DNA of 64,000 bases. Origin: Malania oleifera. Its lineage: Eukaryota > Streptophyta > Magnoliopsida > Santalales > Ximeniaceae. Shown piece by piece: positions 1 through 64,000 of the stretch; position 1 is the first letter of the stretch; each line of letters opens with the position of its first letter. Under the pieces are notes generated by a model that was given only the letters and a program-made list of their open reading frames with translations, was not told where the DNA came from and made no database searches. Position numbers and translations under genes: made by a program. Where the stretch lies: contig NC_080423.1 of assembly GCF_029873635.1 (NCBI RefSeq), forward strand, positions 109,943,087 to 110,007,086. Reading direction: 5' to 3'.

Positions 1-447
1 CCTAAAATTATTTAGTATCGGTGCATATAGAGACATGGATTTTGAAATATGTATCTTGAAATAGAGGACAATGCATAGGAGTTGTAGCTCTGTGAGTTGG
101 TTCCTAGAGTGAGAGTTGCCATGTTGCTTTGTTTGAAATTCTATTTATAGGAGTGAAGGAGATCAAAAGGTATGGAGACAAGCTTGCAGATTTGTTACAG
201 TTACCACCTCCTTATGTTGTTTTACCTTATTGAGGACAATATTGCTCCAGAAACTTGTTTGTTTTTTGGGCTTAATATTCATGAAAATTATAAAGTTTTG
301 TTCATGACTTTATGTGGTGGACTTATAATATTACTCCTTTCTTGAAGCTATAGTTTTTGCTTCCTGAATTTATGCTGATGTATGCAGTTTTTCCTGCAGC
401 ATAAATAAAATATTGCTCTGTCATAAAGTAGGGTTTGGTGGTTACAG
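1..447. other. Intron or unassigned sequence at the left edge
   Basis: This stretch lies directly upstream of the first recognised exon of the pseudouridine synthase gene and ends in an AG acceptor at 446-447. I take it as intron of that gene. A short open stretch on + from about 150 to 229 has no match that I recognise. The N-terminal exons and catalytic domain must lie to the left of the window. Confidence 0.4.
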
Positions 448-3400
448 ATTGAAGCCGGACTGGTGCACAAACAGTACATCGCAAAAGTCATTGGAGTTTT
501 TCCGGAGGATGAGGTAGTCTTATTAACTCATATCATTTAAATGACTCCAATATGGATTGTTTTCATCAACCACATGGCCTACAAGCTACAGCATGCTTGC
601 TTGATTGTTTATTGTACTTGAATCCCCCATCCTGCCTCAACCCCTCAAAGCCTCTGCAGAAAGTTCCCAGCTTAAATAGGTTGGCTCATATTACAAGTTA
701 ATTGTAGAAATTTTTTAGGTACTGAATTGTTTAAGAATTTGTGGCCTAAAAAGGATGAACATGAATATCTTGGCTACTGAATTGGGAAGGTCAATGTTAT
801 CAATGAACTCGTAAACCAACTAATGATGGAGAGAAAAGACAATGATCTTTATTTTTCCCTTAAATTTTTGAAAATTTCACTTTTGCACAAAGGTATTGGC
901 CTTGAATCACCCTAATGGCAAACAAATTTAATTCTTCTTGTGATGGCCCGACACCAGTTTTTCCAAGATCCAACCTGCCCAGATCTAATTTTCTACTCCG
1001 AGGATATTATATCCATCCACATTCATGTGTATGGATGTCTATGCTTTTGTCTTCCTCTTTCTTGCGCCCAATTATCTGTGATTTAGGAGCAGGAACCTTT
1101 CAAATCATATTTGATTTTGTGCAGTCTTCCTATCTTTGCTTAAACAATGTTCTTATCGTCCGGAACATATTTGTTATGTAGGTTGGTCCATACCTCAAAA
1201 TGGTCATTTTTAAACAATTCGTTGAGAAATCTTAAAATGCATATTAGAAATGGGGGTAAAGGCTGCCCACTGTCCAGCTTTCTCGGACTCTTCTGTAAGC
1301 AGGATCTTTGTGGACTGGGCCAACCGCTATGATGTATAGTGAAGTACTATGCACAACTTAAGATTTCAATTCTTTAGTAGCTCATTTTCCCGTCTCCTTT
1401 CCATCTTCATCATCTTGATCATCTTTCATGAGCTTGTAGGAATTTGAAGTGTGGGTTAAGAGATAACTTAAGGCATGGGAAAAACTGAATATTTTAAATT
1501 AATGCTTTATATAAACTATAGTTGCACTTTGCCAACTGTTTGTTGTGCAGCCCCTGTTCTAAAAGATGTTTAACTGAAATTTGAATCTGTATCATCTTTT
1601 CAGTTTGTGGAATGTTTTATATCTAAAACATATTAACTTGGTCAACTTGGTCTCGGATAAAAAATTGTGTTATGTTAGTTGTAAGACGCAACTTTTCCTA
1701 GTTGACATCTATTATGAATTTTTCTGGGTTTGTATTTCAGCAAGTTGTCAGTGCAAATGTGAATTATAATGCTCGAGAAGGAAAGAGCACAGCTGAGGTA
1801 AGGGTTTTCGTCAAACCCCCTGTCTATTATAGTTGTTATTAAGCGAGGCTGTTTTTTTTTTTTTTCTCCTTATTTTTTATACATTTTTTTAGGAAGGGAA
1901 AAACTTGAATGCTCAGTCAATTGGTCCTTATTAACTAATAAAAATTGGTATTTTGTGGAGTTCTATTATTTGCATGATGCTGGATCCCGTGGCAGCAGCA
2001 AACCTGGAAATTTCCTTTAGTGGAGGCAATATAAAAATCCATAGCACAATGTTACATGCATTTACATAAAAGTTTCAGTCTGGGAAACTCTTTGTTTCAC
2101 TTATAACACCTCATTGTTACATGCATTTGAGTGAGGGCACTTGCCCAATAACAATAACTGTAGGGGCGCCACTGCCCCCCCCCCCGCGGTGCTTATTTTA
2201 GCCATTTTGGTGCAAGCCTGCCAGTAGTTTGGAAAGTGAGGCCTTGCATCGATTGTGTCTAACACTGTTGGGATGTAATTTTACTACCGAGAGAACATAC
2301 ATGCGGGCATTTTGAATATGTTGAAGTTACTCCTTTTTAGTTTTCACCTTGTTTGTGGTATGATTAGTTGTCTACTTGTCTTTCATTGTTGTGTTCTGAG
2401 AGTCTTATGTTACTGTTTTGATGTGGTAGCATACAGGTCACTAATGTGGTGATCCAACACTGACTTGGAGTAAAAGGGCAGTTTGGATATTGTAAAGTTC
2501 CTTTTTCTCTTAGATTTGATTGCAAACTGGCAAGTTGTGTCAGTAGTCTTCTTCTCATTGTCCTTATGATACATGTGTTTTACTTTTAATTTTTCAAGAG
2601 ACTTAAACTTAATGTAGAGCTGAGCATAGGCTCCCTTCCCCCCCCCCCCCCCCTCCCCTCTTTTTCCTTTTTGCGCCAAAAAAATGTAGTCAGCGTTTGA
2701 GACTCCTCTAGGGAGATTGTGTTCCAGCCTTCCCATGCGTGAGTTATGTGTACATTCTTTTACTTGTAAAAGATACAGTGATGATAATTTAATTGTGTTA
2801 ATTTACAGTCTTTTTAAGTATTGTTCATGCATTGGTGCTGGATAAGGAGTATTACAAGACCTAGGATTGACTATTAGGTAATCAAATTTTGCAAGGCTAA
2901 TTGTTGGTTTGAAAATTATTCAAAAATTGAAGAATTAAATTTTTTATGTGCAAGTTTATCTACATGTGGCTTCAAGCCTAGAGTGTTAACTTTGGGTGGA
3001 TTCCATTCTACTCTAGAATATTCTTGCTTATATGGCTGTAAGCCCCGACACTTCCATGATAATCTCAAGCATTAATTTTCCTATTTGCCGACTTTTCTAT
3101 TGCTTTGAACATACCTATTGCTATCAATTTGAGGACTTCATACTATATAAACTAAATATATTAGGATGCCTAAATCCTAATTGGCTGTTTGTGCTAGTAG
3201 ATGGCAGATATTTGCACCTCCTCCGACTTTTCTATATATATTTTTTGGTTTTATTTGTGAATTATGACTTGACATGACTAAGTTACTCTCTTTAACTGTC
3301 TCTATAAATGTTCTCTTTAAAGATCAATCTTGTGATAAAATATGAATGACACTTGCGTTGTGTTTGGTTTGCATAATGGAAAGGGTGGGGAATGGAATGG

Positions 3401-4261
3401 AAAATTTTGAATGGAGAACATGAAATCAAGTGATTGATTCAATTAGTACTTAGCTGGTTGGTTGGTTGGTCTTCGTAAATGTGATAAAGTGACCATGGCT
3501 TTAACCATTGTTTTTATAGTATTGATATTTTCATCCTCACTGCTGCTGCATTCATTGTGATCATAGCTCTCTGCTAAGGTTCATCATCCACTGCTTAATC
3601 GTTTTGAGGCAGTATCAAACATTTAAGCTTAACCTGTAACCATGTTTGTTTTATTCAGGCGGGTGAGTCTTGTGGTGATACTTCCCTGAAGGGGAAGATT
3701 GCTTGTACAAAGTTTACTAGGATTTGTACAAATGGAAATTATAGCATCGTTTTATGCGAACCAATCACGGGTCGAACTCATCAAGTAAGACACTTTTACA
3801 GGTTACAAAGGCAAACTTATCTGTCCATGCTCTACAGTTACACCATTGGCATTTTCAGAGGATACTTGTATAGTTCTGTCCAGATGTTCTGCTTTATATT
3901 TTATATTTTAAAATTTTAAAATTTTATTTTATTTTATTTTTTTATCATTTTGACTCCCTCCTTTTTACCCATTATGTGCTTTTGCATTCATATTTTGTGA
4001 ACTTTTTGCCATAATTTGAAAAAATGCCCACATTTTGTTCGGTTATATATCAGCAAAATTGTAATTAATCTAGCTTTGCTTTTTCATTTGTTGTGTCTGA
4101 AGAAGATTTTTCACATATGCTGGTCTGGTTTTTTTGGCTATTATTCACACTTCAAATGGATGCCCTCATTTTTTTGTTCTCGTTAATGTAGCAACATCCT
4201 TTTATTTTACTGGATTGAATGGCCTAGCTTCTCATTTTCATTGTTTGGGGTGAAGACTAAC

Positions 4262-4296
<35 letters not shown>

Positions 4297-4774
4297 TCTC
4301 TCTCTGTGGCATAGATTCGTGTCCATCTGCAGTATAAAGGCTATCCAATAGCCAATGACATGCTCTACCTGTCTGAATTTGTTCCTGATCGTTCTGTTGG
4401 AGGGTTGAGTGCAGATAGAGCTGCGGTTAAATCCCATTCTCTAGGATCCAATTCTATCGAGAACTGTATTAATGAATGTGAAGACAAGAAGGGTGAAGAT
4501 TTCAGCATTGATCCTATGTGTACAAACTGTCCAAATTTGATTCCTAAAGGGTAAGAGGATTTTCTCCATTGAAGTTACATTTAATGCTATGATGTTTTAA
4601 TACCCAGTTAGATGTCATCTTAATGAATCCTTTTGTTGATTACTGTTGAGATTTTGATTAAAACGAATGACCTAACTTGAAGATAGGTCTCTCCCTCTAT
4701 TTATAATACAAATTAAATACATTCTAATAACAATAGTGCGCTTTCTAACTCTCAATAATTAACATACTAACACA

Positions 4775-4816
<42 letters not shown>

Positions 4817-7800
4817 GAAAGACATAAATAACCTCTTAACACTCCCCCTCAAGCTGGAGCATGAATGTAACATGAGCACCCCCCCCCCCCAAAAAGCTTT
4901 AAAAAACAATTCAGCAAGCTGAATATCAAACTTCACATAAGTGGTAATGAGCTTCTATACAAGTTTCTCTTGAACAAAATGGCAATCAACTTCATTGTGC
5001 TTCATATGCTCATGAAAGACTGGGCTAGAGGCAATATGAAGAGCAGCTTGATTATCACACATGATTCGTAGGCTGAGAATTTGAAAAACCCAATCCTTCT
5101 AACATTTCTTCAACTAGACTAGTTCACAAGTAGTTTGAGCCATAGCTCTATATTATGATTCAGCACTTGACCCGGCCACCACAATTTGTTTCTTAGTCTT
5201 CCAAGAAACCAAATTACTGCCAACCAAGATACAGTACTTGGTTGTGATCTTTGAAAGGTGACCCAACCCAATCTGCATCTATATATCCATGGATACTAGT
5301 GTGACTTCGATCACCATATAGAAGACCTCTCCCAAGTGCACCTTTGAGATATCTCAAGATGCGAATTACTGCGTCTCAATGACTTATTCTCAGAGAATCT
5401 AGAAATCGACTCACAACACTTGTTGCAAAAGATATATTTGGCCGAGTGACTATGAGATAATTTAACTTTCCAACAAGTCTCCTGTACTATCCAAGATTAG
5501 GTAGCGAATCACCTATTTCCGACACTAACTTGCTGTTAGGATCCATGGGTGTATCAACCGGTTTAGATCCCAACAATCCAGTTTCATCCAACATATGAAG
5601 AACATACTTCCTCTATGAAAAAACGGTTCCCATACAAGGTTTGGATACTTCTATACCCAAGAAATATTTCAACAGTCCCAAATCTTTGGTTTGAAACTTT
5701 GTCTATAGAAAAAGTTTGAGACTCTAAATACCTTTATCATCATCACATGTAATAACAATATCATGTACATAAACAATAAGAAGGATCCTACCCGATGAAG
5801 TATGACGGTAAAACATGGAATGATCCACTGCACACCATCGAAGACCAAACTCAAGTACTACAACACTGGAATGACCAAACCATTCTCTAGGAGACTGTTT
5901 TAAACCATATAGTGCCGTCTTGAGCCAACAACTAAGCTTGACTCCCTTTGGGCAACAAACCCAGGTGGTTGCTTTACATAGACCTCCTCCTTAAGGTCAC
6001 TATGCAACAATGTCTAACTGATGCAGAGGCTAGTGACAAGTACTAGCCAAGGAGATGAGTAGATGTACTAATGTAAGTTTGGAAACCAGAGAAAAAGTGT
6101 CAAAATAACCCAGGCCATACACTTGAGTATGCCCTTTAGCAACAAGACGGGCCTTTAGACAGACCACATAACCATCAGGGTTGACTTTCACAATGTAAAC
6201 ACAACGACAACCAATCATAGATTTGTCAAGAGGAAGAGGTACCAAGTCCCAAGTGTCATTGTCATGTAAAGCATTCATCTCTTCAACCATAGCATTCCTC
6301 CACCCAGAGTGGGCTAAGGCTTTTGGGAAAATAGATTTAGGAAGGATAGTAGATGATAGAGTAGTAACGAAACAATAATAGGAGGGTGATGAGAAGTCAT
6401 AACAAACATAGTTGGAAATGTAATGTTGAGTATATGTGCATTTACCCTTACGAACAGCAATGGGAGGATCAACATCATAGGAAATATGATCACCAGACAA
6501 GGAAACCAAATGCATGGTAGTAGAAGCTAGAGGGGACTCTTTTCCTTGGAGTCGCTGTTGTGAATACACTTGCAAATTAGAATGATCAAGGTGATGGGAA
6601 GGACTCAAACTACATGTGGACTCCGATGGTTGGTTGGGCAAGGATAGCAAAGTAGAATTTGGAAGATTATGCAGAGGATGAAACTCGTTAAGCTCAGAAG
6701 CACTTAGGGACTAGGTGTAGACTCAAAGAAGGTAACATTGGCAGAAACAAAGAAGTGATGCCGCACAAGACTATAACAACAATATCTCTTCTGAGTATAT
6801 GAGTAGCCTAAAAAGACACATTTAACACCAGGATCCAACTTGTCCATCCCTGGAGTTAGTTGATGAACAAAGGACACACCCAAATATATGAGGAGGGAGT
6901 GAGAATAAAGGTGAATTAGGAAAGAGAATTGAGTAGGTAATTTTACCACTAAGAACAGAGGATGACATCTTGTTGATCAGATATCAAGCAGTAAGTACAT
7001 CATCACTCCAAAACACTTTAGGTTCATGCATTTGATAAAGTAAGATGCGAGTGATTTTAAGGATATATCTATTTTTCCTCTCCTGCAGCCCCATTTTTTA
7101 AAGGAGTTTTGGGCACAGGTTGATTGATGGACAATCCCAAACTGAGTCATATAAGTTGTGAATTGTGCATTGAAATACTCTTCAACATTATCACTTCGAA
7201 ATATTTGAATTGGCAAACCAAATTGAATCTTTGTTTCATAACAAAAGGCACAAAATACATGAATTAACTTAGGAAGATCTTTTATTAAATATAGCCAAGT
7301 AATTCTTGAATAATCAACCACAAAGGTTACTAAGTATTGAAAATCCAACTTGGACAAAATTCTACTAGGACCCCAGACATCAGAATGAACTAACATAAAA
7401 GGGCTTGCAGCCATGATCTTTTATCAAACATAGCCAATTCATTCTTGGATAATCATCCACAAAGGTTACTAATATCCAACTTGGACACAATTATACTAGG
7501 ACCCCAAACATCAGAATGAACTAACATAAAAGGGCTTGCAGCCTGTTTATTGACTCGGGAAGCGAAAGGGACATGATGATGCTTTCCCAATTGACAAGAC
7601 TCACAATCAAAACTAGACAAAGAACTCGAATCAGGAACAAAACATTTTAACTTTTCTAGTGAAGGATGACTAGGATGACAATGAATTTGGAGAGGCGTGG
7701 CATTAGCAGTGCAGGCGATAGAAGGAGATAGCGGTTCTAAGTGATAAAGTCCCCCAGCTTCACACCCTCTGCCAATCGTCTTCCTCGTCTTCAAATCTTG

Positions 7801-10800
7801 AATAACCACAGAATCGGGGAAGAATGTCACTGAACAATTCATGGATTTAGTATTCTTGCTAACGAACATAACATTTAAAGGAAATTTGGGAATATACAAA
7901 ATCAAAGGAAGAGAAATAGAAGAAGTGGGATTTATAGTCCCAGTTCCCTTGACTGTAGTGGTGGATCCATCAACAAAAGTAACATAGGATAAATTTGCAT
8001 GATATTGAAGAGTGGAGAAGAAGCTAGGTAAACCTGTGATATGATCAGTGGCAGCGGAGTTTGTGACCCAAGGACTAGGACGAGAAGTATTGGATGACAG
8101 ACATATTGCGGGATTACCTGTTTGGGCAAGAGATGCAATGGGAGGAGAAACTTGTTGTGATGCTTGATACTTCTGGAGCTTGGAATACTCTTCCTCTAAC
8201 ATGGGCACAGTACGATGCCCCTGACTTGGCCCCAAAGATGTGGGGTTGGTGGTGGCTGCATTGGCAACATGTGAAGGTCTACCGTGGAGATCCCAACATT
8301 GCTCAAAAGTATGATTACTCCATCTACAATGAATGCACTTGCGAAGAGTGCCTCTACCTTGTCCGTCTCCACCACCACAACCAATTGAACCACCTCGATA
8401 ACTTTTGCATTTGTTTGATAGAGAACTAGAATCGCCTTGTGTAGCAAAGGTTTTCCTCTTAGAACCAAATGCAAAAGTAGGAGAATGCGTGATGAAGGGA
8501 GCACAAAGGGCACAAGAATAAATATCGGCAAATGATGGCAGCTCGACACTACTTGGGGGCGGACTGCCTCAAACTCAGGTCTCAAGGCCTTTAGAACCCA
8601 AAGGATTGTCATCTGCTCCCTTTGCTTCTGCATCTCATGGTCGTTGGCAGTTATAGGTTGCACGATGTTGAGCTCCTCTTGAATACTCTTCATCTCCAAA
8701 ATAACCTGCAATGCTCCTGTCTCCTTGTTATAACTGAAAGTAATCCTGAGATAAATCATACATACTTGTGATGTTACTAGAGTATAGAAGCTTGATATAA
8801 TCCCAAATCTCCTTACACGCATATAGATGCATACACATCTGTGCAATCTATGGCTCCATCGAATTCCATAAAGAAAAAACAATCAAGCCATCTTCTTAAA
8901 CCCTCACTTCTTTTCTCTTCTCATCAGAAGGATCAGATTGGAGCAAGTGGTCAGATTTTCCTAATCCTACTAAATAAACCCAAACAACTTTAGACCATCG
9001 AACACAACTCTTTCCATCCAACTTTTGAGTTGTTATTTATGGCAACGATGTAGGAAATAGATTTTTGGGACTCCATCCCAACACTCACAAATTTGTAGCC
9101 ACACCAATGTCAAAAAAGAACAATCAAAACTAATGGGGACAATCACAAACCATGTGAAGCACCGACACAACCATGGACGAGGTGAATGACTCAGCTACTG
9201 ATATAGCACTGCCACAGTCTCGCAACTTGATGCGCAAACACTGCCACTGCTCCAAGAAACTCACAAAGAAGCCTTTTCAAACACCAAACAGAAATTAATG
9301 GATAACCGCGAGTGCATTGTCAAAAAAGGTTGGAGTTTTTAGCAAAAAAAATGCCCAACAGCTTGATAATATTGTCTAGAGAAGGAATCAGAAGATGGCT
9401 GAGGGAAAAAAAATGAAAAAGGTGGCCGGAAACTCTCTCACGCACTGGCGCATGGGTTTGGCACTTCCGGCAATTGGATGGCATGTGGCGACACGTGGGG
9501 CCTTTTCCAATGATGAGGTTTTGTGGGGTTAGGCTTTGGAGGGTTCTGTGTTTGGGTATGTGGTTGGTTTTGTGAAATAATGAGGGGTGGAGGTGTATCT
9601 GAGAAGGGCAGTGATGGGAATTTGTTTTCCGGCAACATCTGAGTATAAAAGGGTTCAGGTTGGATCACGCTGTAATATCATGTTGAGATTTTGATTAAAA
9701 TGAATGACCTAACTTGAAGATAGGTTCCTCCCTTCATTTATAATGCAAATTAAATACATTATAATGACAATAATAAAAGGGTTTAGGTTGGATCATGCTG
9801 TAATACCATGTTGGGATTTTGATTAAAATGAACGACCTAACTTGAAGATAGGCTCCTCCCTTTATTTATAATACAAATTAAATACATTATAATGACAATA
9901 ATGCCCATACTAACTCTCACTAATTAACATACTGACACAATAATAATACTAAAAGGAATAAATAACCTCACAATTACCATTCATATTAATGCAGGCATTC
10001 TATGACATTGCTTCCAGTTCGTTTACCCTGTCACTAGCCACTATGGCCATCCACATTAGTATAGAAAGATCTGAGGTAAAACTTAGATGGTTTGTAAAGG
10101 CCTATGGAAGTGATTATGCATTATATCTGAGAACAAAGTTAGAAACTCACGGAAACTCATTATTCGAATTCTTATATTTTTCTATAAAAACAACTCTCAT
10201 GACCTTGTAGCCATTATTTGCAGAAGAGCTTGACATGCATGTAAAACTGAGGCTGAGACGAAGTGTTCTGTCCCTAACAAATTTCAAGACATTTAACATG
10301 CTAGGGGAGGGTTTTGTGCTTAAAAGAGATCGATTGATGTCTTAGATCACATATGATCCTCATTATGTGGCGATTTAATTTCCTCCTTCTAAGATTACTG
10401 CATTTGATCTGCAATATTTTTGCAATCAAGGGTCACTGTGTATCCATGACTAACCTCTTTGGTACTATGAGAATCCAGTGTTAGTAGCCACAGGTCATGC
10501 AATGCAAAAAATATCTTTAAAAAATGTAAAATGGTAGGTTATAACTATTATTATTATTATATCAGGACTATAACTTATATTTAAATATATTTAATTGTTA
10601 TTGAAGTGCATGCTTTATTTATTTAGATATATCATATATATTTATAAATACCATGTTTGCTGGTATACAACAATACATTGGAGAAGGTAAGCCCCCTGGT
10701 TTCCCTGAAAAGTCCTTTATGGATTTTTGGTTGGGAACAGAACAGTGGCTTATTTGGTGCTATATCACAATTTATTCATTCTTGGGCAGAGCTTTTCAAG

Positions 10801-11772
10801 GAACATGGCATGGGACATCTGTCAGTGGCTGTTGTCTTACATTTGAGCCGGAGGGAGCCAATCCCATTCATTCTGGTCTTACATCTGAGCAAGAGGGGGC
10901 CAATCTTATTCATTCTGGTCCAATCTGAATGGATCATGTTGAATGTATTGATCCATTGTTGCTTGCCCGTACCTTACAGAATGAGGATAAGTTATCCTAG
11001 GTTTTTTAAGTGGGACAAACTAAAGTTTCCTCTGAAGGTCACTACTCTTCGGTGATCTTAGATCACTAAACAGTAACCTTATTACCTAGAGGGTGGTTTA
11101 GGCTACTCAGAGTGCAACACAATGAACCCATTACTGCCACCAACATAAAAATTTTTAATCTTGGGTTGACCTTATACCAGTCATTTTAAAACAAACTCAA
11201 TTTTTCCCTGGCCTTGTATAACATTGTCTTGGCTACGTTATATTGCTTCTCCAGCCTCTTTAAACTATTTTGTCAACTTTGTTTGTCTTTGATGGCCAGG
11301 AGGTGATTTTATTTTTGACAGGCATTGTCCAACTGTATCAACTAAAACTGCTGCATGTAGAGATACTCCTATGTTCTTATGGATCGGTTTGATTTTAAAT
11401 TTCTTGAAGAATTCTTGTTGAATAGCTCCAGTTATTTATTCAGTTCTATATCAAAGACATCTTGCCTTAGAAATTCTTTCCAATTGATCTTTGCTTTTGT
11501 ATCATGTATGGAATCATTGCATTAGATTTATTCAATTCTCAGAACTGACCAGCAGTTCAATTTGTTCAAGTGATTATTCCCCTCAAAAGATTAATTATCT
11601 ATTCTCATCTGAGTGACTACGCCTGTTCGGTTGCTAGATTTTCTGTGAAATTTGCTTTCGTTATTGCAGGTACGATGCCTATGAAGAGGGTTTATGGCTA
11701 CAATGCATTCGATACTCTGGACCCGATTGGAGTTACGAATGCCCTTATCCAGACTGGGCAGTACTTAGCTAA
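448..11772 (+). CDS. RNA pseudouridine synthase, RluA family (plant RNA pseudouridine synthase 7-like), 3' part
   Basis: The product should convert uridine to pseudouridine in RNA; substrate and compartment cannot be told from this part. Five in-frame exons are seen: 448-513, 1741-1797, 3659-3784, 4315-4550 and 11670-11772, each bounded by AG and GT. They read on as [17 protein letters not shown], then [13 protein letters not shown], then CTKFTR..., then the family hallmark GRTHQIRVHLQY split by the intron after Gln at 3784, then PIANDMLYL and [10 protein letters not shown]. The protein ends with [12 protein letters not shown] and a stop at 11770-11772. The order and the PMCTNC plus ECPYP tail fit plant pseudouridine synthase 7 (Arabidopsis At5g51140-like, from memory). 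The start and the catalytic Asp motif are outside the window. The last intron is about 7.1 kb because a copia element sits inside it in the opposite orientation. The exons look undamaged, so the gene is probably active if the element is spliced out with the intron. Confidence 0.93.
514..3658 (+). other. Introns of the pseudouridine synthase gene
   Basis: These are two introns, 514-1740 and 1798-3658, around the small exon at 1741-1797. They are T-rich with poly-C runs near 2175 and 2640. I saw no element or nested gene in them; the short open stretches lack codon structure or homology that I recognise. Confidence 0.6.
4265..4305. repeat. (TC)n microsatellite at an intron 3' end
   Basis: This is a CT dinucleotide run just before the AG acceptor at 4313-4314 of the fourth recognised exon. 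It probably serves as the polypyrimidine tract of that acceptor. Confidence 0.9.
4644..4841 (-). repeat. Copia 3' LTR (left copy)
   Basis: This 198-bp LTR matches the right copy at 9809-9972. It contains an (AAT)n expansion near 4777-4814, which accounts for its greater length. Confidence 0.88.
4850..8882 (-). pseudogene. Copia gag-pol remnants
   Basis: Fossil coding sequence read on the minus strand. From 5' to 3' it holds a gag-like region (about 8196-8882), a protease and pre-integrase region with [13 protein letters not shown] (about 7453-8235), an integrase core with [10 protein letters not shown] (about 6977-7414), an integrase C-terminal part with CVFLGYS (about 6704-6949), a reverse transcriptase start with RLVAKGHTQ (about 6030-6650), and weaker RT and RNase H traces down to about 4850. 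A short direct repeat lies in the integrase part. The region is multiply broken and is not a host gene. Confidence 0.85.
9648..9972 (-). repeat. Copia 5' LTR with duplicated edge
   Basis: The intact-looking LTR copy is 9809-9972. Immediately inside it, a unit of about 128 bp covering the primer-binding site and the LTR edge occurs twice in tandem (about 9648-9774 and 9775-9901), so LTR-like sequence also starts at 9681. Confidence 0.8.
9978..11669 (+). other. Remainder of the last pseudouridine synthase intron
   Basis: This sequence runs from the copia element to the final exon. It ends with a T-rich tract and the acceptor TTATTGCAG at 11661-11669. It has open stretches near 10650-11055, but I found no recognisable protein or element in it. 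Confidence 0.55.
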
Positions 11773-12311
11773 TTATTGTTTTACTTTTTGCTTTTACTCG
11801 ATCCTTTTAACAGTGTTTTACTGCTCTGCTTGCGTGTGCGCCCGCATGCAGAGAATTTTACTATAAATGTATTTTTATCATTCATCCTACCAACCAAAAA
11901 AGGAGGGCAAGAACAGCCAGTGTTGAAACATTTACGGGGGTAATTTCCCTGTTTTTCATAGATATCAAGTCACCCTTTCACACATGGCTTGTATTAATTT
12001 TTGACAGGGTTATTAACAAATTATTACTGGGGTAATTTCCCTGTTTTCTATAGTTAGCAGAAAGGAATTTTTTTTTGGGGGGGTAATGTGGCATTACAAG
12101 TTGGCAAAAGTTGTGTGAAGACAACTTTAGCGTTTGAAATTGTCAACTGATTTTTTTAGCCGAACTAGTCAACTCAATTACCCCATTCAAAATACAGCAA
12201 GGTTCCAAAAAAAAAAAGGGGAAAATAAAATAAAATAAAAGTTAATTGCATTTACAAGAGTATCACTCAGAGCTGCATTTTAGAAAGGCAAAACGTGATT
12301 CTCTTTTTACC

Positions 12312-12314
<3 letters not shown>

Positions 12315-12352
<38 letters not shown>
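12315..12352. repeat. (TC)n microsatellite
   Basis: An uninterrupted CT dinucleotide run in the intergenic region. Confidence 0.95.
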
Positions 12353-12355
<3 letters not shown>

Positions 12356-12969
12356 CTCCAAACTCAAAAATTTGATACTGTGTTAGTAGCATGTTTCTTG
12401 TGCTTATAAACCCTTCATCTCTTTTCATAGAAGTTCACACACGCAAAATAAACAGTAATAATTAAAATTACTGAGTTCACACTTTTAATTTCCTATTTTA
12501 TGACCAAATAATTTATGATGCAAAGATGTGGCAAACAAATATTTTTGCTTTTTGTAGGATGAGCCCTTGTCCCTTGTCCTCAAATATTATGTTTCTTAAA
12601 TGTTCGTGTTTGCTACTATTCTAGCTTTAACTAACTAATTCGGTCGAATAGGCCTAATATACATATATGTACGTATCTATGTGTGTTTATTCACGTGGCC
12701 TAATTCATTTCTTATCATACACTGATTTAGGATTAATATTTCTTATCATACACTCATTTCTTATAATTGAATTAATATTTCTTTCAAGCATATTTAGGAT
12801 TATTGTTATTATTCTTATTGTCATTGCTGTTGTCTTTGTTTTAGTTCTATGACATGGGATCAATCATGGACAAGCCTCAAGTTAACAAACACTTAAAAAG
12901 GGGAGACAAGTGAGAAAGAGGATGCTTGCGCATTCATTTATTTAAAACAAACACGCACGGTACAATACA

Positions 12970-12973
<4 letters not shown>

Positions 12974-13004
<31 letters not shown>
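12974..13004. repeat. (GA)n microsatellite
   Basis: An uninterrupted GA dinucleotide run downstream of the SWEET stop codon. Confidence 0.95.
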
Positions 13005-13007
<3 letters not shown>

Positions 13008-13149
13008 CAGGGCCTAGACAGGGTTTGGGGAGGGGGGAGGGGGGAGGGGGGAGGCTTAAAAGGGAGAGACCATTGTTAAAGCACAAATTTTTTTTTTTTG
13101 GGAGGTAAAGGACACTTTGTCGTCCCACTCAATTCATTTTAAGGAGTGG

Positions 13150-14756
13150 TTAGACATTATTAATGGAAGCTTCCAAGCAGATCTGGTCCCTTTGTTCTGC
13201 TGCTTCATGAAGCAGCTCAGAGTCTTTGTAGTTTTGGTTGATGATCAGCTGAGGGGCAGCAACTGCAGCTATGAGCTGGGGAGCTGCAACTACTGCTGCT
13301 GCTGCAATTATATCCATTTCCTTACACACCACAGTGTTCAACTTCACAACTTCAATGATCTGCTCTGACAATTCAGAAACCTTATTCTGCTCCTGAATAT
13401 TATCACCTGCATCCCTCCTATTGCTGTTTCTGTACACTGCATAGACCACCATCTGAGCTATTCCAAACCCAAAACCCAGCACATTTGGAAGCTGTTTTCA
13501 TAAAGCAAGAAAATCCATTAGAGTTTACAAATTAAACGAGTAAACTATGAAAGTTGAGCTTGAAATGGGAGGAGGGTCTGCTTGGTATGTGTGCAAACTG
13601 AAGTCTCAGTTGATTACTCACTGCAATGCACGTGTCTTTCAATAGTAGGCCATAGAAGAACCACACAACTGCACAGAGTGTGAGACAAAAGGACAGGGGA
13701 AATGGCATGAACTCCACACTCTTTGTCCTTATAACTTGCCTCTGCAGTTAATTAGAACATCAAATAATTAAAATGGGTTTGTCAGAAACTTAAATAGTTC
13801 AAATGGATTTACTAGAAAATCAAACAACCAAAATGGGTTTGTTAGAAAATCAAAAACTTAAAAAATTGGGTTTACTAGAAATCCAAAATAGTTATTATAT
13901 TGATAAGTAATATGCTTACAATAACACAGAGAGGTGCAGCGAAGACGCTGGCAGAGAATGCTACGCAGAACCATCCAAGAATCTTCACCCTTTTGGATCC
14001 ATTTGCTAGGAACGTAGTTACTACGAGGATCAACCCGAATGCACCGAAATTCAGCAAAAGAAGAAGCTTCATAGCTGCAATCTGCATCAATTGCCCCAGT
14101 GCAAGCATTAAGCTTCAATTAACTTTTTTTACACATTTATTAATAAAAAAAGTTACAGTTAGGAAATGAGAGAGTATATTTCTAGTTATATTATTTAATA
14201 CCTTAGCTTTCTTTGGTGCATAAAAGAGGTACATGGAAATGTAGATGAGCTCTATGAGACATCCCACAGAGTTAACAGTGATGAGAAGGTTGGCTCCTTG
14301 CTTGAGCAATGCATAGTATATCCACAGCATTGCACTGAACAATGCAACTACATAAGGAACTGCCTGGAACCCTTCTGTTGATTTCCTCTTGTATATTTTG
14401 CAGAATGTTGGCCTGCATGCAATGAGAATTAACCAAGTTTAAGTCAGACCCAGTTAATGTTGAGTTGTAGTTGACTAATTTCTAATGCTTAATTGAAAAA
14501 GAAAAGCTAAGAGTAAAAGGTAATGAGGAGAGGACTTACAGTGGAGAAAGGTACACCATGAAAGAGATGATATTACCTGTCAAGGCAAAATTGTCAAAGA
14601 AGGGGAAATGAGTCAAAATTAGTAGTTCTTGCAAGATGGAGAAATTAATGGAGAAGACAGGAATAGAAAAATGTTGGTGTTACTTGAACTGAAAATAAAA
14701 TGATAAGTATTGGGATTTGCATTTTTTTTTTTTGTTAATAAGGATGTGAACAAGAC

Positions 14757-14797
<41 letters not shown>

Positions 14798-15403
14798 TCA
14801 TCATCTGCCACATGGACTCACTTAGATACCCTCTTACATCCTCCTGTCCAAATGATTCTAGCAAGCACAGCGCCCCCCCCCCCCCCCCCCCCCACCCAAA
14901 AGCAAACTAAGCTGCTAGAGAGAGAGAGAGAGAAGCAAATGTAGTCACCATTGTAATATAGTATTTGGAAATATGAATTTGATATCTTAGGTTTGGATGT
15001 GTGTAAATTTGAACAAACTAACTGGACAATATCTTTAATAGAATATTTCATTAATGATGCCACCAACTAAAGTAAATATTAAATTCTGGTTTGATTGAGT
15101 CAAATTTTTTCCACGATCACATAAATTGGCGGAAAAGGATTCATATAGCCGACCCCACTAATGGGACTTAAGACTTGATTTTGTTGTTGTATTAAGTCAA
15201 ATCTTTCTTTAATACTACTAGACTAGCAATTTGACAAGGAGAGGAAACAATGGGAGTTAGAAAAATAGAGAAGTCAAAAATAATGCTGCCATGCATGTCC
15301 CATTTGTACCCAACGGCATAATGATGCATGGAAAGTAATCAAATATTTTACCTAAGAGACCAAAAACAAAAACCCATGTCAGATTAATGATCAAAACAGC
15401 CAT
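13150..15403 (-). CDS. SWEET: SWEET sugar transporter (MtN3/saliva family), clade III-like
   Basis: This is a membrane uniporter of the SWEET family that moves sugars down their gradient, most likely sucrose at the plasma membrane if the clade III reading is right. Six exons on - join in frame: 15403-15352, 14576-14540, 14412-14202, 14081-13920, 13741-13622 and 13491-13150, giving 307 residues. The start [18 protein letters not shown] is followed by [16 protein letters not shown], then [20 protein letters not shown] (first MtN3 repeat), [28 protein letters not shown] and [10 protein letters not shown] (second repeat). The last helix reads [18 protein letters not shown]. The substrate asparagines of the family appear as N77 and N197. 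Set against AtSWEET13, the four pocket positions are V25, S56, V146 and C177. The cytosolic tail is about 90 residues long and has an Ala-rich stretch with AAPQLI twice. Six exons and the YAPKKAK motif are usual for the family. Intron 1 carries a LINE tail and simple repeats. Confidence 0.95.
14759..14792. repeat. (TA)n microsatellite in SWEET intron 1
   Basis: An AT dinucleotide run within the first SWEET intron. A poly-C run follows at 14873-14893 and a (GA)n run near 14918-14933. Confidence 0.95.
15130..15192 (+). mobile_element. 3' tail of an RTE-type LINE
   Basis: The segment shows the conserved plant RTE end: GCCGACCCCACTAATGGGAC, then TTAAGACTTG and a TTG-rich tail. The same end is seen at 19722 (+) and, on -, at 22325 and 26036. 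It is a short 5'-truncated copy inside SWEET intron 1, opposite to the gene. Confidence 0.75.
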
Positions 15404-15501
15404 TTCCTCAGCCTCAACTCTTCTATCTCTTTCTATGATCTCTCTCTCTTTCTCTCTTTCTCAGTTCCACAATACCGTGACCATGAGAATGAAGGAGGGA
15501 A

Positions 15502-15511
15502 GTATATATAG
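15502..15511 (-). promoter_or_regulatory. TATA box of the SWEET gene
   Basis: On - the sequence reads CCCTATATATACTTCC about 100 bp upstream of the SWEET start codon at 15403. It is followed by a GA-rich leader (15420-15470). Position and sequence fit a plant core promoter; the transcription start was not determined. Confidence 0.7.
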
Positions 15512-18451
15512 GGTGCAAAGGAGAAGGAGCATTAAGCTAATTAGCTTGCTAGCTAGCTACCACTATGTACTCAAGTTGCTTGCAATTACTATGAAAGAGT
15601 TGGGGGATCAACAGAGCCAAAGGGTGGCGTGAGCTTGTGTTTTTTCTTTACAGTTGTTTGGATGATCAGTGGTCACCACACTCCAAACATCTTTCCTGTG
15701 CCCTAATACCACTTTTTATCATATTTAGTAATAACTGCATCCAAAAGCAGTCTTCCTACCCAGGCCCAAGCCCACTTGCCAGTACTCTTCTTGGTACACC
15801 CTACAGACCCAATTGGCCAATTCACTGGGGGCCCCCTCATGGGCCTTTCTGATGTGTCACCCACCAAGTGATTTTTGAGGCTCACAACTCATATTTCAGT
15901 TCTAGGGTTTTCATATTCCATGCTCTTTTAACCTTCCTCCTCATCCTCAGCCCCAAAAAAAAAAAAAAAAAAAATTATATATATATAAATATAACCACCC
16001 AATCCTACAATTATTTTTGTCCACTCTCACCAACTTGCTTGGCACATTAATGGGTTTCCTCTGTTAACATATACCTTGAGAAGTTTTGAGCCATTCAATT
16101 CCACTGAAATTTTGGTTTTGAGTTATTTTGGTGCTTTACTGAAAGAAGAGTTGCCATTATGCTAAAAATGTTTGCTAAATTAGGAAGGCTGCTCCCACCA
16201 AACCAAGGCATTTTTTGTTCATCTGATCTGTACCCCAGGAAATGTTGGTTCATCTGACTTGTACCAATGGAACAGCTGTAATGCTGACATGGAAAAAAGT
16301 GATTGGGCGGAACCAACAAGTAGGATGCACGCTTGGGGATTTCATTCAAGACTGTTGAGCTTACCCACTTATAACTTGTGTTAGACAGCTTAACCATGTC
16401 ATTTAAAGATATGAATTACAATTGTAAGTGGTGGGTAGTTTTGAACTTGAGATTATTCATTTTATTGAGATAGCCACACAATCTTAGGCTTTAATTGGTT
16501 GTCAAAAATATTATATGAATGGAATTCAAAGATTCTTGTTTAGCTTACTCCTTACACATGAGATAATTTGTAATAGCAATTTCGGTGCAGCTCAAATCCC
16601 ACCATCTCCTTTTTATCAGTAGCCTTATATAATATTTTAAATAACAAAACATTCTTGGACTAGGGTTTGTTATTATATCACTTGATGCAATGCCAATGTC
16701 TAACAATACTAATTCTCAATTCGAGTCAGAATGAAACTAATACGTGGGCTTCCTTATAGGCTTACCACGCTAGAAAGATAAAGAGCCCTCTTCCCGCTCC
16801 CTGACCTCTCACCTTTCCTATTGCCCGCCACCAGCAAACATATATAAATTAAAATACTGGTTCTTTAAGTAATAATATCCTAGAATCTTGAAAATGTAAT
16901 TCTAAGATAATATCATGAATAAAAAATTAAAATTTTAAATCTTTCTATGCCAGCTGCACCAGTTGGTCAATTTTTTTGGATCCCATCAGCTAGGAAGCTT
17001 TATGATGTGTAATCCCACTTCATGTGTGTATATGGTGGGGGAGCTATATACCATTTCTCCTCGTCTTGCATGAACAAAGGGAGGGCAGTATCTGAATGGA
17101 GAATATGCTGTTCATCCAAAACATGTCACACTTTGAAGAGTTGACCTCAAGCCCAATAGACTAGCTGAATTCACTTCCTTCCTCTCCTAGCCAAGGGGAA
17201 ATCTTGATCTAATGGGGCAACTAGGGCTAGAGGTTCCCAAACTTTAAGGTCATGTGTGGGTTCATATAATGAAAGTGTCTACTATTTATTGATAGGCTAA
17301 TTCGAGGATGAAATTTTTTTAAGGGCACTAAGAGAATGTTCATAAAAAATGATTTCTTCATGTAAGATTAGAATTCTCCAATTCTATTTGGCGCATTGGT
17401 ACTATGTCACCAAAAATAGAACTCAACTCACAGCCTTTGGAATAAAATATAGCCCTTATTGACATATGTCTCAAATCTCAAATAGTGGGATCATCCATCA
17501 TTTGTCACCATAAGTGACAGCTTGCTTTTAATAGGTAAGCTCTTATTTTGAGTGGTTTCACATTCAACAAATTGGGATTTCCATTCTAAATTAACAACCA
17601 TAGTTGCTGAAAAAAATATTGTAACCATCACCAAACTTCCTACCTATTCTATATTTGATGGTTTTGATGGCATTCTTGGTTCATGGAACTTAAAGCTACA
17701 TTGTAAATTTCAAACATTTGATAGGAATTTATTCATCAGGAATCAAAACCTACTTGAGGAAAAATAGATGAACCTAATGTTTAGAAAGATCTTGAATTTG
17801 AATAAGATGTAATATAAAAATTGTATGGAAATTCATCCGAATCCACTCAAATCTAAATTCAAAGTCTAAAATCCATGTTCTCAAATGAAACATAACAGTA
17901 AACTGAAATTAAACTTAATTGTAACGTCAAAAAGATGAGAAGAAAACGAAAGAAAATTAAAAGGCAGAATAGATCATCAATTGTCAAAACTTTACTTAGC
18001 ATGTCATTAGCCTTGATTTTTTTTTTCTTAACTATGTTCGAATAAATTTTAATTTTAATAGCAATTCACATAGAGAAAAATATATACACGTTGACAAATT
18101 TTTCTTATTTTGTTTCCCTTTATTTTGCAAAATTTTTTATCCAGAGAAAATCTCAGACAGGTAAACAAGGTAATTAATCACCTGTTACCAGATGATCACT
18201 GCCTATTGATGGGGAGAAATCCATATTTGCAACATTTTGAATTCCTAAGGCAAGCAAATATAACATTTCATAAACTAACGACCTTCAATTTAGCTTTGTA
18301 TAAATTTAAACAAAATTTAATACATTTTTTTATACAGCCATTATTATTCACACAAATTCAAATGTAACATCTGAACTCTACACTCCTGAATAATTTGCTT
18401 TTATTGATCCTGTTGAGTATTTGCTTTTATTGAACGTTTAAAGCTTCATTA
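15512..18451. other. Intergenic region between SWEET and the CMC2-like gene
   Basis: This is the upstream region of the SWEET gene and the 3' flank of the CMC2-like gene. It contains a poly-A run at 15954-15974. Otherwise it is AT-rich sequence in which I recognise no gene or element. Confidence 0.6.
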
Positions 18452-20353
18452 TTAGGCAGGCAGGAAGTTCTCCCCTGTACTTTCTGCATCCTCTTTCCTC
18501 TGAGCCCGTAGCCTTTCTTTCAGCTTCTTACTCTCTTCGAAGTTTGCCCTCCTCTTCAAAGCTTTCTGTGAGAGGAACATATGAATCAATTTCAAAATGC
18601 TAATATAATTAAAGTAACAAAAAGGAGAGATCCATACCAAGAAAGATTGCTTCTAGGAGCTTTCTGTTGAAAAAAAAAGGAAAGATCCATTTCCAAATTG
18701 TTAAAACTAGTTCCGTATGAAGAAAACTCACTTCTTGGCGGAAACAGCGATCAAGCTTAATTTTCAGATCTGTGCATTCACCGAAGAATTTCGCAATAGG
18801 ATGGTCTAAATGACACTTCTGGAACTGCTCAATAACCTGCAGCAAGGAATATAAAACAAAAGGATTTCCATTATAGACACGTGTCTATCTGTTCATATTA
18901 TCCACTAGAACATGAAGAATGACTAAAAATCACACAATATCACTGGAACACTTAAAAAGTCATTTTGGTAATGTGAATATATCTAATGAGAATAACCGAC
19001 TACAGACCACCTTTTCTCTTGGTAAGTTTTTAACCTGTCTAAAGTCATTTTGGTTGCTTACAGCACACAGTTTCTGCTCTATCAAGGGCCATGTACTTTG
19101 TTCTGTTAAAGACAGCCGGCATATAATTTTGAAGACTCAATGGTCAAGAATTGTTTTGGCACTTTGGATCTATTATGGAATCTAGGAAAAATTGAAGAAA
19201 ATGTAATGCTAAGGCAGGTTGGGTGGAAATGGAGATCTGTTTTATGCATGTTTGGTGATCATAAAATATCATTAAAATTAAAAGCTAGTTTCATAAGATG
19301 GATATAAGACCAGCAATGTTGTACAGATCAAAATGCTGTAAGCATTAGAATCCTCAGTAACCAAGAATCAGCATATCCAAAATGAGGAAGTTGCGTAAAG
19401 GAGAATGCTAAGATTGCATAGTAGTACAAAAGATAACTTAGGAATGAGGGCAAATTAGACACATAATCTGTAGAAGATAAGAGTGGTTAAGATGGTTTGA
19501 ACACATAACATAATCCAAATGACACACTAGTGAGGAGGGTTAATTTTTGTTGAATATGGTAGACGTAAGTCTATACTAACTAAAACCAAGATAAAAGGAA
19601 TTGACAGGACTTCAATTTTGGAAGACATTAGCCCATAGTACAGAATGACAGAAGAGGATTCCTGTTAGCCTGTAACCAGTCCCACCTAGTGGGACTTAAG
19701 GCTTGGTTGTTATTATTGTTTACTTAACAAAGGTTTAGACCAGCTTTAAAAGAAAGAGAAAGATCTCTTCATTATAATCTAATATATGATACAATTAGCA
19801 AGGTTGGGGTGTAAGTGAGTCAACTCAATCCACAAGCCACTCAAGCTCGATACGCTCTATAGCTTGACACAAGTCGATTACATTCAAATTCAAGCTATTC
19901 AAATAGCTCGACGAATTGTGCTTTTGAGTTTTGCAGTACTAATGAGTCTAATCAAGCTCAACTGAGATTTTGTTATCTTATTAATTTTTGTAGTGTATAA
20001 TTTTATGATATATAATATTGTCTTATAATCAAATTAAGCTTCATTGAGTTGCACACAAGTTTTATGAGCTCGCAATCAAGTGGAACTTGACTTCAACAAT
20101 TATAAGATCGATGGAGTTTGGGACAAGTCACCAGCTTAAACTTTCTGAGTTGAGTCAATCTGTAAATCACCACGTCAAACTTGAATACACCGTCAAGCAA
20201 GGTGGTCTATCACAAGTCAAAAGCAGCGTGGTAACATGAGCATTTGGCAAGTTCCCAAAGAAGTGACCATTTGGGAAAATGAAAATCATAAGTAGAACAA
20301 TAACTCACCTCTGCACACATGGGGTGTCTATGAAGTGTTAGAGGAGGATGCAT
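18452..20353 (-). CDS. CMC2: Twin CX9C protein, COX assembly mitochondrial protein 2 (CMC2) homologue
   Basis: This is a small protein expected in the mitochondrial intermembrane space, where CMC2-family proteins help cytochrome c oxidase biogenesis and fold through the MIA40 disulfide relay. Three exons on - join in frame: 20353-20309 (MHPPLTLHRHPMCAE), 18836-18732 (VIEQFQKCHLDHPIAKFF...) and 18565-18452 (KALKRRANFEESKKLKER...LPA, stop). The product has 87 residues. The four cysteines C13, C23, C36 and C46 make two exact C-X9-C pairs, the hallmark of the fold. Conserved family features include the MHPPLT start, CHLDHP and CFRQEKALKRR. The C-terminal part is highly charged and probably helical. 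Intron 1 (18837-20308) contains a LINE fragment. Length and motifs match plant CMC2 homologues, and no damage is seen. Confidence 0.94.
19205..19722 (+). mobile_element. RTE-type LINE, 3' fragment
   Basis: This is degraded coding sequence of the RTE 3' part, in the order expected: a GWVKWRS-like start, a piece resembling the RTE stretch before ECW, and RLRWFEHV-like and RVN-like pieces. It is followed by the conserved tail CCCACCTAGTGGGACTTAAG and a TTG/TTA-rich end. It is 5' truncated and full of stops. It lies in intron 1 of the CMC2-like gene, opposite to the gene. Confidence 0.75.
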
Positions 20354-21049
20354 TTCCCACCACAATTCAAGCTGTAATACACTGCAACAAACCACCCAAT
20401 CCTATTTTATTCCCTTAATGACAGGCAAGATAAGGTATACAATAAAAAAGGAATAACAGAAAATGGGATATGGTTTTCAATTATCAAAGAAGAATTCCAA
20501 GCAATATGCCTTGAAAGCCCATGAGCTGGACATGCAGGACACAAAATAAAATGAAGTAAAAAATTTACAAATGATAAATATCCCCATGCTCCTGAGTCCT
20601 CAACTCAAGCAATCACCTAAGCAGAATCAACTTGAAAAGTGTAGACAAGCAATGAAATTCACCATTTTCTACTACCCAGCAAACTTCAACCCCTCTTGTT
20701 TAATATTTTTTACAATAAATTACAAACATGAATATCTAATAAGATAAGAAAAATATTTAAAAAGAAATCAATGAGAACTCTACCTAGCATTCCTAAAGTA
20801 CAGGCTAATAAAGATGAAAACATGTAAAAAAGCAGATTCCACTTTGAATAAAACAGAATTGGAATTATTCTACCTACAATATCAAATCCCTATGTTAGCG
20901 CAACTATGATCCCAGAACGACCCAATAAAGCCAATACAGCTTGGTGTAGTTTTGTGGAAGAATAATTAAAAGGGGGAAAATTCAGTGCTGACTGAAAGTA
21001 CTCTTTCCAGCCTTCACACTCAAATCATTGCCTTTTTACTATTCCAGCA
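20354..21049. other. Upstream region of the CMC2-like gene
   Basis: This is AT-rich sequence containing the presumed promoter and 5' UTR of the CMC2-like gene on -. I could not single out a convincing TATA box. Nothing else was recognised. Confidence 0.5.
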
Positions 21050-21935
21050 GAGACTGCTGGAAGACTGGAGATATAGAGTTCCATCCTGTTAAGTGGGAAA
21101 AAGTGTTTCCCGATCAGTCATGAATCATGGGGGGTTGGGTCTGGGAAATCTCCAGGGTTTTTTAATCATGCTCTGCTCCCAAAGTGGTTGCGGAGATTTG
21201 CTGATCAGAACAAAGGCTTGTGGAAGAAGGTTATAAAGGTTAATATGGAGGCTCTCATGTAGGATGTTCTCAAGGACAGAGACAAGGAAGAATTGATGCT
21301 AAATGCAAGCTTGCTTTGTAATAATAGAACCTCTTGGAATTGGAATTTGATCAGGAATGGGAGCTAGAATGTGTAGAACCTTCTGAGCATTCTTCATGAG
21401 CAAACTTCAGCAATGTTAGGGAATTCTCTCATCAGATGGAAAAGTAGAAAGAATGCAAGTTCACATCAAACTACAATATTTTCATCAACAGGGGCATAGG
21501 AGATTTCTCTTGGAAACTTGTTTGGAGACCAAAAGGGCCAGAAAAGATAGCCTTCCTTGCCTTGGATGCTGTATAGGAGGCTGAGTAATCTCCTTCTCCA
21601 CTGCAGAATCGCATGGAGAGTTGGGGCCTCATCAGGCAGTAGCCTGGGGTACATGGGGTCATTCAGGTTCCTTGATGCTGCGCTGGAGTGCTGGGGGCAG
21701 AAAGAATGGTGGGAAAAAAGGTGCAGGGCATGGCTCCCCTTAGTCTGGTCGGATGCATCCAGAGGGAGAGGAACAAAAAGGCTTTTGATGGGGAGGAGAT
21801 GCCTGCACAGAACTTTAAGGATCCTAAATTTTAGTCCAGGTCTCTTTATTAGGCTGGGTTTTTTATATGTGATTTTTTGACTTAGTTTTTGGCTTCTTTA
21901 TAATACATGGGCTGGAAAAAAAACAAACAAACAAA
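21050..21935 (+). mobile_element. L1-type LINE, 3' end fragment
   Basis: The translated + strand shows pieces typical of the plant L1 region after reverse transcriptase. These are a GGLGLGNL-like stretch followed by a LLPKWLRRFA-like stretch near 21130-21200, a zf-RVT-like WKLVWRPKGPEKIAF near 21500-21560, and a terminal segment ending at an A-rich tail (21917-21990). Several stops and frame changes interrupt it. It is 5' truncated. Confidence 0.7.
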
Positions 21936-22324
21936 CACACACAAAAACAAAAAAAAACAAAAAAAACAGAAAGAAAAAAAAAATCTGGACACATTTTAAG
22001 CCTTCATCAAAAGAACCACTCAGTTCATAATAAATAACTTAACATTAACAAGATATGAAATAAAAACACAAAAGTTTCCTGAAAATTATATTTTTAAAAC
22101 TTAATATACTAAAAACAATTTATATTCAACAATATGTAACTATGACCAGTGCTAAATGCGAGCTTCTAAATTTACTAAGCTTTTCTAAAACAACAAGATG
22201 AAACCAACATGCCTTCCAAAATCAACCCGATGGCAACCAATAATTTGGCTGTGCTATAATAATGCGGTCAAGCTAAATCAATTCCAATCGCATACAAAGA
22301 ACACTCAAATATTTCATGCAAAAC
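21936..22324. other. A-rich spacer
   Basis: This begins as the A-rich tail of the L1 fragment (AAAC-type repeats to about 21980). It then becomes AT-rich sequence with no recognised feature. Confidence 0.5.
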
Positions 22325-22620
22325 AGCAACTAGGCTGAGAGTCCCACTAGGTGCATTTGGCCACATGAATCCTCTCCCCACCATTCCTCGCAATTTTTAT
22401 GGCAATATCCTTCAAACAATGGAGTTCAGTTAAATCCTTATCATCCTCGTCCATTTAAATGTAAATTGTAATAGTTTTCTACAATCACACAGCACACTCA
22501 TAGAACTTCTACTTTCAATTTATTCTTTAGCTTGCAAACTGGATTCAAACTAATCCTAAGAATTTCTTAACAATCAAGTTTAATATTTTATCCAATATTC
22601 CTCCTAAATTGACTAAAATT
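22325..22620 (-). mobile_element. RTE-type LINE, 3' fragment
   Basis: On + it reads GAGTCCCACTAGGTGCATTTGG, then ACATGAATCCTCTCC, the reverse complement of the RTE 3' end. Farther on there is a segment (22556-22620) that also occurs in the longer copy near 26580. Part of the element between these pieces is missing. Confidence 0.65.
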
Positions 22621-23059
22621 ACATTTCATTAACTTGCCCTTATAAAAAGTATAGAGATGATACGTATAAAAATATGTGTGTGTGTGTATCAGGATGGGCG
22701 AACACGTACAACAATTTCAAATCATTATTAGTACATACAAAGATTGGCATAGGAGATTGATTACCGAGTGATTACACAACTATGTGTAATTCGTGCATTG
22801 CATATCTTAAGCATGCATGATGCAAAAAATGCTTCAATGTGTAAAACCCAATTGTACCACTCCTTAGAATATATGTACCAGTGGCTTATTACATTCCTCA
22901 CTCACACATAATTGCATTAATCAATTAGCTAATGAATGTATGCTAGATGAAACAATAGACCAATGGGTTGATAGGAACAACACCCTCTCTTGATATCCTT
23001 AATACCTCCACCTTTTGAGACCCGGCAATGGAGAGGGCAGGTGGCCGGTTGGGGGTTGG
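22621..23059. other. AT-rich spacer
   Basis: It contains a short (TG)n run near 22676-22688. No gene or element was recognised. Confidence 0.5.
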
Positions 23060-24290
23060 AAGACGGCTTACTTATCCTTAGATTGCATTACTCTTATCAA
23101 TGCTGCGCTTTCTAATATTCCCATTTATTTTCTTTCCCTATTTAAAATTCCAGCCGGGTGGCAGAGGCTTTGGAGGGGATTATGAGAAATTTTTGTGGTT
23201 AGGAGCTAGGGAGGGTAGGAGGGACCATCTTGTTAGCTGGGATAGAGTTAGAAGAGTTAAGTTTGGGGTTTGGGCCCAAGGAATGTGGTGTCTAAACATC
23301 TTTCTAGCTGGAATATGGCTTTGGAGGTTTCCCTAGGAGGTTGATACCCTTTGGCACATGGTAATTGGACGCAAGTACAGTTTGCGTCAGAATGGGTGGG
23401 ATACTAGAGGAAGCAACAATGCTTCTCATGCAAGCCCTTAGAAATTCATTTCTTAAGAAACCCATTTATTCTATCCTCTTACTTGCTTCCAAGTTGGAAA
23501 TGAAAATCTCATTTGGTTTTGGTAAGATATCTGGGCAGAAGAGGTTTCATTGGAATATTTGCTCCTTTGCCCCTTCTGTCTAGCTTACATAAATTCCCTG
23601 ATCAACGCTTTCTATTTTTTAGAGGGGGCTCTCTCTCTTAGGATTTTCATTTCTTTAGAAATCTCAATGAGAAAGGGGTTGATAATTTGACTATTTTATT
23701 GTGAGTGTTGGATTCTTTTTCTCCCCAAGTGACAGATGACTCAAGGATTTAGATAGGGGGACCTTTACTACAAAATCTCTCTCTCTAGGCTTATGAAATC
23801 TTTGAGTCCTTGTTCTTTCCCGTTGAATAACTTCATCACAAAGGCAAAGGTTCCTTTTAAAATTATGGACCTTTATCAGTTTAATACCAATGATTTGTTG
23901 CACGAAGAGACCTTGTAAGGCATCAATCCTCTGTTTTGAGTAAAGTGAAACTACTGATCACTTTTTTCTCCATTGTTGCGTGGCTAAGAGACTTTGGGTC
24001 CTTTCATTTTCAGTTTTGATGAGATTGTGGCGCTTTTTTTGGCCATTGATACTTTCTTGTCAGTGTGGTATAGTATAGAGCTTTTGGGAGGAGCAAGAAG
24101 AGGCTGGCCTTATGAAGGTTCGCTGTCTTTGTGCTATTTTGGACTTTGTGCACTGAAAAGATCATTGGGATTTTTAATGGCAAAACAACCCCCTCTAGTC
24201 TTCTTTGGGACAGAGTTGTTTTCCTTGCTTTTTTTGGGCTCACTCTTTCAGTTTTTTTTCCCCCCGAGGAACATTACTATTTGATCTTCC
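23060..24290 (+). mobile_element. L1-type LINE, second 3' fragment
   Basis: Translated + strand pieces match the plant L1 C-terminal part: HLVSWDRVRRVKFG followed by GIWLWRFP (23220-23340), a DSRIWI-like zf-RVT region (about 23740), and a downstream CTEKIIGIFNGK stretch near 24150. The order is that of the L1 end, with several stops. It resembles the fragment at 21050 and may be from the same family. Confidence 0.7.
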
Positions 24291-24428
24291 AAGAGATTGG
24301 AAATAGCAAAAAGCTTATATGATAGAGTGCTCATGTAATAGTGAAATCAAGTGTTCAAATGTTGCATTCCTAAATCAAACCAGCTTATAATGAAAAGGAA
24401 ATAAAAAGGAAATTAATACTTATACAAT

Positions 24429-24452
24429 ACACACACACACACACACACACAC
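24429..24452. repeat. (CA)n microsatellite
   Basis: A CA dinucleotide run immediately left of the hAT-like element at 24460. Confidence 0.95.
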
Positions 24453-24459
24453 ATACACA

Positions 24460-24894
24460 TAGACCTGACAAAGCAGACTGGCTCGGATAACCCGTGGCGG
24501 ATTATCGGGTAAAGAAATCATAATCCATATTCAACTCGTTTAAGTGGCGGATTCGGGTCGGACAATTCATGGCGAATGGCAGATAATCTGCCATTCTCAA
24601 ATATAATTTTATTATTATGGTATTTTTTAGCAAAAAGATATTAAATATTTTCATTTTATATTTATATTGAACATAATGAAATGACAAAAAATGCCTTTTA
24701 ATATGATTTTTTTTATAATATGCCTTTTAAATTATGCCTTTAAACTTTTATGCAGGCTAACGAGTCTTTTGGTAGTCTATCCTACATTCCTACTATTATA
24801 CAAAAAGATTGTGCGAAACATGGACTAGGAATCTTTAACCAAGCCCACAATATTTTAGGCTCTTCCATCTTTTAGAACATTCTAAAATATATAA

Positions 24895-24930
<36 letters not shown>

Positions 24931-26026
24931 ATGCAGGAATGTTTAATTACAATAGATTTTAGACAGCAAATGAAATTATTAGATTTTGGGTAGGTTTTAT
25001 GAAATTGTGGGCTCAACTGCATCTAAATACATATAAATTTAAGTCCAAAAATTGAAATTTATATTCCAAAGACAACCTAACCCTAATTGAAGTGATCTCC
25101 TGTCATTTTCAAATTGATGTGGTTTTAAAGGTATTACCACACTCAGGCTTTTTTTTTTGTAAAAAAAAAAAGGGGGGCGGAGAGCGCTTGAGTTTTTGTC
25201 CAAAGTAAGGATAAATTTGAGAAAAGAAAAAAAAAATGGAATGCTTCTCACTTTTCCTCTTTCCTTTTACTTTTTAAATTGATTAAGGTTGGGGTATGTA
25301 TTGAAATGAAGCATTAAGTAACTATTTCATTTTATGGAGATTCACTCGGTTTAATATATTCGGTTCTTTCTGTACAAGGTGCACGCCTACTCTGTGCTCC
25401 AACAGATTATAACATAAACGGTGGGAATATTAGCGAAACAAAAAATACTAAAAGAAACAGCAATTAAAAATTTTCATCCGTACGGCCATACCTGCTGGCT
25501 GCTTGCTGCTTCGGTGCTTCCACTGAAGCAGGCTAGCTTGGCCGAGTGACTAGGCAAGGGCCGAGTTACGAGCGGCTGGTGAGCGACTGGGAGAGGACCG
25601 AGTGATCTGCCAAGCTGGTGAGCGACTCAAGCAAGCGAGACAGCGAGCGAGCGACTCTGTGATTGTCTCAATCTGGGCCGTGGGTGGCCATGGCAGTCGG
25701 TGACGGCAGTGGGAATCATGACTCGTGGGAGGACACTAGGAGTTGGGATGTGGTTGCCTGGGAGTGGGAGGGGGGGTGTGGTCTGTGTGGCCATGCGGGC
25801 ACTGGGCAGTGAGTGGGCAGGGTAGTTGGGCTTTTATGGGTTAATTAGTAATGGGCTTTTAAGCGGATTGGCGGATATCCGTCGAATAAACTCGACCTGA
25901 CCCACTAAGGAGGCGGATAAAAAATGGAAAACCATATTCGACTCATTTAACAAGCGGTTGATTATAAGTCGGTTAAAACGGGTTGGGGTTCGGATTAACG
26001 GATTTTTCTCCATTTTGCTAGGTCTA
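24460..26026. mobile_element. hAT-like non-autonomous DNA transposon
   Basis: The ends are inverted: TAGACCTGACAAAGC on the left and, as reverse complement of the right end, TAGACCTAGCAAAATGG. The flanking 8-mers CATACACA (24452-24459) and CGTAGACA (26027-26034) agree at 6 of 8 positions, fitting an aged hAT target duplication. Subterminal copies of GGCGGAT-type motifs lie on both sides (24495-24600 and 25855-26000). No transposase was seen. The interior has a (TA)n run (24900-24926) and a GC-richer part (25480-25830). Confidence 0.7.
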
Positions 26027-26625
26027 CGTAGACACAAACACAACAACAACAAGTCTTGAGTCCCACTAGGTCGGGTTGGCTACATGAATCATTTTCTACC
26101 AATTGACTCTATCAAGAGAATTTTCCTCCTCTAACTTAAGAGCAATTAAATCCTTCCTCACTACCTTATTTCAGGTTATTCTAGGTCTATCCTTACCTCT
26201 TTTAATACCAAAAATAATAATTAACTCACTCCTCCTCACAGATGTGCTACTAAGCCTGCGTTTAAATGCTCAAACCATCTAAGCCTCCCCTCCCTTATCC
26301 TTTCCGTGACTAGCGCTATGCCTATTTTATTATGTATATGTTCGTTCCTTAATTTATCTTTTAATATTATTCCACTCATCCACCTTAACATTCACATTTC
26401 GGAAACTTTTACTTTTTGTACATGTTTCTTAGTTGTCCAACATTCTGAAGCATGACTGACCTTAGTTGTCTTATAAAATTTTCCTTTTACAATCACAGAA
26501 CATGTCAGATGCACACCACTCTTCAATTTCCCCTTCTGCTTGCATAATAGATCCAAGATTTTGAAGTCTAGTAGTGTTATTAATTTCTTAATTATCAAGT
26601 TTAATCTTCTCTCCAATACCTCCCT

Positions 26626-26700
26626 AAAAAAAAAAAAAAAAAAAAAAGGTAGCCCGGTGCACAAAGCTCCCACATATGCGGGGTCCAAGGGGCGGACCAC
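26626..26700 (-). mobile_element. SINE 3' fragment (Au-like)
   Basis: A poly-A run on + is followed by GGTAGCCCGGTGCACAAAGC and TCCCACATATGCGGGGTCC. This is the reverse complement of the end of plant Au-type SINEs. Nearly the same segment occurs at 31509-31579. Only the tail half is present. Confidence 0.65.
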
Positions 26701-27094
26701 CAAAAATTTCATATATTCTATATTATTCCTACTTATTCTAAAACCTTTAGACTTAAAAATGGTTCTCCAAAACACCACTCCTACATCCATCAATCAAGAC
26801 AAATATCATCTACATACAACATATACCAAGGGATCTCGTTTTGGATATTCCTAGTGAGTTCATCAATTATTAAAGCAAAAAGATAAGGACTCAAAGTAGA
26901 ACCTTGATGTACATCTATTGTGATTGGAAAATCTCTAGATTCCCCTCATACAATCATAGCGCTAGTCATTACACTATCATACATATCCTTAATGACCTTA
27001 GTATATCTACTGTAGACTCCCTTTTTTTTATTTAAAGCTACCAAAGAACTTTCCCAGGTACTCTATCATAGGTTTTCTCTAGGTCAATAAAAAC

Positions 27095-27991
27095 CAGTGT
27101 TTTAAAAAGCTTTATTGAGGAGTGCCTCTTAAGGCAATTTGGACCTAAAACGCCCTAAGGCGTAAGTGGTAATGAGCAACTCTAGAAAGGTGTATGCCTC
27201 AGGGGAGAAGGCGTACGCCTTAGGCCTAAATGCTCGCCTTTTACACCTCAAATGTAAAGGCGTACGCATGTTGGGATGCTTGATTTAATACATAAATTAA
27301 AAAAAGAAAGAACCTATAATGAATCTAAAACCCTTTCCTCCCTCTCTTCGACGAAGCTTCTTCTCTCGGCAAAGCTTCTACTCTCGATGAAGCGTCCAAC
27401 AAGTCTTCTCCTCAACGATAGCTTATGCTCTCTCGGCAAAGCTTCTTCTCCCTCTCCGACGACTCAACGACTGCCTCCAACGATTCGTCCAAGCTTCTCG
27501 TCCATCTCTGACGACTCCACGATTGCTTTCGACGATTCCTTCAAGCTTGTCGTCTCTGTCTGACGAGTAGAGGGTCCCTTCCAAGCTTTGATATGCCTAC
27601 GACGATTCCTTCGAACCTCTCGTCTCTTTGCAGCGACCCTCTACAACCTATCTGCTTCGAGATTTCATCTCAATATAAGGTTTTTGTTTCAGAAATTCAG
27701 ATTTCTATTTTCATTTTTCAGTTTTAAGTTCTTGCTGCACTTGCTGATTGTTCCTGTTCAATAAAGAAAAATATGTCTGAAGGTGACTCCAAGGGGCAGA
27801 ATTATGTTTTTATTTTTTTCTCCATTATTCTAATTTTTTCTCATTTTTATACTATATATAATTTTTTTATTTATTAATTATTTTAAAAAAATACAGTCCC
27901 AAATTGCTTACGCCTCAATGCCTTGAGGCTTACGTCTCGCCTTGCGGAGGGTAAAACACCTCGCCTTATGCCTTCGCCTTTCAAAACATTG
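27095..27991. mobile_element. hAT-type non-autonomous element inserted in the RTE LINE
   Basis: An exact 8-bp duplication, ATAAAAAC, flanks it (27087-27094 and 27992-27999). The ends are inverted repeats: CAGTGTTTTAAAAAGC on the left and CAATGTTTTGAAAGGC as reverse complement of the right. Subterminal AGGCG/GCCTT-type repeats follow on both sides. The 897-bp interior has a 95-residue open stretch (27276-27563) with repeated CTTCTCTCGGCAAAGCTTC-like units but no transposase. The LINE reads on across the duplication, so the order of events is clear. Confidence 0.88.
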
Positions 27992-28760
27992 ATAAAAACC
28001 ATATGCAAGTTCCTTTTCTTTTCCTTAAACTTTTCCATTAATCTTCTTAAAAGATAAATAGCTTTTGTTGTCGATCTCTCAAGCAAAAACAAAATTGATT
28101 CTCTGAAACTCTCCTTTCTAGTCTTATTCTTTGTTCAATTATACTTTCTCATGGTTTCAATTCATCGTATGACTCATAATCCACGATAGTTATTATAATT
28201 TTAAATATCACCTTGGATTGTATAAAGGTATTGGCATGCTTTTCCTCCATTTCTCTATTATTTTCTAGGTTTTTATAATAGTGTTGAATAGATTAGTTAA
28301 CCATATACTTCCTTTATCCTCTAAACATTTCTAAACTTCAATTGATAAGTTATCTAGTCCTATAAATTTTCCACTTTTCATCTTTTATAAAGTCATCTAA
28401 ACTTCAAGGACTCTAATTTTGTGACTAAATCTCCTACTTTTAGTTTTTTCCTCACTTGTCACATCCAAGCTCAAGCTTTCAATTTGGTTTTAATTAAATA
28501 ACTTATTAAAGTATCTACGTCACCTCTCTTTTATGTCTTCTTTTTTTATCAAGATTTTATCATTCTTGTCCATTATATATTTTAGATCACCTAAATGTTT
28601 ACATTTTCTTTCTCTAACTCAAGCAAGTTTGTAAGTGTCCTTTCTTTTTTTTTTGGGGTATTAAGTCTAGTATATAAAGTATCACAAGTGCTATGTTTAG
28701 CTTTACTAATAGCCTTTCTGCATTTTTTTTATTGCCTCTTTATATTTTTTAAGATTTCCT

Positions 28761-28899
28761 ATAAAGGGTGTCCTCGGGCCATGAGGCTCCCTGCTAAGGG
28801 GAGGGTCGTCACAGTGTATGTAGCCTTACCCCTACTTTTACATAGAGAGGCAGTTTTCTTGGATTCGAACCCATGACCAACCGATCACAAAGGAACAAC
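28761..28899 (-). mobile_element. Au-type SINE
   Basis: Flanked by a 15-bp duplication with one mismatch (28746-28760 and 28900-28914). On - it carries a tRNA-type B box, GGGTTCGAATCC, near its 5' end, followed by CTGCCTCTCTATGTAAAAG and GGGGTAAGGCTAC, as in plant Au SINEs. It sits inside the RTE LINE. Confidence 0.82.
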
Positions 28900-30030
28900 T
28901 TTTTAAGATTTTCTATATTTCTACAATTTAGCCATGTTTTATGTCAATTCCTTTTTGTCTTTACGACTTTTTGGACATTTTGATCCCACCACTAACTTTC
29001 TTTACTGCTTGAGTACCTTCCTCTAGATTCACCTAAAACCTCTTTTGCTATCTTCATGATAGAGTTGGTCATTCTTTCCACATAGTGATTGCATTTACCT
29101 TATCCCCTATTGTCCAATTACTCTCTTTATTCATTTTATCTTTGAATTTTACTATATTTTCTCCCTTCAAGCTTCACCATCTAGTCCTGTTGCATTTATT
29201 TATGTTGCTCTTTTTCTTCCATTTTTTAGTACATGTCTAAGACTCTATGTTGGATCTTTACATGACACAATACCACTTCCTAGTTAAGAAGAAACCAATT
29301 TGGCTTTATTTTGCCACTTTTGAAAGTTATTAAATGTTCTTCTCTTTTTACAAAGTAGGTATTCAATATAACCAAATCGTAGGATATGGAAAAATCCAAA
29401 ATTATGTCATTGGCCTCATATTTATCCTCATATCCATGGTCTTCATGTATCCTCTTATAACCTATATTGTCCTTTCCAATGTGTCCATTCAAATAAGCTC
29501 CTATAGATGTCTTTTCAAACCTTAGTATCACTTGTATAATATTATCCATATCTTCCCAAAATTGTCTTTTAAGATTTCCTGTTAATCCTATTTTTGGAGC
29601 ATATGCACTAATGATATTTACTATCTTTAGGCTCAGAGTTATCTTGATTTTTATGATCATATCCCCTATTATTTTAACATCTACCACATTATCTTTTAGG
29701 TTTTTATCTACAATGATTCTCATCCTGTTTTTATATTTCTTTTTTCCATTGTATCAAAGTTTAAATCCTAATTTCTCAATTTCTCTAACTTTCTCCCCTA
29801 CCCATTTCATTTCTTGAAGGCAGATTAATTTTCCTCCTGTTTAGACTGACCCAATCTACTCCACCCTTGTCCATTTCTCGCTACATCTGAGTGATATAAG
29901 TGCAAAGCGTCGCTTGTAGGGAATGCCCCAATGAACATTTGGTAAAGAATCATGTTATAAATATCTCACAAGTTTTACAATAACTATCATCCACCTAATG
30001 CAACCCTACTCCTTCCAGGCTTGGGACTAG

Positions 30031-31508
30031 TTATGTGCACATCTATATTTCGTGTTACACAGGCAAAGTACAAAGATAAAAAAATATGTTATATATAGTC
30101 AATAAACAACTATTCAATGTGAACATTTAAAAGACAAACACACAAGCAAACAAATAACAAAAGCCAAAATATCAATCTATAGCATTAACATTTTCATTAA
30201 CAATCAAGCCACCATTTGGTCCATTGGTATTGTCGAGATCATCATGGGTGACTTCATCAAGCCCATCATTAAAATCACTGTCACCATCATCATTATCATC
30301 ATCAAATGCATTAGAAAGCTAAACAAGGTTGTCAAAATCGGGATCTTAAGTGGGAATGTTGGAGGGGTCTGTAGGATTGGATCAAGGATTGTAAGATTCT
30401 ATTTACAATGGAAAGTAAATAATAAAAAATTACCAATGTGGAACTTTAAGAAGGAAGAAGGATGGAAAAGCGCTGTGGATTTGTGTTTTATTTTGGAGTA
30501 TTTTGGGGTTTGTGGGAGGAACAAAATTAGCGTATATTTTTAGGGAAGAAATTAGCATTTTTGTTGGTGTGGGAGAAGATTCATTTTCTGGCTTCTCATT
30601 GGTGTGCGGGTAACAGTGACTTCAAAGGGATATGCTTTCTAAATATTCAGCGCAATTGGCATTCTTCTTTTGCTTTCTATGGGGTTCCCCAGATTTTCTT
30701 AAGGAGATGTCTCTTCTCCTATTTCTTCTACTATAAAAATTTTTTTAAGAATGTAGCTCAAGTGGTAGAGAGCCCTAGTATAGCTAGACTGCCACTGCAT
30801 TGACTATAATTAGAGTTTAGAAATGGCCAATTTAGAATTCAGACTCGTAATTCATCAAGGCACAAAGAATTTCATTCAGATCATAAAAAGAAGAGCAAGA
30901 GAAGAAGAAGAAAAGAGATTCAATGCTGAGTCTGCTAAGTGCCAACAACCTAACAGTGTGACAATGCTTAAAAAAATAAATTGGCTGGTGTCATAAATAG
31001 CTCTTTGTGAGTCTATGACTATCAAAATTTGCTCTTTTTATTTTCTTAAAGGAAAAAAAAAGAAGCAAGATTCGAGAGAATGATAAGAATACGAAGAAAT
31101 CAAGATCTTTTTCGAAGCTCTTCAACAAGAAAGACTCACGATCTCTCTGTTTCGAAGCAAGCGCTCTGCTGCGCCCACTGGCTTGGCTCTGTCTTTGGTT
31201 GCTGCTGATCAAACACCAGATGGAGGGCTCTCTGGTTCTCGAACTCCAAAGAAAGATGCTAGGTTCTGATTAGAACTTTAAAGAGAAGAAATCAAGTGCT
31301 GGATTCTGAACTTCAAAGAGAACTGAGGTGTTGAATTCCAAAAAGAAGTCAGGTGCCGGGTGTTGATTGATGGGAGCTCTTTTGCCCTAATATTTTAAGA
31401 CTTGGGCCAAATAGGTTGCAAACTTAAACCTTTTGGAGTCTTTGGGCCCATAAAAACATTCATTGGGCCTTATTATTAAAGCCCAAAAGAGAAGAAACCC
31501 AATCCAAG
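30031..31508. other. Unassigned sequence downstream of the RTE copy
   Basis: AT-rich sequence with an ATC-rich stretch near 30270-30310 and an AAGAAG-rich stretch near 30885-30915. A tRNA A-box-like string lies at 30750-30770, but no B box accompanies it. No gene was recognised. Confidence 0.45.
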
Positions 31509-31579
31509 AAAAAAAAAAAAAAGGCAGCCCGGTGCACAAAGCTCCCACGTATGCGGGGTCCAGGGAAGGGGCAGACCAC
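31509..31579 (-). mobile_element. SINE 3' fragment (Au-like)
   Basis: A poly-A run followed by GGCAGCCCGGTGCACAAAGC and the GCGGGGTCC motif on +. It is the same tail as at 26626-26700, and only the 3' part is present. Confidence 0.65.
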
Positions 31580-32457
31580 AAAGTAAAATTGGTATAATCC
31601 TACATGCTATCCTGATTCTACCAATTCTTTTACGATTATTACTTGATTCTGATTATTGTTGTGATTTGGATTGTTGGGGTCAATCTGGATCGAAGAATCA
31701 TATGATCCTAATTATGAATTGCGATTTTGATAACCATGGTGCTAAATATTTGTTTATATTCTCAACCTAGATATTGATGTTTGAAGTTTGAACTGTTTAA
31801 TGAACATCAATCCAAAAACAAATTTTTGAGTCCATAATTTTATAAATATTTGATAAATCAAATCACTTTCTAAGTTGTCCATTCTTGGTATAAATTATAC
31901 AAGACAAACATCGCACCTAATATAATTTGGTGAAATTTTAAAATAAAATGCATTGTATGATCTTATGATCCTTTCATAATCCTATAGATCCCATTGACCC
32001 TACCAATCCTACTATGGCTATACTCCAATCAAACCAATGTGTGAATCTCTCTACACATGATCAAGGTAATTCAAGGGAAGTAGGATCATAGGACCATGGA
32101 TCAAGGTTCCAACACCCATCAACATATCTTGCATTTCAAAACAACTAAGCATTCAAGGCCATAATTTCATAATAGTCAACATTCCTCCATATATTATGTT
32201 GGGATTTGCTTCACGTGGTCGGATCACAAAGCAAAATGTATGCTCATGCATGCCTTTTAACCAAAAGTGCCATAAGATAAAGACTTACCATCACTACTAC
32301 TCTGAAAAAATATCACACACCCCTTCCTACTGCCTCCAATCTATCTTGAAGCAAAGCTAATATCTCATCCCCGAATCATTTAGAGCTCCACCTACTGCCC
32401 CCAAATGCTGAAACGATATCCCAAATTCTCCTTGAATACTAACTCGATACCCTGAAT
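31580..32457. other. Unassigned AT-rich sequence
   Basis: It is rich in ATCCTA/TAGGAT-type strings and could be an old MITE-like remnant. I could not find paired ends, and no gene was seen. Confidence 0.4.
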
Positions 32458-33573
32458 TAGGGGTGTGCAATCGGTCGCTAATTCGGCCAATTAATTGAAT
32501 TATTTCAGTTTAACTCCATCCCATAACCGAACCGACTAAATTGGTTTATTTAACCGAACGAACCCGACCGAACTGAATTATTGGGTAATTCGGTTAACCG
32601 AATTTAACCAAATAAAAATAAAATTAATTATGAGAAAAAAATTCATCTGGGTTTTTGGTAAGAGCAGGGAAGAATCGAAGAAGAAGAGAACAGGGCACTG
32701 GACTTTGGGTACAACAAAAGTAAGAAAACACAAATAAAAAAAAAAAATTAAAAAGGAACAAAACTCAAATTTAATGAACATTCAATCAAATATGAACAAG
32801 GAACACAAAGAAAGCCATTTTAAATAGAGAGGTTGATCAACATAAATATAATAATTTGGAGGAAACATTCTCTCATACATTTAATCAAACACATTGTGCT
32901 CATCTTAGGGCATTGTAAAATTTCAATAAAAATCAAAATGCCAAGACTTTTGAGTTTTGAACACAGCGGAAACATGAAAAACCTGAAGGACGAAGGTCCG
33001 AAGGAGTACTGCAAGTCTGCGAGAGTGCGAGCTGCGAAGTTGGGAAGGTGGAAGCCGAAGACCGAAGGGGAAGACTGGATCTGCCGATCTGGAACAGGAG
33101 GTTAGAACTCGCCGTCGCCGACTGTGTGTGAACTGCGAAGTGGGAAGGGAACTGGGAAGGGAAGCTGAAGCTGAAGGGAGCTGAGACTAAGGGTCAGGAA
33201 GTGCCAGCTGCCGGAGAAGTTGCGACTTGCGAACTGCGAACTTTGGAAGGGAAGATCCGAAGGGGGAAGAGGGAAATAGGAAATTGGGATTTAGGAATAA
33301 CCGAATCCCGAATGGAACCTTAGCGCCCAACCTAGCCTAAAAATTAAAATCATAAATAATATAATTTAATAATTTATATTTAATTATTAATTAATTAAAA
33401 ACTCGGATAATTCAGTTAATCAAAATACAAATTACCCGAATCGAAAACCAAATACCTAAAATTATTCCTTCTAAAATTGAGCCGAACCGAACTATAAATT
33501 ACCCCAACCAAACCAACCGAACTCGATTGACAATTCGATTAATCCGACTAAAACTGAATTATGCTCACCCCTA
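32458..33573. mobile_element. hAT-like non-autonomous DNA transposon
   Basis: The termini are inverted: TAGGGGTGTGCAATCGG on the left and, as reverse complement of the right end, TAGGGGTGAGCATAATTCAG. Flanks CCCTGAAT (32450-32457) and CCCTAATC (33574-33581) share CCCT and AAT, so they are an imperfect target duplication. The subterminal parts are full of AACCGAA/TTCGGTT motifs. No transposase was seen. The middle (about 32990-33280) is GAAG/GGAAG-rich and has a higher GC content than its surroundings. Confidence 0.75.
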
Positions 33574-33877
33574 CCCTAATCCAACCCATATATTAAATTA
33601 AAATTAAATTTTTACATCTTAGCTGGATTTCTCATTGTCTATTTCTTTTTTCTTTTTTGCCAAGTTTTACTTTTATTTATGGTTTAAAAGTTAAGAGTCA
33701 TTGCAAGAGTGTGTGCACGTATACATTTTATATGAAAACACTATAAAATACAAGAAAAACAGAATGTAAAAGGGAGGGAGGGTGTCAACACAAAACAATT
33801 AGTAGGTTTGGGATACTAATAACGTAAAGGAAAAATCTTTGCAAGTGGGCACCGACTAGTTATTGCAAATTATTTAA

Positions 33878-34554
33878 GGGTGTGTTCAGTATCATTGCTA
33901 TTTTTTATTTTTTATTTTTATTTATGTACAATGCATAAACATATTATAAAAACGCATTTGTCTATATTACTAATTTTATATTTCTATTGTCAGTTTTTAA
34001 CTATTTGGGAAAAATCTAAAAACCAGATTTTATGATTTTTAGCTATTTTGGCAACTAATTGCTAGAAATTTTAATATCTAGAAATAGTTCATTTGGATTA
34101 AATCATTCATTTTATATACTTTTAAATTAAAATTAAAAATAAAATGATCGTATGAATTTTAAAATAATTAAAATAAAAATATACACAAATCTCAAAAAAT
34201 CATAATAAAGTCAATTACAAAATATTCTTATTATTTTTCAATAGTCATGTCTAATAAATTTTTTTATTGTACAGTAAATTTTGGAATTATAAAAATTAAG
34301 TAAAATAATTATAATAATTTTATTTTTTATAATAGTATTTTTTAAATGTGTATTATTTGAAATTTTATTATTTTAATCATATTTTTATAATATTATTTGA
34401 TTTAAAGACAAAAATGAGAAATTTTTAATTAAGTTTTCAAGTGATAATTTTATAAATAATAACCAAACAGATTGTTGGTTTCTAGTTTTTAGTTTCAATT
34501 TCTAGTTTTTAGCTTCATTTCTGTAATTTTTTACCCTGATACTAAACAGCCCCC
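33878..34554. mobile_element. MITE-like element
   Basis: The ends are imperfect inverted repeats: GGGTGTGTTCAGTATCA on the left and GGGGGCTGTTTAGTATCAGGG as reverse complement of the right. The interior is very AT-rich and non-coding. No clear target duplication was found, so the superfamily is open. Confidence 0.6.
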
Positions 34555-34943
34555 AAAATTTTTACAAATTTGGTTAGTTTTTGTTCTAAAACTTTGCAAT
34601 TTTTGTTTAATAGTTGCACCAAATTTGCACTGAATTGCAACAATAGTGCCTTAAAAAAAAAAATTTTTGCCAAGAGGATAGTTTAATTTTAATAAATTTA
34701 GTGAAAAACTGAATATTTTAATTGAAAAAATTCCTTAGCACTGATGTCAATTTTTTAAGACAATTTTTTGCAAGTCAATTTTTTTAAGACTATTACCTTA
34801 GATTGTTATCAACTACCAGATGCTCATGGAGTTATGTCAAAGAACAAATGAAGAAAACCAGAAACAATGTGCCAACCCAAGCTGAGTCTTAACTTCCAAT
34901 GCCTAATTATTGTGATCAATACCATATATATTTATAGAGCTCC
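34555..34943. other. AT-rich spacer
   Basis: T-rich and A-rich sequence between the MITE-like element and the solo LTR. Nothing was recognised. Confidence 0.5.
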
Positions 34944-36877
34944 TGGTGACCCGAAGAATAATAGCATTTTAATAATAATAAGAGGGAGAGAAAATAGATA
35001 CAGAAACAGAAGGAGGCCGTAAACTTCGTCGACGACATTGCATTTTAAAAATAATATTAAATAATCATAAATTCAGGAAATTACCCAGCTTTGTTGACGA
35101 ACACAGAATCTCGTCAACGAAGGTCTTCAGAATTTCGTCGACGAAAAAATACTGAGAGACGGTTCGGACTGCTCTGAATTTCGTCGACGAACACAGGGCC
35201 TCGTCGATGAATTTTGTGAAGGGCTCGTCGACGAGGTGACGTGTCTCGTCGACAAACCTGGTCCTATAAATAGTGGAAACTCAGGATTTTATCACACTTC
35301 TCTCGCTGCTCTCTCTCTCCTATGACTCCCTCTCCCTTCTCTCTTCGATTCCGACCTCACCAGTCGCCGAATCGACTATCCAAAGCTACCACGACGCTCC
35401 TGGCAGAGTTCTCTGCGAAGCTGCCGAAGCGGATCGTCGAGGAAACAGAGTTAGAATTCATCCTAAATTCAGGGTAAGATCTTTTATCCAATTTTTGACT
35501 TCCTGACAGTTATAAGAAATGATATAGACGGAAAAAATACTGATGTTATGTTCTGGCATATGTTGGTTTCAGGGTGTTTTTGTAGGTGGCCCTGCGGGTG
35601 TTAAGCTTGTATTCCCTAGAGGCTTTCCAGTAGTCAGTTAAGGGAAATATGTTATGCTAAGAAATTTCAAAATATTAGACAGTTTATTTATTTACGAAAA
35701 TTATGTATTTTAGTATGGTGTGGCTTATGATTATGTATATGATACGAGGATATGTTTTACGAATTTAGTTTCCTGATTTTATGAATTTCAGTATTATGGT
35801 TATACGAATTTCAGTATCATGATCTTACGGATTTCAGTACCATGATTTTATGAATCTTAGTACCATGATTATACGAATACCAGTATTACGAATATGCAAT
35901 TTCATGCTATGATTATTCAGATTTCAGTACGTTATATAGCATCATGGTTATTTCAGTACTTCAGAATCATGGTAAATCGGTTAGTTTTGTATAGAAATAT
36001 ATTATATGATATCAGACCCTGTTGGACTTGCAGCTACAAAGCACGGTACCGTTGCTATAGATATTATGTTACTTTATGAGTGCAACCACCTATTCAGATA
36101 ATACGTGATACGGTCGACCACCTGGGCCCTTGAAGAGGTTAGGCTCCCCATCCATATATGGGTTGAGGTGGGCAGGTCAACTAACGAAGTTTAGTGATTT
36201 ATTCCTGGTTGGCTAACCAGGGTAAATCCAGCCTACGGGCCGCACAACCTCGTCATGAGGGGCATGTCATGACACAGATAGCCACAAGGAACAGTTTCAG
36301 TTACTATTATTTACGTATTGATTTACAGAAACGGGGATCTTACTATATACACTAAAAGTATTTTGAATTATAACCATAATACTGATATGTCGAGCAATAG
36401 GGAAAAAGGGGTGGTGTACTTTATTATTTGTGATGTACTTTTTTACTCAGTTATTCATGTTTATATGAAACAAATTTCATGATATATAGTAGCTCATTTG
36501 GCACACACTAGTAATAGAATATTTCTTCTTACTGAGCGTTGGCTCATCCTAGTGTTAAAATATTTTTCAGGTGATCCAGGTAGGCGAGCAGATCAGGCTC
36601 GCAAATAAAGGGGCGTCTGTAGTGCCCTGTCAGAGAGAAAGTATCATTTTTGGGAGCGTTTTTGTATATCCCAGTACAGTTGAGGGAATTTTTAAAAAAC
36701 AATTATATGTGTATATTTTGGGAAACATAATAGTACTCTGATATTGATTTTGTATTTTATATAATGGTTATATTTGTATGATTCTACTTCCTGCTGCTTA
36801 GGTTAATATCATGATATCAGAGTATGTTATTTGCTATTATGAAAAAAAAAATCAATTTAATTAAGCAGGTCGTTACA
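34944..36877 (+). mobile_element. Solo LTR, gypsy-like family 1
   Basis: It starts TGGTGACCCGAAGAATAATAG and ends GCAGGTCGTTACA. It is flanked by GCTCC (34939-34943) and ACTCC (36878-36882), which agree at 4 of 5 positions. Two further members of the family are in the nest (45007-56222 and 43621-56803). A TATA box at 35264-35271, a CT-rich leader and an array of CGTCGACGA dyads upstream of the TATA box mark the U3/R part, so it reads on +. No internal region remains. Confidence 0.85.
35024..35271 (+). promoter_or_regulatory. Dyad array and TATA box of the solo LTR
   Basis: About eight variants of TTCGTCGACGAA or CTCGTCGACGAG lie within some 230 bp and end just before CCTATAAATAGTGG. The same arrangement is seen in the other two LTRs of the family (about 43702-43930 and 45098-45236). 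It is presumed to be the enhancer and core promoter of the LTR. Confidence 0.65.
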
Positions 36878-37718
36878 ACTCCCTTTGCAAAATATGGAAC
36901 AACTTTCCAACTTGAGAAAGCTCTATGCTCAAGCATTCCCATTGAACTATTATTGGCCCTATAAAACGGCAATAAAACAAGCAAAACAATGTATGTATGC
37001 CCAATGTCGCGATCCCACATCAAGCATGTACTACGAAAATTTTGAGCTTGTAGATGGTTTGTGCTCCAAGTACTTGAACCGCCGGATATAACCATGAGGC
37101 TAGTGAGTCAAAGAAGACAAGACCTTGTCGGAATTGGGCCAAGAACATTTTGTTTGGCATCAAAGCTACTCTAAGAGTATTGTCATGAAGGTAGATACTA
37201 CAACTACATAAAGGTATAGGTCCCACTCAAAGATGTTGGTCACTCTAAAGAGAGCGTGGGATGAGAAAAGTTGTCACGATCCCATATAGGACATGAATCA
37301 GGGAGATCTTGGACTTATAATGATGGCTCAGGCTCCAAAGATATGAGGTGCATTTTATAGGACAAAATTATAAGGTTTGTGAGTCAAAATGGACAATATC
37401 TCGTTAGAGTTGGGCCAAAACCATTGCGGTGTCACAAATGTATTATATCAATTATCGAGGGTATGCGCCTTTAACATTTATGTAGAGTGCACGTGTACCA
37501 AAAAAAATGCAAATCATATATGCCAGATTAAAAAGAAAACAACATTGGAAAATAGAAATTAGCAGAGGAATGTGAGAAATTGATAATTTTGAAGGAGGCT
37601 ATTTAAGTACATTGTTAAAAAATAGTTAATATATAAAATCATAGTAAGGATTTTATCTCCATTTCTGCCTTCGCTGTAATTGGAATACCAAAATGATAAA
37701 TGTAGACGGGCATATGGG
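36878..37718. other. Unassigned sequence after the solo LTR
   Basis: It contains two strings like CGATCCCACATCAAGCATG and CGATCCCATATAGGACATG (near 37009 and 37279), with related following sequence. This suggests remnants of an LTR or another repeat. No gene was recognised. Confidence 0.4.
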
Positions 37719-38248
37719 TTAATCAGTTCGAAATTCAGCCGCACTAACCTGAACCAATGACAAGTTTCCTGCCGGTTGCCCTTCCACGCTGGGCAACAAC
37801 GATTGCTTAGCTCCTCTCAGTGTCTGCTTCGTCTGTTAATAAGAATATCGTAATCAGTATATAAATAATTAGGTTGGATCTTCGGGGTTTAACAAGCAGT
37901 TCATTTTCACGCTACCATTTTTATTATATCGTATTTACAATCAAGAAATGATGTAAAAGGAAAATCCAACACGGAATTGGGCAGAGAACCCCCAAAGGCT
38001 CATGCTCAAAACGATGTCCCTTAGCTCTCACATGGCGTAAGATATCTTCCTCTGCCTCGTATAACTTGTACTACAACGTGTGGTACTTCTCTTCCCAGAG
38101 AGAGAGAGAGAGAGATTGAGATTACCAGGAAGAGGAATACGACGGCGATGATGGCAATAGGGCTTCCGTGAGAGGGACCGGCTGGGGCGCGTGAGGTGGG
38201 TGCACTCTGAGGGAACGGGATGAGGAAGAGGGATTTTACTTTTATCAT
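37719..38248 (-). CDS. Possible small two-exon gene, unknown function
   Basis: I do not recognise this product. On -, an open stretch starts at ATG 38248 and ends at a GT donor after 38126. It includes PAGPSHGSPIAIIAVVFLFL, which looks like a Gly/Pro linker and part of a membrane segment. A second block, 37832-37749, follows an AG acceptor in the same phase and reads TKQTLRGAKQSLLPSVEGQP and AGNLSLVQ. If the GT after 37749 is not used, the frame stops at 37719, giving about 79 residues. Unlike its surroundings, the stretch is GC-richer and less repetitive. It could equally be the 5' end of a longer gene or a chance arrangement. Only splice-site agreement and composition support it. Confidence 0.3.
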
Positions 38249-38290
38249 GCATTATTAATTATTACTTTTAGTTTAGCGACGCCTACTTCT

Positions 38291-38499
38291 TTTTTTTGGA
38301 ATACGCACCGGATATCCACGCGTTCATTTTACGGTCCACGTGACTAATCCTACGCCCCTTGAAGTTGACCTCACAACTCCAAAGCAACGGTAAGTTCAGG
38401 AGTCCAGGAGCGGAAACGAGTCCGAAAGGGTTTGAACACCTGACCTCATGAAAGGCACTCCTGCAGCCCACACTACCACCTGAACTACACCCTGGGGGC
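38291..38499 (-). mobile_element. tRNA-derived SINE
   Basis: On - the 5' head reads GGGTGTAGTTCAGGTGGTAG, with an A box TAGTTCAGGTGG, followed about 45 bp later by a B-box-like TGTTCAAACCC. A body of about 120 bp and an A-rich 3' end (near 38290-38298) follow. TAGCGAC occurs at both flanks (38274-38280 and 38500-38506) with similar sequence beyond, fitting a target duplication. The family was not identified. Confidence 0.72.
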
Positions 38500-38611
38500 T
38501 AGCGACAATGACATCTACTTATTGATGTTACTAAAAGTTCCCTAACAATTTAATTAGGAGAATTTTGCTACCTTTAGGAACTAGATCTAGCAAAATGGGT
38601 TATGACTTCTA

Positions 38612-38890
38612 ACCCGTCCAATTAAGATGAGTTTTCATTTTTGATTTTATTTTTTAATAAAATATTAAATAATAGTCTGATTGGAAAAAAAAAAAATTCT
38701 CACTTTGATGCGTACGAAATCTCGCTTGAAAGTGAAGCAGCGTTTGATGCGAGGCACTTAGGTCCAGTGAGATTTGCTTGGAAATTGACAAAACTCGCTG
38801 GATGATCCAGTGAGTTTTCCTTCGAAATCGACTGACATTTGATGCATGGCAAAACTCGCTAGACCATCCAGCGAGTTTTGCTCAAATTTT
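38612..38890 (+). repeat. Left arm of a long inverted repeat, with palindromes
   Basis: Starting with TCCAATTAAGATGAG and TTTTGATTTTATTTTTTAAT, this segment matches, in inverted order, the segment at 41470-41745. It holds near-perfect short palindromes at 38790-38817 and 38851-38879 of the form AAAACTCGCT-GGATCATC-type centre-AGCGAGTTTT. Confidence 0.7.
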
Positions 38891-39370
38891 GAAAGTCTTC
38901 TTCCTCCTTCATTTGCTCGCGAATTGTAGAGAGAGCAGAGAGGAGGCAGCGTTGTAGAGCGGAGGGCAGAGCAGCCGAGCCAAATGATTGGATGTGAATT
39001 GTAGGTGACCGTTGGAGAGGAGAGGCGAACGTTGATCGTCGAATGTGGGGAGGAAGGTATAAAAGGGGGAGATTAGGTATGTAGCTTCTTCAACCCTTAT
39101 GCTCACATTATTGAATTCAGACTTGTTAGTTTAAGTGGAGAATTTGTTAGTTTGATCCAAATATTCGTTAATGTGTTTAATAAATTAGTATGTAACACTT
39201 CCAATTTGTTGATTGGAAACATTTGCTAGAAACCCCCAATATTAAGGTTATGGTTATTCTGTTTTTGTATTTTATTTTATTGTATTTAATATTGTGTTTC
39301 TTACAATTTGTTTCATGCAAATGTGTATATACTTTATGTGTAATTGTTATTGAAAAAAAATATATTTTAT
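38891..39370. other. Spacer inside the inverted repeat
   Basis: It starts with a GAGAGG/GAGCAGAG-rich stretch (38925-39060) and continues AT-rich. No gene was recognised. Confidence 0.4.
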
Positions 39371-39622
39371 ATTGTATTGTGTATGTGTAATTGTTATTGA
39401 AAGAAAAAATTGTTTAATTAATATATACTATATGTGTGATTGTTATTGAAAAGAAAATTTGTTATTGAAAAAAAATTAAGGTATGATGTAATTAATATAT
39501 ATTGTATTGTGTATGTGTAATTGTTATTGAAAGAAAAAATTGTTTAATTAATATATACTGTATGTGTAATTGTTATTGAAAAAAAAAATTCTTATTGAAA
39601 AAATTAAGGTATGCTGTAATCG
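39371..39622. repeat. Tandem repeat, period about 130 bp
   Basis: The unit beginning ATTGTATTGTGTATGTGTAA at 39371 recurs at 39501. Each unit also has internal TGTTATTGAAA repeats, so this is a two-copy minisatellite with shorter nested periods. Confidence 0.85.
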
Positions 39623-39772
39623 TTGAATATGAATATTTTCGGATTTGAAAAAAGATTCACCTTGTATATTGTATTTAAAATTGTTATTGAAAAAAAATTA
39701 AGGTATGCTCTAATTTACTGTGTTAATCATTGAATTGGATTTATATTGGAATTTGATTTGGATTTATTTTCA

Positions 39773-40830
39773 GACCAGGGTTAGGCAAGCCAATCGTACT
39801 ATAGAAGAATTGATGGATTTCTTATTTTGATCTAATTGAGTAGGCCAACCGCAATTTAGATCCAGCTTTCGGGCCGCACAACCCTGATCATGGAGGAAAG
39901 CATGATGTGGAGAATACCCTCAGGGCAGCCATGAGTTACAGACAGCACATGTATTCGTTACCGAGGACATTCATGAGTTAAATGGTGAAATGAAAATAAG
40001 AAAAGAAAGAGTGTGAGTTTAATTATATAAATAATTAGATGAAGTAAAACTCTCCGCTTTAGGGCTTACTAAGTAAGGTGAGTGCTCTGATAAGTATCAT
40101 TTGTAGCCACACCCGAGTTAATCAGGTAAGGTTACAAATGATATCAGAGTAAAGGGACGCTACATGTATGGGCGTGTAATCTCCCCTATCATCGGGAACT
40201 TTCGCTGATAAATATTGGTTGTATGTGTATAAATATGAGAAATGATATCTAAACTTAAGAAATCATATTTTATATTTATATGATAATGAGTATATATCTG
40301 TATATTTTTTTTCAGATGATATAATTACTTAAAAGAGTGTATTATGATATAATTGAACTCATACTGTACTGCCACACACTATGAATAATTTATTCGTTTT
40401 TCTGAGAGTTGTCTCACCCAAATATCTAAATATTACAAGAAAACGTGATAGACGAGTAGATAGAGCTCCGAGATAAAAGGGAGCTAATACCCTGATAGAC
40501 AGGGTGAGTATTATGAGCTAGGGATGTATGATTCCCCTAGAGTATTTTACTCTTTTTTTGGGGGGGGGGGGTGGGGTGCGGGGATGTGTTTAGATATGTA
40601 TATATATAGATGTTTAAAACTATGGTTATTTATATTCTGGATGGTTTGTATATATTGACTTCCGCTATTAGGTTTGTGTAAATGAGATTTACCGTTTACC
40701 CAGTACCCACTTTCGGGTTGGGTTGTGTTGAGGTGGTATCAGAGTATTTCATGTGGCCAATGTTTGATTAATATTTATTATTTATTGGAGACAAAAATGA
40801 AAAAAATGGTATGAAAATTGGAGTGTCACA
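39773..40830 (+). mobile_element. LTR fragment related to the outermost LTR of the nest
   Basis: It shares with the LTR at 59618-61697 the same ordered landmarks: CGGGCCGCACAACC, AACTCTCCGC, the GATAAGTATCA/GATAGGTATCA pair, TAATCTCCC, TGTCTCACCC, and an end in a TGT(C/T)ACA string. The left boundary is unclear. It is a fossil fragment with no coding part. Confidence 0.65.
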
Positions 40831-41469
40831 ATTACAAAGCAGATTAAATTCAAAAGAGGGGAAAGAATAAGAATCAACTACATCTTTTGCTTTTTCTTCT
40901 CCGATTTGACAGTCATGCTAATTGTTCACACTTCAAAGTCTTCCAAAAACAATAATGTGGAGAAGCAGGAGGACGTGGATCCTTAAGAGCCATATAATAT
41001 AACTATAAATTTAAGCCCCCATATGCTTTGGGGAATGGTGTGAAACTCTAAAATTTTTAGGAAAGAAGAATAAAGAAAATATAATTTTGTATACTATTTA
41101 TTTTTAATTTTTCTTAACTCTTAATTTTATTAATGATATATTAATATTTTTAAATTTTAAAATATAAATATTAATGATTGTAAATTAATTTCTTTCATTA
41201 ATTTATTATATTTTTTATTTTTTGCTTTTATTAGAATCAAACAAAAAAAGTAATCCCGTTTGTAGCTTGAAAAATATAAAGAAAATAAAAAGAAAAGGAA
41301 TCCACTTTTTTATATTTAGTTATTGACCAAAATTAAAAAAAAAATTGAACAAATGAACAAATAAGTTTTTTCTTCATTTTTCCCACATTAAAACACAAAT
41401 TAAGTGTTCAAAATCTCAAAAAGATAAAAAGAGAATGGAATACTTAGGATTTTTTAATTTACAAAAAAA
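40831..41469. other. AT-rich spacer
   Basis: A- and T-rich sequence between the LTR fragment and the right inverted arm. Nothing was recognised. Confidence 0.5.
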
Positions 41470-41745
41470 ATACATGCAGTGTAAATTTTGTTGGACCAGC
41501 CAACGAGATTTAAACAGTCAGACTAATCGTGTTTTGATGCGTGTCACTTAAATCTCCCTAGACCATCCAGCGAGATTTGCTTGGGAAAGAAGCAGGTGCT
41601 GATGCGTGACAAATCTCGCTAGACCATCTAGCGAGATTTTGTAAGCATCAAAATAGGAAATTTTTCTCCATTCAGATTGTTATTTATTATTTTATTAAAA
41701 AATAAAATCAAAAATAGAAAAAACTCCAATTAAGACGGCTTCCGA
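41470..41745 (-). repeat. Right arm of the inverted repeat, with palindromes
   Basis: This is the inverted counterpart of 38612-38890. Palindromes of the form AAATCTCGCTAGACCATCTA-GCGAGATTT lie at 41550-41579 and 41611-41639, with a weaker one near 41487-41512. Each is preceded by a GATGCGTG-type string, as in the left arm. Confidence 0.7.
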
Positions 41746-41837
41746 ATTATGAAAGTCAATTCGTTTATAAACAAGTCAACCCATGACCCGCCGTTTATAC
41801 CTAATACCAATTTAAAAGAACCCTAATCTCTTATCTC

Positions 41838-42236
41838 TTAGTCTTACCCACACCAATTGCCCTTTGCCCTTTCCCTTTGCCCTCTGCCCAAGCTCTCAGC
41901 ATTGCACATCGCTCTTTATGCATCCTAGCACTGCAGCACTAGAACATTGTCACCGCACGCTATCCCCCTCCCTCTCACTCGCAGAGTTTGTCTCCCTCAG
42001 TCCCTCTCGGCTCTCACGATCTCGATTCTCTGTCTCTCCCTCTCACAATCTCACTCTCAAGCCTCAATGTTGTCGCACGTTGTCCCCTCCCTCTCACTCT
42101 CAATCTCCCTCAGTCTCCGTCTCTCCCTCTCACGATCTCAGTGACATCTCACCCTAAATCTCCGACTCTCGCTCTCACGATCTCACCCTTAGGCCTTAGT
42201 CTCCCTCTCGAGCCTCAGCTCACTCTCAAGCCTCAA
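41838..42236. repeat. CT-rich degenerate repeat tract
   Basis: CCCTCTCACGATCTCA-type units recur many times. The tract resumes after the Cassandra LTR (42556-42600). Open stretches in it are by-products of the repeat. It may be the leader of an old element. Confidence 0.55.
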
Positions 42237-42555
42237 TTTGATACCCCATGGATGAAAAGACTTAAAAAGATTAGATGTTACTACCCATATCAACAAAGTG
42301 TACCTTTCTTTTCAGGAGCTTTCCCATAAAAACTCCACGATTAAGCATGCTTGCCTTAGAGCAATATTGGGATGGGTGACCTCCTAGGAAGTTTTCTCAG
42401 GAAGTGTGTGAGTGAAGACAAAACACACCGAAAATGACACGTGTTGATCTATGGGGCCAGTCATTAGTCCGATAAGGCCTGCCCCCCTATTGTCCAGGCC
42501 AGGTGGAGGAGGAGAGATGTAGTACTCCCTGGCAGACTCAGGTTGGGGCGTTACA
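42237..42555 (+). mobile_element. Cassandra TRIM solo LTR
   Basis: This is a 319-bp LTR ending GGGGCGTTACA, flanked by CTCAA (42232-42236) and CTCCA (42556-42560). It contains the Cassandra hallmark, a 5S rRNA-like segment, followed by CAGGAAGTGTGTGAGTGAAG and GGGGCCAGTCATTAGTCC as in known Cassandra LTRs. Only one LTR is present. Confidence 0.88.
42331..42395 (+). other. 5S rRNA-like segment inside the Cassandra LTR
   Basis: It reads AACTCCACGATTAAGCATGC, TTGCC, then GGGATGGGTGACCTCCTAGG. These match the central part of plant 5S rRNA, including the A-box region (42341-42353) and the C box GATGGGTGACCTCC (42371-42384). It is part of the element and not a ribosomal gene. Confidence 0.88.
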
Positions 42556-43195
42556 CTCCATCTCCCTCCACTCTCTCAGAATCAGTCTGTCGATCTACCT
42601 TTTTTTTAAAGAAAAAATGTAAGATTTAATAAATAAAAAAGGAGTACTTTTCTTTAAAAAATAAATTTTAAAAAATTAAAATATATAATTATTTTTTAAA
42701 CGAATAACTTGTGACCCATCCATTTAATAAACGGACGGATTAGAGTTTACATGGTTGCGACCCGTTTAACATCAACCCGTTTACGATTTGATTCATTTTC
42801 AACTCATATGGACCCGACTCGTGAATCTATTTTGCCACTCGGGAAGCAACGCAATATTATTAAAGCATATAAAATTAGAAAATGAGTTAAGAGAGAGAAA
42901 AAAAAACACAACATTTAATCTCTACATAAAAAAATATGTTCTCTGTTTTTTTAATAATTCTCTAAGATAGCATTTGGTTCACAATTGAAATCGGAATTAG
43001 AGTTGAAATTTATTGGAATTGAAAACGAAATGTCATATTCCTAATTTGTATTATAATGTTTGGTATTTTTATAAGAATCGAAAAATGAATCTAATTTATC
43101 AATTATGTCATTATAGTATAAAAAATTATTTATTAATTTAAAATGAAATAATAACATTATAAATATGTAATTTTTACCTACTATCATTTTATGAA
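42556..43195. other. Spacer left of the LTR nest
   Basis: A CT-rich end, then AT-rich sequence. From about 42971 it reads GCATTTGGTTCACAATTGAA and TCGGAATTAGAG, resembling a MITE end. A partly similar inverted string near 62800-62870 suggests that the whole nest may sit in an old MITE; this is weak. Confidence 0.4.
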
Positions 43196-43288
43196 TGTAG
43201 CGATCTCAAAAATTGTTATACTTGATTAGGGTTGTAATCCTAAAAATAAATAAATAAATAATTAATTAATAATTATTGATTATATAAT

Positions 43289-43301
<13 letters not shown>

Positions 43302-43337
<36 letters not shown>
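43302..43337. repeat. (TAA)n/(TTA)n microsatellite
   Basis: ATA repeats pass into TTA repeats, giving a perfect inverted trinucleotide tract within LTR E. Confidence 0.9.
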
Positions 43338-43344
<7 letters not shown>

Positions 43345-46158
43345 TAAGTAAGCAACCTGAAAGATCCTTCAGGATTCAATTTTTTTTTTTTTTTTAATCC
43401 AGAGAACATCCCCCCCTTCTCTCTCTCGCCAACTCTCTCTCCTCACATGTAACACCCCAACCCGCCATGTGGGGCTCAGGGTGCTACTTTGATGACGTCT
43501 GTGTACCTGATACCATATTCATTATATAAAAGCAGCGAAAATAAATGATATATTCTCCAAAACATTACTAGAGTTCTAAACTGCTCACATACATAGAATT
43601 CTCACAATATTCATATTACATGTAACGATCCAAAGAATAATGGTATTTAAATAATAAAGAGGGAGGAAAATGGAAACAGTAACAAAAGGAGGCAGCCGAC
43701 TTCGTCAATGAACGCTTCATGTTCGTCGACGACATTGCACTTTGGAGAAAATAACCCAAGAAATTTTTCAAGCCTCATCGACGAGGTCCCGTCTCGTCGA
43801 TGAGAAGATACCAAGAAGGATTTTTGGAAGTCTGAAATTCGTCGACGAGGGTGCAAGTTTGTTGACGAACTTTCTACAGGACTCGTCGACGAGGTGACAT
43901 GGCTCGTTGACGAATCCCGCAGTATAAATAGTGCTTAAACTCAGTTTTATGTAGAAAATTTCAGCGAAGACTCTCTCTCTCCTCTCTTTACGGTCCCTCT
44001 CCCATTTTTCTTCGATTTCAGCCCCGTTAGCCACTGGATCGATGATCTGAGGCCACCACGACACTCCTGGGGAAGTTCTCTCCAAGTTTGCTGGAGCGGA
44101 TCGTTGGTGAGACGAAGTTAGATTTCATCCCAAATTCAGGGTAATGTCTTTTAATAAAAATTTGGTTTAATAGCAGTTGTCGAAAATGTAGTAGATGTAG
44201 AAATAATGATGTTTTGTTCTGAAATTTATGGTTTTCAAGGTATTGAGTGGAGAACCCTGCGGGTGTAGGACTCGTTACAGTAGGGAGATTTTAGCAGAAA
44301 TCGGATAAAGAAAATATGCTATGCTAGGCAAATTTAGTATGATTTTCAGTATAGTATATATATTTATACCAGATTATTATTCACAGCAAGAATTAATACA
44401 GTTTATCCATTATGTATAATATGTTTTGAATTATTGTGTGACTTGAGAATATAGATATAGTACAAAGACATGCTTTACAGTATTTTTCATAACTATATTT
44501 TACAAAATATACAGACAGTGAATATATTTTATAGTAATTACAGAATACCATGATTATACAGTTTTAAGTACCAAGACATACAATTTTACAGTTCATTTCA
44601 GAAATATAGTTAATACAGATACAGTTTATCACAATGTCACGGTTTATACAGTTGTTATAGACTCATGGTAAAACAAATAGTTGTATATAGAGATGTATTA
44701 TATAGTATCAGATCCCGTTGGACCATTACAGATTACAGAGCACGGTATCGTTGCTATATACAATATATAAAGTGCAACCACCTATTCAGATAATACGTGG
44801 TATAACAATCGATTGTCTAGAGCCCACGAGTGGACAGGCTCCCCATCAGATATGAGTTAAGGAGGGTTGATCAGACTGATGGAGTATAGTGGTTTATCTT
44901 GGTCGACCAACTAGGGTAGATCCCGCCTACAGGCCGCATAACCCTATCATGAGGGATTAAATCATGACACACAGTTATCCATAGGGAAGTTTTCAATCAT
45001 TACTATTGTAGTGACCCGAAGAATAATAGCATTTTAATAATAAGAGAGAGAGAGAGAGAGAGAGAAAATAGATACAGAAACAGAAGGAGGTCGTAGACTT
45101 CGTCGACGAATACAGGGTTTCGTCGACGAAGGCCTTAAGGATTTTGTCAACGAATATAGGGCTTCGTCGATGAATTTACTGAAGGATTCGTCAACAAAGT
45201 GACATGTCTCGTTGACGAACCTAACCCTATAAATAGTGGAAACCCGAGATTTTTATCATTTTCACTGCGCCCCTCTCTCTTTACGTCACTCTCCCCCTTC
45301 TCTCTTCGTTTCCGGCCCCACCAGTCACCAGATCGACGATCTGAAGTCACCACGATGCTCCTGGCGGAGTTCTCTGCAAATCTGCCGAAGCAGGTCGTCA
45401 GGAAAACAGAGTTGGAATTCATCCCAAATTCAGGGTAAGGCATTTTAGTCCTTTTTTGGCCTTATGATAGTTATAGGAAATGATATAGGCAAAAAAATAC
45501 TGATATTATGTTCTGGCAAATATTGTTTCGAGGGTGTTTCGTAGGAGGCCCTACGGGTGTTAGGCTTGTATTCCCTAGGGATTTTCCAATAGTCAGGTAA
45601 GGGAAATATGCTATGCTAGGTATTTTTAGAAACATTATACAGTTTATTTAATTATGAAAATTATGTATTTAGTATGGTGTGGCTTGTGAATATGAATATG
45701 GTACGGATATAAGTTTTACGAATTTAGTTTCATGATTTTTACGAATTTCAGTATTATGATTATGCGAATTTCAGTACCATGATTTTATGTATTTTAGTAC
45801 CATGATTATACAAATCTTAGTATCATGATTATACGAATCTCAGTATTATGAATATGCAGTTTCAGTGTTATGAATGTATAATTCTCAATAGTATTACGTA
45901 TGAACTATAGTTACAGTTTATGCAGCATCATGGTTATTTTAGTACTTCAGAATCATGGTAAATTCATATATATATATATATAGAAATATATTATATGATA
46001 TCAGACCCTGTTGGACTTGCAGCTCCAGAGCACGATACTGTTGCTATAGATATTATGTTACTTTATGAGTACAACCACCTATTCAGATAATACGTGGTAA
46101 AGTCGACCACCTAGGCCTTTGAAGAGGTTAGGCTCCCCATCCAGATATGGGTTGAGGT

Positions 46159-48082
46159 TGTCACGACCTGCTCATTTTCCACATTTTTTTTTATATAATA
46201 TCAATATTACATATCCCATATTCCAACTCAGTAGGTCACAATCCTCCTGGACCCGTGGGTACCAGGAATAAATTAGAACATACAGTAGAAGCATACGCAG
46301 CAAAAAATGTACAATCATATTCATACCGTCATATCATACATCACAATATACTAGAGTTACTAGAATCATTGTACTTCCATATATACATCCCAAAAATAAA
46401 ATCTAGGGACGATTCCCACAGAGCCATACTATCCATACAAAAAACTTACCCTTCAAAAAGGGCAAATAAACCACACTATATCTACGGGGCTTTTCCCGCT
46501 CTCCTATCTGGGGTTCCTGAAAAGTTTATAAGATTTAGGGGTGAGACACCTCTCAGTAAGGAAAATAAACTAATACCAATGTGTGGTAACATGAGTATCC
46601 TGTGCTCTACATATACCATACATAACATATTCAATACTGTTTATCAAATCTGGAAAAACAGATGTAATTCAAAACATGGCAGAACATACTGTATTTTCAT
46701 AAACATTTCTCATCTCATATCATAATAATAATAACATAAAACAATCCCTGGTAGGTTAGCTGGCTGTTATCATGTATTACCCCCACATAACTGGGTTGTG
46801 TGGCCCGAAGGCGGGACCTGACAATGGTTGACCGACCACTGCCAAGTCAAACAGTAGTCTGTAGGTCTAATGGATCTACCCAGACTGGTCTATACACCAG
46901 GGGCGATAACAGTATACTTCTTGAAAATAACCGCATCGACCATCCAATCTCACACCACTCCGTACAGCGGCATTAACATAAATATCATGATCACGAGGAC
47001 CATGGACACATATCAACGGTACCGTGCAAGTGCTAGCCTAGACCAAACCAGCTAGGTTCTGATATCATATAACATATACTAAAATCGTGATACATAGATA
47101 TCTCATATCATTTATTTTCACATCAATCATATCATTTTGCATATATACATGTATCATGAAAATCATCGGCCCGTACGCCGATATTACACATTTTATCATA
47201 ACTCGGCCCATACGCCGGCAAACATAGCACAGCCCGTACGCTGGCAAATCACATCCACGTAGCATGAACCGTACGCTGGAAAATCATAGTCACATAGCAC
47301 GGCTCGTACGCCAGCAAAACATAGCACAGCCTGTACGCTGGCAAATCACAGTCACATAGCACGGCCCGTACGTCGGCAAATCATATAAAAATCTTGGCCC
47401 GTACGCCAATTTTCCATCATAAAAATCCATATCATCCACATTCCCAGAAAACAGTATTTCACAACATTTTTACTCATGTCACACAAACGGATTTTCACAT
47501 ATTCAATCATACGATCATTTTCACAGTCTTTTGCAAATATAACACGTATATATATAAAAATATTTTTATTTTCCATAAATCAGATGCTAAATATATATAT
47601 ATATATATAAACAAGTATTTTCTCAAAACAAAATTAGCTTTGTTTATCCCCTTACCTGATTCCTGTAAAGCCCCTAAGAAAATCTTCTCTGCACCCGCAG
47701 GGTTCCCAACTCAACAACCTTGGAAACGAACTCGCAGAATTAAAGTTCAGTATTTTCGTACGTACAACATTTTCTATAACTACCACAAAGTCAAATTTGG
47801 CTTAAAAAATCTTACCTCAACTTAGGGATGATTCCCAATGTTCCCAACTAACACCCCTGAAAATGAAAATTTTCAGTGTTAAAGTTCAGTATTTTAACGT
47901 GTATATCACTCTCTTCAATTGTCAAAAATCCAAATATTGAGTATAAAGTCTTACCTTGGATTTGGGATGAAATCCAACTTCGTTTCCCTAACAATCTGCT
48001 CAGGCAGACTTGTAGAGAACTTCGTCAGGAGCGTCGTGGTGGCTTCGATTTGTCGATCCGGCGTAAAACTGGCCTGGAATCG

Positions 48083-48114
<32 letters not shown>

Positions 48115-48318
48115 ACAATGGGACTTCTTATAGAAGCTTATACAATTATATATATATACCTTTAACTTATATATATTACATATATATCATAATAACTTAT
48201 TTATATATATATATATATATTCCTTATCATACTATTCATTTTACTTGTTAATTTAATTATTTTATTATTTTATTATTTTATTATTATTTTTTAAATTTTA
48301 TTTTTCCCGGTTACTACA
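46159..48318 (-). repeat. Element A, 3' LTR (left copy)
   Basis: It starts TGTCACGACCTGC and ends GGTTACTACA. It is 2,160 bp long. It includes a tandem array with CGTACG cores (47158-47412) and a (GA)n run (48087-48114). Confidence 0.93.
47158..47412. repeat. CGTACG-core tandem array in LTR A (left)
   Basis: About eight degenerate units of roughly 30 bp, each with GGCCCGTACGCCGGCAAATC or a variant. CCGTACGC is part of a dyad (GGC-GTACG-GCC) in many units. The same array is found in the right LTR at 54016-54270. Confidence 0.85.
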
Positions 48319-48573
48319 TTCCTCCCCCCTTAAAAGAATTTCGTCCTCGAAATTTACTGTTCCCGTAACTCGCCATCCTTTAACTAGGAAAAAGGGTCTA
48401 CTCATTTTATTACCTACCCTCACTTATAGCGGAGAAATACCGTTGTTACATTTCGAGTCTTGGAAGATTACATATACAAAAGAAAACTATTCTCCCAAAA
48501 TTAAAATACTACACTAATTAACCATTACATGTACCTACAAAAGAAACTACCTAACTACTTGGATCTTATCCCA

Positions 48574-51500
48574 TCAACTTTCTTGGAATAGATGTAGATA
48601 TCTCTGTCTCATCTGCTCCTCGGATTCCCAAGAAGCCTCTTCTACTGTATGATTCCTCCACAAAACCTTTACTTGAGGAATTTTCTTATTACGTAGCTCC
48701 TGTACTTTCCTATCCCGAATCTGTACTGGTACCTCCTCATATCCTAGTGAATCACTAAGTTCCAACTCATCATAATTGATGATATAAGAAGGATCTGGAA
48801 TGTATTTCCTCAACATAGTCACATGGAATACGTCGTGGATCCTGGACAACACCGAAGGTAAAGCTAGCCTATAAGCTACCGGTCTCACTTTATCTAAAAT
48901 CTCAAATGGAACGATAAACCTAGGACTAAGTTTACCCTTCTTCCCAAAGCGCATAACCCCTTTCATCGGAGCTATCTTCAAAAATACGTGATCACCCACA
49001 TCAAACTTTAAATTCCTGGGGCGATGGTCAGCATAACTTTTCTGTTGGCTCTGAGCTACACTAATCCTGTCTCTGATAAGCCGAACCTTATCACACTCTT
49101 GCTGCACAAGTTCTGGCCCCACTACTCGCCGCTCACTTCATCCCAAAACAAAGGAGAATGACATCTCCTACCGTACAGAGCCTTAAATGGTGTCATGCCA
49201 ATGCTAAACTGATAACTGTTATTATACGCGAACTCTACTAGCGGCATGAACTGAGTCCAACTACCCCCAAAGTCTAGTACACACGCTCTAAGCATGTCCT
49301 CTAATATCTGTATCGTCCTCTCAGTCTGCCCGTCTGACTAAGGATGGAATGTCATACTAAACGATAACTGAGACCCTAGAGCCTCTTGCAAATTCCTCCA
49401 AAATCGTGATGTAAATCACGGGTCTCTATCTGACACAATCGATACTGGCACCCCATGAGAATGTACTATCTCTTGAATGTAAATCTCCGCTAAATGGCTG
49501 AGGGAGTAGCTGATCTTGATAGGTATAAAGTGGACGGTCTTAGTCAAACGGTCAACAATCACCCAAATGGCATTTTGGCCATGTAATGCCGTCGGCAGTC
49601 TTGACACAAAGTCCATTGATATATGATCCCACTTCCACTCTGGGATGAATAATGGCTGCAATTGCCCTGCCGATGTTTGGTGCTCAGCCTTTACTTGCTG
49701 GCACGTCAAACACCGGGCTACATACTCAGCGATTTCTCTCTTCATGCCACTCCACCAGAATGTTTCACGCAAGTCTCTATACATCTTCGTACTACCAGGA
49801 TGAACGGTATACAAAGATTTGTGAGCTTCTTCTAAAATAGTCTTCCTGATCTTAGTATCGGCAGGAACGCATAATCTAGAACGGAACCACAAAGTTCCGT
49901 CATCTGCAATACTGAAATCCTCCCCCTGACCCATCTACACTCTGTATATCACCTCTGCTAATACTGGATCTTCCTTTTGAGTGGTTTTAATTATTTCTTG
50001 CAGAGTAGGTTGTACCACTAGACTGGAAATACATACTGGGAGATCACTCTCTACTAATTCTATGCCGAGTCTCTCTAGATCCATCATGATCGGATGTTGG
50101 ATCCCCATAGTCGCCAACACTAGCTCCCTGGATTTCCTGCTCAACGCATCAGCTACCACGTTTGCTTTCCCCGGGTGATAATTGATGGTACAATCAAAAT
50201 CCTTAATCAACTCCAACCACCTTCTCTGCCTCATATTCAGTTCCTTTTGCGTGAAGAAATACTTTAAACTCTTGTGGTCGGAGAAAATCTCACACTGCTT
50301 GCCATACAGGTAATGCCTCCAAATTTTCAACGCGTGTACTACTGCAGCCAATTCAAGATCATGTGTAGGGTAGTTCTTCTCATATTCTTTCAACTGCCTG
50401 GACGCATACGGAACTACCCTGCCATGCTACATCAATACACAACCAAATCCTTTCAAGGACGCATCACTATAAATGACATACCCCTCACCCCCAGATGGGA
50501 TAACCAAAACTGGTGCTGTGACTAACCTCTGCTTCAGTTCTTGAAAACTCTGCTCACAGCAGTCGTCCCACTCAAATATGACATTCTTCCTCGTCAGTTG
50601 TGTCAAGGGTCCTGACAAAGCTGAGAATCGTTCAACAAAACGACGGTAATATCCAGTTAGCCCTAAGAAACTCCTAATCTCTTGGACATTTTTCGGTCTA
50701 GCCCAATTCACTACTGTCTCAATCTTGCTAGGATCCACAGAAATACCGTCTCCAGATATAACATGCCCCAAGAACATGACCTTCTCAAGCCAAAATTCAC
50801 ATTTACTGAACTTGGCGTACAACTTCTTTTCCCGAAGTGTCTGCAAAACCTGCCTCAAGTGCGTCTTGTGCTCCTCATAGCTCCTCGAATAGACCAGTAC
50901 AACATCAATAAAAACAATAACAAACTAGTCTAGGTATCGGTGAAAGACTCTGTTTATCAAGTCCATAAATACCGCAGGAACATTCGTCAATCCAAATGGC
51001 ATAACGAGAAACTCGTAATGCCCGTACCGGGTCCTGAAGGCCGTCTTCGAGACGTCTTCTGCTTTCACTTTCACCTTATGGTATCCGGATCTGAGGTCAA
51101 TCTTTGAATACACCCGTGTACCCTAGAGCTGGTCAAACAAATCGTCAATACGGGGTAGAGGATACTTGTTCTTGATTGTTACTTTATTAATTTCCCTGTA
51201 GTCTATACACATCCTCATAGACCCGTCTTTCTTCTTTAAAAATAGCACTGGAGCTCCCCACGGTGATACACTAGGTCGTATGAAGCCCTTATCAAGCAAA
51301 TCTTGTAACTGGTCTTTCAATTCCGCCAACTCTGTCGGTGTCATTCAATACGGTCTTTTAGAAATCAATGCTGTACCAGGAAAATGGAAAAATCTACTTC
51401 ACGATCAGGAGGCAAACTTGGTAATTCATCTGGGAACACGTCTGTAAATTCTTTCACCACATGCGTATTGATAAGCTTCAATTTATTTTCTGACGTTTCC

Positions 51501-52751
51501 TTCACAAAAGCCATGAATCCCAGACAGCCATTCTGAAGCAGTCTCTTCGCCTGAATAGCTGAGACCATCTGAGGTAAGGATTGCACTCGTGACCCTATAA
51601 ATCTAAATTTTGGTTTCCCTAGAGATCTGAATATCACTTTTTGTGGACGGCAATCTATGCTAGCAAAATTAGTTGCTAGCCAATCCATGCCAAATATAAC
51701 ATCAAACCCGTGCATGTCCAGCACTATCAAATCGGCAAACAAAGCCTTCCCTTGAATACCAATTGGACAATCTCGCACTATATGCCCCGATCTACCACAG
51801 CGATAGCACACTACACCACCAGCTCGACACTCTCCCTAGTGCCTCCTACCGCATGTCTAACAGACTGGAGGGCCCTGCCCTGTCTGCACCTCGCGTCCTC
51901 CCGTCTCCTGTCTCCATTCACTGCCATGGTTTCCTCTTCTCCACTGGCCCGGTCTATGCCCTACTGGTAGCCGGTAGATGTAGATCTCTTCCTCGGTCCC
52001 TGCTCCTCTACATCAAGTCGCTCACCAACCTCTGCCAAGGCTGCCCTATCAACAAACTCAACAAAATCCTGGATCTGCAGCACCACTACCTGCTTGAATA
52101 TACTCTGCCTCAAGCCTCTCTCAAACTGCCTCGCCTTCTTCACCTCATCAAGAACAATGTATGGGGCGAAACGAGAGAACTAGATAAAATGTGATGCATA
52201 CTACTGGACGGATAGCTTTCCCTGCTTTAGACTCAGGAACTTATCTACCTTAGCCTCCCTCACAGTAGCGGGAAAATATCTGTCAAAGAACAAATCTTTA
52301 AACCGATCCCATGTCATAGCTATTGGAGTCACCCTCTGCTGCTCCAATAGTCTCACCGCAGTCCACCACCTCTCAGCCTCTCCTATCAATCTATAGGTGG
52401 CAAAAAGGACCCTCTGTTCCTCAATACACTGCAGTACATCCAAGATCTTCTCAATCTCCTGTATCCAGTTTTCAACGGCTACAGGATCAACTCCGCCTGA
52501 GAACGCTGGAGGATTCATCTTCGTAAATTTCTCTATAGTGCACCCATGGCCTGCAGATGGATCACTCTACTCTCTCGAGCTCCTAGCGATCTCAGCCATA
52601 ACCTGTTGAGCCATGCTATGTAATACGGTGTCCGAGTCGGTTCTAGCTGCACCTGATGGTCCTGCTCCATCACTGCCACTCGCATGGGCACTATTTCCTT
52701 CTGGATCCATCCTGGAAAATAACAGTTGCAATTCAGTAATCCTATCCTCAT
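48574..52751 (-). pseudogene. Element A gag-pol remnants with chromodomain
   Basis: Fossil coding sequence read on -. From 5' to 3' there is a retrotransposon gag domain (about 52201-52518, with WIQEIEKILDVL and DRYFP), a CCHC knuckle CYRCGRSGHIVRDC (near 51780-51808), and a protease region (about 51640-51760, VIFGMDWLA). Reverse transcriptase follows (about 50430-51344, FMDLINRVF and [10 protein letters not shown]), then RNase H (about 49935-50393, [11 protein letters not shown]). Next is integrase with its HHCC zinc region and core (about 49416-49934, CLTCQQVKAEHQ and WDHISMDFV). Last is a chromodomain (about 48574-48720, VLWRNHTVEEASWESEEQM). The chromodomain places it with the chromoviruses. 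It is broken in several places. Confidence 0.92.
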
Positions 52752-53014
52752 AATTTACCCACTTATCGTCACCACTTATCTCAACATTTCTAACTCATTT
52801 CTAATCCCCAGTCCTACAATCTAGGAACATAACCCGACAATAGCTTACTATGGTTTTCCTAAAATCGTCACCCCAGGAAAAACACAAAAACTACCACGGA
52901 AGTCCTGCTTCTAGACTATAGAACAAAACCTTAAATCATTTCCTAAACTCTGGTATTGTCTCTGTTGCACTCTAAAGTCTACTGAACCTAGCAACCTAGG
53001 CTCTGATACCAATC

Positions 53015-55078
53015 TGTCACGACGTGCTTATTTTTCTCATTTTTTTTAAAATAATAATAACAAAATCAACGTCACATATTCTAACTCAGCAGATCATAGA
53101 CCACCTAGACCCATGGGTACCGGGGATACATCAGAGCACAAAACAGAAGCCTAACCAGTAGAAAATATACATACATATTCATACCGTCATATCATACATC
53201 ACAATATACCAGAGTTACTAGAATCATTGTACTTCCATATATACATCCCAAAAATAAAATCTAGGGACAATTCCCACAGAGTCATACTATCCATACAAAA
53301 AACTTACCCTTCAAAAAGGGCAAATAAACCACACTATATCTACGGGGCTTTTCCCGCTCTCCTATCTGGGGTTCCTGAAAAGTTTATAAGATTTAGGGGT
53401 GAGACACCTCTCAGTAAGGAAAATAAACTAATATCAATGTGTGGTAACATGAGTATCCTGTGCTCTACATATACTATACATAACATATTCAATACTGTTT
53501 ATCAAATCTGGGAAAACAGATGTATGTCAAAACATGGCAGAACATACTGTATTTTCATAAACATTTCTCATCTCATATAATAATAATAATAACATAAAGC
53601 AATCCCTGGTAGGTTAGCTGGCTGTTGTCATGTATTACCCCCACATAACTGGGTTGTGTGGCCCGAAGGCGGGACCTGACAATGGTTGACCGACCACTGC
53701 CAAGTCAAACAGTAGTCTGTAGGTCTAATGGATCTACCCAGACTGGTCTATACACCAGGGGCGATAACAGTACACTTCTTGAAAATAACTGCATCGACCA
53801 TCCAATCTCACACCACTCCGTACAGCGGCATTAACATAAATATCATGATCACGAGGACCATGGACACATATCAACGGTACCGTGCAAGTGCTAGCCTAGA
53901 CCAAACCAGCTAGGTTCTGATATCATATAACATATACTAAAATCGTGATACATAGATATCTCATATCATTTATTTTCACATCAATCATATCATTTTGCAT
54001 ATATACATGTATCATGAAAATCATCGGCCCGTACGCCGATATTACACATTTTATCATAACTCGGCCCATACGCCGGCAAACATAGCACAGCCCGTACGCT
54101 GGCAAATCACATCCACGTAGCATGAACCGTACGCTGGAAAATCATAGTCACATAGCACGGCTCGTACGCCAGAAAATCATAGCACAGCCTGTACGCTGGC
54201 AAATCACAGTCACATAGCACGGCCCGTACGTCGGCAAATCATATAAAAATCTTGGCCCGTACGCCAATTTTCCATCATAAAAATCCATGTCATCCACATT
54301 CCCAGAAAACAATATTTCACAACATTTTTACTTATATCACACAAACGGATTTTCACATATTCAATCATACGATCATTTTCACAGTCTTTTGCAAATATAA
54401 CACACACACACACACACATATATATACACACACAAGTATTTTCTCAAATAAAATTAGTTTAGTTTATCCCCTTACCTGATTCCTGCAAAGGCCCTAAGAA
54501 AATCTTCCCTGCACCCGCAGGGTTCCGAACTTAACAACCCTGAAAACGAAAACTCGCAGAATTAAAGTTTAGTATTTTCGTACGTACAACATTTTCTATA
54601 ACTACCACAAATCAAATTTGGCTTAGAAAGTCTTACCTCAACTTAGGGATGATTCTCAATGTTCCCAACTAACACCTGAAAATGAAAATTCTCAGTATTA
54701 CAGTTCAGTATTTTTATGTGTATATCAGTTTCTTCAACTGTCAAAAATCCAAATATTGAATATAAAATCTTACCTTGGATTTGGGATGAAATCCAACTTC
54801 GTTTCCCTGACGATCCGCTCAGGTAGACTTGTAGAGAACTTCGTCAGGAGCGTCATGGTGGCTTCGGTTTGTCGATCCGGCGTAAAACTGGCCCGAAATC
54901 GAAGAAGGAGAGAGAGTCGTAGGAGAGAGAGAACAATGGGGCTTCTTAGAGAAGCTTGTACAATTTTATATATATATTCCTTATCATACTATTCATTTTA
55001 CTTGTTAATTTAATTATTTTATTTTATTTTATTATTTTATTATTATTTTTTAAAATTTTATTTTTCTTGGTTACTACA
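53015..55078 (-). repeat. Element A, 5' LTR (right copy)
   Basis: It starts TGTCACGACGTGC and ends GGTTACTACA. It is 2,064 bp long. It is closely similar to the left copy along its length; a 66-residue open stretch is identical in the two (47065-47265 and 53923-54123). Confidence 0.93.
54016..54270. repeat. CGTACG-core tandem array in LTR A (right)
   Basis: The same array as at 47158-47412. The number and order of units look the same in both LTRs. A (CA)n run follows at about 54402-54418. Confidence 0.85.
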
Positions 55079-55418
55079 GAGGTGGGCAGGTCGACTGACG
55101 GAGTTCAGTGATTTATTCTTGGTTGGCCAGTTAGGGTAAATCCAGCCTACGGGTCGCACAACCTTGTCATGAGGGGGCATGTCATGACACACACAGGGAA
55201 CAGTTTCAATTACTATTATTTACGTACGGATTTACAGAAACAGGGACCATACTTATGTACCATAGAAGTACTTTGAATTATAACCATAATACTGTTATGT
55301 TAAGTAATAGGGAAAATGGGTGGTGCATTTTATTATTTGTACGGTACTTTCGTATTCAGTGATTCATGTTTATATGAAAACAGATTTCATGATATATAGT
55401 AGCTCATTTTCCACACTA

Positions 55419-55862
55419 TGTTAGGAATAAAGAACAAATTCCCGAAACCTGTGAGAAACAAAATAGAGAAAAATAACGCCAAAGAAAAATCAATCACACG
55501 CACAAGACAATATTTACGTGGTTCGGCAATTTTGCCTACGTCCACGGAGTTGCGGGGATTTCAATATTATTAGGAAGAAAACACAGAGAGTGCGGCGATA
55601 CAATGCTCTCCCTCTTGCTCTTTCGCAAGTACAACCACCCGAACCCTAATCACCCGAGAGCAATCCTTTTTATATGTTGCGCCTAGGGTTCCGTTCCAAA
55701 AGGGCTCCAAAATTTTCCCGGGGGCATTGCCCTCGGACCCCCCACAAGTACAGCCCAAGCCTTCGCTCCATAAACTAAGCCTTAGGATAGAAATCTCTAA
55801 TTAAATAGGAGTCGAGTTGGCATCCAAATTAAAACACAACTAGGCTCCACAAAAGCCCAACA
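55419..55862. mobile_element. Small solo LTR inserted in LTR B
   Basis: A 444-bp sequence starting TGTTAGGAATAAAG and ending AAAGCCCAACA, flanked by an exact CACTA duplication (55414-55418 and 55863-55867). It contains CACGTGGTTCGGCAATTTTG and CCTACGTCCACGG, typical of copia-type and TRIM LTRs. One LTR only; the family was not identified. Confidence 0.82.
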
Positions 55863-57551
55863 CACTAGTAATAGCATATTTCGTCTTATTGAGCGTTGGC
55901 TCATCTCAGTGTTGAAACATTTTTCAGGTAATCCAGGTAGGCGAGCAGATCAGACTCGCAAATAAAGGGGCACTATCAAAGAGTGAGTATTATTTTTGGG
56001 AGCGTTTTTGTATAGCCCTCACCAGTTGAGGATATTTTGGGAATACAGTTATATTTGTAAATATTGGAAAACATTTCAGAACTCTAGTATTGTATATAAT
56101 GGTTATGGATATGTTTATATGATTCTGCTTCTCGCTGCTTAGGTTAATGTTGTGGTATCAGAGTATGTTAATTGTTACAGTGTTTTAAAAAAAAAATTCA
56201 GTTAATTAAGCAAGTCATTACAATTATGTTTATACAGATTTATAGAGGCTAAAAATATATATATATATTAGAAGTATTTTGAGTAGAAACCTAAAGTACA
56301 GATATGTTAAGCAACAGGGAAAAGGTGATAGTTCATATAACTGGTATTGTATTTACAGATTCAGTGATACATGATTATATAGTAATAGATTTTCACAGTA
56401 TTGTAACTCAATTGCCACATACTAGCAATAGCATATTTCGTCTTACTGAGCGTTGGCTCATCCCATTACTTTAACATTTTTCAGGTGATCCAAGTAGGCG
56501 AACAGACCAGGCTCGTAGATAGAGGGGCCTCAATATTGCCCTGACAGTAGAGTGAGTACTTTGGGAATATTTTTGTATAGCCCTAACCAGTTGAGGGTAT
56601 TTTAGGAAACAATCATATATGTATATTTTGAGAAACATGTTAGCACTCTGGTATTGTATATAATTTATGGTTATGTTTATTTGATTTCCGCTTCTCGCTG
56701 CTTAGGTTGATGGTTAGGTTTAATTCAGTTTGGTATCAGAACATTATAAATGTTATACTATATATAAAAAAAAAAAATCGTAGTTAAATAGCAGGTAGTT
56801 ACATTACATCACAACCAAAAGAAAGAAAGCCTGACGCGCTATACTTCGCAACACTGTCGAGGCATCCATATCATCCTCATTGGAAGTATCTACGTAATTA
56901 TCCCTTCCGACTACAACATCCTTTCCCCTAGAATTCATCCTAAAGATAGGATAGAAACTGACTTAGAAATTCCACATTTATCATGGTTGATGCAAGTATG
57001 GAATGAAGAAATAATATAACATATGAGTTCGTAGTTAAAAAGAATCATTTACACAATCCTACCACAAAACCGTCGACGGTTTTTCTAGAGGGTCCCAAAA
57101 CTGTTGATGGAAAACCTAAATTATAGAGACCTCTTTTGAAGAAAACCGGCAACGGTTTTATATTCCTCTTAGGAAACCGCAGACATTTTGCCTCCTGTAA
57201 GCCATAATACCCTCCGTTGCTCATATAAACTTAGTCATATCAAAGTATCGGCCCCTAATCACAACTCCGAGACTAAACACATACTCACCGGACCTAACAT
57301 TCCTACTTAAGTTCCCAAGTTTCAGTCTCTCATCCCAAAAACAAAACCATCGACGGATTTATCATGGTTTTCCTGAAATCGTCATTCTAAGAAAAACACA
57401 AAAGACCGTAAAAGGATCTCCACCTCTAAGCTTCTAGACCAAAACTCACATAATCTACCCATTCCTATCCTTAACTTATCTCAACCTATACTCTGGTAAT
57501 TATTAACCATTGAAATCTGCAGAACCTAACAAATCTAGGCTCTAATACCAT

Positions 57552-59334
57552 ATGTAATGCCCTAACCTGTCATGTGGGGCCTAGGGTGCTACTTTAGTGA
57601 TGTCTGTGTATCTGATATCATATTCATCATATGAAAGCAATGGAAATAAATGATACATTCTCCAAAACATTACTAGAGTTCTAAACTGCTAACATACATA
57701 GAACTCTCCCAATATCCATATTACATCCCAACCAAAAGAAAGACAACTAACTCAGTCCATACGATCATATTACATATCCATGGACTTTAAACATAATTTA
57801 AATACATCATAGTTCTTACAAACACTCATAAAAACTGAAACTAACCATCACCCCGCTCTAGAGCTTGCTAAGCTTGATCTCAAGATGGTCCTGATAAATG
57901 ATTTGTATATTGGGGCGAGACACTTCTCAGTAAGGCAGATTAAGTTAATATCAGTGTATGGCCAATGTGAGTTTTAATGTATACAAAATGTCATCAGTTG
58001 TTAATTAACCACAGTAATAAAATCATTCTCAGATCATACTCACTCACACACACACACATACACAATTATTTATAAGCGAAAGTTCCCGAAGATAGGGAAG
58101 ATTACACACTTATACATGTAGCGCTCCTATGCTCTAATACGTTATGCAACCTGGTATGACTACAACTGATACTTATCAAGGTACTCACCTTTTTCAGCAA
58201 GCCCTCAGGCGGAGAGTTTACTTCGTCATAAATATTCATGCATTTTAATTCACATACAAGTACTCACATCTTTACAGTTGAAAAATATGCATTTACTTTC
58301 TCAGTATAAACCAGTTCAATAAATAATAACACCATTTACATAAATTAACATATATGCGTAAAAGACACTCCCTAGGACTAACACACCATTTACTCCCCCC
58401 ATGATATGTGTTGTGTAGCCCAAAGGCTGGACTTATGCCTTGGGGGATCAACCCAGACAGAGTCAAAGTAACCATCTGCAAGTGCGTCTGTAGGCATCCA
58501 TAGCCCAATTGCAGGTCCGATTGCCTTACCACTTCCCAGTCCGATCCTCAGGAAAGGTACTTCATCCTTACGCAGGCCAATTGGTTGAGACCACCCTACG
58601 CCTCTCAGTACAATGTGGGCGCACATGGTCTAATAATAATTCCCTAGTAACGATATCGTGCTCACAATACAACTGGTCCCCAGGATTCTTAAACCATATC
58701 ATGCAATTTCGATAATAAGAACTGTAGTATAAATTTCATTTCATATAGAACCTGGCATTTAATAAAAAAACCTAGCCCCCAACCGTTAAATAAAACCCGG
58801 TCCTCAATCATCATATCAAATCCCAGTATTTTGCAAAGGCAGATCCAGTATGTTTCACAAACAATTCAGTATTTTCACAACCATACCCAAATTCGGTTCT
58901 ACAATAAATAATACCGATTACTTACCTACTACACAATTTCAGTATTTGAATATAATCCATTAAACAACCAAAAAATACCTCATAGTATATTAGTTTGTAA
59001 AGTAAAACCAAGCTTTTCGCCATTCAATTATTCAAAATACTATATCATATATCCTATATTTGTAAAATCCATTTTTGAACGGTCGGTTTTCAAAACAACC
59101 TTTGAAATCACGTACATTTTAATCGGTTCAAACTCGATAAAAACCTGACTTAACTTATTCCCCTTACTTGTTCTTGAAAAAGAAATTAATTCTGTTCGGA
59201 AAACGGAAAATCCTAACTTTTTGATCCCACCGCATAAAATGAACCGGCAAGTCGAGAAAAGAGAGGAAAGGGATCGGAGTGTCGGGTGAGCCTACGAGAG
59301 AGTGAGAGTAGAGAGAGAGAGAGTCCAAAACCCT

Positions 59335-59414
<80 letters not shown>

Positions 59415-59617
59415 TTTTAAGTTATGAAAAATATTGTGTTGCTTAATCCTTAAGTAAGCAAAGTCGCAAGAAAACCGTCGACAGTTTTTCCCAAGCTCTA
59501 TAAAATTTTCGACAATTTGAGTCCTGCCAAACCAATTTCCTTATTTTTCCTTTCTTTTCCTTTATTTCTCTCTTCCTTATTTATTTTTTTTTTATTTTTC
59601 AAGTTCGGGTTTCTACA
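57552..59617 (-). repeat. Element D, 5' LTR (right, full copy)
   Basis: It starts TGTAATGCCCTAACC and ends GGGTTTCTACA. It includes a long (GA)n region at 59280-59413 and strings such as AAAACCGTCGACAG. Its first 195 bp match the left-end piece of D. Confidence 0.82.
59280..59413. repeat. (GA)n microsatellite in LTR D
   Basis: A long, slightly interrupted GA run. On the element's own strand it is a CT-rich stretch, as found in the leaders of the other LTRs here. Confidence 0.95.
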
Positions 59618-59908
59618 TCACCTCTCTCTCTCTCCTCTCCACCTGTCTCCTTCTCTCTTCAATTTCTTCTCCGATTTTTGACCGATTGGAGAACGGAAAA
59701 TACCCCTGGGTTTCATTCTTTGCCACTAATATTTTAACCAGAGTGAATTTGTCGTAGGAGAGTCATAAGCACCACTCCTAGGGTGAGGTAAGGGAAATAA
59801 ATTATGTCAGAAGTATTTATAATTTGACCAATTAAATTGTAATATGAAATTACAGGAATTATATATACGTTTTTCTGAGTATTTTGGTATATGGAAATTG
59901 GATTTTAG

Positions 59909-59940
<32 letters not shown>

Positions 59941-60380
59941 GAGTTAATTAAATGAGTGTTTGTGAGCTTAGGGATTTTATAATAATTGTTATTTTAAAGT
60001 TGAACCGATTGAATTAAAGTATTTGATTTTTGGGTTATTAGAGTAGATTTTCTGAATGATTTGTCCTGTTGAAATTATGAGTTTGAGTTGTTAAACATGT
60101 TTTGGTAAACAATTAAAATGAGTAGGGTTGGTTATATCCGTTTTTCTTTTAAATATATATATTAAGTTAAATAAATGGTGGAGATAATTAAACCAGTATT
60201 TTCGGTAAAACAAATATTGGGTATAAAATTTTCTGTTTTCTAGTAGTTTATATAATTATAATTATTGAATAAATTGTGTGGCATGAGATTTAATTATATT
60301 TTACTGCATAATTAAATTTGAGTATTTTTGTGGTATTATCATGAAAATATGATTTGGACTATTTGATGGAAATACTGAAA

Positions 60381-60383
<3 letters not shown>

Positions 60384-60410
<27 letters not shown>
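60384..60410. repeat. (GT)n microsatellite in LTR E
   Basis: An uninterrupted GT run followed by TATATATA. Confidence 0.95.
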
Positions 60411-60418
<8 letters not shown>

Positions 60419-61697
60419 TCTGGAATGGTTGAAAAGAATGCATGTATAGTAAATAATTATGGTGGCATATAAATCATTGGTAGTTTTATCAAATTGCAAA
60501 GTATAGTTTAAGAACTCCGATGGACCATAGATTGCTCGGTACCATAGCTACAATAATGAAGAGTTAGTGCAACCACACGTCTCGAGGAGAGTATTGGTAT
60601 TGAATAGTCGATTGGGCTAATGAAGTGTAGAGTTTTCCCTGGAGTATAAACCAACATGGGAAGGTCAGTCGTACTAGCAGAGATGGAGTATAGTTGACTT
60701 AACCTAATGGTAGGCCGGCTAGGGTTAAATCTAGCTTACGGGCTGCACAACCTGTCATAGGGGGAAACATGTCATTTATCCATTCGATGAGAGTTCTTAT
60801 ATTCATATTTGTAGATTTAACCAGAGTATAACAAAGTAGAGTATATGAAAGCAGAACATATTTAACAAAGTATAACAGAGCAGAGTATTTCAAATATTAC
60901 AATTCACAGAGTATAGTTGTAAAATATTTACAGTACACAACTTATAGTTGTAAAAGTATTAATAGCTTACAGTTTATAGTATTTATATAGGTGTGAATTA
61001 TAGTTTGCATGTGAAAGTTATTTATAATAAAGTATTAAATTTACTTTATACTGTGGCATTACATGTGATTGGAGCGAGGTAAACTCTCCGCCCAAAGACT
61101 TGTTAAATAAGGCGAGTGTCCTGATAGGTATCAGATGTAGTCACGTCCAAGTTAAATGGATAAGGTTATATAAAGTATCAGAACAAAGGGGCACTACATG
61201 TTATGGGCTTGTAATCTCCCTAATTCTCGAAAACTCTCACTTATAAATAATGGTGTATGTGTGAGTATAGTTTATAAAAGTATTAACAGTTGTTGTTGTT
61301 TATTAACAAATGGTTATTTTATGTATACACTAAACTCATTAACCACACACCGATGATAATTTATTTCATACTTACTGAGAAGTGTCTCACCCAATCATTA
61401 TCAAATATTTTTTAGATGTCATGTAGAGTATGACAGTAATTAGAGTGCGCAACAGAAGCATGGGTGGGGTTAGAAATAGTAGTTTAGATTAATTATTAAA
61501 TTTGTCATTTGTAGTTTATCTTAGAATTTCCAAGGATGTATTAAATTTGCTATTGGAGATATTCTTGTAATAAAAGGTTTTTAGTACTCTGGTATATGAA
61601 TATTGAGGTCTTCCACTGTGTAATTATTTTGGTATCAGAGATTTATTTATTTTTTAAATAACACTCCAGACCCCAATATCGGGTTCGAGGTGTTACA

Positions 61698-62690
61698 ATT
61701 AAGCTATATAATAATTTTTTTATTACAATAAATTCATTTTTATAATTATGTACTTGATTTTACTTCACATGTTATATTTTATTATACTTTTATTATAATT
61801 TTTTTAGTTGTATTATTAATATTATCTCTTATCTTATAATTTATAAGTATTATTTTTTATATTTAATTTATTAAATGTAAATAAAAATCTCATATATTAC
61901 AACACTATAGCATAATTTATTATTTAATATAACATATCAGTATAATAAAATAACCACCATAGCATTATATTTTATCACAAAATATTATTTTATTTTTTTA
62001 TATATTATGTCGTTATCAAAATTTATTATTATTGTTTTATTGATAATATTAATAATTAATATTCTATTATAAGATTATACATAATAATAACCACAATTAT
62101 ATCATGGTATTCTATAATTTAATAATATTATATCGCTTTTTATGGGTTATAATATTATTATATGTAATATAAATATTAATAATAATGATTAAAATATTTT
62201 ATATTAAACATATTATTATAAATTCATATTTAATGATGATATAATATTAATATTATACTTTTAGACTTATGTAGTATATAGCTTATTATATTATATATAA
62301 TATTACACTATAATATTTGTGCCATATGCAATATACTATAGTATTATATATTTTTCTATACTATATCATTATTAAGTTTTACTATTACGTATTTATAATT
62401 GCTGATAATAAATATTTAATTTAATTATTTTATTTTTAAAATTAAAATAATAATATAATAAATCATGTATATCATAATATTTAACATTTAATATTGTTCT
62501 AATTTTTATATGTTATAACATTATTATACACAATAGAAAATATTAATAATGATGACTTAATATTTATATTAAAATATATTATAATATTTTAATTATTAAC
62601 AACTAGGATATTAATATTATTTTTTAAATTTATGTAATATATACTATATTATATTAATATATATGATCATATTATAATAAATACTATGTT
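61698..62690. other. Low-complexity AT-rich sequence
   Basis: Made almost only of A and T, with TAATATTA- and TTATAATA-type strings. No open reading frame or element end was seen. It may be the inside of an old MITE-like element. Confidence 0.6.
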
Positions 62691-64000
62691 TCCAGGAATC
62701 ATAGTTTGATTCCAAAATAAGAGTCAGGAACCAAAATATACGCAAAGGGCATCCCTGCACGAAATGGAAGTCGTAATGAGATTCCCATAAAACAACCAAC
62801 TTAATGAGAATCAACCATTTCGATTCTGATTCCTAGAGTTAATTCTTAATAATCAAAGATAATGTTTAGGAATATGAATTTTAAAATTTAAATTTCTATT
62901 TTGTTTGGAATTACATAAATTCAAATTTAAGATTTCCATTCTACGTTCCCAAAGGTAAGGTAAATATGACTTCTCCACAAGATTTATCCTTCATCATATA
63001 ATATGTTCTTCACAACATAATGAAAATAAAAATCTATTTGTAGCACAGATCCTTCATTGTGTTTCAAAGAAACTTCGAAGATTTCCAAGCATAAGCAAGG
63101 TTTTAAAACCAGATTAGTCAAAACAGAGACCAATCTGAATATTATTTCATTCAAGTATGCAGAAAAGAATATAAAATTTAGCTAGTTAACAATCCAATTT
63201 ATGAACTAACGGGACGATTAGTTCACCGAACTATTCGTGCTCCATCACAGAAAATATCATCAATAGCCTCTGAGGGCTAATGAAGCATACCTCTCTCAAT
63301 CAGCCAACCTATTAATTAACCACCACTTATTTCACACACAAATAAAAATATGCTCATACTCCATCCTTCATGGATATAATTATTATTAAAAATAATATTA
63401 ACAATGAAACAAACTAAACACTAAAAGTCAGGAAATTCTCTGGTAAAAAATAACAAAGAAATATGTGAAAACAAAACAATTCCCTCCTACAAGGAATACA
63501 TGAGCTTTACAAATATTTAACCCAATAAGGTAGAAATCCCCATTACAAACTTCTATTTCAACTATCCTGAGGCATTGCCATTTTACCGTTTCTTCGAATC
63601 CGACAGATGCTCCAATGAGGAGAACATGAAGTTTCCAGAAAATATAGATCCTTTGTCTGTCCATCAAAATTCACAACTTTCTCAAAAACTAGAATATTAA
63701 AACCTAAATATGACAGAGTTTCCAAAAAAAATTGAGTCATTTTAAAATGCGCATGTTCAAGTAACATATAATACTCCCAAATGCACAAAAAGGTTACGCA
63801 CAAAAATTTAGTTCCAATGCAAGTGACACGTTCACAGCATGCTAAAATAAGTCAGCACGAACCAATATTTCCGAGCACAAAACAATTCCCAAAGCATAAA
63901 AAGATGCCAATTTTTACAGATCAACCCTCACAGTTCGTAAACAAAAAGAAATGTCAAATGAATGAAATTGAAAAACTTACAGTTACTTAATATAGGTATA
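62691..64000. other. Unassigned right-edge sequence
   Basis: AT-rich sequence. On -, 63543-63640 has a higher GC content and is open for some 80 residues in two overlapping frames, so it may be the 3' end of an off-window gene or chance. I recognise no protein, RNA or element here. Confidence 0.4.

Follow-up and report, generated by a model that had tools for sequence, protein, structure and literature searches.

Nested insertions of LTR retrotransposons have been catalogued at length in plants. On wheat chromosome 3B, 30,199 nested insertions were reconstructed, in up to 8 layers, as reported in PMC4290129, and the survey of 12 plant genomes in PMC6911290 describes nesting as common in plants, with Ty3/gypsy elements over-represented. 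In the account given by that survey, autoinsertion into an element's own family is seen in some families of some species, more often among Ty3/gypsy elements, most families showing no such preference, and LTRs are not commonly targeted. Gene conversion has also been considered in this setting: the analysis reported in PMC7251063 puts at 25% the share of LTR pairs with predicted converted regions, mostly of 100-1000 bp, the removal of which raises the ages, and finds in about one fourth of nested elements an LTR divergence above that of the host element. Programs that resolve nested insertions are described in PMC2672092 and PMC11020628.

We report here a nest of six LTR-retrotransposon insertions, termed A to F, in a 64-kb window, by which we mean the whole stretch of DNA that was analysed (36% G+C, zero N). 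Judged by its retrotransposons, this is most likely DNA of a plant nucleus. As in the plant clusters of PMC4290129 and PMC6911290, so far as these are described there, young elements lie within old ones and the order is read from interruption; the depth, five levels, falls within the published range, which in wheat 3B reaches 8 (PMC4290129). Unlike those clusters, this one allows the insertions of A, F, B and C, four of the five inner ones, to be checked inside one 64-kb window. There is also a likeness to autoinsertion, with B lying in its relative C and D in its relative E. The insertion site is an LTR in every layer whose place can be told, in contrast with the targeting reported in PMC6911290. 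The whole case fits published nests, same-family insertion and LTR gene conversion, and is a tidy further example of them; it leaves the understanding of nest formation unchanged, and its value is that of an illustration where insertion order, empty sites and LTR divergence can be set against one another at a single locus.

Layers of the nest and their order

The regions read were 43000-64000 and the left neighbourhood 33800-43200, and a self-comparison covered the whole window. This confirmed the nest as real. Its outermost layer, E (43196..61697, plus strand), is probably a single LTR, with 2327 bp outside the layers nested in it (43196-43447 and 59623-61697), and is flanked by ATGAA/ATTAA, which agree at 4 of 5 bases. 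E is interrupted by D (43448..59617, minus strand; TCACA/TCACC, 4 of 5), an internally deleted element of apparent Ty3/gypsy type; D is interrupted by C (43621..56803, plus strand; TTACA on both sides), a solo LTR with 1962 bp of its own; and C is interrupted by B (45007..56222, plus strand; ACTAT/ATTAT, 4 of 5), a solo LTR with 1842 bp of its own. B in turn carries two inserts, namely A (46159..55078, minus strand; GAGGT on both sides), a full-length Ty3/gypsy element whose reading frames are broken, and F (55419..55862, strand not assigned; CACTA on both sides), an LTR-like insert of 444 bp with the ends TGTTAG...CCAACA. Outside the nest lies copy G (34944..36877, plus strand; GCTCC/ACTCC, 4 of 5), an uninterrupted solo LTR of the B type that served as a control.

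All layers from A to F start with TG and end with CA, and a 5-base target duplication accompanies six of six insertions, E's own included; three are exact (C, A and F) and three agree at 4 of 5 bases (E, D and B). For two 5-mers picked at random here, the probability of agreement is 0.021 for at least 4 of 5 bases and 0.0017 for all 5 (200,000 draws). The layer ends were set by eye at TG/CA, which leaves some freedom in the duplication calls, but five matching duplications out of five are far beyond chance even with that freedom. The order of PBS and PPT places A and D on the minus strand; B and C are plus, since they are colinear with G and the related stretch of A runs the other way, and E is plus because it matches, on the plus strand, D's LTR in reverse complement. 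The earlier note on this DNA had described a five-layer nest with a readable order, with exact duplications for C (TTACA) and A (GAGGT), agreement at 4 of 5 bases for E, D and B, and the orientations E +, D -, C +, B +, A -. Its account is borne out in each of these respects, the TG/CA ends and duplications lying where it had placed them, and F, which is absent from its list of layers, adds a sixth event.

We suggest that the nest was almost certainly built by successive integrations of related plant LTR retrotransposons, each entering an older one. E would have landed first, followed by D into E, C into D and B into C, and A and F would then have entered B separately and last, in either order. 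The insides of E, B and C would later have been lost via recombination between their own LTRs, giving solo LTRs; the same route looks likely for F, of which no relative was found in the self-comparison of the window. D would have been cut down by a deletion that took away most of its interior and the greater part of one LTR.

The insertions of A, F, B and C are shown by their duplications together with empty sites, for at these four of the five inner insertions the outer element continues across the insert as it does in an uninterrupted copy. Copy G was the control, joined by C for the F site, and D's own complete LTR was used for C in D. The three pieces of B lie end to end on G (left to 1226, middle 1222-1563, right 1563-1934), and the 5-base overlap at the A site (1222-1226 of G) is what the target duplication predicts. 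When the 90-base flanks of A are joined and aligned with G, the alignment passes through the site ungapped; the joined flanks of F run through in both G and C, B showing a gap of 2 columns at eight bases to the left of the site. For B in C, the two pieces of C follow one another on G, their local matches being separated by 52 bases in G and 50 in C, and the junction aligns with G without gaps; the likeness there is moderate (28 of 41 columns on the left, 23 of 41 on the right), which counts against this test. The empty site for C in D lies at 57721 in D's other LTR, where 57 of 61 bases match on the left side, duplication included, and 22 of 23 match on the right side from the duplication on, after which D's deletion point is reached; it counts against this right-hand test that it rests on about 18 bases beyond the duplication.

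For D in E, the duplication, the termini and the orientation together point to an insertion of D into E. No uninterrupted copy of E spanning the D site was found in 36900-43190 or in the self-comparison of the window; within 36900-43190, three pieces match the second half of E, none of them across the D site. The failure to find such a copy, and a duplication that agrees at 4 of 5 bases, count against this step. Flank continuity, which had been proposed as a check on the nest, was found for A in B, B in C and C in D, D in E being without a comparison copy.

An apparent nest might also be produced if repeats from different places were joined by assembly, and long related repeats, such as the 2 kb LTRs of A and the mutually alike B, C and G, are indeed where assemblers fail. 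However, TG/CA ends with 5-base duplications six times over are unexpected from false joins, and an artefact would not be expected to restore, across the joins, the sequence order seen in G and in the other LTR of D. We hence regard an assembly origin as extremely improbable, and retain successive integration as the explanation of the nest.

Relatedness and anatomy of the layers

B and copy G are 84.3% identical over 1793 sites. C stands further off, at 70.7% from B over 1739 sites, with homology along most of the LTR, and at 69.8% from G over 1813 sites. Families of such elements are usually delimited by an identity of 80% or more across most of their length. Under this rule B and C as one family were rejected, and they would be different families of one clade; the earlier description of B and C as the same family captures their homology and oversteps the threshold. 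The LTRs of A share with B, C and G a same-sense stretch of 176 to 285 aligned columns at 71-77%, together with shorter ones. The nest is made largely of related lineages, for which the term "same family" would be too strong in the case of B and C. The likeness to autoinsertion is limited in the same way, as both pairs are distant, B and C as given above and D and E at 68% over one 355-column alignment.

B and C each consist of one LTR with the ends TG...CA and a flanking duplication, and have no inside, as is typical of solo LTRs. The earlier note took the event as a solo LTR landing in another; B and C do have that form today, but either may have been a complete element when B inserted and have lost its inside afterwards. 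The 444-bp size, the termini and the exact duplication of F make it a candidate solo LTR as well.

The two LTRs of A (46159-48318 and 53015-55078) are 94.5% identical overall. The 5' LTR is followed by the PBS TGGTATCAGAGCC, which we take to be a match to initiator tRNA-Met, and a purine tract precedes the 3' LTR. Ten pieces of A were given to a Pfam search and eight had a match, the families being Retrotrans_gag, CCHC knuckle, RVP_2, RVT_1, RNase H, Integrase_H2C2 and SH3_Tf2-1; in the integrase, the zinc-binding and SH3-like parts were matched and the core was not. Ty3/gypsy elements have protease, RT, RNase H and integrase in that succession; A shows it after gag and, with its two LTRs, PBS and PPT, is one of them. 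Chromoviruses carry a chromodomain at the C terminus of the integrase; in A, the Pfam family Chromo scored below threshold (22.9 bits, E 8.2e-05, cut-off 25.1). We suspect, as an assumption of our own, that A belongs to the Tekay lineage. By our reading, the frames of A are interrupted by a minimum of nine in-frame stops and three changes of frame, and A is hence not autonomous now. Short tandem-like subrepeats around CCGTACGC are present in both of its LTRs, at 47197-47408 and 54055-54266. When one 165-residue piece of A, covering the RT end and RNase H, was compared with viral contigs, no relative was found.

Layer D retains a complete 5' LTR of 2065 bp (57553..59617, minus strand), in which 57549-57726 matches 43444-43621 at 87%, and, on the same strand, a segment with PBS, leader and short ORF (56827..57552) that is cut by the internal deletion at about 56826. 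This right LTR adjoins the PBS-like TGGTATTAGAGCC, and the left side holds the tail of the second LTR only. The short ORF, MNSRGKDVVV..., lies at 56804-56938, where gag should start, and from this position it may be gag. Likeness to D's other LTR ends at about 56826, where the element jumps into the last part of its 3' LTR. This jump, coming after the complete 5' LTR with its PBS-like site, leader and short ORF, makes D an internal deletion derivative, and its PBS and LTR likeness suggest that it is of Ty3/gypsy type. A solo LTR was also considered for D and was rejected on its full LTR, PBS, leader and tail of a second LTR.

D and E share a same-sense stretch of 341 bases (the 355-column alignment above) and four shorter ones. 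E has one LTR, the ends TG...CA, a duplication and no inside, the pattern of a solo LTR, and it is from its termini and its partial likeness to D that we would regard it as an LTR. Elsewhere, at 39784-40434, there are pieces that resemble the second half of E and the LTR of D at 66-74% and may represent another decayed LTR of that clade.

Divergence of the LTR pairs

LTR pairs are found in A and D only. The pair of D differs at 22 of 173 sites (K 0.145), the comparable part being 173 bp, and that of A at 114 of 2057 sites (K 0.058). The outer D is thus more diverged than the inner A (Fisher p 0.0007), as the nesting demands, which supports the order given above; against A's right-hand zone alone, the excess of D has p 0.03. 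At the rate of 1.3e-8 per site per year used in PMC7251063, the whole-pair ages would be about 5.6 My for D and about 2.2 My for A.

The divergence of the A pair is unevenly spread. Between 46159 and 46345, 41 of 187 sites differ (21.9%; 24 ts, 17 tv), all 41 in the first 157 bases; between 46346 and 47460, 17 of 1115 (1.5%); and between 47461 and 48318, 56 of 755 (7.4%). Among 2000 shuffles, none was as clean as A's best stretch of 500, 900 or 1200 columns; the zones were set after looking, the shuffle test allows for place, and the three stretch lengths were our choice. At the same rate, the ages of the three zones within this one element come to about 10, 0.6 and 3 My, and LTR divergence should accordingly not be read as a single date; a K above 0.2, as in the first zone, is discarded in the procedure reported in PMC7251063. 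As a three-zone mosaic, the pair has no single age. The comparison of LTR pairs for age that the earlier note had called for hence orders outer D before inner A and leaves A without one age, and its further view of the nest as a dated local record of retrotransposon bursts fares poorly, with pairs in A and D only, a comparable part of 173 bp in D and a mosaic in A. The six insertions are an order, not bursts.

We posit that the mosaic is best explained by gene conversion once A was in place. An exchange between its two LTRs accounts for the middle zone, and this low-divergence stretch of about 1.1 kb stands at the long end of the conversion sizes reported in PMC7251063. The highly diverged end of the LTR, unlike the converted regions described in that source, is left unexplained by conversion between the LTRs alone. 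It is hard to read as age, since it is more diverged than D and yet A must be younger; conversion from another subfamily is our best guess. A mosaic of two events, with about 1.1 kb converted between A's LTRs and about 160 bp at one end from another subfamily, is hence proposed tentatively, and we would place it somewhat short of an even chance. The left zone exceeds D in divergence, opposite to the nesting order (41 of 187 against 22 of 173, p 0.026, with zones chosen post hoc and overlapping 95% intervals of 16.2-28.6% for the left zone and 8.1-18.6% for D), and if this holds, the nest supports the import of about 160 bp without recourse to a clock. If true, nested clusters could serve as internal clocks that separate conversion from ageing.

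The uneven divergence might instead reflect regional variation in mutation rate without any conversion, and the separate copies B and G, in the part compared, are also uneven, with 7 to 32 mismatches per full 100 columns. Unlike separate copies, however, the two LTRs of A would be expected to age evenly after insertion. CpG sites normally mutate fastest, and it is the least diverged, middle zone of A that has the most of them (37 in 1115 bp), besides being cleaner than the shuffles; we consider rate variation unlikely. It could also be supposed that A was made by recombination of two different elements rather than by one insertion followed by conversion, as the drop from 41 differences in the zone 46159-46345 to 17 in the next 1115 sites would suggest. 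Elements recombining at two sites would be left with unlike flanks, whereas the outer flanks of A carry the exact GAGGT duplication and join up into an unbroken B, and we give this origin little credence, preferring conversion after a single insertion.

Other features of the window

Rfam gave no match in the window at gathering scores, and none in 42200-42700 up to E 1; a tRNA gene search of the window found no tRNA genes. The stretch 42330-42480 bears what we take to be a resemblance to the 5S-derived part of Cassandra-type miniature retrotransposons, and minus-strand ORFs at 6030-8882 are presumably fragments of copia-type retrotransposons.
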